Shown one piece after another: positions 1-64,000 of a DNA stretch of 64,000 bases. The translations under genes and the position numbers were made by a program. The notes below the pieces were generated by a model. The model was given only the letters and a program-made list of their open reading frames with translations, searched no databases and was not told the DNA's origin. The DNA is taken from the NCBI GenBank assembly GCA_947625655.1, contig CANQPD010000006.1, forward strand, positions 1 to 64,000. Direction: 5' to 3'. This stretch comes from an uncultured Dysosmobacter sp. Its GTDB lineage: Bacteria > Bacillota > Clostridia > Oscillospirales > Oscillospiraceae. Within the stretch, counting starts at the first letter, position 1. Each line of letters starts with the position of its first letter.

Positions 1-314
1 CTGATGAACAGCGCCGACGGACGCCGCCGTTTTTAAAGATCCTGTCAGCCGTTGACGATGGCGGCGGTGTCCTGAGCAATCATCAGTACTCCCCGCGGGG
101 CAGGCCCCGCGGGGGCCCGTGAGATTGAAATGCTCGGGCGGAGTGAATCCGCCCTCCGCCAAGGTTTTGCGCGGGCGCAAAACGCTTGTACGGCGCAAGC
201 GCCGCCCCGCTCTGCGGGGCCCCGGAACTGATGAACAGCGCCGACGGACGCCGCCGTTTTTAAAGATCCTGTCAGCCGTTGACGATGGCGGCGGTGTCCT
301 GAGCGATCATCAGT
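1..314. repeat. Direct repeat: 1-87 nearly identical to 228-314 (3' end of ackA plus downstream flank)
   Basis: ctgatgaacagcgccgacggacgccgccgtttttaaagatcctgtcagccgttgacgatggcggcggtgtcctgagc occurs at 1 and again at 228 (offset 227), with one visible mismatch near 78/305. Confidence 0.9.
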
Positions 315-1474
315 TCTTCGTTGGTGGGGATCAGCAGGACCTTGACCTTGGAGTCGGGGGCGGAGATGACCAGCTCCTTGCCCCGGCCCTGGTTGGCCTC
401 GGCGTCCAGCTTCACGCCCATGTACTCCAGGCCCTCGCAGACCATGGCGCGGATGCCCTTGTCGTTCTCACCCACGCCGGCGGTGAAGATGATGGCGTCC
501 ACTCCGCCCATGGCGGCGGCGTAAGCGCCCACGTACTTCTTCACTTCATAGGCAAACTTCTCCTCAGCCAGCTTGGCCTTCTCGTCGCCATTGTTGGCGG
601 CGTTCTCCAGGTCGCGGAAGTCGGAGGACACGCAGGACAGGCCCTCCACACCGGACTTCTTGTTCAGGATGTTCAGCATCTCGTCGATGTTCATGCCGTA
701 CTTGTTCATCAGGTACTGCAGGATGCCGGCGTCCAGGTCGCCGGAGCGGGTGCCCATGGGCAGGCCGGCCAGGGGGGTGAAGCCCATGGAGGTGTCCACG
801 CTCTTGCCGCCGTCCACGGCGGCGATGGAGGAGCCGTTGCCCAGATGGCAGGAGATCAGCTTCAGTTCCTCGGGCTTTTTGCCCAGCATGGCGGCGGCGC
901 GGCCGGAGACATACTTGTGGGAGGTGCCGTGGAAGCCGTAGCGGCGGACCTTGTCGTTTTCATAGTAGGCGTAGGGCAGGGCGTACATATAGGCCTTGGG
1001 GGGCATGGTCTGGTGGAAGGCGGTGTCGAACACGGCCACCATGGGGGTGCCGGGCATCAGCGCCTGGCAGGCCTTGATGCCGATGATGTTGGCGGGGTTG
1101 TGGAGGGGGGCCAGGGGGTTGCACTCCTCGATGGCGGCCATGACCTCGTCGGTGATGAGGACGGACTTGGCGAACTTCTCGCCGCCGTGCACCACCCGGT
1201 GGCCCACGGCGTCGATCTCCTTCATGGAGCCGACCACGCCGTTCTTGGCGTCCACCAGGGCGTCCAGCACGGCCTGGATGGCCTCGGAATGGGTGGGCAT
1301 GGTCACGTCAACGGCGTCCAGGGTCTCCTTGCCCGCGATCTGGGGCTTGTAGGTGAATTTGCCGTCGATGCCGATGCGCTCGCACAGGCCCTTGGCCAGC
1401 AGCTCGCCGGTCTCAGGATTCAGCAGCTGATATTTCAGGGAAGAGCTGCCAGCGTTGATGACAAGAATGTTCAT
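272..1474 (-). CDS. ackA: Acetate kinase
   Basis: MNILVINAGSSSLKYQLLNPETGELLAKG..., GHRVVHGGEKF, YGFHGTSHKYVS, GMGFTPLAGLPMGTRSGDLD, FTAGVGEND; start placed at ATG 1474 with upstream purine-rich RBS. Confidence 0.97.
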   Translation of the reverse strand: MNILVINAGSSSLKYQLLNPETGELLAKGLCERIGIDGKFTYKPQIAGKETLDAVDVTMPTHSEAIQAVLDALVDAKNGVVGSMKEIDAVGHRVVHGGEKFAKSVLITDEVMAAIEECNPLAPLHNPANIIGIKACQALMPGTPMVAVFDTAFHQTMPPKAYMYALPYAYYENDKVRRYGFHGTSHKYVSGRAAAMLGKKPEELKLISCHLGNGSSIAAVDGGKSVDTSMGFTPLAGLPMGTRSGDLDAGILQYLMNKYGMNIDEMLNILNKKSGVEGLSCVSSDFRDLENAANNGDEKAKLAEEKFAYEVKKYVGAYAAAMGGVDAIIFTAGVGENDKGIRAMVCEGLEYMGVKLDAEANQGRGKELVISAPDSKVKVLLIPTNEELMIAQDTAAIVNG

Positions 1475-1664
1475 GTTTACCGTCTCCTCTTCTTTTGGGG
1501 GAAAGCCTTGCGGGGTTCCCATAAATGATATAAAATAAAGGCATTGGATGAGTCCCGTATGCGGGCGAAACTCTGCATCTTCCATTATAACAGAGATTTT
1601 TCAGGTTACAACCACCATTTTTACCGAAATGTCATTTTTTTGTAACCGCTTAGGGGTGAATTCT

Positions 1665-2870
1665 GTGCAGATTGCAGGTATCATAATAGAATACAATCCC
1701 CTGCACCGCGGGCATTTGCACCTGATGGAGCAGGTCCGCGCCCGTCTGGGCCCCGATGCCGCCGTCATCGGCGTCATGAGCGGGGACTTTGTCCAGCGGG
1801 GGGATTTTGCCGTTCTGCAGAAGCGCGCCCGGGCGGAGGCCGCCGTGAAAAGCGGCATGGACCTGGTGCTGGAGCTGCCCCTGCCCTGGGCCGTCTCCTC
1901 GGCGGAGGGGTTCGCCGGCGGCGGCGTGCGGACGCTTCTGGCCACGGGCCTTGTGACCCATCTGGCCTTCGGCAGCGAGTGCGGGGACGCGGCCGCGCTG
2001 AACGAGGTGGCCGCCTGCCTGGACTCCGGGGCGTATCACGCCGGTGTGCGCCGCTTTTTGGGGGAGGGCATGTCCTTTGCCGCCTGCCGTCAGGCGGCGG
2101 TGGGGGCGGTTCTGGGAGACGGGCGGGCCGCCCTGCTGGAGGGGCCCAACAACAATCTGGGCGTGGAGTACTGCAGGGCCCTGCTGCGTCACGCCCCCGG
2201 CATCCGGCCCCTGACGGTGCCCCGCCGGGGCGCCGCCCACGACGGGCCCGCCGGCTCCGGCCGGTATCCCTCGTCCTCCGCCATCCGCGAGCTGCTGCGG
2301 GCGGGGGAGCGGGAAACGGCCCTGGCCCTGATGGCCCCGGCCATGCGGGAGGTTTATGAGAAAGAGGAGGCCGCGGGCCGCGCCCCGGTCTTTTCGGAGA
2401 CCTGTGAGCGGGCCATCCTGGCCCGGCTCCGCTCCATGACGGCGGCGGACTTCGCCGCCCTGGACCGGGGGCGGGAGGGGCTTTGGAACCGCCTGTACAG
2501 TGCCAGCCGCGGCGCCGTGTCCGTGGCGGAGGTGCTGGAGCGGGCCAAGACGAAGCGCTACGCTCACGCCCGCCTGCGCCGGATGGTGCTGTGGGCCTAT
2601 TTGGGGCTGACGCCGGGAGACGTCCCGGACAAGATCCCCTATCTGCGGGTGCTGGCCGCCAATGAGACGGGCCGCGCTCTGCTGGCCCGGATGCGGAAGA
2701 CCGCCGCCGTCCCGGTTTTGACCAAGCCAAGCCATGTGCGACGGCTGGACCAGGCCGCCCAGGAGCTGTTTGCACTGGAGGCCCGTGCCGCTGATTTGTA
2801 TGCGCTGGCATACCCCGATCTTGCCGCCGCGGGCGGCAGCGCCTGGAAAGAGGGGCCTGTGATCGTCTAG
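1665..2870 (+). CDS. tRNA(Met) cytidine acetate ligase (TmcAL/YlbM-type nucleotidyltransferase)
   Basis: QIAGIIIEYNPLHRGHLHLMEQVR, GVMSGDFVQRGDFAVLQKRARAEAAVKSGMDLVLELP; GTG start at 1665 or 1656. Confidence 0.9.
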   Translation: MQIAGIIIEYNPLHRGHLHLMEQVRARLGPDAAVIGVMSGDFVQRGDFAVLQKRARAEAAVKSGMDLVLELPLPWAVSSAEGFAGGGVRTLLATGLVTHLAFGSECGDAAALNEVAACLDSGAYHAGVRRFLGEGMSFAACRQAAVGAVLGDGRAALLEGPNNNLGVEYCRALLRHAPGIRPLTVPRRGAAHDGPAGSGRYPSSSAIRELLRAGERETALALMAPAMREVYEKEEAAGRAPVFSETCERAILARLRSMTAADFAALDRGREGLWNRLYSASRGAVSVAEVLERAKTKRYAHARLRRMVLWAYLGLTPGDVPDKIPYLRVLAANETGRALLARMRKTAAVPVLTKPSHVRRLDQAAQELFALEARAADLYALAYPDLAAAGGSAWKEGPVIV

Positions 2871-2896
2871 GCCCGCTTTCGGAAAGGAGTCAGTCT

Positions 2897-3775
2897 ATGA
2901 CCACTCTGATTGCCATGTTGATGTCTCTGCTGCTGACCGCTTGTTCCGCCGCTACCATGGCGGACGTCAAAAGCGCAGCGCCGCCGGCGGATCTGCCGCC
3001 GGCGGAAGCGGCCGTTGAGGAGAAAATTTCCTATACCGTGGAGCTTCAGACGTGGGAGGACACTGTGTATGCAAAAGACGGTACACGCCTGGTATCCAGC
3101 AGCTTTCAGATTCCGGTGCTGACCGCCTGCCGGGAGGACGGCACTGCCATCACCGAACCGGAGACGGAAAAGGAGACCCAGGCGCTGGAAGCTGCCGCCG
3201 TCTTCAATGAGAGGTTCAGCGTATGGACATCGTCGGAGGAGCTTGACAGACTGTCGGAAGGCGCGGCGGAGGATTTAGCCTGGCGTCAGGAGGCGGGCTA
3301 CGAGTGGCTCGGTTATGCGTTGGAGCTGAGCTGCAATGTCTATCAGACGGGGCAGCTGGTCAGCATTTCCGGCCTGTATTACAGCGATACCGGCGGCGCC
3401 CACCCCAATACGTATCTGATGGGCTGGAACTTCGATTTGGAGAGCGGCGCCTTTTTTGAGCCGGAGCTTTTGTCGGAGGGGAGCGCCCTGCAGGAGACCG
3501 TCGGCGCCGAGCTGGCGCGGCAGGCCCAGGCCCGGGCGGCGGAAAACGGTCTGGCGCCGGAGGACTTTTTCTGGTCGGATTACGAGAATATCCTGGCCGA
3601 CTGGGGCAGCTATGCCGTCTCTTTTGACGAGAGCGGCATGCGGGTGGCCTTCTCCCCCTATGAGCTGGCGGCCTATGCCGCCGGCGCGCAGGAATTCCAC
3701 CTGTCCTATGACTGGCTGCGGCCCTATTTGAGCCAGCACGGAAGGGAGCTCCTGGGGCTGGAGACGGAGGAATAA
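2897..3775 (+). CDS. Lipoprotein with DUF3298/RsiV-like C-terminal domain
   Basis: Signal peptide with lipobox LLLTACSA; YYSDTGGAHPNTYLMGWNFDLESG motif typical of DUF3298 proteins. Confidence 0.75.
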   Translation: MTTLIAMLMSLLLTACSAATMADVKSAAPPADLPPAEAAVEEKISYTVELQTWEDTVYAKDGTRLVSSSFQIPVLTACREDGTAITEPETEKETQALEAAAVFNERFSVWTSSEELDRLSEGAAEDLAWRQEAGYEWLGYALELSCNVYQTGQLVSISGLYYSDTGGAHPNTYLMGWNFDLESGAFFEPELLSEGSALQETVGAELARQAQARAAENGLAPEDFFWSDYENILADWGSYAVSFDESGMRVAFSPYELAAYAAGAQEFHLSYDWLRPYLSQHGRELLGLETEE

Positions 3776-3781
3776 CGCCTA

Positions 3782-3815
3782 TGGCGCGGGCCCATCGGCC
3801 CGCGCCTCTTTTTGC
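3782..3815 (+). terminator. Rho-independent terminator
   Basis: ggcgcgggcccatcggcccgcgcctcttttt hairpin plus T-run. Confidence 0.8.
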
Positions 3816-3863
3816 TTGACATGCCTAGCAATGCTATGTATAATAAGCATAGAATCTCTAGGT
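3816..3863 (+). promoter_or_regulatory. Consensus sigma-A promoter with imperfect inverted repeat (probable PadR operator)
   Basis: TTGACA (3816-3821), 17-nt spacer, TATAAT (3839-3844); ATGCCTAGCAATGCTATG and ATACCTAGAGATTCTATG arranged as an inverted repeat around the -10. Confidence 0.8.
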
Positions 3864-3887
3864 ATAAACTTCCACAGGAGGTACATT

Positions 3888-4229
3888 ATGAAAAAGAAGC
3901 AGAATATCGAGCATACCCAGCTGCTGGTGCTGTCCCTGCTGGCGGGGGAGGACATGTACGGCTACCAGATGATCGTGGAGCTGGCCCGCCGCTCCGACCG
4001 CACCTTTGAGATGAAGGAGGGCACGCTGTACCCCGTCCTCCACGGACTGGAGAAGGACGGCTATGTGGAGGCCTACCAGCAGGAGGCCCCCACGGGCCGG
4101 ATGCGGAAGTATTACCACCTGACCCGCAGGGGCGGCGCACTGCTGAAAACGGAGGCGGAGTCCTGGAAGACCTACTCCGGCGCCGTCAACGCCGTACTCC
4201 GCAGCAGCGCGGGGCTGAATATGGCGTGA
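3888..4229 (+). CDS. PadR family transcriptional regulator
   Basis: MKKKQNIEHTQLLVLSLLAGEDMYGYQMIVELARRSDRTFEMKEGTLYPVLHGLEKDGYVEAY; aggaggtacatt RBS. Confidence 0.95.
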   Translation: MKKKQNIEHTQLLVLSLLAGEDMYGYQMIVELARRSDRTFEMKEGTLYPVLHGLEKDGYVEAYQQEAPTGRMRKYYHLTRRGGALLKTEAESWKTYSGAVNAVLRSSAGLNMA

Positions 4230-4230
4230 T

Positions 4231-4983
4231 ATGACCCGGGGGGAATATAACGCCCGGGTGCAGGCTGCCCTCCGCCGGGTGACGGAGCGGGAGCGGGCGG
4301 CCATCCGGCTGGAGCTCGACGCCCACATGGAGGACCACATCTGCGACCTGCTGGACCTGGGTTATCCGCCGGAGCTGGCGGAGGAGCGGACCATGGCCTT
4401 CATGGGCGACCCGGAAGAGGTGGGCCGGGAGCTGAATAAGCAGTATCCGCTGGGGTGGCTGGCGGCGAAGTGGGCCGCCATGGCACTGACGGCGGTGCTG
4501 GTGCTGCTGATGCTGCTCCCCGCCCGGCAGCTGGCGGGAACGGTGGCGGACAATCTGTGGAACCGCTTTTACCCGCTGCACCAGCTGGACCTGTGGGACA
4601 TCAGCTTCGCCGGCTTTGTGGACGGCGAGTACGTTCATATCGTGGCGGACACGGCGGAGGTGGACCTGCGGCAAAGCGCGGACGGCGTGGGGATGCGGGT
4701 CTATCAGGCGGGGCTGGAGGACCCGGCGGCAGAGAGGACCACCGCCTGGATCGCGGTCAGCATTTACAGCGAAAACCCCTTCCGCAATTCCCCGACTCTG
4801 ATGGGAGAACTGACGGCACCGGACGGACGGGAGGTCACGCGCACCATGACATATTCCTTCGGCGGCCCGTTCATGGTCTACAGCGAGGTTACACGGGGCG
4901 AGGACCTGACCTTTACATATGAGCAGGGCGGGCACAGCTTCACCTTCACCGTGCCCCTGCCCTGGGAGGAGGCGGAGCCATGA
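4231..4983 (+). CDS. HAAS/permease-prefix-like signalling membrane protein
   Basis: RVTERERAAIRLELDAHMEDHICDLLDLGYPPELAEERTMAFMGDPEEVGRELN, then a TM segment; directly follows padR. Confidence 0.75.
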   Translation: MTRGEYNARVQAALRRVTERERAAIRLELDAHMEDHICDLLDLGYPPELAEERTMAFMGDPEEVGRELNKQYPLGWLAAKWAAMALTAVLVLLMLLPARQLAGTVADNLWNRFYPLHQLDLWDISFAGFVDGEYVHIVADTAEVDLRQSADGVGMRVYQAGLEDPAAERTTAWIAVSIYSENPFRNSPTLMGELTAPDGREVTRTMTYSFGGPFMVYSEVTRGEDLTFTYEQGGHSFTFTVPLPWEEAEP

Positions 4984-5612
4984 GGAAAAAGCGGATGGCG
5001 ACCCGAAAGCGGTCGGCCCTGGGGTGGCTGGCGGCGCTGTGCCTGCTGGTGCTGTTCTGCCTTTGGACGGGACTGTACGGCCTGACGCCCCAAAGCGCCC
5101 TGCGGCGGCAGGGGCAGTATTTTTTCGTCGGAGACCTGACCCTGGTGGACAGCGTGCGGGACGGCTACGAGACGGATTTCGGCGCGGGGCGGGTCCTGGC
5201 GGCGGAGAACGACGGCTGTCTTCTGCTGGGCCTGGCCCGGTGGACGCCCTGGCGGGGCTGGCAGGCGGGCTTTGCCTGGCCGGTGGAGCGGACGGACAGC
5301 GCCGTGGATGCGGTGGGCGCGTACTACTCCTGGGACTTTGAGGGGGAGCGGTATCCCCATGTGCTGTTCGGGTATGTAAACGATCCCCGGACGGCCCGGG
5401 TGCGGTTCCAGGGGGACGGACTTCCGCCAGTGGACGCGGTCCTGCGGACCGACCAGGCGGGGCGGCGGTATTTTTTGGAGGAATATGTGGCGGACAGTCC
5501 CGGCAGTGTGCGGCTCACCGCCCTGGATGGGCAGGGCGGCGTTCTGGAGGAACGGCCGCTCAGTAGGGACGGCCGTCAGGCGTACATATCTTTGACTTAT
5601 GATGATATGTAA
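4980..5612 (+). CDS. Hypothetical membrane-anchored protein
   Basis: ATGA overlap with the upstream CDS; single N-terminal TM segment. Confidence 0.75.
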   Translation: MRKKRMATRKRSALGWLAALCLLVLFCLWTGLYGLTPQSALRRQGQYFFVGDLTLVDSVRDGYETDFGAGRVLAAENDGCLLLGLARWTPWRGWQAGFAWPVERTDSAVDAVGAYYSWDFEGERYPHVLFGYVNDPRTARVRFQGDGLPPVDAVLRTDQAGRRYFLEEYVADSPGSVRLTALDGQGGVLEERPLSRDGRQAYISLTYDDM

Positions 5613-5645
5613 AAACAGGGCTGAAGCCATGCTTCAGCCCTGTTT
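5612..5645. terminator. Bidirectional terminator
   Basis: aaaacagggctgaagccatgcttcagccctgtttt between convergent genes. Confidence 0.85.
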
Positions 5646-6695
5646 TCACAGCAATAGTTGACATAATATATTTTCTGCAAACCTATCCAGCCGCTCCGCG
5701 ATTCCCGGCAGCGCCATGGCTGTCCCGGCGTCGTTGGCGGTCTCCAGCAGGCAGAACTCCGGCGGGAGCCAGAAGCCCTTGTTCATATTCAGGGCGGAAA
5801 CCACCTGGCTTGCCACGATGTCCCCGCCGGAGTAGCCGGACACCACGATGGCGAACACCGCCTTGCCGGTGAAGGGAGTGGTGCGGTACAGGGCTGTCAG
5901 GCGGTTGACGGCCGCCGTCAGGTTGGCAGACAGGGCGTCGTTGTAGTTGGGGCACAGCAGCACCACCGCGTCAGCCTCCCGGAGGGCGGGGTAGACCTCC
6001 TGCACCATGACGCCGCCGTAGAAGCAGTCCCCCTGCTCGCCGTAGTGGAGGCACATGGTGTAGGGGCAGCCGGCGCAGTCCTCCAGGGTGCCGTTCCGCA
6101 ATCCGATCTCCGTGATGTCGCAGCGGGGCTCCAGCCGCTCCCGGCACCGGCTCCACAGGGCCAGGGTGTTGCTGGTGGCGTGGTTGGAGGCGTGGAGCAC
6201 CAGCAGATGCGGACGCGTCCGGCGGGGCGGCGCGAAGGCCAGCACCCGGCCCGCCAGGTCGGCGGCGGCCAGACGGTAGGCCTCCTCCAGAGAGCAGCCG
6301 GCGTTTTTCGCCTGGACGGTGAAGTTCCGCAGGTCCCCGGTGCCCTCCACCAGCGGGCGGCCCGGAAAGGTGCAGCCCGCCAGGCTGGCCGCCAGCACCA
6401 GCTCCCGGCCCACGGACTTGGTGTACAGATCCCCCGGCCCGTCCGCCAGCACCCCGCCCACGCTGCCTTGCAGGCAGCCGGGGTGGGTCCGCAGAAAGGC
6501 CAACAGGCTGTAAAAGGCGTGGTTCACGCCGCTTTCCCCCAGCGGGACGGCAAACAGGACGCGCTGGCCTTCCAGCGGGTCCGTCAGCCAGTTCACCGTC
6601 TGGCGGCAATGTCCCCGCAGCGCGGCGGCCAGTACCTGTTCAAACCGGGGAGCGCTTGCGTTGCCCAACCGGATCACCGTCAAATCCCGCGCCAT
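5646..6695 (-). CDS. NADPH-dependent FMN reductase/flavodoxin-fold protein
   Basis: LVLHASNHATSNTLALWSRC, CAGCPYTMCLHYGEQGDCFYGG, VVLLCPNYNDALSANLTAAVNRL. Confidence 0.75.
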   Translation of the reverse strand: MARDLTVIRLGNASAPRFEQVLAAALRGHCRQTVNWLTDPLEGQRVLFAVPLGESGVNHAFYSLLAFLRTHPGCLQGSVGGVLADGPGDLYTKSVGRELVLAASLAGCTFPGRPLVEGTGDLRNFTVQAKNAGCSLEEAYRLAAADLAGRVLAFAPPRRTRPHLLVLHASNHATSNTLALWSRCRERLEPRCDITEIGLRNGTLEDCAGCPYTMCLHYGEQGDCFYGGVMVQEVYPALREADAVVLLCPNYNDALSANLTAAVNRLTALYRTTPFTGKAVFAIVVSGYSGGDIVASQVVSALNMNKGFWLPPEFCLLETANDAGTAMALPGIAERLDRFAENILCQLLL

Positions 6696-6726
6696 CCGGC
6701 CGCCTCCTTTCAACGATTTTTGCCGG

Positions 6727-7953
6727 TCAGAGGATCTCCGCCAGCTGTTCCTCCGTCTCCCGCAGCCGCGCAAACAGCGCGTCCGGCAGCCGCAGCGTCT
6801 CCGTCTCCAGCCCGTGGGCAGTGTAGCGGTTCTTCACGCCGAACCACACCCCGCCCAGGGGGACGGAGGCGCAGTGCCAGTCCCCCCGCAGCGTCAGCAG
6901 CAGCTGCATGGCGCCGGAGGACACTGCGGGGGCCACATAGGGCTTGAAGCCCAGCTCCCGGATGCGGAGGTTGGCGGCCTCCACCTTTTCCGTCAGCTCC
7001 CGGGACAGGGCGTCGTCATAGTGCCGGATGGAGTTGGCGATGACCAGCCCCCGCCCGTGGGGGCCGAAGGCGCGGCCCTCCGTGAGAAAGCTGGCAAAGC
7101 GGGGCTCCTGTCTGGCAAAGCAGGCCGCCCGGGCGTTCATCACCCCCAGGCCGAAGCCCTGCACCTGCTCCGACAGCAGGCCGAGGTGGTCCACCGTGCC
7201 GTCCGGGGCGGTGTTGGAGGCCAGCCACGCCGCCTTGCACAGGGGGTCCACCGGATCGCTGAGGACGATGAACAGCCCCTGGAAACGGGCCTCCCGGGCC
7301 TTTCGGGCAAAGCTCTCCGCCAGCGGCCGGTTGGCCGCGAACTGGGCCATCCGCACGTCTTTCACGTCGCTGCCCACCGCCGGGATGGCCTTGGCGGCGG
7401 CGAAGATGAATACGTCGCAGTCAAAGAGCCGGTCCATCGTCACCGGCTCCACCTCCGGCAGGGCGTCATAGTCCCAGGGCCACGCGATCTGCCCCATCTC
7501 GGCGGTCCAGCGGGCCACGGCGACCTCGTTCAGGTCGCAGATGCCGATGGCGGAGATCACGTCGCCGCCCAGCAGCTTCAGCGCTGTCAGCAGCGTGCCG
7601 CCCACATCGCCCACCGCCAGCAGGTGCACCCGCTTTTTTTCGCCGCTGGGCGCGGTGAAGGACAAAGCGTCCCGCCACCGGGGATGGCGCAGGTTCACGG
7701 CGGTCAGCGTCCCGTTTTGTATGGCGGACAGGACCTCCGGAGAGGCCTCCGGCGGCGGCCCCAGCCGGTCCGGGTCCAGCCAGCGGACGTCCTCCGGAAC
7801 GGCCAGCCGGCGCTTGTCCGTGACGCGCCAGGCGGCCCGGGTGACAGGCCCCACCGTCAGAAAAACGGCGGGCACACGGCGCTCCGCCGCGGGGAAAGGC
7901 AGCTCCGGCAGAAACGACGCCGCGGGTTTATCGTCGATTTGATAGTAATACAT
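6727..7953 (-). CDS. Lactate/malate dehydrogenase-like Rossmann protein
   Basis: HLLAVGDVGGTLLTALKLLG; FIVLSDPVDPLCKAAWLASN; ~130-aa N-terminal extension. Confidence 0.6.
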   Translation of the reverse strand: MYYYQIDDKPAASFLPELPFPAAERRVPAVFLTVGPVTRAAWRVTDKRRLAVPEDVRWLDPDRLGPPPEASPEVLSAIQNGTLTAVNLRHPRWRDALSFTAPSGEKKRVHLLAVGDVGGTLLTALKLLGGDVISAIGICDLNEVAVARWTAEMGQIAWPWDYDALPEVEPVTMDRLFDCDVFIFAAAKAIPAVGSDVKDVRMAQFAANRPLAESFARKAREARFQGLFIVLSDPVDPLCKAAWLASNTAPDGTVDHLGLLSEQVQGFGLGVMNARAACFARQEPRFASFLTEGRAFGPHGRGLVIANSIRHYDDALSRELTEKVEAANLRIRELGFKPYVAPAVSSGAMQLLLTLRGDWHCASVPLGGVWFGVKNRYTAHGLETETLRLPDALFARLRETEEQLAEIL

Positions 7954-8046
7954 GGGAGTTCCCCCTTTTTTGTCATAAGGCACAGCTGCCGCGGTATTCG
8001 ACTGTTTCCGCCGTTTTGGGACAGACTAAGGCGGGGAGGTGAAAGC

Positions 8047-8232
8047 GTGGAGCAGTATCTCTGCCTGACAGACCTGCTGGATCAGGACCTGTCGGCCTAT
8101 GAGTATTTCCAGACCCTGCCGCCGGAGCTGCAGACGGCGCTGCGGCGGGACGGCGGCGTTGCGTCCTTTGAGGAACTGCAGGCCCGGGCGGCCCATCTGC
8201 GGGACGCGGGGCTGCCGGGAGGGGCGTATTGA
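8047..8232 (+). CDS. Small hypothetical protein (~61 aa)
   Basis: ggggaggtgaaagc RBS and GTG start; VEQYLCLTDLLDQDLSAYEYFQTLPPELQTALRR. Confidence 0.6.
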   Translation: MEQYLCLTDLLDQDLSAYEYFQTLPPELQTALRRDGGVASFEELQARAAHLRDAGLPGGAY

Positions 8233-8372
8233 AAACGGGCCTCCTATGGGCGCGGCCCGTGGGAGGCCCCTTGCTGCCGCTATTGTATCACATCTGACAT
8301 GCCGCCGCAACTTGACCTTGGCGGCGGATTGGGGTACAATGGGAGCACGGAATATGAAGGAGGAGTGGTATC

Positions 8373-9389
8373 ATGCCCAGCATCTCCGTGATCGTGCCCG
8401 TCTATCAGGCGGAGAACTATTTAGAGAAGTGCGTGGAGAGCGTGACCCGGCAGACTTTTTCCGATTGGGAGCTGCTGCTGGTGGACGACGGCTGCACCGA
8501 CGATTCCCCGGCCATCTGCGACCGCTGCGCGGCGGAGGACTCCCGGATCCGGGTGTTCCACCGGAAGAAGAACGCCGGCGTCAGCGAGGCCCGGAACCTG
8601 GGCCTGCGGGAGGCCAAGGGCGACTATATCGCCTTTTTGGACGTGGACGACCGCTTTGAGTTCCGGGCGCTGGAGACGCTGTGGAGCCTGCGGGAGCAGT
8701 CTGGGGCGGACACCGTGGGCTGCGCCCACCTGAATCTGGCCCCGGGCGGCGCCAAGGCCGTGGAGCTGCTGCTGCCCGCCGGGGAGTATGACCAGCAGGG
8801 CATCCGGGAGCAGATCGTCTATCCCCTTCTGGGGGAGCGCCTGCGCCAGCCGGTGTTCAACGGCTTCATCTGGCGGTATCTCTTCTCCGCCGAGATCCTC
8901 CGCTCCGCCCGCATCACCTTTGAGGGCGCCTATCTGGAGGACGAGCTGTTTTTGATGGAGTATTTCTGCACGGCCAAAAAGCTGGCGGTGACGGAAGAGC
9001 CGCTGTACCGCTATTTCCTGAATCCCTCCTCCGCCACCCACAGGTACATGAAGGACTTCCAGAAAGTCTTTGACCGCTTCATGGCGCGGAAGGAGGCCCT
9101 GGTGAAAAAATACGCGCTGGAGGACGCCCGGCCCCAGTGGCGGGAGAACTCCAACTGGGCGGGCCTGCTGATCGCCATTGGCAATGAGTACGCCCCTGAC
9201 AACAAAAAGTCCATCCGCCAGCGGCAGAAGGCGGTGCAGGAGCTGTGCCGCCGCCCGGATATGGCCAAGGCCATCGCGGAGATTACGCCCCAGGGCCTGA
9301 GCCCCAACAAGCAGATGGTGGCCAACCTGGTCAAGGGCGGGCATTTCTTCATCCTGACCCAGATGTACCGCCTGAAAAACCGCATTTGA
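8373..9389 (+). CDS. Glycosyltransferase family 2
   Basis: MPSISVIVPVYQAENYLEKCVESVTRQTFSDWELLLVDDGCTDDSPAICDR. Confidence 0.95.
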   Translation: MPSISVIVPVYQAENYLEKCVESVTRQTFSDWELLLVDDGCTDDSPAICDRCAAEDSRIRVFHRKKNAGVSEARNLGLREAKGDYIAFLDVDDRFEFRALETLWSLREQSGADTVGCAHLNLAPGGAKAVELLLPAGEYDQQGIREQIVYPLLGERLRQPVFNGFIWRYLFSAEILRSARITFEGAYLEDELFLMEYFCTAKKLAVTEEPLYRYFLNPSSATHRYMKDFQKVFDRFMARKEALVKKYALEDARPQWRENSNWAGLLIAIGNEYAPDNKKSIRQRQKAVQELCRRPDMAKAIAEITPQGLSPNKQMVANLVKGGHFFILTQMYRLKNRI

Positions 9390-9405
9390 AACGAGGAGCC
9401 GCTTT

Positions 9406-10938
9406 ATGACCCTTCTGCGCGAAAGTTATCTGTATCGTCTGTGGCTGTCCCTGCTGTCGGTATATGACGGCAGCACGGTCCATCACGTTCTGGCCGCCGC
9501 CGGCGGCTGGTGCAGCCGCCAGATCGACGGCAGCCGCGTCCTGCGGCCATTGTGCCGGGAGGGGGCGGTGGCCCGCGCCTGGCCGGACAGCGCCCTGTGC
9601 CGGGGGCTGACCTGGCTGGTGAACCTGCCGGGACGGCTGCTGCATTGGCTGTATCAGGCCTTCCGGCTGACCTTTGAGGACAGCGTCTTCGCCCGCCTGG
9701 CCTTCGCCATGGGGGAGGAGACCGCCATCGCCCAGTCCTGGCTGATCATACTGCTGTGGAGCATCCCCTTTACCTATTGGAACAACGCGTACAGCCTGAT
9801 GGGCTTCGCGCTGCTCCTGGTGCTGTTCCACGCCGGGGCCATGCACCGCGGCGCCTTCCGCCTGGATCTGGCGAACATCGGCTTTTATCCCCTGGTGCTG
9901 TTCGGAGCCATGTTTCTGGCGGTGTTTTTCTCCTATGCGCCGTCGCTGTCCCTGCGGTTTTTGTTTTATCACATCTCCGCCGCCCTCTGTGTGCTGGTGA
10001 CGGTCAGCGCCGTCCGCTGCGGGGAGGATCTGAAGCGTCTGGCCGCCGGCGGAGCCGTCTGCGTGGCGGTGTCCGGCGCCTACGGCATCATCCAGCGCAT
10101 CCAGGGCGTGGAGGTCAGCTCCTCCACCGTGGATCTGAAGGTAAACGCCGGCATGCCGGGCCGGGTGGTGTCTATCTTTGACAACGCCAACACCTTTGCC
10201 GAGGTGCTCATCATGCTGCTGCCCCTGGTGCTGGCGCTGATCCTCTGCTCGAAGCGCCTGGTCAGCAAGCTGCTGGCCTGCGGCGTGTTCGCGGTGGGCA
10301 TGGCGGCCCTGGGCATGACCTATTCCCGGGCCAGCTGGATCGGCGGCGCCTGCGCCATGGCGGTGCTGGTCTTCTTGTGGAAGCCCAGGCTGATCCCGGC
10401 GTTTTTCCTGCTGTGCTGCCTGGCGGTGCCCTTCCTGCCGGCGACGATCTGGAACCGGATTTTGACCATCGCCAACCCGTCGGACTCCTCCACCGCCAGC
10501 CGCATCCCGCTGCTCCAGGCGGCGCTGGAGGTCGTCCGCAGCCGCCCTGTCCGGGGCGCGGGCCTGGGGACCGCCGCGCCTCAGGCGTACATTGCCGACT
10601 GGAACCTCTACCACGCGGATTTCCCCTATGTCCACTCCCACAATTTCTACCTGGAGCTGTGGGTGGAGGCGGGCCTGCTGGGGGCCGTTGGATTTGTGGC
10701 GTCCATGCTGTGGAACATCAAGCGGGCGGCCCATGTTGTCCGCCACTGCCCGGATTCCGCTGTCCGGACCATTACCTGCGCCGCGGCGGCGGCCCTGTGC
10801 GGCACCATGGTCTGCGGCCTGGCGGATTATCTGTGGAATTATCCGCGGGTGATGTGCATTTTCTGGTTTGTTTTCGCCATGGCCCTGGCCGGCGTCAAGC
10901 TGTGCCTGGCGGAGGGCCCGGCTCCGAAAAGAAGCTGA
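9406..10938 (+). CDS. O-antigen ligase/Wzy-like polytopic membrane protein
   Basis: Many TM segments; SRASWIGGACAMAVLVF, GLGTAAPQAYIADWNLYHADFPYVHSHNFYLELWVEAGLLG. Confidence 0.85.
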   Translation: MTLLRESYLYRLWLSLLSVYDGSTVHHVLAAAGGWCSRQIDGSRVLRPLCREGAVARAWPDSALCRGLTWLVNLPGRLLHWLYQAFRLTFEDSVFARLAFAMGEETAIAQSWLIILLWSIPFTYWNNAYSLMGFALLLVLFHAGAMHRGAFRLDLANIGFYPLVLFGAMFLAVFFSYAPSLSLRFLFYHISAALCVLVTVSAVRCGEDLKRLAAGGAVCVAVSGAYGIIQRIQGVEVSSSTVDLKVNAGMPGRVVSIFDNANTFAEVLIMLLPLVLALILCSKRLVSKLLACGVFAVGMAALGMTYSRASWIGGACAMAVLVFLWKPRLIPAFFLLCCLAVPFLPATIWNRILTIANPSDSSTASRIPLLQAALEVVRSRPVRGAGLGTAAPQAYIADWNLYHADFPYVHSHNFYLELWVEAGLLGAVGFVASMLWNIKRAAHVVRHCPDSAVRTITCAAAAALCGTMVCGLADYLWNYPRVMCIFWFVFAMALAGVKLCLAEGPAPKRS

Positions 10939-11033
10939 GAAACACAGGACCGATTCAACTGCGGAAGACTCTGCGTTTCCGTCCCAGCGGCCCTGCCGGG
11001 ATATAGCCTGCTTTTGTTATACTTTTGACCGTG

Positions 11034-11102
11034 AAGGATACGGCCTCTTTCGGCGTGCTCTGTGTGACAGCGCGGCCGCATAAGGCCTTATCCTTCTTTT
11101 TT
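11034..11102 (+). terminator. Putative terminator
   Basis: aaggatacggcc ... ggccttatcctt followed by cttttttt-like T-run. Confidence 0.6.
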
Positions 11103-11353
11103 ATGCGCCTGCCCGGCGCCTGTAGGAATCCGATAAACTAAAAATCGCTTAAATTTACCATTTTCTTGCTATTCCCGCGTGGATGTGCTACTATCATTGA
11201 CAGCACTGCCATGTGTTGGGACAGGCCTTAGCAGTATAGCCGCAGCCGCCCGAATGCTCTGCCAGGCGGCAGAGCGTTTTCGCATATCAGTATGGAGGGC
11301 CGTTTTATGGCTGCCGGATATAAAGGCTCCGGAAGCTGCGCATCGGCAGGGAT

Positions 11354-11476
11354 ATGAAGAGCAGTGAATGGGGAACGCATCGGGCCAGGCAACTGGAAAC
11401 AGATTGCCGATCATGCGGTTATGCATACCTGAAATGTGTTGAACCTGATTGCGGCAGCGGATACTTTTACGTTTAG
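11354..11476 (+). CDS. Candidate 40-aa zinc-ribbon-like small protein
   Basis: ATG AAG AGC ... TAG open frame: MKSSEWGTHRARQLETDCRSCGYAYLKCVEPDCGSGYFYV; ends 10 nt before the helicase ATG. Confidence 0.3.
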   Translation: MKSSEWGTHRARQLETDCRSCGYAYLKCVEPDCGSGYFYV

Positions 11477-11486
11477 GGGGGCTTTG

Positions 11487-14400
11487 ATGGAAAGATCGAT
11501 CGCGTTCATTGACAGCGAAATTGGTGTCGATGATAAGAAAATACATGATCTGGGTGCCGTTCGCAATGACCGGGCCTCATTCCACAGCGCCTCTGTTTGG
11601 GAATTTTCAGAGTTTATTGCCGATGTGGAATTCCTCTGCGGCCATAATATCATCCACCATGATATGGCATATATAAGGCCGCATTTGGCAGATGGCTTTT
11701 CGGCAAAATGCATTGATACCCTTTACCTCTCCCCCTTGCTGTTCCCAAAGCGCCCCTATCACGCACTTTTAAAGGACGATAAACTTCAGGTGGATGAGCT
11801 GAATAATCCACTGAATGACGCCCGGAAAGCGGAGAAGCTGTTCTACGACGAGGTAAATGCTTTTTACAGCCTGTCTTCTGCGAAAAGGCGGATATATTGC
11901 TGTCTGCTCTACCAGTTTGAAGAGTTCCGGGGCTTTTTCAACTATGTAAATTTTGCGCCGCATCGTTTCAATGCAGAAGAACTGATCATAAGCGAATTTT
12001 ATGGAAAAATCTGCGCGAACGCCAATTTGGCGGTACTGATCAAACATTATCCGGTTGAACTTGCCTATGCCCTTGCGCTGATTTCCAGCAGGGATTATCG
12101 TTCTGTCACTCCCCGCTGGCTCCTGAAGAACTATCCTAAAATTGAGAACGTCATCAAGTATTTATGCAGCACCCCCTGTAAGGAGGGCTGCGAGTACTGC
12201 TCCTCCGTTTTGGACATTCACAAGGGCCTGAAACGAATTTTCGGATATGACAGTTTTCGCACCTATAATGGCGAGCCCCTGCAGGAGCGTGCGGCACAGG
12301 CGGCAGTAGACGGAAAATCGCTGCTGGCCGTCTTTCCAACAGGCGGCGGCAAGTCCATTACATTTCAGCTTCCTGCACTCATGGCGGGAAACGCGGTTCA
12401 TGGCCTGACAGTGGTCATTTCGCCGCTGCAGTCACTTATGAAAGATCAGGTTGACAACCTGAATGCTCTGGGCATTGTCGATGCTGTCACTGTAAACGGC
12501 CTGCTTAGCCCAATAGAAAGAGCGGATGCCTATGAGCGCGTGGCGAACGGCTTGGCAACGATACTTTATATCTCGCCGGAACAGCTTCGGTCAAAGACGA
12601 TTGAAAAAATGCTGCTGTCCCGCAGCATCGTTCGTTTTGTCATTGATGAGGCACATTGCTTTTCCGCGTGGGGACAGGATTTTCGCGTTGATTATCTTTA
12701 TATCGGTGACTTTATCCGCGAACTGCAGAAACAGAAGGGGGATAAGAGGCCGATCCCTGTGTCGTGCTTTACTGCCACGGCCAAGCAAAAGGTCATCAGT
12801 GATATCTGCGATTATTTTAAGCGCAAACTGGACCTGGACCTTGAACTGTTTGCGTCCGCGGCAACACGCGGGAACCTCCACTATGCTGTGCTGTTTAAGG
12901 AAACGGAGGAGGAAAAATACACAGCGCTTCGCGCTTTGATCGAGCAGAAAGACTGCCCGACGATCGTCTATGTCTCCCGCACAAAACGGACGAGAGAACT
13001 GGCCGATAAGTTGAACAGCGACGGGTTCCCCGCAAGACCGTTTAACGGAAAAATGGACCCCAATGAGAAAATTGAAAATCAGGAAGCATTTATGCGGAAC
13101 GAGGTCAAAGTAATCGTCGCAACCTCGGCTTTTGGCATGGGCGTAGATAAAAAAGACGTCCGGTTAGTGGTTCATTACGACATTTCGGACTCGCTTGAAA
13201 ACTATGTGCAGGAAGCCGGACGTGCCGGACGCGATCCGGCGTTGGAGGCGGATTGTTATGTCCTTTTCAATGACAATGATTTGGATAAGCATTTCATTCT
13301 GCTCAACCAGACGAAACTGAGCATCAGCGAAATTCAGCAGGTCTGGAAAGCAATCAAGGATTTGACGAAGCTCCGCCCCAATATAGCCTGCTCTCCCCTG
13401 GAGATTGCCCGCCAGGCTGGCTGGGATGACTCTGTCACTGATATTGAAACGCGGGTGAAGACCGCGGTTGCCGCATTGGAAAATGCCGGTTATATCAAGC
13501 GCGGGCGCAATGTTCCCCGCATTTTTGCCACCAGCATCCTTGTGCGAAATATGCAGGAAGCCAGCTTTAAAATCGATCAGTCGCGGCATTTTACTGACCA
13601 GCAGCGGCAGGATGCGAAACGCATTATGAAATCCCTGATTTCAAGCCGAAGCATTGCGAATGCCGGAAATGATGATGCTGAATCTCGCGTAGATTACCTT
13701 GCGGATATTCTGGGGATCCGGAAGTCCGATGTTATAACCGCAATCAATTTGATGCGTCAGGACGGCCTGCTGGCAGATTCTCAGGATATGTCGGCCTATA
13801 TTCTCAAGGCCGACACGCAGAACAAGTCCCTTCAAATTCTGGATCGTTTTGCCAAGCTGGAGGATTTTATTTTTGAGAAACTTCCGTCGGATGGATGCAT
13901 CATTGATTATAAAGAGTGGAACGAGGCGGCACTTGCCGCGGGAATCACAAGCTCCAGCGTTAAAAATCTTAAGACCCTGCTGCACTACCTGACGATTAAA
14001 AATGATATCCGCAAAGTGGAGGATGCGGAAAGCCACACGGCGATGATTCAGCCCACAATGTCCTGTGACCTTTTGACAGCCAAATTCAAGCGCAGAATGG
14101 ATGTTTGCCGTTTCATCGTAGGCGAGCTCTATGAACGCGCTGAGCAAAGAACGGATGAACGTACAGACGAAACGCCGGTGCTCTTCTCTCTCGTAGGACT
14201 TTTCAATGCTTACAAGGAGACCCGGCGGCTTGACATGGATTATGCCGTTGTCACCCTGGATGATATATCTGACGCGCTTTTGTACCTCTCAAAAATTGGA
14301 GCGATGAAACTTGAAGGCGGATTTCTGGTATCCTACAACGCTATGCAAATCAAGCGCCTTGTTACGGACAACCGTATCAAGTACAAGGTGGACGATTATC

Positions 14401-16283
14401 GGATGCTGGACGAGTTTTATAAGCAAAAGATCCAACAGATCCACATTGTCGGAGAATATGCGAACCTGATGACGCAAAATTACTTTGCTGCGCTGCAATT
14501 TGTTCAGGACTATTTCCGGATGGATTTCAGGCGGTTTATTTCCAAGTATTTCAGAGGCGAGAGAATCAAAGAAATCGACCGCAATATCACGCCTCAAAAG
14601 TATCACCAGCTTTTCGGGGAGCTCTCGGATATTCAGTCCAAAATCATCAATGACAATGCGTCTAAATATATTGTTGTCGCCGCCGGCCCCGGCAGCGGCA
14701 AGACACGTGTGCTGGTACATAAGCTGGCTTCTCTGCTTTTGCTGGAGGATGTAAAACACGAGCAGCTCTTGATGCTTACATTCTCGCGGGCAGCGGCAAC
14801 CGAGTTCAAAAAGCGCTTGCTCGGGCTGATTGGAAACGCTGCCAATTTCGTTGAAATCAAAACATTCCATTCATATTGCTTTGATCTTCTTGGAAAGATC
14901 GGCAGTTTGGAAGGGGTTGAGGACGTTGTAAAAAACGCGGCCGAAATGATCCAAAACGGCGAAGTTGAACCCGGTAGAATTATGAAGAGCGTTCTGGTCA
15001 TCGATGAAGCGCAGGATATGGATGCCCATGAGTTTGCACTGGTGCAGGCGCTGATCCGGGCGAATGATGATATGCGTGTCATTGCAGTGGGTGACGACGA
15101 CCAGAACATCTATGAATTCCGCGGCTCCAATTCCAAGTACATGGCCGCATTGCTTAGCCGCTATGGCGCGGTAAAGTATGAGATGGATGAAAACTACCGC
15201 AGCAAGGCCGGCATTGTGTCTTTGAGCAACGCCTTTATTGCCGCCATGCAGAATCGTATGAAAACCGCTCCCATTCAGGCGGTTCAATCCGAAAGCGGCA
15301 CAGTTGAAATGACACATTATATTTCGGAAAATATGGAGGCAGGACTCGTCAACCAGGTGCTTCAGACAGACCGCGGCGAAACATCTTGTATCCTGACAAA
15401 CACGAATTATGAGGCGCTGCAAATAGTCGGCCTGCTCACCCGGAAAGGAAAACGGGCAAAGCTGATCCAATCCAATGATGGATTCAGCTTGTATAACCTT
15501 GCGGAAGTGCGCTTTTTCTTGAAGTATATTGATGAGCGGTTGAATTCTCCGGTAATTGATGATAGGCTTTGGAACCAGGCAAAAGAACGGCTGTCAACCG
15601 TGTATTCCGGCAGCAGCTGCCTGCCAAACTGCTTGAAAATGCTGGAGGAATTTGAAAAGGCAAATTCGACGAAGTTCCGCACAGACGTTGGTGAATTTAT
15701 CAGAGAATCCAACTATGATGACTTTTATGAGGATGATGGGGACACGATCAGCGTTTCCACAATTCACAGGGCGAAAGGGCGTGAATTTCACACAGTCTAT
15801 TTGTTCTTAAAGAATATAACTGTGCTGAATGATGAGACGCGCCGAAAGCTGTATGTAGCCCTGACGCGGGCGAAAGATTCCTTGTACATCCATTGCAACA
15901 CCAATTTATTTGACCACGATACTTTGGCCGGTATTGTTCAAAAAACGGATACATCCGCGTATCATGAACCTAATGAAATCCTGATGCAGCTCACCCATAA
16001 GGATGTTGTGCTGAACTTCTTCAAGGATAAAAAAGAAGTTATCTTGAATATGCGCAGCGGAGATGCCCTTGCAGTTTCCGGGATTTATCTGACCGCTGAG
16101 GTGAACGGCCGGACGATATCAGTTGCGAAATTTTCAAAAGCGTTTCAAGAAAAACTAGACCTGTTGGCATCACAGGGATATCAACCATATACGGCAGCGG
16201 TCAGTTATGTTGTTGCGTGGCAGGGAGAAAATGATGAGGAGGAATCCGCAGTCCTTCTCCCAATGCTGAGCTTGCGCAAATAA
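11487..16283 (+). CDS. Multidomain DEDD exonuclease - RecQ helicase - UvrD/Rep helicase fusion (~1598 aa)
   Basis: Exo: IAFIDSEIG...LCGHNIIHHDMAYI...NDARKAEKLF; RecQ: VFPTGGGKSITFQLPAL, FVIDEAHCFSAWGQDFR, SCFTATAK, SAFGMGVDKKDVRLVVHYDISDSLENYVQEAGRAGRD; UvrD: VVAAGPGSGKTRVLVHKL, VLVIDEAQDMD, AVGDDDQNIYEFRGSN, STIHRAKGREF, LYVALTRAKDSL; RBS aggggggctttg. Confidence 0.95.
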   Translation: MERSIAFIDSEIGVDDKKIHDLGAVRNDRASFHSASVWEFSEFIADVEFLCGHNIIHHDMAYIRPHLADGFSAKCIDTLYLSPLLFPKRPYHALLKDDKLQVDELNNPLNDARKAEKLFYDEVNAFYSLSSAKRRIYCCLLYQFEEFRGFFNYVNFAPHRFNAEELIISEFYGKICANANLAVLIKHYPVELAYALALISSRDYRSVTPRWLLKNYPKIENVIKYLCSTPCKEGCEYCSSVLDIHKGLKRIFGYDSFRTYNGEPLQERAAQAAVDGKSLLAVFPTGGGKSITFQLPALMAGNAVHGLTVVISPLQSLMKDQVDNLNALGIVDAVTVNGLLSPIERADAYERVANGLATILYISPEQLRSKTIEKMLLSRSIVRFVIDEAHCFSAWGQDFRVDYLYIGDFIRELQKQKGDKRPIPVSCFTATAKQKVISDICDYFKRKLDLDLELFASAATRGNLHYAVLFKETEEEKYTALRALIEQKDCPTIVYVSRTKRTRELADKLNSDGFPARPFNGKMDPNEKIENQEAFMRNEVKVIVATSAFGMGVDKKDVRLVVHYDISDSLENYVQEAGRAGRDPALEADCYVLFNDNDLDKHFILLNQTKLSISEIQQVWKAIKDLTKLRPNIACSPLEIARQAGWDDSVTDIETRVKTAVAALENAGYIKRGRNVPRIFATSILVRNMQEASFKIDQSRHFTDQQRQDAKRIMKSLISSRSIANAGNDDAESRVDYLADILGIRKSDVITAINLMRQDGLLADSQDMSAYILKADTQNKSLQILDRFAKLEDFIFEKLPSDGCIIDYKEWNEAALAAGITSSSVKNLKTLLHYLTIKNDIRKVEDAESHTAMIQPTMSCDLLTAKFKRRMDVCRFIVGELYERAEQRTDERTDETPVLFSLVGLFNAYKETRRLDMDYAVVTLDDISDALLYLSKIGAMKLEGGFLVSYNAMQIKRLVTDNRIKYKVDDYRMLDEFYKQKIQQIHIVGEYANLMTQNYFAALQFVQDYFRMDFRRFISKYFRGERIKEIDRNITPQKYHQLFGELSDIQSKIINDNASKYIVVAAGPGSGKTRVLVHKLASLLLLEDVKHEQLLMLTFSRAAATEFKKRLLGLIGNAANFVEIKTFHSYCFDLLGKIGSLEGVEDVVKNAAEMIQNGEVEPGRIMKSVLVIDEAQDMDAHEFALVQALIRANDDMRVIAVGDDDQNIYEFRGSNSKYMAALLSRYGAVKYEMDENYRSKAGIVSLSNAFIAAMQNRMKTAPIQAVQSESGTVEMTHYISENMEAGLVNQVLQTDRGETSCILTNTNYEALQIVGLLTRKGKRAKLIQSNDGFSLYNLAEVRFFLKYIDERLNSPVIDDRLWNQAKERLSTVYSGSSCLPNCLKMLEEFEKANSTKFRTDVGEFIRESNYDDFYEDDGDTISVSTIHRAKGREFHTVYLFLKNITVLNDETRRKLYVALTRAKDSLYIHCNTNLFDHDTLAGIVQKTDTSAYHEPNEILMQLTHKDVVLNFFKDKKEVILNMRSGDALAVSGIYLTAEVNGRTISVAKFSKAFQEKLDLLASQGYQPYTAAVSYVVAWQGENDEEESAVLLPMLSLRK

Positions 16284-16471
16284 TTCGCGCCAGGATGGAG
16301 AAAAGACGAATAGATTCCCCCAAGGGCGGCTGCACAGATCAAGAAGCCGAGCGGAATGTTTCTGCCGGTCCTTTCAAGCGTTTTGCGGATATGCGAATGC
16401 TGCGGCACACAAAACGCCGGGCATTGTTCAGGCAGCTGAATACGCGGTCAAATAGAACCGATCCGGTTGAA

Positions 16472-16510
16472 AAGCGGAGTGGCGCCGCTCTCGCTGCGCC
16501 ACTCCGCTTA
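16472..16510 (+). terminator. Strong hairpin (putative terminator)
   Basis: aagcggagtggcgc cgctctcgct gcgccactccgctt. Confidence 0.7.
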
Positions 16511-16591
16511 AAACTTCATGGTTTCCTGCCAGGGGCCTTTTTGTGCTGTCTGCATCATCTGGGGCAGTTCAGCGCAAAACAGGGATGTTTT

Positions 16592-17848
16592 TTATTTCCG
16601 CGCCTCGTAAATGGGGAACTGGCGGCACAGGGCGTCTACCTCGGAGCGGACCTGATAGCGGCTGCCCTCAAAGTCCCGGGCCACCCGGCCCATCCAGGCG
16701 GCGATCTTCACCATCTCCGGCTCCCGGAAGCCCCGGGAGGTGACGGCGGGGGTGCCCACCCGGATGCCGCTGGTGACAAAGGGCTTTTCCGGGTCGTTGG
16801 GAATGGCGTTTTTGTTGACGGTGATCTGCACCGCGTCCAGACGGCGCTCAAACTCCTTGCCGGTGATGTGGAAGTTCCGCACGTCCACCAGACACAGGTG
16901 GTTGTCCGTGCCGCCGGACACCAGCCGGAAGCCCTGCTTGATGAGCTCCTCGGACAGCACCCTGGCATTTTTTACCACCTGTTCGCCATAGGCCTTGAAC
17001 GCCGGCGTCAGCGCCTCGCCCAGGCACACGGCCTTGGCGGCGATGATATGCTCCAGCGGGCCGCCCTGGGTGCCGGGGAAGACGGCGGAATTGACCTTTT
17101 TATAGATCTCCTCATCATTGCAGAGGATCATGCCGCCCCGGGGGCCCCGGAGGGTCTTGTGGGTGGTGGTGGTCACCACATCGGCGTAGGGAATGGGGGA
17201 GTCGTGGACCCCGGCGGCCACCAGGCCCGCGATATGGGCCATGTCCACCATCAGGTATGCGCCCACATCGTCGGCGATCTCCCGGAATCTGGCGAAGTCC
17301 AGGCGGCGGGGATAGGCGCTGGCGCCCGCCAGGATCAGCTTGGGCCTGCACGCCCTGGCAGTCTCCAGCACCTTGTCATAGTCGATGACCTCGGTATCAT
17401 CTTCCACGCCATAGGACACGATATTGAAATATTTGCCCGATATATTCACCGGACTGCCGTGGGACAGGTGGCCGCCGTGGGCAAGGCTCATGCTCAGCAC
17501 TGTGTCGCCGGGCTGGAGCAGGGCCACAAAGGCCGCCAGATTGGCGTTGGCGCCGGAGTGGGGCTGGACGTTGGCGTATTTGCAGCCGAAGAGCTGGCAG
17601 GCCCGCTGGCGGGCGATCTCCTCGGTGACGTCCACGGCATAGCAGCCGCCGTAGTACCGCTTGCCGGGATAGCCCTCGGCGTATTTGTTGGTCAGGCAGG
17701 TCCCCATGGTCAGCATGACGGCCTCACTGACGATGTTTTCGGACGCGATCAGTTCAATGTTGCGGCCCTCGCGCTGAAATTCCTCCCGGATGGAAGCGCC
17801 CACCTCCGGGTCGTATTGTGCGATGAAATCCATAGCCTGCTGGATCAT
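16592..17848 (-). CDS. glyA: Serine hydroxymethyltransferase
   Basis: [63 protein letters not shown]. Confidence 0.98.
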
Positions 17849-17974
17849 GGGCAGGGTCTCCTTTCGTGGACAGAAATGTGAATGGTTCTATTGTATACAA
17901 AACAGCTGGATCTGACAAGGGACAGGATCGCCGAAATCCTGTTGGCAGATCATGCGGCTTTTTGTGGGCTGCTG

Positions 17975-18562
17975 TTATCCCAGCCGGGCAGGGGTGCCGT
18001 CCTCATAGAGGCCCCGCTCCGTCAGTACCCAGGGCACCGGGTAGTCGTGGGGCTCCAGGGGAATCTCCTCCCGGATGAGCTTTTCCCGGCACAGCAGCAC
18101 GCTGCCGCCCCGGTAGTGGGCCAGGAAGCGGTCGTAATAGCCGCCGCCCTTTCCCAGCCGGCGGCCGGAATGGTCACAGGTGAGGCAGGGCAGGACGGCA
18201 AAGTCCACGTCGTCTGTGTGGACGGCGGGCGCATCGCCGGGAGGTTCCAGGATGCCGTAAGCGCCGGGGGACAGCTCCTCCAGGGCCGTGACCCGCCGCG
18301 GCTCCATGACGCCGGGAGCCGTGCACAGGGGGACGCAGAGGGCCTTTCCGGCGGCCAGGGCGTCTTTCAGAATGGGAAGGGTATCGATCTCCCCCGCCGT
18401 GCCCACGAAGCAGAACACCGTCCCGGCGGCCTGATACTCCGGCATCGCCAGCAGATGGGCGGCGATGGCCCGGGAAGAATCCGCCTTGTAGCGGGCGGAG
18501 AGCCGCGCCTCCAATGCGCGGACGGTGCGGCGGAGCTGCTGTTTTTCTGCTTGCTTGTTCAT
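17975..18562 (-). CDS. 5-formyltetrahydrofolate cyclo-ligase family protein
   Basis: LRRTVRALEARLS...; DFAVLPCLTCDHSGRRLGKGGGYYDRFLAHY. Confidence 0.93.
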   Translation of the reverse strand: MNKQAEKQQLRRTVRALEARLSARYKADSSRAIAAHLLAMPEYQAAGTVFCFVGTAGEIDTLPILKDALAAGKALCVPLCTAPGVMEPRRVTALEELSPGAYGILEPPGDAPAVHTDDVDFAVLPCLTCDHSGRRLGKGGGYYDRFLAHYRGGSVLLCREKLIREEIPLEPHDYPVPWVLTERGLYEDGTPARLG

Positions 18563-19773
18563 GGCAGGGGATCCTCCTTTTTCTCCGGCTGGGCGGCGCC
18601 AAACACGATGGAACGGCCGCCGTATTTGCCCCGGATGCGGTCCATGGCGGCCTCCAGCTTTTCCTGCTTTTCCTTTTTCGGCGCGGCGGAGGCGGTGAAC
18701 AGGTCCACCTGCTCGTAGGCGTCTCCCTCCTGCACCAGGTGGATGGCGGTGACGGTCAGCGCCCGGATGGGGGCGGGGGGTGTCCACAGCGCGTCCACCA
18801 GCTCCATGGCGGCGTCCGTCAGATCCCGGATGAGGTGGGTGGGGGCGGAGAGCTGGCGCTGGCGGGAGCGGTCCCGGAACTGGGGGTCCCGCACCGTCAC
18901 CTGGATGCCGCCGGCGTACAAGCCCTCCTGCCGCAGCCGGGTGGCCACAGAGTCCGCCAGCACGGCGACGCCGGATTGGACCTGGCTCCGGGTGGTGAGG
19001 TTTTGGGGAAAGGTCGTGCCGTTGCCCACGGACTTCACCGGCTCCGCCTCGTACCGGGAGCGCACGGGATCTTTGTCCAGGCCGTTGGCATACTCATAAA
19101 GCTGGGTGCCCATCTTGCCCATAAGGCTCTCCAGCATATCGGTCCTGCAGGCGGCCAGCTGTCCGATGGTCTCCACGCCGTACTGCCGCAGCAGCTTCCG
19201 GGCGGCGCCGCCCACGTACAGCAGATCCCCCACCGGCAGGGGCCACACGATCTCCCGCCAGTTTTCCCGGGAAATGACCGTGGTGGCGTCGGGCTTTTTA
19301 TAGTCGCTGCCCAGCTTGGCGAAGACCTTGTTGAAGCTGACGCCCACGGAGAGGGTCAGCCCCAGCTCCCGGCGCAGGCGCTCCCGCAGGGCGTCCGCCA
19401 GAAGCCGGGCGTCTCCGCCGAAGAGATGGAGGGTGTGGGTCACGTCCAGCCAGCTCTCGTCGATGCCGAAGGGCTCCACCAGATCGGTGTACTGGTCGTA
19501 AATGGCGTTGACCCGTTTGGAGTATTCCCGGTACAGCTCATGGTGGGGCGGCAGCAGCACCAGGTCCGGGCACTTCTTTTTGGCCTGCCAGATGGTCTCC
19601 GCCGTCTGGACGCCGAAGCGCTTGGCGGGCTCGTTCTTGGCCAGGATGATGCCGTGGCGGGAGGAGGGATCGCCGCAGACGGCCATGGGGAAGTCCCGCA
19701 GATCCGGGCGGCTCAACAGCTCCACCGAGGCGTAAAAGCAGTTCAGGTCACAGTGCAGGATCACGCGGTCCAT
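18559..19773 (-). CDS. dinB: DNA polymerase IV (Y-family)
   Basis: MDRVILHCDLNCFYASVELL; GIDESWLDVTHTLHLFG; LTLSVGVSFNKVFAKLGSDYKKPD. Confidence 0.97.
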   Translation of the reverse strand: MDRVILHCDLNCFYASVELLSRPDLRDFPMAVCGDPSSRHGIILAKNEPAKRFGVQTAETIWQAKKKCPDLVLLPPHHELYREYSKRVNAIYDQYTDLVEPFGIDESWLDVTHTLHLFGGDARLLADALRERLRRELGLTLSVGVSFNKVFAKLGSDYKKPDATTVISRENWREIVWPLPVGDLLYVGGAARKLLRQYGVETIGQLAACRTDMLESLMGKMGTQLYEYANGLDKDPVRSRYEAEPVKSVGNGTTFPQNLTTRSQVQSGVAVLADSVATRLRQEGLYAGGIQVTVRDPQFRDRSRQRQLSAPTHLIRDLTDAAMELVDALWTPPAPIRALTVTAIHLVQEGDAYEQVDLFTASAAPKKEKQEKLEAAMDRIRGKYGGRSIVFGAAQPEKKEDPLP

Positions 19774-19901
19774 GGACTCCCTCCTTTTCGGATGATTTGG
19801 CAGAGACTATCATAGCACATCTGTTCGCATTTGAAAAGAGAGAAAGCGGCGTGCCGGGATTTGGCGCGCCGCTTCTCTGAAAGTAAACCGGTATGAAGAA
19901 C

Positions 19902-20600
19902 TCAGATAATGCCCATCAGTACCAGGGTCAGCACCACGAAGGTAGCCAGCAAGGCCAGGGAGAACAGCAGGAAGCCGGCATTGAGCCTGCTGCTGCTCTT
20001 GGCGGGGGCCTGGCTCTCCGGTACCAGCCGGGCCTTCCGCAGGGCGGTGACCACGGGCTTGTAGAGCACCAGGATCACAGCCATGTTCAGCCCGCCCTTG
20101 ACAAAGTTGAAGGGCAGGAAGACGGTGGGCAGCATAGCGGCCACCGTTTCACGGGGCATGCCCATGTAGAGGGGGGTGATGAGGTAATTCCACAGCAGCA
20201 TCACAGCCGTCAGGCAGATCACGCCCAGGGCCAGACCCAGGACAGCACCCTTTTTGGTGTGCAGCTTCTTATAGACAAAGGCGGCGGTGCAGCAGAAGGC
20301 GCAGGTGGCCAGCGCGTTCATGATGCAGCCGTAGATGCCGGTGTCGCTGACGGTGAACATCTCCACCAGGGCCACGACGATGGCAATGACGGCGGCGGAC
20401 AGGGGGCCGAAGACGAAGCCGCCGATGCAGATGATGGTGTCCTTCAAGTCCATCTGGAGGAAGCCCAGCACCTGGGGCAGCATCTTGCTGAGGAGCATCA
20501 CCACATAAGCGATGGCGGTCAGCATGGCCAGAGAGGTGACGGTTTTCACATTGTTCCTGGGCTGGGCGGCGGTGACGACAGTGAGATGGGGTTCAGACAT
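19902..20600 (-). CDS. ribU: ECF transporter S component, probable riboflavin transporter
   Basis: Polytopic; VVMLLSKMLPQVLGFLQMDLKDTIICIGGFVFGPLSAAVIAIVVALVEMFT; preceded by FMN riboswitch. Confidence 0.88.
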   Translation of the reverse strand: MSEPHLTVVTAAQPRNNVKTVTSLAMLTAIAYVVMLLSKMLPQVLGFLQMDLKDTIICIGGFVFGPLSAAVIAIVVALVEMFTVSDTGIYGCIMNALATCAFCCTAAFVYKKLHTKKGAVLGLALGVICLTAVMLLWNYLITPLYMGMPRETVAAMLPTVFLPFNFVKGGLNMAVILVLYKPVVTALRKARLVPESQAPAKSSSRLNAGFLLFSLALLATFVVLTLVLMGII

Positions 20601-20707
20601 AAAAATACACTCCTTTGTTTTGTTTGAAAACACCCTGGATCCTTTGACTTCTCCAAGGTGAACAAACAACAAAGAAGCGCGTTAAAAACGCGCGGCTCTG
20701 CCGCACT

Positions 20708-20828
20708 CATCTTCTTCCATCCCGACTATACGGTTGGTCCCGGAGTTCCACCGGGTCAGCGGATACCTTCCGGCATCCGGTCGCGGACTTTACCGCCAGT
20801 GGGGAATCACACCCCGCCCTGAAGACAA
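20708..20828 (-). ncRNA. FMN riboswitch (RFN element)
   Basis: Reverse complement reads cttcagggcggggtgtgattccccactggcggtaaagtccgcga...gacccggtggaactccgggaccaaccgtatagtcgggatggaagaagatg. Confidence 0.97.
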
Positions 20829-20940
20829 AGTATTCAGTTGCTCTCTTGCGGATAGTATACGACAGTCCCGCTGGAAATGCAACCCCTTTTTTGATTTTGC
20901 CCCGGCGGGCCCCGCCGGGAGGGGATCCCTGAAAAAGGCC

Positions 20941-20969
20941 TTTACAAATACAAACAAATGTTCTATACT
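20941..20969 (+). promoter_or_regulatory. Sigma-A promoter
   Basis: TTTACA, 17-nt spacer, TATACT. Confidence 0.75.
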
Positions 20970-20980
20970 AAAGGCATCAC

Positions 20981-21517
20981 ATGGAAGGGGGCGATGGTAT
21001 GCGGGCCAGGCAGGAATCCTGCTGCTTCACCGGCCACCGGCCCGCCAAGCTGCCGTGGCGGTACAATGAGGAGGACGGGCGGTGCCTCGCCCTGAAGCGC
21101 CGGATCGCGGACACGGTGGAGGCCGCCTATGACCAGGGATACCGCCATTTCCTCTGCGGCATGGCCCAGGGCTGCGACCTGTATTTCTGTGAGTGCGTGC
21201 TGGCCCTGCGGGAGCGGCGCCCGGACGTGACGGTGGAGGCGGCCATTCCCTGCCCTACCCAGGCCGACGGCTGGCCCGCCGCCCTGCGGGAGCGGTACGA
21301 CCGCCTTGTGGCGGCCTGCGATTTTGAGACCCTGGTTTCCGCCCGGTACAGCTCCAGCTGTATGCAGCGGCGGGACCGCTACATGGTGGACCACGCGTCG
21401 CTGCTGATCGCCGCCTTCGACGGCTCTCCCGGCGGCACCCGGTACACCGTGGAGTATGCCATGCGCCGGGGCGTTTCCGTGGTGGATCTGGCGGTCTCTG
21501 ATTTTACCGGGCCTTAA
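20981..21517 (+). CDS. SLOG family protein (YpsA/DUF1273)
   Basis: CCFTGHRPAKLPWRY; GYRHFLCGMAQGCDLYFCE; MVDHASLLIAAFDGSPGGTRYTVEYA. Confidence 0.9.
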   Translation: MEGGDGMRARQESCCFTGHRPAKLPWRYNEEDGRCLALKRRIADTVEAAYDQGYRHFLCGMAQGCDLYFCECVLALRERRPDVTVEAAIPCPTQADGWPAALRERYDRLVAACDFETLVSARYSSSCMQRRDRYMVDHASLLIAAFDGSPGGTRYTVEYAMRRGVSVVDLAVSDFTGP

Positions 21518-21581
21518 CACATTTTTGATTGCGCTTTTGATCTGACGCAGGGTATACTATGCCTGAAAAGGCGGTGAGGGC

Positions 21582-21773
21582 ATGGATATCACACCATTTA
21601 TGCGGCGGTTGGAGGATCTGGGATTTGAGAATGAGATCCTGGCCCGGGCCATTGCGGAAGCCGGGGCGGACCGGCGGGCCTATACGGCGCTGTGTCAGGC
21701 GGTGGAGCAGGGGAGCATGCCGCCGGCAGAGGCTGTCCATGCGTTAAAAAACGGGCGTCTGCCCGGATACTGA
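21582..21773 (+). CDS. Small conserved-looking hypothetical protein (63 aa)
   Basis: Promoter-like ttgatc...tatact upstream; terminator gcggctcgcagagccgctttttgc follows. Confidence 0.65.
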   Translation: MDITPFMRRLEDLGFENEILARAIAEAGADRRAYTALCQAVEQGSMPPAEAVHALKNGRLPGY

Positions 21774-21918
21774 AAAGCGGCTCGCAGAGCCGCTTTTTGC
21801 TGCGTTTGGGGCAAAACTGCCGCCGCAACCTGAGGTTGCGGAAGTTCCCGGCCCGGTTGCTGGACACCGGGCGGCGGATTTGCTATCATAGAGATACCAA
21901 ACATAAAGGAGAGAACCC

Positions 21919-22311
21919 ATGACATTTGGAGAAAAGCTCCAGGGGCTGCGGCAGAGAGCGGAGATGAGCCAGGACGCCCTTGCGGAAAAGCTGAACGTCA
22001 GCCGTCAGGCCGTCAGCCGCTGGGAGCGGGACGAGACCATGCCGGAGACAGATAAGGTGGTGGCCCTGGCGGAGCTGTTCGGCGTGACCACGGACTATTT
22101 GCTGCGGGACCAACCTGAGGAAAGCCGGGGGCCAGAGACGGTGCCGCCATCCGGCGGAGAGCAGAAGCGGGACTGGGTGGACAAGCTGGGGTATCTCGCC
22201 AAGACGAAAGGATACCTGCTGGGCTGGGTCCTGGTGGCCTGGGGCGTGCTCGACCTGCTGGCAATATTGCTGCTGGGCCTGGGGGCGATCAGCTTTATGC
22301 GGATCTGGTGA
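21919..22311 (+). CDS. XRE family transcriptional regulator with C-terminal TM segment
   Basis: LRQRAEMSQDALAEKLNVSRQAVSRWERDETMPETDKVVALAELFGVTTDYLLRD; GWVLVAWGVLDLLAILLLGLGAI. Confidence 0.93.
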   Translation: MTFGEKLQGLRQRAEMSQDALAEKLNVSRQAVSRWERDETMPETDKVVALAELFGVTTDYLLRDQPEESRGPETVPPSGGEQKRDWVDKLGYLAKTKGYLLGWVLVAWGVLDLLAILLLGLGAISFMRIW

Positions 22312-22326
22312 AAGGAGTCGGAAAGA

Positions 22327-22470
22327 ATGATGAGCGCTTGGGGAACGGGCGTGGGGACCGTTTTGCTGATCCCGCTGCTGTACGCTGTCATCAAGATCGC
22401 GGCGGGCGTGCTGGTGCTGAAATACGGGAAACGGTACGCGGACAAGGTGAAAGAGGAGGAGAAGCGGTGA
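22327..22470 (+). CDS. Small single-TM protein (47 aa)
   Basis: MMSAWGTGVGTVLLIPLLYAVIKIAAGVLVLKYGKRYADKVKEEEKR; GTGA overlap with next CDS; not in supplied ORF list. Confidence 0.65.
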   Translation: MMSAWGTGVGTVLLIPLLYAVIKIAAGVLVLKYGKRYADKVKEEEKR

Positions 22471-23015
22471 AAAAGCTGTTTTGGGGCCTGTTCTTTGTCT
22501 TTGTGAACTTCAATTTGAGCTTGAACCAGCATACGCTCAATATTTTGCCGCCCTTTGTGGGCTATTATCTGCTCTGCCAGGGCAGCCGGGAGCTGGAAGG
22601 GGAGAGCGGCCTGTTCCGGGGCGTTTGTCCTTTCGCCATCGGCATGGGCATCTATACGGCCATTTTGTGGGCAGGCGATCTGCTGGGTGTCACCGGCGGC
22701 GGCACGATCGGTGTGCTGCTGGGCCTGCTGGCAACCGTGGTGGGCCTGTATATCTGCTGGGTGCTGATCCAGGCGGTGCGGGATATGGAGGGAAACCGCG
22801 GCGCGGAGCTGAACAGCGCCGCCATGCACCGGGCCTGGATTGTTATGGTGGTGGCCCAGGCGGTATGCTATCTGTGTGTCTGGCTGTTGTCTGGACTGGC
22901 TCTGCTGGGCTTGATCGCGGGGCTGATCGGTATTGTTATGCTGCTGATGGCCTTTTGGAAGGGACAAAAGCTGTATGAGGCGCTTCCGCCGCAGGAAGAC
23001 GACCCGGAGATGTGA
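22467..23015 (+). CDS. Polytopic membrane protein, hypothetical
   Basis: GTG start; MKKLFWGLFFVFVNFNLSLNQHTLNILPPFVGYYLLCQGSRELEGES, ~5 TM segments. Confidence 0.8.
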   Translation: MKKLFWGLFFVFVNFNLSLNQHTLNILPPFVGYYLLCQGSRELEGESGLFRGVCPFAIGMGIYTAILWAGDLLGVTGGGTIGVLLGLLATVVGLYICWVLIQAVRDMEGNRGAELNSAAMHRAWIVMVVAQAVCYLCVWLLSGLALLGLIAGLIGIVMLLMAFWKGQKLYEALPPQEDDPEM

Positions 23016-23022
23016 CTACAGT

Positions 23023-23058
23023 AAAAAAGGAGCGCCGGTAGAACCGGCGCTCCTTTTT
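23023..23058. terminator. Bidirectional terminator
   Basis: aaaaaaggagcgccggtagaaccggcgctccttttt. Confidence 0.9.
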
Positions 23059-23070
23059 GCATATGGGAAA

Positions 23071-24258
23071 TCAATAGCACTTGCGATAGATGGCCTCTTC
23101 GCTCTCCAGATCGAAGGGATAGTAGGCGTTGGTCATCAGGCGCTGCTGGTTGGCCTCGACAGACAGGGGGAAAGCCTTGAAGTCGGCCTCGGTGAAGCCG
23201 CAGTCCCTCAGGGGGCGCAGGGGCAGGATGCGCTGCAGCAGGGCGTTCAGCTCGGGGATGGCGTTCTTGGCCTCGCAGCCCAGGATGCTGGCGATCAGCT
23301 CCTTGAACTTCATGATCTCGCCGTCGGGGTCGTGCTCGTCATAGTAGTCCAGGATGGCGCCGAAGAGCATGTAGTTGCTCTCGCCGTGGGGCACATGATA
23401 GGTGCCGCCCAGAGGGAAGCTCATGCCGTGGACAGGGCCGCAGCCGGCCTTCAGGAAGGCGATGCCGGCGTAGAAGGAGGCGGTGACGAACTGATCCATA
23501 TACTCGAACCGGGCGTCCTGGCCCTTCTCGTCCAGCAGCTTGAAGCCCTTCAGGATCATGTCCATGGCCTTCTCGCTGAAGAGCTCACTGGTGGTGGTCT
23601 TGCGGTGGGGGCTCAGGAAGGACTCGGTGGCGTGCACCAGGGCGTCGATGGCGGAGCAGGCGAAGGGCTTGTAGGGCAGGGTGCGCAGCAGGTCGGGGAT
23701 CAGGCAGACCTTGTTGGGGATGATGTCGTCGGACACCAGGCCCAGCTTGGTCTCGCCGCCGGTCAGCACGCCGTCCTTCTCGTCCTTGACGATGGCCACG
23801 GAGATGTTGGTGCACTCAGAGCCGGTGCCGCAGGTGGTGGGGATGGCGATAACGTCCTTCTCATGCACCACGGGGAAGCGCTTGAAGTACAGGTTGTGGA
23901 CCGTGTCGGGGCGCTGGCAGCCCAGCAGCTTGCACAGGTCCATGATGGCGCCGCCGCCCACGGCGATGACGCGGTCATAGCTGTCGTAGGGGATGGCGTC
24001 GTACATGGTCTGGATCATGGCCTCGGAGGGCTCGCCGGCGCCGAACTTCTCCTGGAAGACGAACTGGCACTTCAGGCCCAGCTCCTCCATGAAGGGCTTG
24101 TAGATGAACTCGTTGGTCAGCACCACGTCCCGGTCGTTCAGCTTGAATTCCTCCGCCATCTGGGCGAAGGTCTGGAACTTGTACACGGTGGGAGCGAAGA
24201 TGATCTCGCGCTTATCGGCCATCAGAGAGGCGGAAAATGCGTCCATTGCTTTAGCCAT
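23071..24258 (-). CDS. Iron-containing alcohol dehydrogenase (4-hydroxybutyrate dehydrogenase-like)
   Basis: VIAVGGGAIMDLCKLLG; VIAIPTTCGTGSECTNISVAIV; GPVHGMSFPLGGTYHVPHGESNYMLF. Confidence 0.88.
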   Translation of the reverse strand: MAKAMDAFSASLMADKREIIFAPTVYKFQTFAQMAEEFKLNDRDVVLTNEFIYKPFMEELGLKCQFVFQEKFGAGEPSEAMIQTMYDAIPYDSYDRVIAVGGGAIMDLCKLLGCQRPDTVHNLYFKRFPVVHEKDVIAIPTTCGTGSECTNISVAIVKDEKDGVLTGGETKLGLVSDDIIPNKVCLIPDLLRTLPYKPFACSAIDALVHATESFLSPHRKTTTSELFSEKAMDMILKGFKLLDEKGQDARFEYMDQFVTASFYAGIAFLKAGCGPVHGMSFPLGGTYHVPHGESNYMLFGAILDYYDEHDPDGEIMKFKELIASILGCEAKNAIPELNALLQRILPLRPLRDCGFTEADFKAFPLSVEANQQRLMTNAYYPFDLESEEAIYRKCY

Positions 24259-24337
24259 TGGAATCAACTCTCCTTTGCATAAAATATAAAGTATTTTGAC
24301 ACCGCCCCGGCTTCCGCCGGGGCGGCAGTCAACGGAT

Positions 24338-25312
24338 TTACTTGCGGGCCACGGCCTTCTTCACGGCCGCGACGATGTTGGCGGCGCGGAGGCCGTACTC
24401 GTCCATCAGGAAGTCCTGGGGACCCACCTGGCCGAACTGATCCTGCACGCCCACGAACTCCTGGACAGTGGGGCGGTTCTTGGCCAGGCAGTTGGCAACC
24501 ACACTGCCCAGGCCGCAGGTGACGTTGTGGTTCTCGGCGGTGACAATGGCGCCGGTCTCCTTGGCGGCCTTGAGGACCAGCTCCTCGTCCAGGGGCTTCC
24601 AGGTGAACATGTCGATGACCCGGACGGAAATGCCCTCGGCCTGCAGAGCCTCATAGGCCTTCAGGGACTCGTCCACCATGATGCCGGAGGTGATGATGGT
24701 GGCAGCGTCGTTCTCGCTCTCGTGCAGGACGACGCCCTTGCCGATCTCGAACTCGGAGCCCTCGCCGTAGACCTGGATGATGCCCTTGCGGACAAAGCGG
24801 GTGAAGGTCACGCCCTTCTTGATGGAGGGCAGCTGGCGGGTGATGCTGGCCAGCTGATCGTAGTCGGCGGGGTCCAGCACGGTGGTCTCGGGGATGCTCA
24901 GGTACATGCCGGCATCCTCCAGAGGCATATGGGTGCCGCCGTTGAAAGCGGCGGTGACGCCGGCGTCGGAGGCCAGGACATGGACGGTCAGGCCGGCGTA
25001 GGCGGCGGACATGTAGATCTGGTCATAGCAGCGGCGGGAGGAGAAGGTGCCGAAGGAGTGGAAGAACACGGTCTTGCCGGTGGCGGCGAGGCCGGCGGCC
25101 ACGCCGGCGGCGTTGCCCTCGGCAATACCGGCCTCGAAGGCCCGGTCGGGATAGTTCTTGCGCAGCATCTTGGTGTTGATGCAGCCCATCAGGTCGCAGT
25201 CCACATAGCAGATGGACTGATCCTCCGCCATCATCTCGTTCAGGGTCAGAGCGAGAGCGTCGCGGCAGGCGCGGGAATCTTTCTTGTGCTCACCAATCAG
25301 TTTCACGTTCAT
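24338..25312 (-). CDS. Transketolase, C-terminal subunit
   Basis: FEAGIAEGNAAGVAAGLAATGKTVFFHSFGTFSSRRCYDQI; split transketolase partner upstream. Confidence 0.92.
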   Translation of the reverse strand: MNVKLIGEHKKDSRACRDALALTLNEMMAEDQSICYVDCDLMGCINTKMLRKNYPDRAFEAGIAEGNAAGVAAGLAATGKTVFFHSFGTFSSRRCYDQIYMSAAYAGLTVHVLASDAGVTAAFNGGTHMPLEDAGMYLSIPETTVLDPADYDQLASITRQLPSIKKGVTFTRFVRKGIIQVYGEGSEFEIGKGVVLHESENDAATIITSGIMVDESLKAYEALQAEGISVRVIDMFTWKPLDEELVLKAAKETGAIVTAENHNVTCGLGSVVANCLAKNRPTVQEFVGVQDQFGQVGPQDFLMDEYGLRAANIVAAVKKAVARK

Positions 25313-25327
25313 TGCTCGTACCCTCCC

Positions 25328-26161
25328 TTAAGCGTTCTTGGCATCTTCCAGAGCCTTTTCAGCGGCGGCCAGAGCCTCGGCCCACTGTTCTTCGTTGGGC
25401 TGAGAGGAGTGGTCGTGCTTGGGCTCGGCAAAGGTAGCGCCCTTGCCCTTGCAGGTGTCCAGCACGATGCAGCTGGGCACGCCCTTCTTGGCGTAGGCGT
25501 TCTGGATGGCGTTGTAGATGGCGGTCACGTCATGGCCGTCGATCTCCTGGGTGTACAGGCCGAAGGCCTCGGCCTTCTTGGCCAGGTCGCTGTGGGCCAG
25601 GATGTCGTCGGTGGGGCCGTCCAGCTGATAGCCGTTCTTGTCGATGAAGAAGATCAGGTTGTCCAGCTTGTGGGCGTAGGCGAAGTGGAACGCCTCCCAG
25701 ACCTGGCCCTCATCGGCCTCGCCGTCGCCCACCACGCAGAAGACATGGCTGTCACGGCCGTCGATCTTGTTGCCCAGGGCCGCGCCGGTGGCGGTGGAGG
25801 TGCCCTGGCCCAGGGAGCCGGTGGTCAGGTCCACGCCGGGGGTCAGCTTGCGGTCCGTGTGGCTGGGGAACTTGGTGTGGGGATGGTTCAGGGTATAGGC
25901 GTCCTCCATGGGATAGAAGCCCATCAGGCCGTAAGTGGCGTAAGCCACGGGGCCCGCGTGGCCCTTGGACAGGACCAGCCAGTCGCGGTCCTCCCAGCGG
26001 GGATTCTTGGGATCGAACTTCATGACCTCTCCATACAGAACGGCCATCAGATCGGCCAGGTCCATGGAGCCGCCCACATGGCCGAAGCCCCGGGAGTGGA
26101 TGACCTTCAGGGTCTCCAGCCGGATCTCGGCCGCCAGAACTTTGCATTTCTTCTCGTTCAT
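25328..26161 (-). CDS. Transketolase, N-terminal (TPP-binding) subunit
   Basis: GHVGGSMDLADLMAVLY; VLSKGHAGPVAYATY; GSLGQGTSTATGAAL; CVVGDGEADEGQVWEAFHFA. Confidence 0.95.
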   Translation of the reverse strand: MNEKKCKVLAAEIRLETLKVIHSRGFGHVGGSMDLADLMAVLYGEVMKFDPKNPRWEDRDWLVLSKGHAGPVAYATYGLMGFYPMEDAYTLNHPHTKFPSHTDRKLTPGVDLTTGSLGQGTSTATGAALGNKIDGRDSHVFCVVGDGEADEGQVWEAFHFAYAHKLDNLIFFIDKNGYQLDGPTDDILAHSDLAKKAEAFGLYTQEIDGHDVTAIYNAIQNAYAKKGVPSCIVLDTCKGKGATFAEPKHDHSSQPNEEQWAEALAAAEKALEDAKNA

Positions 26162-26223
26162 GGGTGTTGCTTCCTTTCCTTTTTTAATTAAGCGCCGGAC
26201 GCCGAAAAGGGCGGAGCGCTGAA

Positions 26224-27243
26224 TTACAGATATGATTGGAATTCGTCCATGCGGACGGGCCGCCGCTCCCTGGCGGAGCGGGTGCAGGCCATGGCCAGCA
26301 GCGTGGCCTTTTGGGCGTCTTCCGCGCCCACGGGGACCGGGTAATCGTTTTCCACAGCGTCAACAAATTGCCGCACTTCCTCCTGGAAGGCGGGCAGATA
26401 GCGCTCTAAAAAGAACCAGAGGGGCCTTTCCGCCGTGACGCCTCCGGCGGTGGAGAGCACAGCGGTGGACGGCGTGTCGTTGCCGATGGAGACACAGCCG
26501 CGGGAGCCGAAGACCTCCGCCCGCTGGTCATAGCCGTAGACCGCCTGACGGGAGTTGTCGATCAGCGCCAGCGCGCCGCTTTCAAGACGCAGCACAACGG
26601 CCGCGGTGTCGATATCCCCGGCCCGGCCGATGGCCTCGTCCACCAGGACGCTGCCCGCGGCGTACACCTCCTCCACCTCGCTGCCGGAGAGGAAGCGCAC
26701 CATATCCAGATCATGGACCGTCATGTCCAGAAACAGCCCGCCGGAGGACGGGATGAATTTGGGCGCCGGCGGTTCGGAATCCCGGGAGCAGATCTTCACC
26801 ACCTGGACCTGACCGATCCTCCCCTCGGCAACGGCGCGGCGGAGGGCCTGGAAGTTGTGGTCAAACCGGCGGTTGAATCCCACTTGATATTTTAAACCAG
26901 AAACCGCCGCTTCGTCAATGACAGTTTGTATTTTAACAAGCCCCAGATCCACGGGTTTTTCACAGAACACATGCTTTCCCGCCCGCAGGGCCTCCACGGA
27001 GATATCCGCGTGAGTGCTGGTGGGGGAGCAGATCAGCACCGCGTCGATGCGGGAATCCCGCAGCAGGGCGCGGTGATCCTGAGTGAGGATCTCCGCGCCC
27101 GCGCTGCGGGCAAGCTGTTCGATCTCTTCGGTGATGTGCGGGGCGGCGATGCCCCGGATGTGAGCGCCCGGGACGCCGGAGAGGATACCGCGGATGTGGA
27201 CCCGACCGATCCGTCCCACACCAATGATACCAAGCTGCAGCAT
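26224..27243 (-). CDS. Gfo/Idh/MocA family oxidoreductase, inositol 2-dehydrogenase-like
   Basis: LGIIGVGRIGRVHIRGILSGVPGAH; CEKPVDLGLVKIQTVIDEAA; GFNRRFDHNFQAL; FLDMTVHDLDMVRFLSGSEVEEVYA. Confidence 0.88.
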   Translation of the reverse strand: MLQLGIIGVGRIGRVHIRGILSGVPGAHIRGIAAPHITEEIEQLARSAGAEILTQDHRALLRDSRIDAVLICSPTSTHADISVEALRAGKHVFCEKPVDLGLVKIQTVIDEAAVSGLKYQVGFNRRFDHNFQALRRAVAEGRIGQVQVVKICSRDSEPPAPKFIPSSGGLFLDMTVHDLDMVRFLSGSEVEEVYAAGSVLVDEAIGRAGDIDTAAVVLRLESGALALIDNSRQAVYGYDQRAEVFGSRGCVSIGNDTPSTAVLSTAGGVTAERPLWFFLERYLPAFQEEVRQFVDAVENDYPVPVGAEDAQKATLLAMACTRSARERRPVRMDEFQSYL

Positions 27244-27274
27244 AGCGGCCTCCTTGCGCAGTCAGAGACTTACA

Positions 27275-28843
27275 TTATTCGTACTGGGTGCCCGCGCCGT
27301 CCACCATGGCGTCATAGGCACGCTTGACCTTGTCGTAGTTCTTGTCGCGGTCCAGCACCACGCCGCGGCCCACGCCGTCCACGATGCGGCCCACGCCGAT
27401 GGCATCCAGCCTGGCGTCCGTCTCGGCCAGCAGGGCGGGGGCGGAGCCGGGCTCAGTGGAGCGGCCGTCGAAGATGATGTGCAGATACACACGGTCCAGG
27501 CCGTTGTCCCGGGCCATCTCGCAGATGTTCAGGGGGTAGTCGATGCAGCCGTGGGAGGACTTGTAGGTCAGGTAGGCCAGCAGATGCAGGCTGGTGCCGT
27601 TGCGCTTGGCGTGCTCGATGGCCTCCAGGAAGATGGGGTTCTGCTTGAAGCTGCCGTCCTTCACGGCGGCGTCCAGGCGGACGTCATCCTGCATCACGCA
27701 GCGGCCGGCGCCCAGGTTGGAGTGGCCGGCCTCGGAGTTGCCGGCCTTGCCGGCGCCCAGGCCCACATACTCGCCGGAGGCGTGGAGCTTGGACCAGGAC
27801 TGGTTGGCCAGCAGAGAATCCCAGTAGGGGGTGTCCGCCACGTGGATGGCGTCGCCCTCGTCGCCGGTGCCCAGGCCCCAGCCGTCGCAGATGATGAGGA
27901 GCATCTTGCGGTCCTTGCCCCAGTCCTTGCCCTCGCACAGGGAGTGGCCGGACATCTCGGCGGGCTGGGGGATGCCCAGAACGTCCAGCACGGTGGGAGA
28001 CACGTCGCCCAGGGAGCCGTCCCGCAGGGTGATGGGGCTGGGATCGGCGGGGTCGATCATGATAAAGGGCACCAGGTTGGTGGTGTGGGCGCCGTCGGGC
28101 TTGCCGGCGGCGGTGTACAGCTTCTCAATATTGCCGTGGTCGGCGGTGATGGCCACCACATAGCCCTTGGACAGCGCGTCGTTGACCACCACGTCCAGAT
28201 AGTGGCTGACATGGCCGCAGGCCTCGATCTTGGCGGCGGTGTTCTGGGTGTGGCCGATGACGTCGCCGTTGGCGAAGTTGGTGACGATGAAGTCGTACTT
28301 GCCCAGGGCCTCGGTCAGCTTCTCCGCCACGGTGGGCAGGGACAGCTCGGGCTTCTGGTCGAAGTCGATGCCCTTGGGGGAGGGGATGCACAGATCGTCC
28401 TCGCCGGGGAAGGGGTTGTTCTCGCCGCCGTTGAAGAAGAAGGTCACATGGGCGAACTTCTCGCTCTCGGCACAGTGGAACTGGCTCTTGCCGGCCTCGG
28501 AGAGCACCTGGGCCAGGGGCTTCACCACCTTGGCGGGGGCGAAGGCGATGGGCAGATTCTTGAACTTGTCGTGGTACATGGTCATGATGACGAAGTCCAG
28601 ATCGTTGAGCTTGCGGCGCTCCACCTTGTCAAAGCCCTCTTCGGTGAACATCTCGGTCAGCTCGATCTCCCGCTCGCCCCGGCGGCAGCAGAAGATGGCG
28701 GCGTCGCCGTCGGAGATCTTGCCCACGGGCTTGCCGTCCTCCACCAGGACCATGGGCTCCAGGTGGTAGTCGTCCTGCCCCAGTTCGTATGCTCTCTTGA
28801 CGGCTTCGGCCAGCTGGGCGCCGCCGCGCTTGATATCAGACAT
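27275..28843 (-). CDS. Cofactor-independent phosphoglycerate mutase homolog with circularly permuted sequence order
   Basis: N-half matches canonical iPGM C-half (KFAHVTFFFNGGENNPFPGED, NFANGDVIGHT, ITADHGN, AHTTNLVPF, PAEMSGHSL); C-half matches canonical iPGM N-half (LLIICDGWGLGTGDEGDAI, GKAGNSEAGHSNLGAGR, FDGRSTEPGSAP, LDRDKNYDKVKRAYDAMVDG). Start at ATG 28843 after ggaggtattttct. Confidence 0.9.
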   Translation of the reverse strand: MSDIKRGGAQLAEAVKRAYELGQDDYHLEPMVLVEDGKPVGKISDGDAAIFCCRRGEREIELTEMFTEEGFDKVERRKLNDLDFVIMTMYHDKFKNLPIAFAPAKVVKPLAQVLSEAGKSQFHCAESEKFAHVTFFFNGGENNPFPGEDDLCIPSPKGIDFDQKPELSLPTVAEKLTEALGKYDFIVTNFANGDVIGHTQNTAAKIEACGHVSHYLDVVVNDALSKGYVVAITADHGNIEKLYTAAGKPDGAHTTNLVPFIMIDPADPSPITLRDGSLGDVSPTVLDVLGIPQPAEMSGHSLCEGKDWGKDRKMLLIICDGWGLGTGDEGDAIHVADTPYWDSLLANQSWSKLHASGEYVGLGAGKAGNSEAGHSNLGAGRCVMQDDVRLDAAVKDGSFKQNPIFLEAIEHAKRNGTSLHLLAYLTYKSSHGCIDYPLNICEMARDNGLDRVYLHIIFDGRSTEPGSAPALLAETDARLDAIGVGRIVDGVGRGVVLDRDKNYDKVKRAYDAMVDGAGTQYE

Positions 28844-28865
28844 AGAAAATACCTCCGGTTTTAAA

Positions 28866-28975
28866 TTAATAATTGATAATTGAGAATTGATAATTAAATA
28901 ATGATCGGAAATGGATAATTGGACGTTTCTCATGAACACCCAATTATCAATTATCCATTATAAATTATCAATTGT
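28866..28975. repeat. AT-rich inverted repeat
   Basis: aataattgataattgagaattgataattaaataat ... caattatcaattatccattataaattatcaattg in an otherwise GC-rich region. Confidence 0.85.
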
Positions 28976-28977
28976 TT

Positions 28978-29754
28978 TCACTGCCCGTCGTCGGGGGCGG
29001 TCAGCTTATCGACAGCCACCTGGCCCCGGGCGGGGAAGATGTCCAGCAGCTGGGGGAAGGTGTAGACCTTGGCGTCGGGCATGTTCTCCTCGGTAAGCTT
29101 CAGGGGCTTGTTTTTGTTGTACTGCACGGCCACGGTCATGCCGAAGTCGCAGGCCTTGGCGCCCACGATGTCACGGTTCAGGTTGTCGCCCACGTAGCAG
29201 CAGTTCTGAGGCAGAGCGCCCACCTCTTCCATGGCGTAGTAGTAGATGGCGGGGCCGGGCTTGCGGACGTAGGTGATGGAGGACTGCTGCACGGTCTTGA
29301 AGTAGGGCCGCAGGCCGTCGTTGTCCAGCCACTCGTCCACCTCCCGCTTGCCCACCAAATCACTGATGATGCCCAGGGTGTAGCCCCTGGCGCACAGCTC
29401 CTTGACGGTCTCGGCGCCGCCGGCCACCACGGTGCGGCGGCCCTTGGTCTGGCGGTACTGATAGGTCAGCTCGGCGGCGTTCTTCAGGATCAGCTCCTGG
29501 TCCATGTCATAGGCCAGCCAGCGGGTCCACAGGACCTCTTCGGGAGCCTCGCACATAAATTTCAGCGCCCATTCGCGGTACTTGTCATAGCGCTTGTCGA
29601 TGACCTCGTCAAACCACTTGTTGGCATCGTCGGTTTCCACGCCGCAGAGCTGGGCGATCTTGGCCCGGGCGGCGGAGAGATAGGCGGGGTCCTCGTCGAT
29701 GACGCGGAAGGTGCCGCCCAGATCCAGGAAAATGAAGCGGATGTCGGTGTTCAT
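28978..29754 (-). CDS. HAD-like hydrolase 1
   Basis: FIFLDLGGTFRV; LGIISDLVG; VRKPGPAIYYY; CYVGDNLNRDIVGAK. Confidence 0.9.
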   Translation of the reverse strand: MNTDIRFIFLDLGGTFRVIDEDPAYLSAARAKIAQLCGVETDDANKWFDEVIDKRYDKYREWALKFMCEAPEEVLWTRWLAYDMDQELILKNAAELTYQYRQTKGRRTVVAGGAETVKELCARGYTLGIISDLVGKREVDEWLDNDGLRPYFKTVQQSSITYVRKPGPAIYYYAMEEVGALPQNCCYVGDNLNRDIVGAKACDFGMTVAVQYNKNKPLKLTEENMPDAKVYTFPQLLDIFPARGQVAVDKLTAPDDGQ

Positions 29755-29887
29755 TCCCTATTGGCCTCCTTATGTAACTTGAATATATGTCTGTTGGGGT
29801 CCCCGCGAAAACCCGGTTGCGCGGGGAGCGGAAGAAGTGACGGAACGACGTGAAGCCTGCCCAGAGGGCGGGCTTCACAGAGCGCGG

Positions 29888-30631
29888 TCAGTTTTGAGAA
29901 AGGGGCGGCAGCAGGTCCAGGATCTCCCGGAAGTCCTGAATAACAGCGTCGGGGCGGGTTTCCTCGGTGAACTCCACGGGGTGCTTCTTCTCCGGGGAGG
30001 AGAAGATGATGTTGCAGCCCACGCCGGCCTTCTTGGCGCCGGGGATGTCCCGCTTGATGTTGTCGGCCACGGACACGCAGTCCGCCAGCTCCACGCCCAT
30101 CTCCTTGGCGCACAGCTGATAGATCTCGCCGCAGGGCTTGCGCATATGGCACACAGAGGAGAGGACGACGGAATCGAAGTATTTGTCCAGGCCGTCCTCC
30201 TCCAGCCAGTCGGGGACCTCGTTTTCGCCGATCAGGTTGGAGATGATGCCCAGGCGGTAGCCCCGCTCGTGGAGGCCCTTGATGACCTCCACGCCGCCGT
30301 CCACGACGACGCGGCGGCCCTTGCACTGGCGGTACTGGAAGCTCAGCTCATGGCAGACCTGCCTGATGCGGGCCGGATCGTAGTCGGGCAGCAGCCACTT
30401 GCACCACAGTTCCTCGTCGCCGGACTCCTTGTTCTCGCCCAGGGCCCACTTGCGGTAGGGCTCATAGCGCGCCTCGATCATCTGGTAAAATTCCTCATAG
30501 GGAACAGGAGAGCCTGCGATCTCCGCCATCTTCCGGCGGGCGTGCTTCATATAAGGCTCCTCTAACAGGGCGATGCGCAGAGTGCCGCCCAGGTCAAAGA
30601 ATACCGCCTTATAACGCTTGTTCTGGTCCAT
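29888..30631 (-). CDS. HAD-like hydrolase 2
   Basis: AVFFDLGGTLRIALLEEP; LGIISNLIG; MRKPCGEIYQL; VSVADNIKRDIPGAK. Confidence 0.9.
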   Translation of the reverse strand: MDQNKRYKAVFFDLGGTLRIALLEEPYMKHARRKMAEIAGSPVPYEEFYQMIEARYEPYRKWALGENKESGDEELWCKWLLPDYDPARIRQVCHELSFQYRQCKGRRVVVDGGVEVIKGLHERGYRLGIISNLIGENEVPDWLEEDGLDKYFDSVVLSSVCHMRKPCGEIYQLCAKEMGVELADCVSVADNIKRDIPGAKKAGVGCNIIFSSPEKKHPVEFTEETRPDAVIQDFREILDLLPPLSQN

Positions 30632-30652
30632 GGATCAAACGGCCTCCTTCTT

Positions 30653-31387
30653 TTAATTCAGCGCGGGGAAGATGTCCAGCAGCTCGGACAGGGAAGTGAT
30701 GACGTGGTCGGGGGTGAACTCCTTGCCGGTGGCGTGCTCCATATTCAAGGTGTCCGGCTCGTCAATGCGGATCATCATGCCGAAGCCGGCGGCCTGGGTG
30801 CCCTCCACGTCCCGCACCGGGTTGTCGCCGACGTAGGCGCAGTTGGCCTCCGGGGTGCCGATGCAGCGGCAGGCCAGATGATAGATGTCGGGATCGGGCT
30901 TGCGCAGGCGGACCTTGGAGGACAGGATGGTGGTCTTGAAGCACTGGGCCACACCGTCGGCGGCCATCCAGTCGGGGATCTCCGTCTCGGTGACGGTGTT
31001 GGCGATGATGCCCAGGGTATAGCCCCGGGCGCACAGCTCCTTTAAGGTGGCCACGGCGTCGGGACGGGCCACGCGGCGGCCGTCGTGGTCGCGCCACAGG
31101 CGGGTCAGGCGGGCGGCGTTGGCAAAGATCATGTTGGGCTCATAGTCGGGCAGCATGTACTGGGTCCACAGCTCGCCCTCGGAGGCGTCCAGCAAAGTGG
31201 TCTTGGACAGCTTGCGGTACTTCTTCCACCGCTCCTCCAGCTTGGCGAACAGCTCGTCGTGGCTCTCCTTGGTCTGGATCAGCTCCATCAGGCCGGCCTC
31301 GGCCTGATCGATGAACGCCTGGTCCTTCACCACCACGCGCAGGGTGTTGCCAACGTCAAAGAAAATGGTTTTGATCTCGGGGGCCAT
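30653..31387 (-). CDS. HAD-like hydrolase 3
   Basis: TIFFDVGNTLRVVVKDQ; LGIIANTVT; LRKPDPDIYHL; AYVGDNPVRDVEGTQ. Confidence 0.9.
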   Translation of the reverse strand: MAPEIKTIFFDVGNTLRVVVKDQAFIDQAEAGLMELIQTKESHDELFAKLEERWKKYRKLSKTTLLDASEGELWTQYMLPDYEPNMIFANAARLTRLWRDHDGRRVARPDAVATLKELCARGYTLGIIANTVTETEIPDWMAADGVAQCFKTTILSSKVRLRKPDPDIYHLACRCIGTPEANCAYVGDNPVRDVEGTQAAGFGMMIRIDEPDTLNMEHATGKEFTPDHVITSLSELLDIFPALN

Positions 31388-31417
31388 AGTAAAATTCCTC
31401 CTTGTTCTATCTTCAAT

Positions 31418-32176
31418 TTATTTTGGTTGATTATAGGAACGGATGATTCCGGGGATCTCGCTGAGATCGTCGATCAGGACGTCCGGCGCCAGGCCGGTGC
31501 CGGCAAAGGCGGTGTCCCGGTGGGCGATGGAGGGGTTTCGGATCTGGATGCTGAGGGCCACTCCGGCGTTCCGGCAGCCCAGGACATCCCGGGAGAGGGT
31601 GTCGCCCACATAGGCCATCTCCCGGCAGGGAACGCCGCATTGGGCGGCAGCCAGTTCAAAGATGGCGGGGTCGGGCTTGCGGATGCCCGCGGAGGCCGAA
31701 ATGACCAGGCAGGACATGTACTGCGCGATGCCGTAGTCCTCCGCCAGCCGGGGGACAAAGGAGGTGGAGATCATGTTGCTGATGATGCCCTGGACCATCC
31801 CCATCTCATGCAGGGTCTCAATGGTCTGGCGCATATGGGGCCTGGGCACGTTTTTCACCCGGGTGGCGTCGTACATCCAGGACAGCTCCTCGGCAATGGG
31901 GGCCAGGAGTTCCTCGCCGATCTGGAAGTCCTTTAAATAAAACTCGCTCCAGATACGGGGACTGGGAAGCTCGACGCGGGATTCCTCCGACCAGTGCTTG
32001 TAGGCCTCGGCGTTTTCGTGGAGCAGGGGCGTCAGCGCCGCCGCGCCGATGGGAAGGGCGACGCCGTGGGCAGACAGGATATCCAGCAGCCGCTGGGAGA
32101 AGCGGTCGGCCATCTCCTGGTCGTGATGGACCTCGTGGAGCGTGCCGCCGACGTCGAAAAGGACTGCGCGGATCAT
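31418..32176 (-). CDS. HAD-like hydrolase 4
   Basis: AVLFDVGGTLHEVHHDQ; QGIISNMIS; IRKPDPAIFEL; AYVGDTLSRDVLGCR. Confidence 0.9.
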   Translation of the reverse strand: MIRAVLFDVGGTLHEVHHDQEMADRFSQRLLDILSAHGVALPIGAAALTPLLHENAEAYKHWSEESRVELPSPRIWSEFYLKDFQIGEELLAPIAEELSWMYDATRVKNVPRPHMRQTIETLHEMGMVQGIISNMISTSFVPRLAEDYGIAQYMSCLVISASAGIRKPDPAIFELAAAQCGVPCREMAYVGDTLSRDVLGCRNAGVALSIQIRNPSIAHRDTAFAGTGLAPDVLIDDLSEIPGIIRSYNQPK

Positions 32177-32229
32177 AAACGTTCCTCCTTTCCGGGAGCT
32201 GCGGCGATCCGCCGGAAAAGAGCTCCCCT

Positions 32230-32297
32230 ATACAGATTGTAAACGTTTGCGACCTTTTACAGGTTTTATTCTAAATAAGCGGGGGTGGTTTGTCAAT
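32230..32297 (-). promoter_or_regulatory. Minus-strand promoter with LacI-type operator
   Basis: Reverse complement TTGACA - 17 nt - TAGAAT, followed by cgcAAACGTTTaca (AAACGTTT at 32241-32248). Confidence 0.7.
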
Positions 32298-32367
32298 ATG
32301 CCAAATGCCAAAGACTGAGCGAAATTTTCGTTTTTCTGCCCAAAAGCATGAAAAACTGAGAATGTTA

Positions 32368-32466
32368 TTGACATTGAACTGAAAATCATATATTCTTTTA
32401 TCGTACAGTCGTAGGGCCGTGCCGCGGCCGCCGACTGTAAAAAATAAACCGGAAACGTTTACGATT
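32368..32466 (+). promoter_or_regulatory. Plus-strand promoter with LacI-type operator
   Basis: TTGACA (32368-32373), 17 nt, TATTCT; cggAAACGTTTacg downstream (AAACGTTT at 32453-32460). Confidence 0.7.
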
Positions 32467-32494
32467 TTCTGCTTCGCAGAGAGGATGATACGAT

Positions 32495-33499
32495 ATGAAA
32501 AGTGTGACCTTGAAGGATGTGGCCAAGGCGGCCGGCGTCTCCTATGCCACGGTTTCCCGGGCTTTATCCGGCAGCCCCCAGATCGGCAGCGATACCCGGG
32601 AGCGCATCATCAAGCTCTGCGACGAGATGGGCTATACCACCAATTACGTGGCCCGCTCCATGGTCATGAAGAAGACGGACCTCATCGGCCTGGTGGTCCC
32701 CTCCATCGACAACCAGTTTATGTCGGAACTGGCCTATTACGCGGAGATGAGCGCCCGGGCCCACGGCTACAACATCATGCTGTGCAACTCCGGCCCCGAC
32801 CTGAAGCAGGAGAAGACCGTGGTCAAGCTGCTGCTGGGCCGCCAGGTGGACGGCATCCTCATCGTGCCCCAGAGCCCCAAGACCTATGAGAATATCCGGG
32901 CCTACACCGACCAGGTGCCCACGGTGTTCCTCAGTGAGAACCTGCGGGACCAGCCCCAGAGCTATGTGGCGGCGGACAACAGCCGCGGCACCTACATCGG
33001 CACCAAATACCTCTATGAGCTGGGCCACCGGGATATTCTGTACTTCGGCCGCCGCCACACCACCACCCACCAGCTCCGGGCGGAGGGGTATATGAAGGCC
33101 TGCCAGGAGCTGGGGCTCCAGCAGCGGTTCTTCAACAGCGAGTTTTCCCGCTCCTCCGTGAACAACGGCTATGAGCTGGCAAAGGAGCTGTTCTCCAAGC
33201 CCATCGATTACTCCGCCATCTTTGCCTCCACGGACTCCAACGCCCTGGGCCTGCTGAAGGCGGCGGACGAGCTGCGCATCGACGTTCCCGGCCGCCTGAG
33301 CCTGATCGGCTTCGACAACATTCCCTCCACGGCCCTGCCCCGCATCGAGCTGACCACCATCGAACAGCCCAAGCGGGAGATGGCGGTTCAGGCGGTGGAC
33401 ATGCTGCGGGACAAGATCGAAAACGGCACCCAGGGCTATGTCCATCAGATCCTGATGCCCAGCCTGATCAAGCGCAGCACCTGCCGGGCGCTGGAGTGA
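32495..33499 (+). CDS. LacI family transcriptional regulator
   Basis: MKSVTLKDVAKAAGVSYATVSRALSGSPQIGSDTRERIIKLCDEMGYTTNYVARSM; IGFDNIPSTALPRIELTTI. Confidence 0.97.
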   Translation: MKSVTLKDVAKAAGVSYATVSRALSGSPQIGSDTRERIIKLCDEMGYTTNYVARSMVMKKTDLIGLVVPSIDNQFMSELAYYAEMSARAHGYNIMLCNSGPDLKQEKTVVKLLLGRQVDGILIVPQSPKTYENIRAYTDQVPTVFLSENLRDQPQSYVAADNSRGTYIGTKYLYELGHRDILYFGRRHTTTHQLRAEGYMKACQELGLQQRFFNSEFSRSSVNNGYELAKELFSKPIDYSAIFASTDSNALGLLKAADELRIDVPGRLSLIGFDNIPSTALPRIELTTIEQPKREMAVQAVDMLRDKIENGTQGYVHQILMPSLIKRSTCRALE

Positions 33500-33577
33500 G
33501 GGCGGAAGGTCCATATTAAAAAACAGGATACCCGGCCCTGGGCCGGGTTCCTGTCACGAAAAGGGAGTAGAGACGAC

Positions 33578-34303
33578 ATGAACGGCTATTTGTACGATCC
33601 CCATACCCACACCGCGGAGACCAGCAGGTGCGGCCACCTGCCCGCCGCCGAGGTGGTGGACCGCTATGTGGCAAAGGGCTTTACCGGCCTGGTGGTGACG
33701 GATCACCTCCACCCGGAGTACCTGTCCCGCATCGACACCCAGCACAACTGGGACGCGGTGATGGATCACTATCTCTCCGGCTACCACGCCTCCAAGAAGC
33801 GGGGCGACGAGGTGGGCTTCGACGTGATCCTGGGCGCGGAGTTCCGCTTCCCCGAGAACGACAACGACTATCTGGTCTACGGCATCGACGAGCAGTGGCT
33901 CCGCTCCCACCCCTACGCCTGCTGCATGAGCGCTCAGGAATTCTTTGCGAAGTTCCACGATGAGGTGCTCATCATCCACGCCCATCCCTACCGGGACGGC
34001 AACACCACCGTGTTTGAGGACGCCGTCCACGGCTCCGAGATCATCAACAGCAACCCCCGCCACAAAAACCACTCCGATCTGGCCCTGGACCTGTGCCGCC
34101 GCCATCCCGGTTTTTACCGCCTGGCCGGGTCCGACACCCACCAGGCCGGGGACGAGGCCCGGGCGGGCGTCATCCTGCCTGAGCGGGTGGGAGACTCCTA
34201 TGCCTATAAGCACATGATCGAAACGCTCCAATTCCAGCTGTGGAGCCCTGAATTCCAGTCCTATGTGGACGCGGATGAAAAGATGCGAAAGGAAGGCAAG
34301 TAA
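33578..34303 (+). CDS. PHP domain phosphoesterase
   Basis: LYDPHTHTAETSRCGHLPAAEVVDRYVAKGFTGLVVTDHL; VLIIHAHPYRDG; LAGSDTHQAGD. Confidence 0.85.
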   Translation: MNGYLYDPHTHTAETSRCGHLPAAEVVDRYVAKGFTGLVVTDHLHPEYLSRIDTQHNWDAVMDHYLSGYHASKKRGDEVGFDVILGAEFRFPENDNDYLVYGIDEQWLRSHPYACCMSAQEFFAKFHDEVLIIHAHPYRDGNTTVFEDAVHGSEIINSNPRHKNHSDLALDLCRRHPGFYRLAGSDTHQAGDEARAGVILPERVGDSYAYKHMIETLQFQLWSPEFQSYVDADEKMRKEGK

Positions 34304-34305
34304 GT

Positions 34306-35187
34306 ATGAGTCAGCAGTTTGATTCCCTCATCATCGGCGAGGTGGCCCAGGACACCAATGTGGACTACGACGGCACCACCATCCAGGCCGTGGGCGGCGC
34401 GGTGTACTACTCCGGCTTCGCCGCCGCCAACATGGGCCACAAGATCGCGGTGCTGCCCAAGGCGGACACCACGAAGATCGATATGGCGGCCGCCTTCGCG
34501 GACGCGCCCAACGTCACTGTGTTCCCCCTGCACAGCAAGACCTCCTTTGTCACCAAGAACGTGTACCACACTCCCGACCGGGAGCGCCGCACCTCCACGG
34601 TGGACAGCGTCATCGAGCCCTACAAGACCTCCGAGGTCCCGGAGATCGACGCCAAGATCTGGCACCTGGCCGGTCTGGTGGGCGGCGACATCACCGATGA
34701 GATGATCCCCTTTGCCGCCAAGCACGCCATGGTGGCCATCGATGTGCAGACCATGCTGCGCTGCGTGGAAAACGGCGGCATGGTGTACCACGACTGGGCG
34801 GCGAAGAAGGAGATGCTGCCCTACATCCGTTTCCTGAAGACCGACGCCGCCGAGGCGGAGATCCTCACCGGCACCGATGACCGGGCCGCCGCCGCCAGGA
34901 TGCTGTACGACTGGGGCGCCAAGGAGATCCTCATTACCCACAACACCGAGGTCCTGGTGTATGACGGCAGGGAGATCTATACCTGCCCCATCAAGTCCCG
35001 GAACATGTCCGGCCGCACCGGCCGGGGCGACACCACCTTCGCCGGTTACATCAACGAGCGCCTGACCAAGGACATCCCCACCGCCCTCCAGACCGCCACC
35101 GCGCTGGTCTCTCTGAAGATGGAGACCCCCGGCCCCTTCATGGGCACCCGGGCCGATGTGGAGAATTACATCAAGGAATTCTATTAA
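34306..35187 (+). CDS. PfkB family carbohydrate kinase
   Basis: IIGEVAQDTNVDYDGTTIQAVGGAVYYSGFAAANMGHKIAVL; TGRGDTTFAGYINERL. Confidence 0.88.
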   Translation: MSQQFDSLIIGEVAQDTNVDYDGTTIQAVGGAVYYSGFAAANMGHKIAVLPKADTTKIDMAAAFADAPNVTVFPLHSKTSFVTKNVYHTPDRERRTSTVDSVIEPYKTSEVPEIDAKIWHLAGLVGGDITDEMIPFAAKHAMVAIDVQTMLRCVENGGMVYHDWAAKKEMLPYIRFLKTDAAEAEILTGTDDRAAAARMLYDWGAKEILITHNTEVLVYDGREIYTCPIKSRNMSGRTGRGDTTFAGYINERLTKDIPTALQTATALVSLKMETPGPFMGTRADVENYIKEFY

Positions 35188-35205
35188 GATCCGGCTATAT
35201 CGGAA

Positions 35206-35471
35206 AAGCGCCGCGAAAGCGGCGCTTACAGCTTGTCGAAAAACCTCTGTTTGGAGAAAAAGCGTTCCGTTTCGCAGGGGGAGTACGAGGGGGCGGGAGC
35301 CCCCTCGTGTTGAATCGAATGCCTGCAAAGGGCTGTGACAACAGTCCTTTGCCCCGCGAAGCGGGAGCTTTTTGGCCTGCAAAGCAGGCCAAAAAGCGAG
35401 GCATTGTGAAGCCCGTGGAAAAAGTCCAAAGGACTTTTTCCACGGGCTGAGCGCCGCTTTCGCGGCGCTTT
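35206..35471. repeat. Palindrome-rich intergenic element bounded by inverted hairpin copies
   Basis: AGCGCCGCGAAAGCGGCGCT near 35207 and its exact reverse complement AGCGCCGCTTTCGCGGCGCT at ~35450; internal palindromes tttttggcctgcaaagcaggccaaaaa and cccgtggaaaaagtccaaaggactttttccacggg. Confidence 0.8.
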
Positions 35472-35534
35472 TTTCCTTGACGGCGTATCTGGAACAGGAT
35501 ATGATGAAGCAAAGAGGAAAAGGAGGAAGCCGGT

Positions 35535-35951
35535 ATGAAAAAGAGACTGGCCCTGCTGGCCGGACTTGCGGCCGCGGCGCTGCTGGCGTTCCACTTTCTG
35601 GTGCCTCAGCAGGCCGTGGGGAAAAATGCGGCGCTGTACGGCGTGGAGCGAAACGGCATCGATATCACGGAAAAACTCTCTCAGGAGCAGCTGAACGGGC
35701 TGGAGGCCCTGGCGGCGGATGCCCAATGTGCCCGCTGGCGAAATCCCATGGGCGCATACCCGCTGCGGCAGGATACCGTGGTCCTGGAGCTGTGGGGAGA
35801 GTCTGGGAGAAAGGACTATCCCTGCCGGTTGTATCTGGTGGGAAGCACGGACTGTTATAGAGCCAGCTGGCGAAGCGGAGAGGACTATTCGCTGCGAAAG
35901 GGCGAAGCCCTGCTGACTCAGGCGCTGGAGATCATCGGCCAGACCCGGTAA
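35535..35951 (+). CDS. Hypothetical exported/membrane-anchored protein
   Basis: MKKRLALLAGLAAAALLAFHFLVPQQ signal/TM; aggaggaagccggt RBS. Confidence 0.75.
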   Translation: MKKRLALLAGLAAAALLAFHFLVPQQAVGKNAALYGVERNGIDITEKLSQEQLNGLEALAADAQCARWRNPMGAYPLRQDTVVLELWGESGRKDYPCRLYLVGSTDCYRASWRSGEDYSLRKGEALLTQALEIIGQTR

Positions 35952-35957
35952 AAGACA

Positions 35958-36206
35958 CGTCAGCCCGGCTGCCGCAGGCAGCCGGGCTTGAAACTGTTCC
36001 CAAAGCCCGTCTTGGCTTTGGGAACAGTCTCAAAAGGTCCTCGCTTCGCTGACCGCAAGCCTTGCCCGGCCGGGGCATTTGATCCCATTCGAGGCGGGCC
36101 GCGCCCCCTCAGGCACCCCCGCCCGGAGCCTTTCTTCCGGCGGCGGAAGATTTTTAAACGCATAAGGACCCGCGCCTCTGCCAAAGCGCGGGTCCTTATG
36201 CTATAG
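35958..36206. repeat. Consecutive long palindromes, intergenic
   Basis: cccggctgccgcaggcagccggg; actgttcccaaagcccgtcttggctttgggaacagt; cataaggacccgcgcctctgccaaagcgcgggtccttatg. Confidence 0.8.
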
Positions 36207-36480
36207 AAGGAAAGGAGAAACAGTAACGCAAATTTCTTTGCGGTGCGGGGGAACAAAGGAAACTGCCTTCACCGCCGGGGAAAGTGGGCGCGGGGACCCC
36301 GGACTGGTCATCGCCATTCCACAGGGTCAGGACAGGGTCCCCGCCGCGGGGGAATGAAACCGGCTAGTGCGAACACGGTCAGTCCCACGGAAGGGAATGC
36401 GTGCAATACCCTTCAAACCCGCCCAATTAACGCAAACGTTTCCGAAAAACGGTGAAAGAAAATCCCACGGAATCCTCTTG
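36206..36480. ncRNA. Candidate structured non-coding RNA of unknown class; strand unresolved
   Basis: ~400-nt CDS-free region with self-complementary segments such as gcggggaccccgg...gacagggtccccgc; no protein-like ORF on either strand. Confidence 0.3.
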
Positions 36481-36619
36481 TGTGGGAACACCTATATTAT
36501 GCAATATCAAGGGATTAAAGTCAATAGCCTGAAAAGAAGTTTGGCATTTGGGACAAGGATTTTCAAAAAAGCTGTGCGCTTTCACGATAAAATGCTCAAA
36601 CGTTTGCATAAAAAGACGC

Positions 36620-36658
36620 AAAAAACCGCCTCCGAGAAGCCCCCCGGAGGCGGCTGCC
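36620..36658 (-). terminator. Terminator of the MATE gene
   Basis: Minus strand: ccgcctccggggggcttctcggaggcgg followed by T-run. Confidence 0.8.
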
Positions 36659-36661
36659 GGA

Positions 36662-38035
36662 TCACCGCGGGGACGGGTCCATGGCGGCCAGCTCCCGCAG
36701 GACCTTCACCTGGATGGGAATGGCGCAGGCCAGCGTCAGGCAGTCGGACACCGCCTGGGTCATCTGAATGCCCGGGATGCCCAGCGCGGTGGAGAGAATC
36801 CACACCAGGGGGATGAAGAACACGCCCTGCCGGGCCATGGCCAGAAAGGTGGCGGGCACGGTGCGGCCAATGGTCTGGAGCATCATGTTGCTCATGACGA
36901 CCCAGCCCTGGAAGAAGAACGTGACGCACTGGAACCGCAGGGCGGCGGCGCCGATGGCAATGACCTCCGGATCGTCCCGGAACAGGGCCACCAGCTGGGG
37001 GGCGAAGGCAAAGCCCAGGGCGCTGACCGCCAGCAAAAAGACGGTGGAGCTCTTGACGCAGAACCAGAACCCTTCCCGCACCCGCTTGTACAGCCTGGCG
37101 CCGTAGTTGAAGCCGCAGACGGGCTGGAAACCCTGGCCGAAGCCGATCATGGCGGAGCCGCCGAACATCATGATGCGCTGGACCACGCCCATGGCGGCGA
37201 TCACGGCGTCGCCATAGGGCTTGGCGGCCAGATTCAGGCAGATGGTGGCCACGCTGGCCAGCCCCTGCCGGGCCAGGGAGGGAAGTCCGCCCTGGATGAT
37301 CATTTTGTAGTAGGACCATTTCAGCTGGACCCGGGAGATATGGATATGGAGATTGCCGCCCTTGGCGCAGCCCGCCAGCAGCAGGCAGAAGCTGACGAAC
37401 TGGCTGATGATGGTGGCCCAGGCAGCGCCGGCCACGCCCAGATCGAACACGAAGATCAGCAGCGGGTCCAGGCCGATGTTCAGCACCGCGCCGCTGGCGA
37501 TGCCCACCATGGCATAGGCGGCGCTGCCCTGGAACCGCAGCTGGTTGTTCAGCACCAGAGAGGCGGTCATCCACGGCGCGCCGAAGAGGATGACCCGCAG
37601 ATAGGCCTTTGCATAGGGCAGGATGGTGTCGGTGGAGCCCAGCAGCAGCGCCAGCGGCTCCAGAAAGAGCTGCCCCAGAACACAGATGACAAGGCCCGCG
37701 GCCAGGGCGGAGAAAAAGCCGGTGGCGGCCATGTTGGAGGCGTCCTCAAAATTGTGCTTTCCCAGCTCCCGGGAGATGAAGTTGCCGCTGCCGTGGCCAA
37801 AGAAAAAGCCCACCGCCTGGATAATGGCCATCATGGAAAAGACCACGCCCACGGCGCCGGTGGCGGCGTTGCTTTTCAGCATGCCCACAAAAAAAGTGTC
37901 CGCCATGTTGTAAAAGGCGGTGACCAGCATGCTGATGATGCAGGGGAGCGCCAGACGGCAGATCAGCCGCCCCACCGGCGTCTCCGTCATCTGATGAAAT
38001 TTTTGTTCCTGCTTTTCGTCCATTTTTTCGTCCAT
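36662..38035 (-). CDS. MATE family efflux transporter
   Basis: GRLICRLALPCIISMLVTAFYNMADTFFVGML; SNAATGAVGVVFSMMAIIQAVGFFFGHGSGNFISRELG. Confidence 0.95.
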   Translation of the reverse strand: MDEKMDEKQEQKFHQMTETPVGRLICRLALPCIISMLVTAFYNMADTFFVGMLKSNAATGAVGVVFSMMAIIQAVGFFFGHGSGNFISRELGKHNFEDASNMAATGFFSALAAGLVICVLGQLFLEPLALLLGSTDTILPYAKAYLRVILFGAPWMTASLVLNNQLRFQGSAAYAMVGIASGAVLNIGLDPLLIFVFDLGVAGAAWATIISQFVSFCLLLAGCAKGGNLHIHISRVQLKWSYYKMIIQGGLPSLARQGLASVATICLNLAAKPYGDAVIAAMGVVQRIMMFGGSAMIGFGQGFQPVCGFNYGARLYKRVREGFWFCVKSSTVFLLAVSALGFAFAPQLVALFRDDPEVIAIGAAALRFQCVTFFFQGWVVMSNMMLQTIGRTVPATFLAMARQGVFFIPLVWILSTALGIPGIQMTQAVSDCLTLACAIPIQVKVLRELAAMDPSPR

Positions 38036-38193
38036 AGCAATCCTCACAGAATTTTCTGAATTTTAACGATATTATAACATATTTGCAAGAAAAAGAAAAG
38101 AGGATTTCCTTCGGAGCCGGGACGCGCTTTCCGGCATAGGATAGGGTGTATCCGCAGACGGCGGATGCAATCTCAAGGAAACGAGGGATCGTT

Positions 38194-38532
38194 TTGCATA
38201 TCAGTGAAGCCTATGAGCATGAGCCCATCCGGCCCTATCAGGCGGAGGACGCCTGCCCGATGAACGGCTGCAATAAGGTTGGTACTCAGTGTGTGGATGT
38301 CAGCGCGCCCCTGACCCTGACGCCCACCGCATCGGTGGGCACCGTCACCGTGGCCTGCCAGGGGGTGCCTGACATCACCTGCGTCACAGACGCCGGCGGC
38401 GCCAGCTGCACCGTGACCATGACCCAGCAGGTCTGCGTATCCGTACCCATCCGCTATGGCGTGACCCTGACCTCCGGCGAGCCTACCATCGCCTGTGCCG
38501 ACAACAGCTGTGTCGGCTCTGGCTGCTGCTGA
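38194..38532 (+). CDS. Cys-rich hypothetical protein (112 aa), TTG start
   Basis: HISEAYEHEPIRPYQAEDACPMNGCNKVGTQCVDVSAPLTLTPTASVGTVTVACQG...ADNSCVGSGCC; own terminator. Confidence 0.65.
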   Translation: MHISEAYEHEPIRPYQAEDACPMNGCNKVGTQCVDVSAPLTLTPTASVGTVTVACQGVPDITCVTDAGGASCTVTMTQQVCVSVPIRYGVTLTSGEPTIACADNSCVGSGCC

Positions 38533-38541
38533 GGCGCGCCG

Positions 38542-38584
38542 GCCCGCCCCCGCCGAAGATTCAGGCGGGGGCGGGCTTTTTTGC
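38542..38584 (+). terminator. Rho-independent terminator
   Basis: gcccgcccccgccgaagattcaggcgggggcgggctttttt. Confidence 0.9.
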
Positions 38585-38698
38585 GGCGTTTTTGCGGGGC
38601 TGGGGCCTTGCAAGCGGCGGGAAAAGTGAGTATACTGTATGTGATTCAAAGTCCCTGCTTTGGACACACGGAAAATCGCATCGGAAAGGATGATTTTT

Positions 38699-39973
38699 AT
38701 GACCGCTTATCCCAAGATGACCGCTGAGGAGCGCAAGGCGGAATACGCCGGACTGCAAAAGGAATTCGAGGCGCTGAAGGCCCGGGGCCTCAGCCTGAAC
38801 ATGGCCCGGGGCAAGCCCGGCAAGGCCCAGCTGGATCTGGTGAGCGATATTTTCGCGCTGATGCAGAAGCCCGAGGACTATGTGTCCGACGGCATCGACG
38901 TCCGCAACTACGGCGAGATGAGCGGCCTTCCCGCCGCCAGGCGCCTGTTTGCCGACATCCTGGGCTGCAAGCCCTCCCAGGTGTTTGTGGGCGGCAACGC
39001 CAGTTTGCAGCTGATGTACGACACCATCTCCAAGGCCTATACCCACGGCCTGCTCCACTCTGAGCGCCCCTGGTGCAAGGAGGAGACCGTGAAGTGGCTG
39101 TGCCCCGCCCCCGGCTATGACCGCCATTTCAAGGTGACGGAGTCCTTCGGCTTTGAACTCATCACCATCCCCATGACCGATGACGGCCCCGACATGGACG
39201 CCGTGGAGGAGGCCGTGAAGGACCCGGCTGTCAAGGGCATCTGGTGCGTGCCCAAGTACTCCAACCCCGACGGCATCATCTACTCTGACGAGACCATCCG
39301 CCGCATGGCCGCCCTGAAGCCCGCCGCCCCGGACTTCACCGTCATGTGGGACAACGCCTACTGCATCCATGAGTTCGAGGGGGATTACGTGGAATTCCCC
39401 GACATCCTGTCCCTGTGCGAGCAGGCGGGGAACCCGGATATGGTGTTCGAGTTCGCCTCTACCTCCAAGGTGACGCTGCCTGGCGCGGGCGTCAGCTGCT
39501 TCGCCTGCTCCGAGGCCAACATGGCCTACATGGAAAAGCTGCTGACCGTCCAGGTCATCAGCTTTGACAAGGTGAACCAGCAGCGCCACGTCCTGTACCT
39601 GAAGGACAAGGCCCACACCCTGGAGCTGATGCGCAAGCACGCCGCCATCATGGGCCCCAAGTTCCGGGCCGTGGTGGACACCCTGGACCGGGAGATCGCT
39701 CCCCTGGACATCGCCTCCTGGCGGCGGCCCAAGGGCGGCTACTTCGTGTCCCTGAACGCCATGCCCGGCACCGCCAGGCGGACCCTGGCCCTGTGCCGCG
39801 AGGCCGGCGTCACCATGACCAATGCCGGCGCCACCTTCCCCTACGGCAAGGACCCGCAGGATTCCAACATCCGCATCGCCCCGTCCCTGCCGCCTGTTGA
39901 GGAGCTGGAGCAGGCCATCGCCGTGTTCTGCGTCTGCCTGAAAATGGCCGCGCTGGAGAAGCTGGGCGTATGA
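38699..39973 (+). CDS. Aminotransferase class I (aspartate aminotransferase type)
   Basis: LNMARGKPGKAQLDLV; VRNYGEMSGLPAARRLFADIL; FASTSKVTLPGAGVSCFA. Confidence 0.9.
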   Translation: MTAYPKMTAEERKAEYAGLQKEFEALKARGLSLNMARGKPGKAQLDLVSDIFALMQKPEDYVSDGIDVRNYGEMSGLPAARRLFADILGCKPSQVFVGGNASLQLMYDTISKAYTHGLLHSERPWCKEETVKWLCPAPGYDRHFKVTESFGFELITIPMTDDGPDMDAVEEAVKDPAVKGIWCVPKYSNPDGIIYSDETIRRMAALKPAAPDFTVMWDNAYCIHEFEGDYVEFPDILSLCEQAGNPDMVFEFASTSKVTLPGAGVSCFACSEANMAYMEKLLTVQVISFDKVNQQRHVLYLKDKAHTLELMRKHAAIMGPKFRAVVDTLDREIAPLDIASWRRPKGGYFVSLNAMPGTARRTLALCREAGVTMTNAGATFPYGKDPQDSNIRIAPSLPPVEELEQAIAVFCVCLKMAALEKLGV

Positions 39974-40839
39974 GATATTACGGCAGCGTCTACCGTCCCC
40001 CCTCCGAGGCATACAGCCTCATCGTCCAGGTGACCTACGGCTGCAGCCACAACACCTGTGCCTTCTGCAGCATGTACAAGGAGAAGCACTTCGCCCTCCG
40101 GCCCCTGGAGGAGGTCATCGAGGACTTCCACATCGCCCGCCGGACCTACCGGAACGTGGACAAGGTGTTCCTGGCGGACGGCGACGCCCTGGTGCGCAAG
40201 GCCAGCGAGCTGTACACCATTCTGGACACCATCCGGGAGCTGTTTCCGGAGTGCCAGAGGGTCACCAGCTACGCCTCCCCCGCCTCCATCCGCATCCGCA
40301 CCGACGAGGAGCTGCGGACGCTGCGGGAAAAGGGGCTGACCATGGTGTACATGGGCCTGGAGTCCGGCTGCGACGAGGTCTTGAAGCTGATGCGCAAGGG
40401 CCACGGCGCGGCAGAAATCATCGAGATGGGCCAAAAGGTCCGCCGGAACGGCATCGCCCTGTCCGTCACCGCCATCACCGGCCTGGGCGGCCCGGAACTG
40501 CTGGAAAAGCACGCCGTGGAGACCGCCAGGGCCTTCAACGCCATGAACCCGGAGTACATCGGCATGCTGACGCTGATGGTGGAGCCGGGGACGCCTCTGT
40601 ACGACTGGGTCCAGGAGGGCAGCTTCCAGCTGCTGACCCAGCCCCAGGTGCTGGAGGAGACCCGCCTTTTGGTGGAGCGCCTGGACAGCCCGGGGAGCGT
40701 CTTCCGCATGAACCACGCCAGCAACTACCTGGTGCTGAAGGGCACCCTCAACGGCGACCGGGAGGCCATGCTGCGGACCATCGACATGGCGGAGCACGAC
40801 CTCAGCCGCCTGCGCCCCGAGGAATGGAGGGGGCTTTAA
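39970..40839 (+). CDS. Radical SAM protein
   Basis: VQVTYGCSHNTCAFCSMYKEKHF cluster motif (C-x4-C-x2-C); VYMGLESGCDEVLKLMRKGH; ATGA overlap with upstream gene. Confidence 0.92.
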   Translation: MRYYGSVYRPPSEAYSLIVQVTYGCSHNTCAFCSMYKEKHFALRPLEEVIEDFHIARRTYRNVDKVFLADGDALVRKASELYTILDTIRELFPECQRVTSYASPASIRIRTDEELRTLREKGLTMVYMGLESGCDEVLKLMRKGHGAAEIIEMGQKVRRNGIALSVTAITGLGGPELLEKHAVETARAFNAMNPEYIGMLTLMVEPGTPLYDWVQEGSFQLLTQPQVLEETRLLVERLDSPGSVFRMNHASNYLVLKGTLNGDREAMLRTIDMAEHDLSRLRPEEWRGL

Positions 40840-40860
40840 AAGAGAAGGAGGAGGTACTCT

Positions 40861-41307
40861 ATGAAGAGAAAAGGCAAGTGGATCGCCGGAGCCGTCCTGC
40901 TGCTGGCGATGGCCGCCGTCGTTCTTCTGTACCAGCGGGATCGGAGCGCCCGCTATCCCCTGGATTTTACCCGGGATGAGTTGGCGTCCGCGACTGTGGG
41001 CGCCAACTATACGGAGACCCTCACCCTGACGGAGCCGGAAGAGCTTGACGCCCTGTATGAAGCCCTGGAGCGCATGCGCGTCGTCGGGGAGGCGGAGCGG
41101 GATGAAGGCGCTCTCATGGGCGCGCAGGCATACATCCTGAAGATCGAGTTGAAGGATGGCGGCGGCCGCACCTTCTCCTACGAGCAGAGAGACGCCGGCG
41201 GCTCCGGCGTCCTCTCCCGCGGCGGACACCCGGACTGTCAGGTCCGCCGTCTGGATATGCGCGGGCTCTGGCAGTCCATCACCGGCGAATACCCCGGGCA
41301 CGCCTGA
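40861..41307 (+). CDS. Hypothetical membrane-anchored protein
   Basis: N-terminal TM segment AGAVLLLAMAAVVLLY; agaaggaggaggt RBS. Confidence 0.7.
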   Translation: MKRKGKWIAGAVLLLAMAAVVLLYQRDRSARYPLDFTRDELASATVGANYTETLTLTEPEELDALYEALERMRVVGEAERDEGALMGAQAYILKIELKDGGGRTFSYEQRDAGGSGVLSRGGHPDCQVRRLDMRGLWQSITGEYPGHA

Positions 41308-41327
41308 GCCCTCTTTCCGATATCATG

Positions 41328-41360
41328 AAAGCGCCCGCCCCTGTCAGGGGCGGGCGCTTT
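41328..41360. terminator. Bidirectional terminator
   Basis: gaaagcgcccgcccctgtcaggggcgggcgctttc. Confidence 0.85.
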
Positions 41361-41374
41361 CGCTGTCGGCTGTC

Positions 41375-41800
41375 TCAGAACTTCTTGTCAATGGCCGTCT
41401 CGCAGTAGGCACAGCGGTAGGTGTGCTTCTCCGGGTCGCTCAGCAGGAAGACGGCGTCCAGTTGAGGCTCGGAAACGGTGATGCACCGGGGATTCTTGCA
41501 GTGGATGATGTTCACCAGCTTCCGGGGCAGCTCCACGTGCTTCTTTGCCACCCGCACGCCGTCCCGGATCACGTTGACGGTGATGTTGGAGTCGATATAG
41601 CCCAGCACGTCCAGATCCACCTCCATGGGGGAGTCGATCTTGATGATGTCCTTCTTGCCCATGCGGCCGCTGCGGACATTCTTGATGATGGCCACGGAGC
41701 AGTCCAGCTCGTCCAGATGCAGATACTTGTAGATGTCCATGCTCTTGCCGGCCTGGATGTGGTCCAGAACCACGCCGTTTTGGATGCTGTCGATATTCAT
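41375..41800 (-). CDS. pyrI: Aspartate carbamoyltransferase regulatory subunit
   Basis: MNIDSIQNGVVLDHIQAGKSMDIYKYL; Zn site CKNPRC...YRCAYCE. Confidence 0.96.
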   Translation of the reverse strand: MNIDSIQNGVVLDHIQAGKSMDIYKYLHLDELDCSVAIIKNVRSGRMGKKDIIKIDSPMEVDLDVLGYIDSNITVNVIRDGVRVAKKHVELPRKLVNIIHCKNPRCITVSEPQLDAVFLLSDPEKHTYRCAYCETAIDKKF

Positions 41801-41816
41801 GAATCAAGCTCCTTTC

Positions 41817-42737
41817 TCAGACCTCAATGCCCAGCAGCTTCATGATGAGGGCCATGCGGATGAACTTGCCGTTTTTCACCTGCCGCCAGTAGGCCGCCCG
41901 GGGATCCCGGTCCACCGCCACGGAGATCTCGTTGACACGGGGCAGGGGGTGCAGGATGGACAGGTCCGCCTTGGCGTTCACCAGCTTCTCCGGCGTCAGG
42001 ATGTAGCTGTCCTTCAGGCGGAGGTAATCCTCCTCGTTGAAAAACCGCTCCTTCTGGACGCGGGTCATGTACAAAATGTCCAGCTGGGGGATGACGGACT
42101 CCAGATCGGTGGTCTGGGTGTAGGGGATCCCCTTCTTTTTCAGGGCCTCTTCTTTAACATAGCGGGGCAGCTTCAGCTCGTTGGGGGAGATGAGGACGTA
42201 GTTGATGTTTGCATACCGGCTCAGGGCGTTTACCAGGGAGTGAACGGTGCGGCCGAATTTCAGGTCGCCGCAGAAGCCCACGGTGAAGTTGTCCAGCCGC
42301 CCCTTCTCCCGGTGGATGGTCAGCAGGTCCGTCAGGGTCTGGGTGGGGTGATTGTGGCCGCCGTCGCCGGCGTTGATGATGGGCACCTCGCTGAACTGGG
42401 CGGCGGCATAGGGCGCGCCCTCCTTGGGGTGGCGCATGGCGATGATGTCGGCATAGCAGCTGACGGTGTGGATGGTGTCGCCCACGGTCTCGCCCTTGGC
42501 GGTGGAGCTGGAGTTGGCCTCGGAGAAGCCCAGCACGCTGCCGCCCAGGGCCAGCATGGCGGACTCAAAGGAGAGGCGGGTGCGGGTGGAGGGCTCGAAG
42601 AACAGCGTCGCCAGCTGCTTGTGGGCACAGGCGTTCTGATATTTGACGGGGTCTGCGATGATGTCCTCCGCCGTGGCGATGAGCTGGTCGATCTCCTCCA
42701 CGGTGAGGTCGGTGACATCAATGATATTTCTAGGCAT
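41817..42737 (-). CDS. pyrB: Aspartate carbamoyltransferase catalytic subunit
   Basis: [65 protein letters not shown]. Confidence 0.97.
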
Positions 42738-42864
42738 GGTGATGCTCCTTTCTATATGGGGCCCTGCCGAAGCCCGGCGAAGCGGCTTCAGCGGGGAGAG
42801 AACCGGCCCCATACCGCCGGTTCTGCCGAGGCTGGAGAAATGAATGGAACGGGCGGAGCGGAAT

Positions 42865-43506
42865 TTATTTCGACGTGATCCAGCTTTCGTCGCCGGGATC
42901 CGCCCGGAACTTCTTCAGCCGGTCGATGTCCTCGGGGCGGATCTTGCCCTCCTCGGCGGCCGCCTCGCAGACGGCGTCGAAGTTGGACAGGCTGAAGTTG
43001 GTGACGTTGGCGGCGGCCATGCGGTCCAGCCCCTTCTGCAGGCCGTAGGTGAAAATGGACACGATGCCCAGCACCTGGGCGCCGGCCTCCCGCAGGGCCT
43101 CCACCACCTCGATGCAGCTGCCGCCGGTGGAGATCAGGTCCTCCACCACCACGACCTTCTGGCCTTTTTCCAGCCTGCCCTCGATGCGGTTCTGGCGGCC
43201 GTGGTCCTTGTTGCCGGAGCGGACATAGCCCATGGGCAGGCCCATGAGATGGCCCACGATGGCGGCGTGGGCGATGCCGGCGGTGGAGGTGCCCATCAGG
43301 ACCTCCACGTCGGGATAGTGCTGGCGGATCAGCTCCGCAAGACCCTCCTCCACATGGGTGCGGACGGCGGGGGCCGTCAGGGTCAGGCGGTTGTCGCAGT
43401 AGATGGGGCTTTTGATGCCGCTGGCCCAGGTAAAGGGCTCGTCGGGCCGCAGAAAGACGGCGCCGATAGAAAGCAGGTCATGGGCGATGGTGTGTTCAAG
43501 TGACAT
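42865..43506 (-). CDS. pyrE: Orotate phosphoribosyltransferase
   Basis: [47 protein letters not shown]. Confidence 0.96.
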
Positions 43507-43542
43507 ATCGTTGTTCTCCTTTCAGAAATAACAGATGAAATA

Positions 43543-44292
43543 TTACCGCAGCAGTGAAAACAGCAGATACAGGATCAGCATGTGTACCGGATAAAAGGCG
43601 TAAGAGCCGTATTGCAGGGCGCGGCTTTTCCGCCCCGGCCGGCCATTGTACAGCCAGATGGGGAGCAGGGCCAGCACCGCAAAGCCCTGGGTGGGAAATT
43701 CCCAGCCCAAAAGAGAAATCAGGAGCCCCTGAAACCCCACGATGTTCAGCAGGATCATGGCCGCCGCCTGGGCCAGCCACGCGCCGGGGAAGCCCCGCAG
43801 GGCATAGAACGCCACAACGGTCAGCATTCCCCGCCAGCCGTAGTCCACCATGCCCACGATGCTGAGCAGCAGCGTTCCCGGCAGGACGAGGGCGGCCCGC
43901 AGAGCGGTCTTCGCCGAGCGCTCCCGCCGCGCCCGGTCGATAGCGGAGATGGCCAGCAGGCCCAGCAGCAGGGTGAACAGCACATTCTGGTGGAAGGGAT
44001 AGAACACCGTGCTGCCGTAGAGAAGATCAAAGGGAATTTCGGAGAGGAGGGCAAACGCCAGCAGCCGCATGGCGTAGCGCTTGCGGTCAGAGGTATGGAA
44101 AAACCCCTCGGAGATCTGAAACGCGAAGATGGGGAAGGCCAGACGGCCCGCGTAGGTCATCCAGAAGTTTCCGGGCACCAGGGTGGCCCACAGGTGGTCC
44201 AGCAGCATGAGAAACATGGCCAGACACCGCAGCTGGTTGGCGCTGATGCCGCCGAAGGGCCTGTGGCTCAGGGGAGAGGGAACAGTGCACAT
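43543..44292 (-). CDS. TraX family membrane protein
   Basis: CLAMFLMLLDHLWATLVPGNFWMTYAGRLAFPIFAFQISEGFFHTSDRKRYAMRLLAFALLSEIPFDL; FYPVHMLILYLL. Confidence 0.88.
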   Translation of the reverse strand: MCTVPSPLSHRPFGGISANQLRCLAMFLMLLDHLWATLVPGNFWMTYAGRLAFPIFAFQISEGFFHTSDRKRYAMRLLAFALLSEIPFDLLYGSTVFYPFHQNVLFTLLLGLLAISAIDRARRERSAKTALRAALVLPGTLLLSIVGMVDYGWRGMLTVVAFYALRGFPGAWLAQAAAMILLNIVGFQGLLISLLGWEFPTQGFAVLALLPIWLYNGRPGRKSRALQYGSYAFYPVHMLILYLLFSLLR

Positions 44293-44295
44293 CGC

Positions 44296-45000
44296 TCAGC
44301 CCAGGAAATCCTTTACCGCCCGGCGGTAGGCCGCCACGGGATCCTCGGCCTGGGTGATGGGGCGGCCCACCACGATGTAGTCGCAGCCGGACCTGCCCGC
44401 CTTCTCGGGGGTCATGATGCGCTTCTGGTCGCCAACGGCGCTGTCGGCGAAACGGATGCCGGGGGTGACGGTCAGGAAGTTTTCGCCGCACTTTTCCTTC
44501 ACCAGCGCCGCCTCCAGGGGAGAGCAGACCACGCCGTCCAGGCCGGAATCGGCGGCATTTTTGGCGTAGGACATGACGGTCTCCGCCATGGGGGTGTCGA
44601 TGAGCAGCTCGTTTTTCAGGGCCGTCGCGTCGGTGCTGGTCAGCTGGGTGACGGCGATCAGCAGGGGCCTGGTGCCGTCGGGGCGGGTCAGGCCCTCCAG
44701 GGCGCCCTTCATCATCTCGCTGGCGCCGGCGGCGTGAAGGTTCACCATGTCCACGTCCAGCCGGGAGAGGACGCTCATGGCCCGCTTCACGGTGTTGGGG
44801 ATGTCGTGGAGCTTCAGATCCAGGAAGATCTTGTGGCCCCGGGCCTTGATGTCCCGGACGATCTGGGGGCCCTCGGCGTAGAACAGCTCCATGCCGATCT
44901 TCACAAAGGGCTTCTCCCCGGCGGGGAATTTGTCAAGGAAGGCCAAAGTCTCTTCCTTATTGGGAAAGTCCAGAGCAATGATAACATCTTTCGCGCTCAT
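44296..45000 (-). CDS. pyrF: Orotidine 5'-phosphate decarboxylase
   Basis: [58 protein letters not shown]. Confidence 0.96.
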
Positions 45001-45033
45001 ATCAAAAACAGTCCTTTCTGTTGATTTTCAGGT

Positions 45034-45948
45034 TCAGCCGTGGGCCGCGCCGGTCAGCTCAGAGATATTGGCGACGCCCAGCCGCTGGCAGACGGCAGGC
45101 AGGTTTTCCACCATGGTCTTGCAGGCGAAGGGGTCCTTCAGGTTGGCGGCGCCCACCTCCACAGCCGTGGCGCCCGCCAGCATCATCTCCGCCGCGTCCT
45201 CGGCGGAGGAAACGCCGCCGCAGCCGATGATGGGCAGCTTCACGGCTTCGTACACGTCCCACACCATCCGCAGTGCCACCGGGAACACGGCTGGGCCGGA
45301 GACGCCGCCGGTGCGGTTGGCGATGAGGGGGCGCTTCGTCTTCAGATCAATGCGCATCCCCAGCAGGGTGTTGATGAGGCACAGCCCGTCGGCCCCGGCG
45401 TCGGCGCAGGCCCGGGCGATCTCGGCGATGTCGGTGACGTTGGGGGTCAGCTTCATGAACACCGGCTTCTTCGTGACGGCCTTCACGGCCCTTGTGACCT
45501 CGGCGGCGCTCTTTGGGTCGGAGCCAAAGTTCCTGCCGCCGCAGTGGACATTGGGGCAGGAGATGTTGACCTCCAGAATGGCCACCTGGTCGACGTCGTT
45601 CAGCTTCCGGCAGTTCTCCGCGTACTCCTCGATGGAGAAGCCGCCCACATTGGCGATGACCGGGCCGTGGAAGATTTTGGCGATGTTGGGCACCTCTTTT
45701 TCGATGACGGCGTCGATACCGGGATTCTGCAAGCCCACGGCGTTCAGCATGCCGCCCGTCATCTCCGCGATGCGGGGCTGGGGGTTGCCCAGGCGGGCCT
45801 GGCCGGTGGTGCCCTTCCAGGAGAAGCTGCCCAGGATGTCCAGGTCGTACAGCTCCGCGTACTCCCGGCCATAGCCGAAGGTGCCGGAGGCGGGGATGAT
45901 GGGATTTTTCAGCTCCACGCCCGCCAGATTCACACTGAGGTTCACCAT
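45034..45948 (-). CDS. pyrD: Dihydroorotate dehydrogenase (catalytic subunit)
   Basis: VNLAGVELKNPIIPASGTFGYGREYAELYDLDILGSF; EVNISCPNVHCGGRNFGSD. Confidence 0.96.
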   Translation of the reverse strand: MVNLSVNLAGVELKNPIIPASGTFGYGREYAELYDLDILGSFSWKGTTGQARLGNPQPRIAEMTGGMLNAVGLQNPGIDAVIEKEVPNIAKIFHGPVIANVGGFSIEEYAENCRKLNDVDQVAILEVNISCPNVHCGGRNFGSDPKSAAEVTRAVKAVTKKPVFMKLTPNVTDIAEIARACADAGADGLCLINTLLGMRIDLKTKRPLIANRTGGVSGPAVFPVALRMVWDVYEAVKLPIIGCGGVSSAEDAAEMMLAGATAVEVGAANLKDPFACKTMVENLPAVCQRLGVANISELTGAAHG

Positions 45949-46679
45949 ACGATCTCCTCCTTGTACAGGATGGGCCCATCCTTGCAGACCCGCTTATAGC
46001 CATCCCTGGTGGGCACGGTGCAGCCCATGCAGGCGCCGAAGCCGCAGCCCATCCGGGCCTCAAAGCTGAACTGTCCGCCCTTCAGCTGGGGAAGGCCATG
46101 GACGGCCTTCAGCATGGGCAGGGGGCCGCAGGAGAGGACGTAATCGCACTCCGGCACGGCCCGGATGCAGTCGGTGACGAAGCCGCGGGTGCCCAGGCTG
46201 CCGTCCTCGGTGGCGATGAGCAGCCGGCAGCCCAGGGCGGCGAATTCCTCCAGATAAAAGGCGTCCGTCCCGGAGCGGAAGCCCAGGGCCACGGTTGGCG
46301 CGGCCCCCGCTTCGATCATCCGCTGGGCCAGGCCGTACAGCGGCGCGATGCCGATGCCGCCGCCCGCCAGAACGGGATGCGCGCCCGCAAGGCGCATGTC
46401 GAACCCGTTGCCCAGGCCGCTGAGCACGTCCAGCTCCGTGCCGGGGACACAGCGCGCCAGCTCCTTTGTGCCCGCGCCCACCACCTTCACCAGCAGCATC
46501 AGCGCATCAGACGTCCAGTTGCAGATGGAGATGGGCCGCCGCAGGAATTTCCCGGGCAGTTCAATATTTACAAACTGTCCCGGCGCGGTGATGGCGGAGG
46601 TGTCGCCGGAGAGCACCAGCTCATAGGTGTCCGCCGTCAGCTGCCGGGCGTGCTCCAGGGTAAACAGCGATTTTTTCAT
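45942..46679 (-). CDS. pyrK: Dihydroorotate dehydrogenase electron transfer subunit
   Basis: PGQFVNIELPGKFLRRPISICNW; MGCGFGACMGCTVPTRDGYKRVCKDGP Fe-S motif. Confidence 0.94.
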   Translation of the reverse strand: MKKSLFTLEHARQLTADTYELVLSGDTSAITAPGQFVNIELPGKFLRRPISICNWTSDALMLLVKVVGAGTKELARCVPGTELDVLSGLGNGFDMRLAGAHPVLAGGGIGIAPLYGLAQRMIEAGAAPTVALGFRSGTDAFYLEEFAALGCRLLIATEDGSLGTRGFVTDCIRAVPECDYVLSCGPLPMLKAVHGLPQLKGGQFSFEARMGCGFGACMGCTVPTRDGYKRVCKDGPILYKEEIVW

Positions 46680-47965
46680 ATGTCTGCCTCCTGCTTCTGT
46701 AGGTCGGCGTAAACGATCTCTCCGCCGCAGATGGTCATGGCGACGGCGGCGGCGACGCCCCAGCCGTCAAAGGGCGTGGCCCGGCCCAGGGAGTGGAAGG
46801 TGCGGGAGTCGATGACGTGGGGCCGGTCCAGATCCAGCACCGCCAGGTCGGCGGGCTGGCCCACGGCGATGACCCCGCCGGGCAGGCCGAAGATCCTGCG
46901 GGGATTGACGCACAGGGCGTTCAAAACGGTTTCCAGGGGCACGATGCCCGTCTCCACCAGCTGGGTGTACAGCACCGGGAAGGCGGTCTCCAGCCCCACG
47001 ATGCCGTTGAGGCTGCCCCGCAGGCCCTTGGACTTCTCCTCCGCACTGTGGGGGGCGTGGTCGGTGGCAATGCAGTCCACCGTGCCGTCCAGCAGTCCTG
47101 CGATGAGGGCGTCCCGGTCGGCGGCGGAGCGGATGGGGGGATTCATCTTGAAGCGGCCCTCGTCCAGCAATTCCTCGTCGGTCAGCACCAGATAGTGGGG
47201 CCCGGTCTCGCAGGTGACGGGAAGCCCCTCGGCCTTGGCCTGACGGACCAGGGCCACGGACTCCTTGGTGGAGACGTGGCAGACGTGGTACCGGCACCCG
47301 GTCTCCCGGACCAGCTGGATGTCCCGCTCCACCTGCTTCCACTCGCTGGCGGGGTCGTTGCCGGGGAGGCCGTTCCGCCGGGCGAAATCGCCGTCGTGGA
47401 CGGCCCAGCCCTTGGTCAGCAGGCTCTCGTCCTCGCTGTGGGCCACGATAGGCTTGTCCAGCGTGCGGGCCAGCTCCATGGCGGCGCGCATCATGTCCCG
47501 GGACTGGACGCCCCGCCCGTCGTCGGAGAAGCCGCAGACCTGGGGGGCCATGGCGGCCAGATCCGCCAGGGCCTCGCCCTGCTCGCCCCGGGTGATGGCG
47601 CCGTAGGGATACACATGGACCTTGGCGTTCTTCCGGATCAGGTCCAGCTGGGCCTGCAAATGCGCCTGATCGTCCGGCACCGGCTTCAGGTTGGGCATGG
47701 CGCACACCGCCGTGTAGCCGCCGGCGGCGGCCGCCGCCGTGCCGGAAAAGACCGTCTCTTTATAAGAAAAACCAGGCTCCCGAAGATGAACATGGACATC
47801 AACGAAACCTGGGACGATCAAATGATTATGCAATTCAATGACGGAAAAGCCTTCCTTGGGAAGGGAGGGGGCTGCGGAAACAATACGGCCCTCAGAAATG
47901 GCAACGTCCATATCCTGAAAGCGCCCGTTCAAAAAAACGGCTCCGCCGGTCAGCAGCAGGCTCAT
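46676..47965 (-). CDS. pyrC: Dihydroorotase
   Basis: LIVPGFVDVHVHLREPGFSYKETVFSGTAAAAAGGYTAVCAMPN; CIATDHAPHSAEEKSKGL. Confidence 0.96.
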   Translation of the reverse strand: MSLLLTGGAVFLNGRFQDMDVAISEGRIVSAAPSLPKEGFSVIELHNHLIVPGFVDVHVHLREPGFSYKETVFSGTAAAAAGGYTAVCAMPNLKPVPDDQAHLQAQLDLIRKNAKVHVYPYGAITRGEQGEALADLAAMAPQVCGFSDDGRGVQSRDMMRAAMELARTLDKPIVAHSEDESLLTKGWAVHDGDFARRNGLPGNDPASEWKQVERDIQLVRETGCRYHVCHVSTKESVALVRQAKAEGLPVTCETGPHYLVLTDEELLDEGRFKMNPPIRSAADRDALIAGLLDGTVDCIATDHAPHSAEEKSKGLRGSLNGIVGLETAFPVLYTQLVETGIVPLETVLNALCVNPRRIFGLPGGVIAVGQPADLAVLDLDRPHVIDSRTFHSLGRATPFDGWGVAAAVAMTICGGEIVYADLQKQEADI

Positions 47966-48057
47966 ACGGTTTCTCCTTCCTTTGTGTTTTTATCCGACTT
48001 CCTATCTTATCGGAAAACGCCGCCCTTGTCAACGAGATTTCCCGCCGCCGCATGTAG

Positions 48058-48085
48058 AAAAAACGGGCCGTTTTCCGGCCCGCTT
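48058..48085 (-). terminator. Terminator of superoxide dismutase gene
   Basis: Minus: gcgggccggaaaacggcccgttttttc. Confidence 0.75.
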
Positions 48086-48098
48086 TTGGCATGCCCGC

Positions 48099-48746
48099 TT
48101 ACGGATGGGGACAGCGGGGACGGCGGGCCAGGAAGTCCCCGTAGGTCCGGGACAGCTGGGGCCAGTCTACCAGCAGCCACCAGGCGTCGAAGTAGTCGGC
48201 CCGCCGGTTCTGGTATTGGAGATAATAGGCGTGCTCCCACACGTCGCAGCACAGCAGGGGGCACAGGGGCAGGGGGGTGTCCTGATTGGGCGTTTTCTGA
48301 ATGGACAGCTTGCCGTCGCAGTCACTGACTAGCCAGGCCCAGCCGGAGCCGAACTGCCCCAGGGCGGCGGCCTTCATGGCGGCTTTCAGCTTCGTCAGAT
48401 CGCCGAATTCCCGGATGACCGCGCCTTCCAGCTCGCCGTCAGGCGCGGTGGCGGGGGTGGGGGCCAGGGTCTTGAAATACAGGTCGTGGTTGTAAACGCC
48501 GCCGGCGTTGTTGCGGACGCCCTGGCGGATGTCCTCCGGCAGCTCCGGCCAGTCCTGACACAGCTTTTCCAGGGACCAGCCCTGGTACTCCGGGCGGTCC
48601 GAGAGCAGCTTGTTCAGGTTGTCCACATAGGCGGCAAAGTGCTTGTCGTGGTGGAAATGCATGGTCTTCTCGTCCAGCTCCGGCGCCAGCGCGTCATAGG
48701 CAAAGGGCAGGGGCGGCAGGGTAAAGGGGTAATGGGTCTCCATCAT
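48099..48746 (-). CDS. Superoxide dismutase (Fe/Mn family)
   Basis: YPFTLPPLPFAYDALAPELDEKTMHFHHDKHFAAYVDNLN; FGSGWAWLV; CCDVWEHAYYLQYQNRRADYFDAWW. Confidence 0.96.
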   Translation of the reverse strand: MMETHYPFTLPPLPFAYDALAPELDEKTMHFHHDKHFAAYVDNLNKLLSDRPEYQGWSLEKLCQDWPELPEDIRQGVRNNAGGVYNHDLYFKTLAPTPATAPDGELEGAVIREFGDLTKLKAAMKAAALGQFGSGWAWLVSDCDGKLSIQKTPNQDTPLPLCPLLCCDVWEHAYYLQYQNRRADYFDAWWLLVDWPQLSRTYGDFLARRPRCPHP

Positions 48747-48863
48747 ACGTCATCCTTTCCAGTGAGATCGTATCGCTAGTATATGCGGAAAGAATGAAAT
48801 TTATGGACGGCCCGGACAGCGGCGGAGCCGGAACGTGAATTTTACGTTCCGGCTCCGGTTCTG

Positions 48864-49607
48864 TTATTCGCCGCAGTGATGGCCGCAGGTGTGGTCGTGT
48901 TCCCCGCAGCTGTGGCCCTCCTCGCCGTGATGGTGGTCACAGGTGGCCGCGCCGGTGGCTTCCAGCGTGCCGGCCAGCAGGTCGGTGACGCACTGGTCGG
49001 CGTCGCCGGAGCAGCCGGCGTACAGCCGGATGCCGGCCTCCGCCAGGGCCGCCTGTGCTCCGGGGCCGATGCCGCCGCAGATCAGGCAGTCCACGCCGTG
49101 GTCTGCCAGAAAGCCCGCCAGGGCGCCGTGGCCGCTGCCGTTGGTGGGATAGACCTGGGCGTCCACCAGCATGCCGCCCACGATGTCATAGATCTTGAAC
49201 TGCTCCGTGTGTCCGAAGTGACCGTACACCTGGCCGTTTTCATAGGTGACTGCGATTTTCATATCCTTGCATCCTTTCCTTGCTGGGGACGGTACGGAGC
49301 CGCCGCGGCACCCCTCCCGGCGGCAGAGGGCGTAGCTGCCCCCGCCGATCCGAAGGGAGCGGCCCTCCACCAGAAAGACCGCCAGCTTTTGCCGGGCCTG
49401 GGCGTAGATGCGCTGGACCGTGGCCCGGGCCACGCCCATCTGGGCGGCGGCCTCCTCCTGGGTCAGGCCCTGAAAGTCCACCAGCCGGATGGCTTCGTAC
49501 TCCTCCACAGCCAGCACCACCGGCTCACCCCCGGCGGGCTGCTCCGGAGAAAAGCGGCAGTGGGCGGGCATCTGGCACACCCGGCGGCATTTGGCGCTGC
49601 GCGGCAT
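48864..49607 (-). CDS. DUF134 (HTH) - NifX/NifB-type metal-cofactor-binding fusion with His/Cys-rich tail
   Basis: MPRSAKCRRVCQMPAHCRFSP...LTQEEAAAQMGVARATVQRIYAQARQKLA; MKIAVTYENGQVYGHFGHTEQFKIYDI; CDHHHGEEGHSCGEHDHTCGHHCGE. Confidence 0.88.
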   Translation of the reverse strand: MPRSAKCRRVCQMPAHCRFSPEQPAGGEPVVLAVEEYEAIRLVDFQGLTQEEAAAQMGVARATVQRIYAQARQKLAVFLVEGRSLRIGGGSYALCRREGCRGGSVPSPARKGCKDMKIAVTYENGQVYGHFGHTEQFKIYDIVGGMLVDAQVYPTNGSGHGALAGFLADHGVDCLICGGIGPGAQAALAEAGIRLYAGCSGDADQCVTDLLAGTLEATGAATCDHHHGEEGHSCGEHDHTCGHHCGE

Positions 49608-49732
49608 CCGTATCCCTCCTTTATTTTGAGCATATGCCCATTATATACCCGCGAAGGCCAATGTCAAGGGCAGTGATTAAAAAAACAGCGCCGGAGGGAT
49701 GCCCCTCCGGCGCTGTGTCAGGTTTCTGGGAC

Positions 49733-51460
49733 TTATTTCTTCAGGGTATCCACCCACTTGCCGTATTTCTCCACATTGGCGGCGGCGTCATCGGCGTCCC
49801 TGCCCTGGGTCAGGATGTAGACCTTGATCTTGGGCTCGGTGCCGGAGGGCCGGACGATGACGGAGGTGCCGTCGGCCATCTCGAACCGCAGCACATTGGA
49901 GCCGGAGAGCTCCATGGTGGTCTTGGCGCCGGTGGCGGTGTCGGTGACGGAGCCGTCCTGATAGTCCTTGAACTGGACCACCTTCACGCCGCTGATCTCG
50001 GCGGGAGGGGTCTCCCGGAGGGACTTCATCAGGTTGGCCATGTCCTTCAGGCCGTCCAGGCCGGGCATGACCAGGTTGTAGGTGTGCTCGGCGAAGTAGC
50101 CGTACTTCTCATACAGGCCCTCCAGCGCGTCGGCCAGGGTCATGCCCTGGGCGGCGTACCACGCGGCCATCTCGGTCAGGGCCAGGGCGGCGGTGACGGC
50201 GTCCTTGTCCCGGACATAGTCGCCCAGCATGTAGCCATAGCTCTCCTCGTAGGAGAAGATGACCTTGCCTTCGCCGCTGCTCTCCAGCTGATCCTTCTTC
50301 TCCGCCAGGAACTTGAAGCCGGTGAAGGTGTCGTAGCACTGCAGGCCGTTGACCTCCGCCACCTTGCGGGCCATCTCGGTGGTGACGATGGTCTTCAGGG
50401 CCACGGGCTTCTCAGGCATCTTGCCGGTGCGCTTTTTGGCGCCGATGAGATAGTCCAGCAGCAGCACGCCGGTCTGGTTGCCGGAGATGACCTTGAATTC
50501 GCCGTCCTTCGCGCGGACCATGATGCCCACCCGGTCAGCGTCGGGGTCGGAGCCCAGGATGAAGTCCGCGCCTTCGCGCTTGGCGATGTCCACCGCCAGA
50601 TAGAAGCCCTCGGGGTTCTCCGGGTTGGGGGAGACCACGGTGGGGAAGTTGCCGTCAATGACCATCTGCTCAGGCACGCAGATCAGGTGCTTGATGCCCA
50701 GGCGGCGCAGCGCCTCGGGGATCAGCTTGTGGCCGGTGCCGTGGAAGGGGGTGTACACCAGCTTGAAGCTGTCCGCCACCTTGGCCACGGTCTCGCCGTC
50801 GTTGACCTGGCCCATGACATTGGCCAGGAACTTCTCGTCGGTCTCCTGGCCCAGGACCTCGATCAGGCCCTTCTCCACGGCCTCGTCATAGGGCATGGTC
50901 CTGATGTCGCTGAAGATGTCCAGCTCCTCCAGCCGCTTGGCGATGGCGTCGGCGTGGCGGGGGGGCAGCTGGGCGCCGTCCTCCCAGTAGACCTTGTAGC
51001 CGTTGTACTCCTTGGGGTTGTGGCTGGCGGTGACGTTGATGCCCGCCTGGCAGTGGTACTCCCGGACGGCGAAGCTCAGCTCGGGGGTGGGGCGCAGGGA
51101 CTCGAAGATGCGGACGTGGATGCCGTTGGCGGCGCAGACCTCGGCGGCGGCCCGGGCGAACTCCATGGAGTGGTTGCGGCAGTCCATGCAGATGGCCACG
51201 CCCCGGTCCTTGCCCGCCTGGCCCTCGGCGGCGATGACGTCGGCGAAGCCCTGGGTGGCCCAGCGGATGACGTGGATGTTCATATTATGTAAACCAACAT
51301 ACATGGTGCCCCGCAGACCGGCGGTGCCGAACTCCAGGGGGCCGTAGAACCGGGACTCGATCTCCTTGGGATCATCCTTGATGGCCTCCAGCTCGGCCCG
51401 CTCCTCGGCGGACAGGGCGGGGCTTGCCAGCCATTTTTCGTACTCCTTCATGAAATCCAT
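49733..51460 (-). CDS. Phospho-sugar mutase (phosphoglucomutase/phosphomannomutase)
   Basis: LEFGTAGLRGTMYVGLHNMNIHVIRWATQGFA; GINVTASHNPKEYNGYKVYW; LGSDPDADRVGIMVR; VIVRPSGTEPKIKVYI. Confidence 0.95.
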   Translation of the reverse strand: MDFMKEYEKWLASPALSAEERAELEAIKDDPKEIESRFYGPLEFGTAGLRGTMYVGLHNMNIHVIRWATQGFADVIAAEGQAGKDRGVAICMDCRNHSMEFARAAAEVCAANGIHVRIFESLRPTPELSFAVREYHCQAGINVTASHNPKEYNGYKVYWEDGAQLPPRHADAIAKRLEELDIFSDIRTMPYDEAVEKGLIEVLGQETDEKFLANVMGQVNDGETVAKVADSFKLVYTPFHGTGHKLIPEALRRLGIKHLICVPEQMVIDGNFPTVVSPNPENPEGFYLAVDIAKREGADFILGSDPDADRVGIMVRAKDGEFKVISGNQTGVLLLDYLIGAKKRTGKMPEKPVALKTIVTTEMARKVAEVNGLQCYDTFTGFKFLAEKKDQLESSGEGKVIFSYEESYGYMLGDYVRDKDAVTAALALTEMAAWYAAQGMTLADALEGLYEKYGYFAEHTYNLVMPGLDGLKDMANLMKSLRETPPAEISGVKVVQFKDYQDGSVTDTATGAKTTMELSGSNVLRFEMADGTSVIVRPSGTEPKIKVYILTQGRDADDAAANVEKYGKWVDTLKK

Positions 51461-51503
51461 TTTGCAGTTCCTCCTCTAAATTATGTAAACTAATTGACGC
51501 AGG

Positions 51504-51824
51504 TTATCGCAGGTCTGGGATGGTATATCCGCAGCGCTCGCAGGTAAAGCCGTGACGGATGTTTTGGGCAGGAACACTGGTATACCCGCAATGGGGGCAG
51601 GTTTGGCAGGAGGTGTTGAGGCTTTTGACAACAAAGGCCAGAACAGCGGCAGCCACCGCCAGCAGCTTGCCTGCCCAGGTATTTTTCAGAAAAAAGCCGG
51701 CCACCAGCAGCACCACGCCGATCAGAACACAGGGATAGATGGCCTGCCGCTTCCGATACCAGGCCTGGATGGTCCCCTCATCCGCCGGCGGGGCGTCATG
51801 CGGGGGAATTTTCCACCATTTCAT
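51504..51824 (-). CDS. Zinc-ribbon membrane protein (paralog 1)
   Basis: TM segments then TCQTCPHCGYTSVPAQNIRHGFTCERCGYTIPDLR. Confidence 0.75.
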   Translation of the reverse strand: MKWWKIPPHDAPPADEGTIQAWYRKRQAIYPCVLIGVVLLVAGFFLKNTWAGKLLAVAAAVLAFVVKSLNTSCQTCPHCGYTSVPAQNIRHGFTCERCGYTIPDLR

Positions 51825-51868
51825 GCGGATACCTCCCGTTTTCAAAGTTATGTAAACATTTCGGGGAA

Positions 51869-52207
51869 TTACAGGCCGCCCGGGAACATGGAAAACCCGC
51901 ACCGGGGGCAGGCGTGATGGAAATACAGCTTGACATACCGGCCCCGCTGGCGGCGGCCGCAGACCGGGCAGCGGCCCAGGGTGGAGGCCAGCACACAGGC
52001 CAGCAGAACACACGCCCCCGCAAGGCCCATGAAGAGCCGGAAATGGGTGTCCATGTACCGCTGGCTCAGATAAAGGAAGGGAAATGCCGCCAGAAAGAAC
52101 AGCCACATCAGGACATACCGGAGAAGCATGAGCTGCGCCACCCGGTGCTGCTCCGCCTTCGCCATGTCCGGGATCTCATCCAGCTCCCGGAACCACGCTT
52201 CATACAT
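51869..52207 (-). CDS. Zinc-ribbon membrane protein (paralog 2)
   Basis: TM segments then GRCPVCGRRQRGRYVKLYFHHACPRCGFSMFPGGL; aggaggcttcct RBS. Confidence 0.75.
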   Translation of the reverse strand: MYEAWFRELDEIPDMAKAEQHRVAQLMLLRYVLMWLFFLAAFPFLYLSQRYMDTHFRLFMGLAGACVLLACVLASTLGRCPVCGRRQRGRYVKLYFHHACPRCGFSMFPGGL

Positions 52208-52245
52208 AGGAAGCCTCCTGAAGTTATGTAAACTATAAAGACACG

Positions 52246-52548
52246 TCAAAAATCATAGTGGGTGAAGCCGCAGGACTTGCAGGAAAATTCCCGGCGGCTG
52301 GCGAGGGCGTCCCGGACGTTGAGGCATCCGCAGACAGGGCAGCGCAGGTTGACGCGCTGCAATGCCCTGGACGCCCCGATCAAAAGGACGCCGAGGACGA
52401 GAAAAACTTTTCCCGCCATCGTCCGCCGCAAGCCCCAGGCGGCAAGGAGCAGCAGGATTCCCGCTATGGCAAAAAGGGGCTGGAGACGGCGCCGCCGCTC
52501 CCAGGCCCGGATGGCCTCACGCTGGGGGGAATTGGATGGATCGCTCAT
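52246..52548 (-). CDS. Zinc-ribbon membrane protein (paralog 3)
   Basis: TM segments then LRCPVCGCLNVRDALASRREFSCKSCGFTHYDF. Confidence 0.75.
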   Translation of the reverse strand: MSDPSNSPQREAIRAWERRRRLQPLFAIAGILLLLAAWGLRRTMAGKVFLVLGVLLIGASRALQRVNLRCPVCGCLNVRDALASRREFSCKSCGFTHYDF

Positions 52549-52684
52549 TGCATTACCCTCATTTTGGAATATTGGCCAAATCATGCGCGGCATGATGATC
52601 CGTCCGACGGATCGGCCTTCGGAAAGCGGGAAATCCGCGCATAGAATTTGTTTTCCTTAAAAATATTATGTAAACTTATGCGGG

Positions 52685-52975
52685 TCATGAAAAATCATTC
52701 TCCGGCGGCTCCAGCAGCGCCTTTGCCTCCTCCAGCCGGGAGACGGGCACATACAGGTCCGCGCCGTATCCGGAGAAGCCCAAAACGATGCGGCCCGCGC
52801 CGCCGCCCTCCCGGTATTTTTTCAAGACCGGGATGCCGAAGGACTCCAGCAGGGCGACGGCCATGTCGGCAATGCCGCCCACGTCCTGCAGGTTTGCCAG
52901 AAATGCCGGGGACTCCGGCCGGCCGCCTTCTGTTTTCGGCCAGCGGGCCAGCAGCTCTTCGTGGGTCAGACCCAT
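52685..52975 (-). CDS. Putative DUF2007-like signal-transducing protein
   Basis: ADMAVALLESFGIPVLKKYREGGGAGRIVLGFSGYGADLYVPVSRLEEAKALLE. Confidence 0.7.
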   Translation of the reverse strand: MGLTHEELLARWPKTEGGRPESPAFLANLQDVGGIADMAVALLESFGIPVLKKYREGGGAGRIVLGFSGYGADLYVPVSRLEEAKALLEPPENDFS

Positions 52976-52994
52976 GGGCGTCTCCTTTCAGATG

Positions 52995-53477
52995 TCACTT
53001 GTGATACTTGGTCCCCGCGTTGATCTGATACGCCCGGTAGATCTGCTCCAGCAGCATGACCCGGGCCAGGTGGTGGGGGAAGGTCATGGGGGACATGGAC
53101 AGCTGCGCCCACGCCTCCGCCTTGATGGAGGAATGCAGTCCGAAGGACCCGCCGATGAGGAACACCAGGTGCTTTTCCCCCCGGTTGGCCCAGGCGGCCA
53201 TCAGGTGGGCCAGCTCCTCGCTGGAGCGCATCCGGCCCTCCACGCACAGGGCGATGACGCTGGAGGAGGGGGGCAGCTTGGCCCGGATGGCATCGGCCTC
53301 TTTTGCCAGCGCCGCGTCGATCAGGGCCGGGGAGGGGTCCTCCGGCAGCCGCTCCTCCGGCAGCTCGATGATGTTCAGCCTGCAATAGCGGCTCAGCCGC
53401 TTGACGTACTCCGCCGCCGCGTCGGCGTAGAATTTTTCCTTCAGCTTTCCCACGCACAGGACAGTCACTTTCTGCAT
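52995..53477 (-). CDS. rlmH: 23S rRNA (pseudouridine(1915)-N(3))-methyltransferase
   Basis: VTVLCVGKLKEKFYADAAAEYVKRLSRYCRLNIIELPEER; FLIGGSFGLHSSIKAEA; MTFPHHLARVMLLEQIYRAYQINAGTKYHK. Confidence 0.97.
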   Translation of the reverse strand: MQKVTVLCVGKLKEKFYADAAAEYVKRLSRYCRLNIIELPEERLPEDPSPALIDAALAKEADAIRAKLPPSSSVIALCVEGRMRSSEELAHLMAAWANRGEKHLVFLIGGSFGLHSSIKAEAWAQLSMSPMTFPHHLARVMLLEQIYRAYQINAGTKYHK

Positions 53478-54379
53478 AAGGCCCTCCTGGAAATCATATG
53501 GGCTTCGCTCAGACCGTCTCTGGGCGCTACGGACAGCCTCGGCCCAACGGAACTGGCCTTACTGTCTCGCGCTGCGGCGCTCCCAGTACTTCCGTCACCA
53601 GTTTCACTGGTTCCTCCTTCGGCAGACCCCGCGGGAATATGCGGGGCCAGGGCAGGGGCGAGCCCGGCGGCGGCCAGCGCGATTTCCACGGCGTTCCGCG
53701 CCATGGCAGGGGTGTTGTTCTCCTTACTCAAATGGGCCAGCACCAGCTCCGACGCGCCGGCCCGTGCCAGCGTCACGGCAAACCGGGCGGCGTCCTCGTT
53801 GCTCAGGTGCCCCTCGGCCCCCAGAATGCGCTGCTTCAGATAATAGGGATACGGCCCGCTGCGCAGGGTCTCGATATCGTGGTTGGCCTCCAGCACCGCC
53901 AGGTCCACGCCGGGCAGGATGTCCGCCGCCTCATCGGTGACATATCCCGTGTCCGTCAGCACGCCCATGCCGCCGTCCTCCGTGTCAAAGCGGAAGCCGC
54001 AGGCGCCGGGGGCGTCGTGGGAGGTGGGAAAGGCCGTCACAGTGCAGCGGCCCAGGGAAATGGGGCGGCACAGCGGCAGGTCCAGCAGCCGGTCCTCAAT
54101 GCCCGCCAGCCGGCAGGCGAGGCCCCGCCCCGTCCGGGCGGTGGCGAAAATGGGAAACGCCGTGTGCTTCAGCAGGGTCTGGAGCCCGGCGATGTGGTCG
54201 GTGTGGGTGTGGGTGATGAGGACGGCGTCCAGATCCTCCAGCGCCAGCCCCAGTTCCCGCAGGCCGGCGGTGATGCGGCGGCAGGAGATGCCGGCGTCCA
54301 CCAGCAGGCGGGTGTCCCCGCAGGAGAGCAGCAGCGCGTTCCCGGAGGAACCGCTGGCCAGGGTATGTACGGTGGTCAA
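53465..54379 (-). CDS. MBL-fold metallohydrolase (WalJ/YycJ-like)
   Basis: VHTLASGSSGNALLLSCGDTRLLVDAGISCRRI; VLITHTHTDHIAGL; LAVLEANHDIETL; TTG start with GAGG RBS. Confidence 0.9.
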   Translation of the reverse strand: MTTVHTLASGSSGNALLLSCGDTRLLVDAGISCRRITAGLRELGLALEDLDAVLITHTHTDHIAGLQTLLKHTAFPIFATARTGRGLACRLAGIEDRLLDLPLCRPISLGRCTVTAFPTSHDAPGACGFRFDTEDGGMGVLTDTGYVTDEAADILPGVDLAVLEANHDIETLRSGPYPYYLKQRILGAEGHLSNEDAARFAVTLARAGASELVLAHLSKENNTPAMARNAVEIALAAAGLAPALAPHIPAGSAEGGTSETGDGSTGSAAARDSKASSVGPRLSVAPRDGLSEAHMISRRALCRK

Positions 54380-54548
54380 GAAAAATACCTCGCTTCTCTG
54401 GGGTAAAGGGCCTCGCGGGCGAACGCCGCCAAAGCGGGCGGCCCGGCGGGACCCGGCTGAGAAAAACGTCCGCAAGGGAGGCCGTCGACGAAAGTCGCCA
54501 TCCTCCATCGCGGACGTTTGGTCATGCGTATTCAAAAATGGGGAGAGC

Positions 54549-55850
54549 TCATCCGATCTGCGCCGTCATGGCCATGGATTCGTCAGCCTCTTCCACGGCG
54601 CGGATGTCCGCGCCCAGGGCCCGGAGCTTGGCCACGATGTCCTCATAGCCCCGCTCAATGTAGTGTACGCAGCTGATCTCGCTCTGTCCGTGGGCGGCCA
54701 GGGCGGCGATGACCAGGGCGGCGCCGGCCCGCAGGTCATAGGCCTGGATGGGCGCGCCGGTGAGATGGTCCACGCCCTCCACCACGGCGGTCTTGTCGTC
54801 CACCTGGATGGAGGCGCCCATGCGCTTCAGCTCGTCCACATAGCGGTAGCGGCTGCTCCAAACGCCCTCTGTCACCAGCGAGGTGCCCTCCGCCAGGGAG
54901 AGGACCGCGGTGATCTGGGGCTGCATGTCGGTGGGGAAACCGGGATAGGGCAGGGTCTTGATGTTGGCCCGGCGGAGCCTGCCGGTGCGGCGGACCAGGA
55001 GGGTATCCTCGTTTTCCTCCACCTCAACGCCCATCTCCACCAGCTTGGCGGTGATGCAGTCCATGTGCTTGGGAATGATGTTCTTCACCAGCACCTGTCC
55101 GCCGGTGGCGGCCACGGCGGCCATATAGGTGCCCGCCTCGATCTGGTCGGGGATGATGGCATAGCTGCCGCCCCGCAGATGGTCCACGCCGCGGATCTTG
55201 ATGGTGTCGGTGCCGGCGCCCCGGATGTTGGCGCCCATGGAGTTGAGGAAGTTGGCCAGGTCCACGATGTGGGGCTCCTTGGCGCAGTTTTCAATGACAG
55301 TGTTGCCCTCCGCCATAACGGCGGCCATCATGATGTTCATGGTGGCGCCCACGGAGACCACGTCCAGATAGATGTTGGCGCCCTTCAGGCGGCCCTTTTC
55401 CGCGTAGGCGTGGATAAAGCCGCCCTCCACCAGGACCTTGGCGCCCAGGGCGGTGAAGCCCTTGACGTGCTGGTCGATGGGGCGGACGCCGCCGAAGTTG
55501 CAGCCGCCGGGCATGGCCACCTCGGCCTCGCCGAAGCGGCCCAGCAGGGAGCCGATCAGATAGTAGGACGCGCGGATCTTCCGGGCCAGCTCATAGCTGG
55601 TCCGGGTGGAGCGGATATGGCTGCAGTCGATCTCCACGGTGTGGCGGTTGACGGTGCGGATGCCGGCGCCCAGCTGCTCCAGGATCTTCAGGCTCATGGT
55701 CACGTCGGAGATCTGGGGGATGTTTTCAATACGGCAGACCCCGTCCACCAGGAGGGCGGCGGGGATAATGGCAACAGCGGCATTTTTCGCGCCGCTGATC
55801 TCTACTTCTCCAAACAGGGGCTTTCCGCCCTGTATCATATATTTTGTCAA
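54549..55850 (-). CDS. murA: UDP-N-acetylglucosamine 1-carboxyvinyltransferase
   Basis: MIQGGKPLFGEVEISGAKNAAVAIIPAALL; MPGGCNFGGVRPIDQHVKGFTALGA; DLRAGAALVIAAL. Confidence 0.97.
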   Translation of the reverse strand: MTKYMIQGGKPLFGEVEISGAKNAAVAIIPAALLVDGVCRIENIPQISDVTMSLKILEQLGAGIRTVNRHTVEIDCSHIRSTRTSYELARKIRASYYLIGSLLGRFGEAEVAMPGGCNFGGVRPIDQHVKGFTALGAKVLVEGGFIHAYAEKGRLKGANIYLDVVSVGATMNIMMAAVMAEGNTVIENCAKEPHIVDLANFLNSMGANIRGAGTDTIKIRGVDHLRGGSYAIIPDQIEAGTYMAAVAATGGQVLVKNIIPKHMDCITAKLVEMGVEVEENEDTLLVRRTGRLRRANIKTLPYPGFPTDMQPQITAVLSLAEGTSLVTEGVWSSRYRYVDELKRMGASIQVDDKTAVVEGVDHLTGAPIQAYDLRAGAALVIAALAAHGQSEISCVHYIERGYEDIVAKLRALGADIRAVEEADESMAMTAQIG

Positions 55851-56062
55851 AATCTTGACCCTCTCTTCAAGATACTTACGGCGGCAAACCGTTCTTTGGT
55901 AAACACAGTTTGCCCGCGCGGCGGTGCTTCATACCTGTATGCAGGCGGGCAGCCGGATCATTTTTTTGATCCGGCGAAGCAGACACACTGGTAGCATACC
56001 ACACTTGGCCAGGAATTGCAAACCTTTCCTTCCAGCTGTGTGGAAGGGCGGCCGCCGGCCGC

Positions 56063-56872
56063 TCAGCCGATGCTGACAGCTCCGGTGATGCAGTTTACAT
56101 AATATTTTGCCGTGTCCGTGACCACACACCAGGCGGGGGCCAGGGACATGGAGACGGCGGTGGAGCTCTGCAGCTCGTAGCAGGCGTACACCTCCGTCAC
56201 GGCGGAGACCACGGCGCCGCTTTCCCGGCGCATTTTCTGAAAGGCGGTAAGGGCCGCGGCGGCGGAGAGAGGCTCCCTGTCCGTCACGGCGGCGGTGCCG
56301 GTCTCGGGCAGCAGCGTGCCGCTGACCCGGGTCAGGCGTCCGGCCTGCAGGGTAAAGGTGACGGCGCAGTTGAACACCGGCAGGCCGCCGCTGTACTGGA
56401 TGGCGGAGGCGGTGCCGCTGCCGTCCCCGTCCACCTGAAAGACCGGCTCGCCGTATGCGAACTTCCGGCAGAAGGTGGAGATGCTGTCCGCGTCCAGGGC
56501 GCTGCCGCCGCCCAGCTCCGCGTCAAAGCTGCCGTTGGAGCGGAACAGCGCGGAGCCCGCCGGGCTGCTGTACGCGTAGATGCCGCCGCCCTGGTCCTCC
56601 ACCTCCACCGGGTCTCCCAGCAGAAAGGCGGCGGCCCGCCGGTCCAGCACGGTGTCCCGTTCCAGCGTGCGTCCGGCGGGAGGGGCCTCGGCGGAGATGG
56701 CGTCCCGGTCAAGCGTCATGCCGTCGGCGGCGAAGAGGGCCACCAGCTGCTCCTCCGCCTGCCTGCGGGCGGCGCGCTCCGCCTGTCCCCGCACAGCCAG
56801 GGACCCCAGCAGAAAGACGTTTACCAGGGCCAGGATGATGATAATGATGTTTTTCAGCCGATACCGTTCCAG
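56063..56872 (-). CDS. YycI-like two-component regulatory protein; probable CTG start
   Basis: Extending upstream of the listed ORF gives CTG-GAA-CGG-TAT-CGG-CTG = (M)ERYRLKNIIIIILALVNVFLLGSLAVRGQ, bounded by an in-frame TGA two codons upstream. Confidence 0.75.
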   Translation of the reverse strand: MERYRLKNIIIIILALVNVFLLGSLAVRGQAERAARRQAEEQLVALFAADGMTLDRDAISAEAPPAGRTLERDTVLDRRAAAFLLGDPVEVEDQGGGIYAYSSPAGSALFRSNGSFDAELGGGSALDADSISTFCRKFAYGEPVFQVDGDGSGTASAIQYSGGLPVFNCAVTFTLQAGRLTRVSGTLLPETGTAAVTDREPLSAAAALTAFQKMRRESGAVVSAVTEVYACYELQSSTAVSMSLAPAWCVVTDTAKYYVNCITGAVSIG

Positions 56873-56930
56873 ATGGGGTCACGCTCCTCTCTGCGGGATG
56901 GATGATCTGCGCCGGGGAAAGAGGGATGGG

Positions 56931-58217
56931 TCAGTCGGCCAGCCAGCCGGCGCTGACAGTTCCTCCGCCGTTGTCGGCATAGCCGATGGACAGCTCCGCC
57001 CCCGGCTCCATGGCGGCGATGGCCAATGCCTGCCGCAGGGGCAGCAGGAGGGATACCTCCTCCGTGGGGGCGTACTGCCGGAAGCGCAGCTCCAGGGTGG
57101 AGACCGTGCTGCCGGAGAGGGTCACCTTGGCGGCGCAGCCGCCGTCGGAGAAGCGAATGGGGACGCCGTTCATCTGATACCCAAAGGTCAGGGCGGTCAG
57201 TGTCCCGGCCTGCTGGATGCCCTGCAGGTAAAGGGCCGCTCCGTCAGGCGCGGGGGAGAGCAGCGCGTTCAGCAGCGCGGCGGTGCCGGTGACGGCCTCC
57301 TGCTGCGTGGGCGTCTCCTCGGCGGCCTTCACCGACAGGGCGGGATCGCCGCCGCTTTGATAGTAGATGCTGCCGTCGGCGCGGATGCGGAGGGTCCGCT
57401 CGCTCTCCATGATGACTTCGGCGCCGTCGGCCTCCGGGTAGCGGTTTTTGGTGTAGGGATTGAAGCGCAGCGTGTTCAGCAGCGCGTCCGTGTCGGTGAG
57501 GGAGGCCGCCGCGGTGAGAACAGGCAGCTCCGGCTCCTCCGTCAAAAACAGGGAATAGGGCGCGACCTCCTCGTAGTGGAGGCCGGGGTCGGTATTGTCA
57601 AAGGCGAACGCGGCGTTGCCCAACTCATAGTTTCCGATGGCGTTTTCCAGATTCTCCGTGGAGACGGCGGTGGCGCAGCGGAGATAGGCCGCTTCGCCGT
57701 CCCAGAGATAGAGATACACGCCGCCCGCCTGGTTGGCCACCACCAGCCGCCGGGCGGATATGCCGTCCTCGCTGGTGGTGCCGCCCACCAGTCCCGCCAG
57801 AACGGACAGAGGCAGCGGCTCCAGAAAATCATAGTAGACGGAGGTGCCCTGCAAAGCGTCCAAAAACGCCTGGGCGTCGCAGGCGGCATAGGTCCGGGCG
57901 GAGCCCAGGACCTCTCCCAGCAGGCGGTCCAGCGGCTCAAACTCCGGGTCCGCCGTGGAGAGGGACACACTGCCGTACCGGCCGTAGGCCCCGGTGACGG
58001 CTATCCGCACAGGCGCGGCCAGCACCGTCTGCTGGGCGGCGGAGGCGCTGTCCGCCCCAGGGGCGGAGGCGGAGAGAAAGCGGAAATAGCTGCTGCCGGC
58101 GTCCACGCCCAGGTTGTAGATCTGGGTCTGGGCGAACAGAAAGACCGCGGAGACAGACAGCAGGGCAATGGCGGTGTTCTGCAGGAAATCCCGGCGTTTT
58201 TGAAAAAACTGTCTCAT
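56931..58217 (-). CDS. YycH-like regulatory protein of the WalRK system
   Basis: Single N-terminal TM; position directly after walK; MRQFFQKRRDFLQNTAIALLSVSAVFLFAQTQIYN. Confidence 0.75.
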   Translation of the reverse strand: MRQFFQKRRDFLQNTAIALLSVSAVFLFAQTQIYNLGVDAGSSYFRFLSASAPGADSASAAQQTVLAAPVRIAVTGAYGRYGSVSLSTADPEFEPLDRLLGEVLGSARTYAACDAQAFLDALQGTSVYYDFLEPLPLSVLAGLVGGTTSEDGISARRLVVANQAGGVYLYLWDGEAAYLRCATAVSTENLENAIGNYELGNAAFAFDNTDPGLHYEEVAPYSLFLTEEPELPVLTAAASLTDTDALLNTLRFNPYTKNRYPEADGAEVIMESERTLRIRADGSIYYQSGGDPALSVKAAEETPTQQEAVTGTAALLNALLSPAPDGAALYLQGIQQAGTLTALTFGYQMNGVPIRFSDGGCAAKVTLSGSTVSTLELRFRQYAPTEEVSLLLPLRQALAIAAMEPGAELSIGYADNGGGTVSAGWLAD

Positions 58218-58244
58218 GCGGTCCTCCTCTCGGCAAAGGCTGCC

Positions 58245-60056
58245 TTATGCGTGCCCGGCTGTCCCGCCCCGTTCCTGGGCGATGGGCAGGGTCAGGCGGA
58301 TGGTGGTGCCGGGGCCCTCGTGGGGGGCCAGGGCAAGGCTCCCGTGGTGGCGGCTCACGATCTCCCGGGCGATGGAAAGCCCCAGGCCTGTGCCGCCGGA
58401 CTCCCGGGAGCGGGCCTTGTCCACCCGGTAGAAGCGGTCGAAGATCCGGTCCCGGTCCTTCTCCGGGATGCCGATGCCGTCGTCGCAGACCTCCATCCAC
58501 ACGGTGTCCTCGGTGGACCCGGCGGTGACGCGGATGTGGCCGCCGTCGGGGGTGTATTTGATGGCGTTGCCCAGAATGTTCATCATGACCTGTTCCAGCC
58601 GGCTGCGGTCGCCCACGATGAGGGGCAGGCTCTCGGTTGGAGCGTAGACCAGCTCGTGGCCCCGCTGCTTGGCATTCAGGGCATTGGCCCGCATCACGCT
58701 CTCAATGGCCTCGCCGAAGGGGAAGCGGGAGAGGATCAGCTCCGTGTTGCCGGCGTCCAGCCGGCTCAGGGTCAGCAGATCCTGGACGATGTGGGTCATC
58801 CGGTCGGTCTCGGTGATGATGATGTCCAGAAAGCTGTTGGACACCTCCGGGGGAATGTCCCCGCCGGCGTCCCGCAGGGTCTCGGCATAGCTGCGGACAT
58901 TGGTCAGGGGGGTGCGCAGCTCGTGGGACACATTGGCCACGAATTCCTTGCGCCGCTCCTCGTTGCGGTGGTGCTCCGTCACGTCGTGGAGGACGATCAG
59001 CACGCCGCCCCTGGCCTGGTCGGAGAAGGGGGCCAGATACAGCTCCAGCGTCCGGTCGCCCACCAGCATCTCGCCCTCGGCATAGTTGGGCCGCTGGAGC
59101 GCCAGCATCTGCTCCAGGGGGTACACGGAGCCGAACAGCTCGTCATAGGTGCAGTCCGCGGGCACGGTCCGCTGCAGCATGGTGTTGGCGGCGGGGTTGC
59201 AGTGGATGAGACGGCCCTCGTGGTCAAAGGCCACCACGCCGTCGGTCATGTGGAGGAACAGCGTGTCCAGCTTGTTCCGCTCGTTTTCCACGGCGGCCAG
59301 GGTGGCCTGCAAAACGCCTGCCATCTCGTTGAAGGTGCCGGTCAGAATGCCGATCTCGTCGGTGGACTCCACCGGCAGCTCGCTGCCAAAGTCGCCGGCG
59401 GCCACCCGCTCCGCGCCGGCGGTCAGCTTTTCGATGGGCCCCACCATGGTCTTGGACAGCAGGAAACTCAGCAGCACGGAGATCAGCAGGCCGATGATCA
59501 GGGCCTGCATGATAATGAAGATCAGCTGGCTGTTCAGGCCGGAGACCGTGTCCTTGTTGTCCAGAATGTAGATGATAAAGGCGTTATCGCCGCCCATGAC
59601 GGGGATGGCCACGTCCATATAGTCGGCGGTGATGTTGCTCTGGTCGCCCACGGCGGTCTCGTCGCCCTGGACCACGGCGTTGCGGGCGGTGAGCAGATTG
59701 GCGCTCTGCTCTCTGGGCAGGGCGGACTCATCGGCGGTGCCGGTGAGATAGACGCCGGTGGTGCCGTCCAGGATAAAGCAGTTCCGGGTGTGATAGTCGA
59801 TGCCAAGGCTGCCGCCCACGGTGACCTCCAGCATGTCCAGGATCCGGGAAGCACCGTCCTCCTGGGCGGCCTCGCTGCGGAGCGAGTCCACAAAATCCCG
59901 CCGCTCCTCGCCGAACACGCCGTCGATCTGCTGATAAAAGCTGTCAATAAAAAAGCTGGTCACGCTGGTGGTCAGAAACGCGCCCACCACCGCCATCAGC
60001 GACGTGATGAGCAGCAGCAGGATCAGCGTCAGCTTCATATGCAGGCTTCTGAACAT
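58245..60056 (-). CDS. walK: Sensor histidine kinase WalK
   Basis: Two [77 protein letters not shown]. Confidence 0.95.
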
Positions 60057-60122
60057 ATGGCACCGCCTTTCAAATCAGGGATCGGGAATAGGCCCCGCCC
60101 GCCGCGTGAAAACGCATGGGTT

Positions 60123-60836
60123 TCAGACCGCGAAATAGTATCCCGCCCCTCTCCGGGTCAGGATCAGCGCCGGATTGGCGGGGTCCAGCTCGATTTTCTC
60201 CCGCAGGCGGCGGACGGTCACATCCACGGTCCGCACGTCGTCGCCCACATAGCCGTAGTTCCAGACCTGCTCCATCAGATCCACCCGGGAGTACACCTTG
60301 TTGGGGTGGCTGGCCAGAAAGGTCAGCAGCTCGTATTCCCGCTGGGTCAGATCGATGGCCTTCCCGGCCCGGAACACCTGATGGCTGTCGGTGTTGATGG
60401 AGAGGTCCCCGGAGACAGGCATGGCGCTGGCGGCGGCCGTGGCGGCGGCAGGCGCGGCCATGGCGGTGCGGCGGATGTTGGCGCCCACCCGGGCGATCAG
60501 CTCCCGCATGGAAAAGGGCTTGGTGATGTAGTCGTCCGCGCCGATCTCCAGCCCCAGGACCTTGTCCGCCTCCTCTTCCCGGGCGGTGAGGATGATGACC
60601 GGCACGTTGTCGCCCTCCTGGCGGAGGGTCCGGCACACGTCAAATCCGTTCATCTTGGGCAGCATCACGTCCAGCAGGATGAGATCGGGCTTTTCGGAAC
60701 GGGCCTTGTTCAGCCCGTCCTCGCCGTCATAGGCCTCGCAGGTGTTGTAATGCTCCCGCTGGAGATTGAACCGCAGGATATCCACGATATTTTTCTCATC
60801 TTCCACGATCAGAACCGTTTTCTGGCTGTCCATCAA
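60123..60836 (-). CDS. walR: Response regulator WalR (OmpR family)
   Basis: VLIVEDEKNIVDILRFNLQREHYNTCEAYDG; LILLDVMLPKMNGFDVCR; VRTVDVTVRRLREKIE. Confidence 0.96.
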   Translation of the reverse strand: MMDSQKTVLIVEDEKNIVDILRFNLQREHYNTCEAYDGEDGLNKARSEKPDLILLDVMLPKMNGFDVCRTLRQEGDNVPVIILTAREEEADKVLGLEIGADDYITKPFSMRELIARVGANIRRTAMAAPAAATAAASAMPVSGDLSINTDSHQVFRAGKAIDLTQREYELLTFLASHPNKVYSRVDLMEQVWNYGYVGDDVRTVDVTVRRLREKIELDPANPALILTRRGAGYYFAV

Positions 60837-60861
60837 AAACCTCCTGTGCAGCTGCGCGGGG

Positions 60862-61410
60862 TCACAGGTCCAGCTTGGCCTTCGCCATCAGGACCGCGGC
60901 CACAGTCTTGGCGTCCTCGATCTCGCCGTCCAGGCACCGGTGGACCATCTCGGCGAAGGGGATGCGCTCCACATTCAAAAATTCGTCCGGGTCCAGGTGC
61001 TGCTCCTCCATGCGCAGGCCCCTGGCCAGGAATAAATACAGCGTCTCGGCATAACAGCCGGGGGCGGGCAGGATGCGCCCCAGGGGCAGAAAGACCTCCG
61101 GCACGGCGCCGGTCTCCTCCTTCAGCTCCCGCAGGGCGCCCTCGGCGGGCGACTCGCCGGGATCCAGCTTGCCGGCGGGGATCTCCAGCAGCGTCCTGCC
61201 GAAGACGTAGCGGTACTGGGTCACGGTCAGCACGTTGTTCTTCTCGTCCAGCGGCAGCACCGCCACGCCGTCCACGTGCTCCACCACCTCCCGGGTGGAG
61301 GTATTGCCGTTGGGCAGCAGCACCTCGTCCACATGGACGCTGAGGATCTTGCCTTCAAATTTCTCCTCCCGGCGGAGGGTTTTCTCCACCAGGCTCTTTT
61401 CATCGATCAT
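60862..61410 (-). CDS. NUDIX hydrolase (ADP-ribose pyrophosphatase-like)
   Basis: EIPAGKLDPGESPAEGALRELKEETGAVPE. Confidence 0.95.
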   Translation of the reverse strand: MIDEKSLVEKTLRREEKFEGKILSVHVDEVLLPNGNTSTREVVEHVDGVAVLPLDEKNNVLTVTQYRYVFGRTLLEIPAGKLDPGESPAEGALRELKEETGAVPEVFLPLGRILPAPGCYAETLYLFLARGLRMEEQHLDPDEFLNVERIPFAEMVHRCLDGEIEDAKTVAAVLMAKAKLDL

Positions 61411-61636
61411 ATCGGATGCACCTTCTTGTTTGAATTCCGCCGGACTGGTTTAGAATTTTAATATTATAGCACAGACGGCTGAAATTGCCAAGGGATCTTA
61501 TTCTGCCCCCTGTCCGCGGGCTGCTATGATTGTATCACGCCTCCCGCGCCTTTACAAGCCGCGGGAGATGACCGCCGTTCCCCCTTGAAGAATCCCGCCG
61601 GCTGTGCTATACTATAAAAACTTTCCAGGGTAGGAG

Positions 61637-62110
61637 GTGAGCCCCACGGAGAAACGGGGGATCAAGATTGCGGCCCAGAACCGCAAGGCCTTCCACGACT
61701 ACTTCGTGGAGGACAAATACGAGGCCGGCATCGAGCTGGCGGGCACAGAGGTCAAGTCCATCCGGGCCGGCACGCTGAACCTGAAGGACTCGTACTGCAC
61801 CGTCAAGGATGGCGAGCTGTTTGTCCACGGCCTGCATATCTCGCCCTATGAAAAGGGCAACATCTTCAACAAGGACCCGGTCCGCACCCGCCGGCTGCTG
61901 ATGCACAAGCGGGAGATCCGAAAGCTCCACGCCCTCATCAAGCAGGACGGCTACACCCTGGTGCCCCTGTCGGTGTACTTCAAGGACGCCCGGGTGAAGC
62001 TGGAAGTGGGCCTGTGCAAGGGCAAGAAGAACTACGATAAACGGGCGGCCACCGCCCAGCGGGACGCCCGCCGGGAGATGGACCGCACCATGAAAGAAAG
62101 GAACCGATAA
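61637..62110 (+). CDS. smpB: SsrA-binding protein
   Basis: IKIAAQNRKAFHDYFVEDKYEAGIELAGTEVKSIRAGTLNLKDSYC; LCKGKKNYDKR; GTG start. Confidence 0.97.
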   Translation: MSPTEKRGIKIAAQNRKAFHDYFVEDKYEAGIELAGTEVKSIRAGTLNLKDSYCTVKDGELFVHGLHISPYEKGNIFNKDPVRTRRLLMHKREIRKLHALIKQDGYTLVPLSVYFKDARVKLEVGLCKGKKNYDKRAATAQRDARREMDRTMKERNR

Positions 62111-62112
62111 TA

Positions 62113-62637
62113 ATGTCCAATCCCATTTTTACCATCACCATGGCGGACGGCAAGGTCATGACCGGCGAGCTGTACCCCGACAAGGCCCCCAACACCGTCA
62201 ACAACTTCATCGCGCTTGCCAACAAGGGCTTCTACGACGGCCTGATCTTCCACCGGGTGATCCCCGGCTTCATGATCCAGGGCGGCTGCCCCAACGGCAA
62301 CGGCATGGGCGGCCCCGGCTATGAGATCGACGGCGAGTTCTCCGGCAACGGCTTCCGGCAGAACGACCTGAAGCACACCCTGGGCGTGCTGTCCATGGCC
62401 CGCACCATGGCCCCCAACTCCGCCGGCAGCCAGTTCTTCATCATGGTGGCCCCCGCGCCCCATCTGGACGGGCAGTACGCCGCCTTCGGCCAGGTGACCG
62501 AGGGCGCGGACATCGCCGTGGACATCTCCCGGGTGCCCCGCAATATGATGAACGACAAGCCCAAGAAGGATGTGGTCATCCAGTCCATCCGGGTGGACAC
62601 CCAGGGCGAGACGTACCCGGAGCCGGAGACACACTGA
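62113..62637 (+). CDS. Peptidyl-prolyl cis-trans isomerase, cyclophilin type
   Basis: NTVNNFIALANKGFYDGLIFHRVIPGFMIQGGCPNGNGMGGPGYEI; GSQFFIMVAPAPHLDGQYAAFGQV. Confidence 0.96.
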   Translation: MSNPIFTITMADGKVMTGELYPDKAPNTVNNFIALANKGFYDGLIFHRVIPGFMIQGGCPNGNGMGGPGYEIDGEFSGNGFRQNDLKHTLGVLSMARTMAPNSAGSQFFIMVAPAPHLDGQYAAFGQVTEGADIAVDISRVPRNMMNDKPKKDVVIQSIRVDTQGETYPEPETH

Positions 62638-62641
62638 GTTC

Positions 62642-62733
62642 AGATAAAAGATAAAAGATAAAAGATAAAAGATATGTTCCGCCTGCCGGGCTTTCTATAT
62701 CTCTTATCTCTTCACTCTGATCTTTTATCTCAA
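62642..62733. repeat. AT-rich short tandem/inverted repeat
   Basis: agataaaagataaaagataaaagataaaagat ... atcttttatct. Confidence 0.9.
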
Positions 62734-62750
62734 GAAAAGGGGGATTTTTT

Positions 62751-63509
62751 ATGAAAACTGCCATCATCACCGGCGCGTCCTCCGGCCTGGGCCGTGAATT
62801 CGTCCGCCAGATCGGGGACGTGTTCCCGGAGGTGGAGTGCTACTGGCTCATCGCCCGCCGGGCGGACCGGCTGGAGGAGCTGGCGGCGACGCTGGAGGGC
62901 AAGACGGTGGTCTGCCTGCCCCTGGACCTGTGCGATACCATGAGCTTCATGGCCCTCCAGCAGAAGCTGACGGAGGAGCAGCCGGAGGTGGTTTTGCTTG
63001 TGAACAACGCCGGCTGCGGCTATCTTGGCCGCATCGGCGAGATGGATACCGCCTCCCAGACCCGGATGGTGGATCTGAATATGCGGGCACTGACAGCCAT
63101 CACCAATATGACCGTGCCCTACATGGCCGCCGGCAGCCGTATTCTGAACGTCTCCTCCATCGCGTCCTTCTGCCCCAATCCCCGGATGACGGTGTACTCC
63201 TCCACCAAGGCGTATGTGTCCTCCTTCACCGTCGGCGCGGCGGAGGAGCTGCGCCCCAGAGGCATCACCGTCACGGCGGTCTGCCCCGGCCCCATGCAGA
63301 CGGAATTTTTGGACTTGGGCGGCATCACGGGCCATTCCAAGATGTTCGAGACCCTGCCCTACTGCGACCAGGTCCGCGTGGCAGGAGGCGCCCTCCGCGC
63401 CGCCCGGGACGGCCGGACCATCTACACGCCCCGGTTGTTCTACAAGTTCTACCGTGTCCTGGCCAAGGTCACGCCGGTGAAGCTGATGGTCAAATTCGCG
63501 AAAACCTAA
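62751..63509 (+). CDS. Short-chain dehydrogenase/reductase
   Basis: MKTAIITGASSGLGREFVRQIG; VNNAGCGYLG; YSSTKAYVSSF. Confidence 0.94.
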   Translation: MKTAIITGASSGLGREFVRQIGDVFPEVECYWLIARRADRLEELAATLEGKTVVCLPLDLCDTMSFMALQQKLTEEQPEVVLLVNNAGCGYLGRIGEMDTASQTRMVDLNMRALTAITNMTVPYMAAGSRILNVSSIASFCPNPRMTVYSSTKAYVSSFTVGAAEELRPRGITVTAVCPGPMQTEFLDLGGITGHSKMFETLPYCDQVRVAGGALRAARDGRTIYTPRLFYKFYRVLAKVTPVKLMVKFAKT

Positions 63510-63518
63510 AAATGTCAC

Positions 63519-63560
63519 GGAATCGTAACACATTTCGACGTTGAAATGTGTTATGATTCC
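63519..63560. other. 18-bp stem, 6-nt loop hairpin
   Basis: ggaatcgtaacacatttc gacgtt gaaatgtgttatgattcc, one mismatch. Confidence 0.9.
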
Positions 63561-63850
63561 AACAGCAAATCCCGCAGATATCCCAAAATCAGATTCCCGG
63601 CGTCCTCAAAACCAAATCAAAGCCCAGCGAAGCGGGTTTGATTTGGAGAGGCGAGACAAACGGAGCGGTGCGAGCTTTCGGCTTTAGCCGGAAGCGAGTG
63701 GAGCGCAGTTTGCCCAAAATCCAGGAATCCGATCGCAAACCAGCGAAGCGTTTGTGATCGGAAGAGGAGGAGCAAGGGAGCGAGCGCAGTTTTCGCAGTT
63801 AGCCGCGGGCTGACTGCGGAAACGGAGACGAGCGGACTTTGCGACGACGA

Positions 63851-64000
63851 GGGGGTGTACCGGTTTCGACGGGGGTATGGAGGCGGGACCAGCGGGCGGC
63901 GGCGCCTGACCGCCATAAAACGGGCAATTTATAAATTAAATAACAACAACACTGTTGCTGTTGCTGCCTAATTAAAGGCGGCCGTCTGAACCGGAGAGGC
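63851..64000 (+). ncRNA. ssrA: tmRNA (5' part, truncated by the window end)
   Basis: gggggtgtaccggtttcgacgggggt 5' signature; tag ORF ...aacaacaacactgttgctgttgctgcctaa; smpB nearby upstream. Confidence 0.95.

What the first reader, a model, noticed from the sequence alone, without database searches (positions are those of the whole stretch)
27275..28843. Circularly permuted cofactor-independent phosphoglycerate mutase homolog
The single 522-aa ORF carries the two halves of an iPGM (GpmI) in swapped order. Residues 1 to ~300 match the canonical C-terminal part (DGKPVGKISDGDAAIF, KFAHVTFFFNGGENNPFPGED, NFANGDVIGHT, ADHGN, AHTTNLVPF, PAEMSGHSL). They run directly into the canonical N-terminal part (MLLIICDGWGLGTGDEGDAI, GNSEAGHSNLGAGR, LDRDKNYDKVKRAYDAMVDG). 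The new termini fall where canonical iPGM continues from ...YDAMVxGEG into the next helix, inside the transferase domain. The old N and C termini (phosphatase domain) are joined by a short linker (CEGKDWGKDRK). The metal and Ser nucleophile motifs look intact, but substrate-binding segments differ from canonical ones: TYKSSHGCIDY vs SDGGVHSHIDH, DGRST vs DGRDT, CCRRGERE vs NFRPDRAR. This suggests an altered substrate. I know of no description of a permuted iPGM, but cannot verify novelty.
Basis: partly seen in the sequence, partly recalled or inferred. Interest (0 to 1): 0.92.

Follow-up and report, generated by a model that had tools for sequence, protein, structure and literature searches.

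The report
Circularly permuted phosphoglycerate mutase paralogue
Some anaerobic bacteria carry an extra copy of a glycolysis enzyme whose two ends have been joined and new ends opened elsewhere during evolution, and its neighbouring genes and altered active site suggest it now works on some other, imported phosphate compound.

Summary
Window 27275-28843 (minus strand) encodes a single 522-aa protein whose halves match cofactor-independent phosphoglycerate mutase (iPGM, GpmI) in swapped order: residues 13-302 match canonical 218-508 and 313-521 match 5-213. It is not an assembly join: close to 60 other full-length homologues with the same order come from Oscillospiraceae, Lachnospiraceae, Erysipelotrichaceae, other Bacillota and Chloroflexota, including isolates. 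They form one clade (100/99), so one permutation event fits. AlphaFold2 gives pLDDT 93.6; every significant PDB match is an iPGM. All metal ligands, the Ser62 nucleophile and eight of nine substrate contacts are kept; Asp154 is lost (Ser in 32 of 33), with further clade-specific changes around the active site. 28 of 29 genomes examined also have another PGM, so this is not the housekeeping mutase. In most contexts it sits with a sugar-phosphate/phosphonate-type ABC importer and often with HAD-family proteins (DxGxT motif); Oscillibacter adds kinase and inositol-dehydrogenase-like genes, and one clade a cyclic-2,3-diphosphoglycerate synthetase homologue. Best reading: a permuted, probably active phosphoserine-type enzyme for an imported organophosphate other than 2-/3-phosphoglycerate. 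The substrate is unknown. No published permuted iPGM was found.

The parts
27275..28843 (-). circularly permuted iPGM paralogue (cpPGM), 522 aa plus stop
27938..28843 (-). residues 1-302 of cpPGM, matching canonical iPGM about 218-508 (rest of transferase domain, then C-terminal part of phosphatase domain)
27905..27937 (-). new linker joining the old C and N termini (residues 303-313, CEGKDWGKDRK)
   Evidence: sequence; modelled with high confidence
27278..27904 (-). residues 314-522 of cpPGM, matching canonical iPGM about 5-213 (old N terminus, Ser62 nucleophile, first part of transferase domain)
28852..28856 (-). ribosome-binding site GGAGG of cpPGM
28978..29754 (-). HAD-family protein 1, motif I DLGGT
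29888..30631 (-). HAD-family protein 2, motif I DLGGT
30653..31387 (-). HAD-family protein 3, motif I DVGNT
31418..32176 (-). HAD-family protein 4, motif I DVGGT
26224..27243 (-). inositol 2-dehydrogenase-like (TIGR04380 above cut-off)
   Evidence: present in only some sister loci
25328..26161 (-). transketolase N-terminal subunit
   Evidence: synteny
24338..25312 (-). transketolase C-terminal subunit
   Evidence: synteny
23071..24267 (-). iron-containing alcohol dehydrogenase
   Evidence: synteny
32495..33499 (+). divergent LacI-type regulator (read by eye from the translation)
   Evidence: synteny
33578..34303 (+). PHP-domain protein (just under Pfam cut-off)
   Evidence: synteny
34306..35187 (+). 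PfkB-family kinase close to TM0415, with the RxGRGD signature proposed for PPi-dependent kinases

Best explanation
The gene encodes a natural circular permutant of cofactor-independent phosphoglycerate mutase. Its old ends are joined by a short linker and new ends are opened inside the transferase domain. It arose once and is found patchily among anaerobic Bacillota and Chloroflexota as an accessory gene beside a separate glycolytic PGM. It most likely keeps the two-metal, phosphoserine chemistry of the family (Ser takes the phosphate, then passes it to another hydroxyl or to water). Its substrate is probably an imported, anionic organophosphate other than 2-/3-phosphoglycerate, converted to a form central metabolism can use. 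Shown here: permutation, conservation, single clade, residue changes, gene co-occurrence. Inferred: activity, mutase versus phosphatase, and the substrate.
For: Swapped halves against iPGM. Same order in isolates and MAGs of many families. One clade, 100/99. AlphaFold2 pLDDT 93.6, pTM 0.84; all 22 PDB matches at E<=0.001 are iPGMs, the best being substrate-bound forms, aligned over only about half the chain as a permutation demands. D12, S62, D403, H407, D444, H445, H462 and H123, R153, R185, R191, R261, R264, K336 invariant in 33 of 33; D154 lost in 33 of 33 with clade-specific changes nearby (contact list from PMC3886921). Another PGM in 28 of 29 genomes. ABC importer of the broad AfuA/PhnS2/P5PA type adjacent in most architectures, with cpPGM overlapping or closely following the ATPase gene in Erysipelotrichaceae and clade 2; two such cassettes elsewhere in the window's own genome. 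AfuABC imports sugar phosphates (PMC4546632). Patchy within one genus, 3 of 6 genomes.
Against: Eight of nine phosphoglycerate contacts are kept, so 2-/3-phosphoglycerate could still be a substrate. Clade 3 (L075, L078, L079) and G719 lack the importer nearby. The SBPs are only distantly related to those with known ligands. No activity data exist.
Confidence: 0.6

Rival explanations
1. It is still a phosphoglycerate mutase: a permuted but isofunctional second PGM, perhaps used under particular conditions or for imported phosphoglycerates.
For: Metal ligands, Ser62, H123, all substrate arginines and K336 retained; scores above the TIGR01307 equivalog cut-off (451 against 331 bits).
Against: D154 replaced in 33 of 33, with changes at 121, 122, 124, 259, 260 and 265 that no sampled canonical iPGM has; nearly all genomes have another PGM; operons are catabolic and importer-linked, not glycolytic.
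Confidence: 0.2
2. It handles phosphorylated inositol or a related polyol (a specific form of the main reading, for the Oscillibacter clade), shifting or removing phosphate before dehydrogenase and kinase steps.
For: IolG-like gene above cut-off, nearest 3EZY and 4HKT; PfkB kinase nearest TM0415, a PPi-dependent kinase acting on myo-inositol and encoded in an inositol operon, with the RxGRGD signature in 26 other loci; GDPD genes nearby in L028, L037, L042, L043, L054 and L141; UxaE-family gene in L048.
Against: IolG is present in a minority of sister loci; none of IolG or this kinase in the Erysipelotrichaceae or rumen Chloroflexota loci; retained arginines suggest an anionic group beside the phosphate; TM0415 itself has a high Km for inositol.
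Confidence: 0.2
3. It acts on 2,3-bisphosphoglycerate or a cyclic 2,3-diphosphoglycerate derivative, for example by moving phosphate between monophosphoglycerate and bisphosphoglycerate. Loss of Asp154 and gain of Arg260 would make room for a second phosphate.
For: Homologue of cyclic-2,3-diphosphoglycerate synthetase (E about 1e-133 to 8ORK/8ORU/9SXB) in the same operon in L072, L073, L074, L077 and L124; D154S and F260R.
Against: No such homologue in any clade 1 or clade 3 genome tested, including the window's own; does not explain the importer or the HADs.
Confidence: 0.1
4. Assembly or annotation artefact joining two loci.
For: None found.
Against: Same order in close to 60 other full-length homologues, including isolates An411, An860, An890 and Oscillibacter sp. 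1-3.
Confidence: 0.005

Closest known systems
Cofactor-independent phosphoglycerate mutase GpmI (TIGR01307; PF06415 + PF01676; 1EJJ, 1O98)
   Same: About 41% identity in each half to the GpmI of the same genome, same predicted fold, all metal ligands, Ser62, eight of nine substrate contacts
   Different: Circularly permuted; Asp154 lost; clade-specific SSHG, GRS and CRRGERE segments; accessory gene in a catabolic-type operon
Archaeal-type iPGM (apgM, TIGR00306, PF10143)
   Same: Alkaline phosphatase superfamily; a member is found beside cpPGM in L048/L049
   Different: No PF10143 match; only a weak local match (30 bits against a cut-off of 320)
Phosphopentomutase (DeoB)
   Same: Alkaline phosphatase superfamily phosphomutase
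   Different: Only weak local matches (23-29 bits against about 255); carries iPGM_N instead
AfuABC and 2-aminoethylphosphonate (PhnS2/PhnU2) type importers
   Same: Neighbouring SBPs and fused permeases belong to this broad group
   Different: Distant and below family cut-offs; ligand not predictable from sequence

Membership tests
iPGM (GpmI) | Sequence match above family cut-off (TIGR01307, PF06415, PF01676) | tested here: met
iPGM (GpmI) | Canonical domain order, N to C | tested here: not met
   Circularly permuted
iPGM (GpmI) | Two-metal ligands and Ser nucleophile | tested here: met
   D12, S62, D403, H407, D444, H445, H462 in 33 of 33
iPGM (GpmI) | All nine substrate contacts | tested here: not met
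   Eight of nine kept; D154 is Ser in 32 and Gly (in this alignment) in 1
iPGM (GpmI) | iPGM fold | tested here: met
   Model pLDDT 93.6, only iPGMs among significant PDB matches, but sequential alignment covers only about half; non-sequential superposition not available
iPGM (GpmI) | 3PG/2PG mutase activity | not testable with these tools
   Needs an enzyme assay
Archaeal-type iPGM (apgM) | Match above TIGR00306 cut-off | tested here: not met
   29.9 against 320 bits
Phosphopentomutase | Match above family cut-off | tested here: not met
   28.6 against 254 and 23 against 256 bits

The most novel reading that the evidence does not exclude
A natural circular permutation of a glycolytic mutase fold accompanied the birth of a new phosphomutase or phosphatase, the central enzyme of an undescribed organophosphate uptake pathway (importer plus permuted enzyme as minimal unit) in gut, rumen and groundwater anaerobes.
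Probability: 0.4. Interest if true: 0.78.

Novelty: new variant of a known kind. Interest (0 to 1): 0.64.

Why it matters
From general knowledge, natural circular permutations that open a domain of a conserved central-metabolism enzyme are uncommon; this one is fixed across two phyla with a matched set of active-site changes. It gives a testable case of permutation together with a likely specificity shift. It passes the TIGR01307 cut-off, so standard pipelines would name it phosphoglycerate mutase and it is probably misannotated, and its operon points to an uncharacterised organophosphate pathway in common gut and rumen bacteria.

Tried and rejected
Assembly join: rejected by many independent genomes. 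Archaeal-type iPGM or phosphopentomutase membership: rejected by scores. Sole PGM of its host: rejected in 28 of 29 genomes; in G704, a 1.0-Mb record, no other PGM passed its cut-off. SBP ligand from PDB neighbours: only distant matches. PDB relative for the EEP-like protein L141_9: none. Literature searches for a permuted iPGM, or for permutation in this superfamily, gave nothing relevant; most subscription journals are not held. 'The HADs cannot be phosphatases because the second Asp of motif I is Gly' was considered and dropped: from memory, E. coli YihX has D-x-G and is a phosphatase. A rotated sequence was not folded because changed copies of a window protein are not accepted.

Full report
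Observation. The minus-strand ORF 28843-27275 encodes 522 aa preceded by GGAGG. BLASTP against the canonical GpmI of the same genome (contig C3, next to a gene that reads as triosephosphate isomerase) gives two segments in swapped order, each 41% identical. Pfam iPGM_N is split 134-216 | 2-132, and phmmer against 1EJJ places residues 13-302 on 218-508 and 313-521 on 5-213. The new ends therefore lie in the transferase domain, and the old ends are bridged by CEGKDWGKDRK.

Not an artefact, one origin. A scan of GTDB species genomes found 51 loci. Of these 43 hold a full-length permuted homologue, 3 hold a part at a contig end, 4 (L056-L059) are in canonical order and 1 (L061) is too short to tell. 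Whole-genome searches added five full-length close relatives (at least one comes from a genome also sampled), ten members about 40% identical to the window protein in four other Bacillota families, and a divergent one in G719, reached through the Chloroflexota genome G706. Isolates are included. With permuted sequences rotated to canonical order, 33 permuted and 18 canonical sequences separate on one branch with 100/99 support. The canonical sample is small and comes mostly from the same genomes, so a wider sample could still change the attachment point.

Structure and residues. AlphaFold2 on the 32-sequence alignment gives pLDDT 93.6 and pTM 0.84. All 22 PDB matches at E<=0.001 are iPGMs, best 1O99/1O98/1EJJ (2.6-2.8 A over 276 columns). 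A sequential aligner can match only one part of a permuted chain, so TM 0.48 over about half the chain is what permutation predicts; a non-sequential superposition was not available. In 1EJJ numbering all seven metal/nucleophile residues and eight of the nine substrate contacts listed in PMC3886921 are invariant in 33 of 33. Asp154 is Ser in 32 and aligned with Gly in the divergent G719 member, where the local motif is LGRRGE and the alignment is uncertain. Fixed or near-fixed differences from all 18 canonical sequences are G121S, V122S, S124G, N259C, F260R, A265E and M189L.

Another PGM is present. Of 29 genomes, 23 have a full-length canonical iPGM_N match besides the permuted gene. Of the six without, G349, G684, G422, G706 and G707 have an archaeal-type iPGM above cut-off, and G706 and G707 also a GpmA-type enzyme; G704 has none that passes, and at 1.0 Mb it may be incomplete. 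G211 and G698 give the same coordinates and are probably one genome held twice. The gene is patchy within one genus, 3 of 6 genomes.

Context. In Oscillibacter: LacI | HADs (two to five), cpPGM, [IolG], split transketolase, Fe-ADH, with PHP and PfkB on the other side. All 116 HAD ORFs matched by a motif scan have D-x-G-x-T rather than D-x-D (the scan required a motif of this general shape and some loci are near-copies). The PfkB is closest to TM0415, shown in PMC5931981 to phosphorylate myo-inositol with PPi, though with a high Km that left its true acceptor open; the RxGRGD motif proposed there is present. In Erysipelotrichaceae the unit is SBP, ATPase, permease, ATPase, cpPGM, with genes overlapping or 18 nt apart; in rumen Chloroflexota HADs, cpPGM, permease, ATPase, SBP; in groundwater Chloroflexota HADs, cpPGM, apgM, PRK-like kinase and an ABC transporter further on. 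Clade 2 has GntR, a cyclic-2,3-diphosphoglycerate synthetase homologue, SBP, permease, ATPase, cpPGM. Clade 3 and G719 have no importer nearby. The window's genome carries two importer cassettes elsewhere, each with a HAD, one also with GDPD, LacI and PfkB. SBPs match AfuA (4R72), P5PA (6WCE) and PhnS2 distantly; AfuABC takes up hexose/heptose phosphates (PMC4546632). Regulator, GntR, GDPD in loci other than L028, and ATPase names are read from the translations by eye.

Mechanism. Shown: permutation, family, conservation, context. Inferred: the active site is rebuilt despite the permutation, Ser62 forms a phosphoserine, and loss of Asp154 with gain of Arg260 changes the acceptor. The smallest recurring unit, importer plus cpPGM, suggests that cpPGM itself turns the imported ester into a usable one. 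Which ester is open; inositol-type and 2,3-bisphosphoglycerate-type readings each explain one clade's neighbours but not the others.

Literature. No paper on a permuted iPGM was found. A survey of PGMs in 702 genomes calls iPGM paralogues rare and, by term search of its main text, does not mention permutation.

Noticed in passing
window 28859-28976: AT-rich palindromic element (32-nt arms, 88% complementary) between HAD1 and cpPGM; the gap is only about 27 nt in sister loci L005/L006. Related stretches lie at about a dozen other places in the genome, so probably a MITE- or REP-like insertion.
   Followed up: partly
window 28978-32176 and related loci: Tandem HAD-family paralogues all lacking the second Asp of motif I (D-x-G-x-T), 116 of 116 in the scan.
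   Followed up: partly
L072 3864-5207; also L073, L074, L077, L124: Bacterial homologues of cyclic 2,3-diphosphoglycerate synthetase in an importer operon, although PMC10690619 says the solute is found exclusively in hyperthermophilic archaeal methanogens.
   Followed up: partly
window 34306-35187: TM0415-like kinase with the RxGRGD signature of PPi-dependent ribokinase-family enzymes.
   Followed up: partly
L141 9837-10880: Protein that reads by eye like an endonuclease/exonuclease/phosphatase-family member in the importer cassette; no PDB relative by sequence.
   Followed up: no
window 11436-16283: 1615-aa ORF that reads by eye like a RecQ-type helicase fused to a UvrD/Rep-type helicase.
   Followed up: no

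Follow-up and report, generated by a model that had tools for sequence, protein, structure and literature searches.

Four HAD paralogues sharing a glycine in place of the second motif I aspartate, encoded with a circularly permuted phosphoglycerate mutase: a candidate inositol phosphate module in Dysosmobacter

The 64,000-nucleotide stretch of contig CANQPD010000006.1 analysed here (the window), from an uncultured Dysosmobacter sp., carries on its minus strand an array of four HAD-like genes, HAD4 to HAD1. The array belongs to a longer operon that continues with genes for a circularly permuted mutase (cpPGM), IolG, the N- and C-terminal transketolase subunits and an iron-containing alcohol dehydrogenase (Fe-ADH). 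The features of the locus are as follows.

23071-24267, minus strand: iron-containing alcohol dehydrogenase (Fe-ADH)
24338-25312, minus strand: transketolase C-terminal subunit
25328-26161, minus strand: transketolase N-terminal subunit
26224-27243, minus strand: IolG, inositol 2-dehydrogenase (TIGR04380, 429 bits against a cut-off of 355)
27275-28843, minus strand: cpPGM, a circularly permuted cofactor-independent phosphoglycerate mutase (iPGM) paralogue, C-terminal part first and N-terminal part second
28978-29754, minus strand: HAD1, 258 aa, motif I LDLGGTF (DLGGT)
29888-30631, minus strand: HAD2, 247 aa, motif I FDLGGTL (DLGGT), motif IV SVADN
30653-31387, minus strand: HAD3, the most conserved paralogue, 244 aa, motif I FDVGNTL (DVGNT), motif II GIIANT
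31418-32176, minus strand: HAD4, first gene of the operon, 252 aa, motif I FDVGGTL (DVGGT)
32239-32250, no strand assigned: LacI-type operator-like palindrome GTAAACGTTTGC, upstream of HAD4
32268-32296, minus strand: promoter-like TTGACA-17-TAGAAT (11/12 matches), upstream of HAD4
32451-32462, no strand assigned: LacI-type operator-like palindrome GGAAACGTTTAC, upstream of the LacI gene
32495-33499, plus strand: LacI-family regulator, divergent from the HAD operon
33578-34303, plus strand: PHP-domain protein, possible phosphatase (weak Pfam match, 25.1 against 26.4 bits)
34306-35187, plus strand: PfkB kinase, TM0415-like, RTGRGD motif

An AT-rich imperfect inverted repeat (28859-28964) separates HAD1 from cpPGM, and a further inverted-repeat element lies at 35204-35472; a similar reading frame (FDSTR.GSRPLVLPLRNGTLFLQTEVF) near an importer locus of the genome (C33; L103, position 7974) suggests a dispersed repeat. 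Elsewhere in the window are an FMN riboswitch (Rfam RF00050, 116.7 bits; 20705-20830, minus strand), upstream of a membrane protein gene, and a 1615-codon ORF (11436-16283, plus strand) where the GC content drops to 0.49 within a window at 0.60-0.68, possibly a foreign island.

All four array products are Pfam HAD proteins, and translation of the ORFs places them on the minus strand at the coordinates given in an earlier note on this DNA, each with the DxG form of motif I described there. HAD2-4 are 21-42% identical to HAD1, and in the alignment of the four the Asp, Thr, Arg-Lys-Pro and Asp...Arg-Asp elements are intact. The nucleophile Asp of motif I, the Lys of RKP and both Asp residues of motif IV are kept, in agreement with the note's reading that the motif III Lys and motif IV Asp remain. 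The motif II Ser/Thr is found in HAD1, HAD2 and HAD4 and is replaced by Ala in HAD3; the GIIANT of HAD3 and the VADN of HAD2 are as the note reported, and each recurs among its own orthologues. The AF2 model of HAD2 (pLDDT 96.3) has an ordinary C1-cap HAD fold with a Rossmann-like core (Foldseek E ~1e-12), its structural neighbours being PH0459-like chains and designs, NANP and dehalogenases.

The position of the usual general acid/base, the second Asp of motif I (D+2), was followed through 294 unique homologues taken from loci fetched with a HAD3 query and from the genome itself. In the 289 whose motif I column could be aligned, D+2 is Gly without exception, a constancy that chance does not explain, and the nucleophile Asp is likewise present in 289/289. 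RKP and GDxxxRD are essentially invariant across the aligned homologues, and R164, K165, P166, D190, R194 and D195 are invariant in 68 sequences. A maximum-likelihood tree resolves five separate orthologous clades, HAD1-HAD5, of which HAD5 is importer-linked, and the four window proteins fall in distinct ones; the clades span Bacillota, Chloroflexota and, in part, Spirochaetota. Within the same genome, two further close paralogues beyond the window also have Gly at D+2 (DMGGT), and four more distant HADs carry Asp there (DLDDT, DMDGT, DLDGT, DLDFT). A search of 299 genomes from the phylum (E 1e-30) turned up no HAD of this family standing alone, away from the module.

The five-clade tree and the 289/289 glycines together indicate that the shared Gly is a single ancestral state under selection, that is, one event and not four losses, and they rule out independent losses or decay of the D+2 Asp. 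The earlier note had proposed specialised chemistry rather than decay. The second half of this proposal is well supported by a Gly that is strict across three phyla and five orthologous clades, by synteny and by the retention of the other catalytic residues; its first half goes further than the data, as loss of the D+2 Asp does not by itself establish a chemistry. HAD3 is the hardest of the paralogues to explain because its motif II, too, is without the Ser/Thr (GIIANT or GVIANT in 84 sequences, fixed within the HAD3 clade), and it is yet 62-97% identical to its relatives across phyla. Judged by its motifs, such a protein would be odd for a catalyst.

The neighbours of the array, namely cpPGM, the PfkB kinase and IolG, which the earlier note passed over, say most about its function. 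The cpPGM protein scores 451.2 bits on TIGR01307 (cut-off 330.65), matched in two stretches whose order is swapped, and its alignment score against canonical iPGM increases from 287.5 directly to 909.5 once the parts are exchanged. After this reordering it is 41% identical (205/498) over the full length to the ordinary iPGM that the genome encodes besides (C3). Its GNSE, NFANGDxxGHT, TADHGN, HTTN and CDGWG motifs align to the canonical paralogue and are conserved in 33 sequences; they hold the Ser nucleophile and, going by the roles known for iPGM, the metal ligands. Foldseek aligns the AF2 model (pLDDT 90.3) to iPGM about half at a time, as expected for a permutation. The Ser nucleophile and the metal-site residues are shared with iPGM (1ejj, 1o98, 1o99), whereas the residues near the glycerate site differ from it and are fixed. 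We found no account, in the open-access literature, of a permuted iPGM that keeps its catalytic residues.

A comparison of the PfkB kinase with the PDB at E 0.001 gave only TM0415 of Thermotoga maritima and a related chain. TM0415 is described in PMC5931981 as a PPi-dependent kinase that phosphorylates myo-inositol and is encoded within an inositol operon. The two proteins are 34% identical and have an RxGRGD motif in common, which as RTGRGD is present in 57/59 PfkB homologues. According to the contacts given in that paper, PfkB is identical to TM0415 at all inositol contacts (D11, N78, Q141, R145) and keeps four of the five residues of the PPi signature (K171, R229, R232 and M266, with F221 replaced by Ile). 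The PHP-domain protein matches TM0559, and only weakly.

The arrangement recurs in gut and rumen relatives, Anaerolineaceae and Spirochaetes. Wherever the downstream flank is 4 kb or longer, which is so in 60 loci, cpPGM follows the HADs (60/60). Forty loci have at least 6 kb on either side, many of them from close relatives and thus not independent samples; they contain LacI in 33 cases, PfkB in 32, PHP in 27, IolG in 23, transketolase N in 20, GAPDH-II and PGK in 15 each, LarA in 14, permease in 12, HAD5 and IolE in 11 each, MgtC in 8 and a membrane pyrophosphatase (mPPase) in 3. The order cpPGM-PfkB-mPPase, with mPPase directly after PfkB, recurs in L097, L098, L100 and L101. In Levilinea saccharolytica, iolB, aldehyde dehydrogenase, IolE-type and iolG genes precede HAD3-HAD2-cpPGM, and near the modules of relatives both IolE (405 bits, cut-off 290) and IolB (327 bits, cut-off 205) pass. 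In seven rumen Clostridia (L059, L062, L076, L082, L085, L086, L089), IolG and type-II GAPDH come after the module, mostly together with PGK, LarA and IolE, a hint of a further pathway that runs through acyl-phosphate intermediates. Among 25 genus-level genomes, this one included, 12 encode IolE: all 10 that have cpPGM but only 2 of the 15 others (hypergeometric p ~2e-5, relatedness ignored). The order level agrees (2/2 against 8/147).

A separate iol operon in the same genome encodes IolD, IolB, IolE, an IolG-like protein and an RbsB-type ABC system, which makes the HAD locus an additional inositol locus; the genome also encodes an mPPase. Two importer loci beyond the window (C33 and C6:87-93 kb) each encode a fused permease, an ATPase, a substrate-binding protein and a HAD5, and this importer adjoins the module, with HAD5, in 10 of the 12 long-flank loci with a permease gene. 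This permease is similar to its counterparts in molybdate, sulfate and 2-aminoethylphosphonate systems, below every cut-off. A comparison of the substrate-binding protein with solved structures returned no relative, and hence no ligand. Neither PTP-like nor histidine acid phytases were found in the assembly (95% complete), in a search confined to these two classes.

Besides the two palindromes between HAD4 and the LacI gene, a perfect operator-like site, GCAAACGTTTGC, lies ~125 bases upstream of the C6 importer. These LacI-type sites are suggestive of a regulatory tie between the HAD operon and that importer. The strict operator pattern occurs at 5 sites genome-wide against 3 for the reversed control pattern, a weak enrichment, so the link stays at that strength. 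A second operator-like pair (36432-36443 and 36596-36607) occupies the gap downstream of a MATE gene, and a similar pair is seen in L044 (3751 and 3913).

Based on the above, we propose that the module takes up inositol (poly)phosphates and removes their phosphates step by step inside the cell, supplying inositol catabolism, a reading that we hold to be about as probable as all others taken together. Phosphorylated inositols would enter through the organic-anion ABC importers, the two outside the window each coming with a HAD, and the HAD paralogues, as the phosphatase or phosphoryl-transfer arm, would strip the phosphates one by one via an aspartyl-phosphate intermediate; each paralogue is probably suited to its own phosphate position or intermediate. 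The cpPGM protein may move or remove a phosphate beyond the reach of the HADs, PfkB could couple inositol, inositol monophosphate, Pi and PPi, IolG would take the freed inositol into catabolism, and the LacI-type repressor would control the module genes. Where the usual general acid/base is lacking, departure of the leaving group would most likely be helped by the substrate, through a neighbouring phosphate, or by water; an acid/base might be dispensable owing to such vicinal-phosphate assistance, to an easy leaving group or to transfer to an acceptor other than water. The content and order of the genes, their co-conservation, the conserved residues and the co-occurrence with inositol catabolism are observed; it is from these sequence comparisons that we infer the substrate, the order of the steps, the allotment of one HAD to each position, the direction of the PPi reaction and the catalytic role of the Gly.

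Several lines of evidence favour this inositol phosphate reading: the synteny of cpPGM, LacI, PfkB and IolG, the TM0415 residues kept in PfkB, the scores of IolG, IolE and IolB, the co-occurrence of cpPGM with IolE, the additional iol operon, the adjacency of the HAD5 importer with its operator-like site, and the absence of PTP-like and histidine acid phytases. To these is added the persistence of several HAD clades side by side across phyla, which argues for non-redundant roles. On the other side, the transketolase pair and Fe-ADH are not accounted for, HAD3 is without the motif II Ser/Thr, the importer's binding protein points to no ligand, no phytase is known to be a HAD of this type, the operator pattern is weakly enriched, and type-II GAPDH, PGK and LarA near some rumen modules would fit an acyl-phosphate or glycerate-like pathway too. 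The Levilinea PPi-kinase homologue also counts against it: this enzyme was PPi-dependent and made several inositol monophosphates, and a compound other than myo-inositol was considered its real acceptor (PMC5931981).

In a second reading, which we rate at roughly half the likelihood of the first, the module is a route for breaking down free inositol, or some other cyclitol, via phosphorylated intermediates. PfkB would phosphorylate inositol or an inosose with PPi, IolG and others would oxidise the product and open the ring, transketolase and ADH would rearrange it, and the HADs and cpPGM would act late, on phosphorylated acids or aldehydes. Such a route agrees with the behaviour of TM0415, whose gene lies in an inositol operon, and of its homologues, which ran as PPi kinases in vitro (PMC5931981). 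It also agrees with the succession of the transketolase pair and Fe-ADH after IolG, with GAPDH-II, PGK, LarA and IolE following in relatives, and with a cpPGM score that clears the cut-off for phosphoglycerate mutases (451 against 330.65). A monophosphate pathway hardly accounts for three to five HADs, though; a separate iol operon, served by another ABC transporter, is present in the genome already, and HAD5 accompanies an importer of the organic-anion and not of the sugar type. A sulfoquinovose transketolase pathway, suggested by the split transketolase, Fe-ADH and kinase, was dropped in view of IolG and of the resemblance of PfkB to TM0415.

The missing acid/base could instead point to HADs acting where the leaving group needs no acid catalyst, as with anomeric or acyl phosphates, in a sugar-acid pathway loosely tied to inositol. 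The E. coli glucose-1-phosphatase YihX carries Gly at D+2, and the GAPDH-II and PGK encoded near some relatives work in acyl-phosphate chemistry; we nevertheless find this unlikely, given the strict co-occurrence with IolE and the adjacent IolG, IolB, IolE and inositol-kinase homologue. Slightly less likely still is that the four HADs, or some of them, do not catalyse a reaction and serve in binding or regulation: HAD3 lacks both the D+2 Asp and the motif II Ser/Thr, and both absences are fixed in its clade, but the nucleophile Asp, the Lys of RKP and the Asp pair of GDxxxRD are invariant in all clades, which is unexpected for pseudoenzymes. A further, improbable reading is that the module banks phosphate-ester energy as PPi. 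PfkB would run in reverse, yielding inositol + PPi from inositol phosphate + Pi, the HADs, having no base that activates water, would perhaps pass their aspartyl-phosphate to Pi, and the mPPase would convert the PPi into an ion gradient.

Recent gut studies described phytate-degrading isolates with no recognisable phytase, for which novel phytases or phytate-specific phosphatases were inferred (PMC12838507), and how Dysosmobacter turns inositol into butyrate has yet to be worked out (PMC12482443). The module is a concrete candidate for both. Its substrates may include inositol phosphates made from plant phytate. It also provides a natural family of five acid/base-less HAD paralogues held apart across phyla, and PPi conservation, if true, would be a new way of gaining energy from phytate-type phosphorus. 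A literature search (open access) returned no description of such a HAD array linked with inositol or phytate.

Compared with known systems, Gly at D+2 alone is not new. YihX shares it (FDLGN), together with the RKP motif; the query sequence used here matches PDB chains named glucose-1-phosphatase end to end. PH0459 (FDFVGT) also lacks the second motif I Asp, so this residue is not universal within the HAD superfamily, and it is absent from L-haloacid dehalogenases too. The plant ITPK4 study, citing the dehalogenase DehRhb, likewise states that a missing second Asp need not preclude activity (PMC7614388). A well-characterised active subfamily with the same motif, covering all four, was what the earlier note thought could overturn its view; YihX answers to this in part with its DLGN, but belongs to another subfamily, the HADs reaching at most ~24 bits on the glucose-1-phosphatase model (cut-off 295). 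Membership of the L-2-haloacid dehalogenases (TIGR01428) was rejected at 25.7, 37.2, 52.5 and 30.7 bits against a cut-off of 125.4. Of the curated NCBIfam models, the general subfamily TIGR01549 alone reaches its cut-off for the HADs, and all named families stay below theirs. With C1-cap subfamily IA (TIGR02253, TIGR02252; PH0459/1x42, NANP/4knw), the HADs have in common the fold, the nucleophile Asp, the motif III Lys and the motif IV Asp pair; they differ from it by the Gly found at every D+2 and, in HAD3, by the lack of the motif II Ser/Thr.

The module differs from the setting of TM0415 in its genomic partners, since neither a HAD array nor cpPGM is mentioned for TM0415 in the available parts of PMC5931981. 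PTP-like and histidine acid phytases share with the HADs the proposed job, removal of phosphate from inositol phosphates, and carry it out with folds unrelated to theirs; no phytase is known to be a HAD of the module type, and the searches made brought up none.
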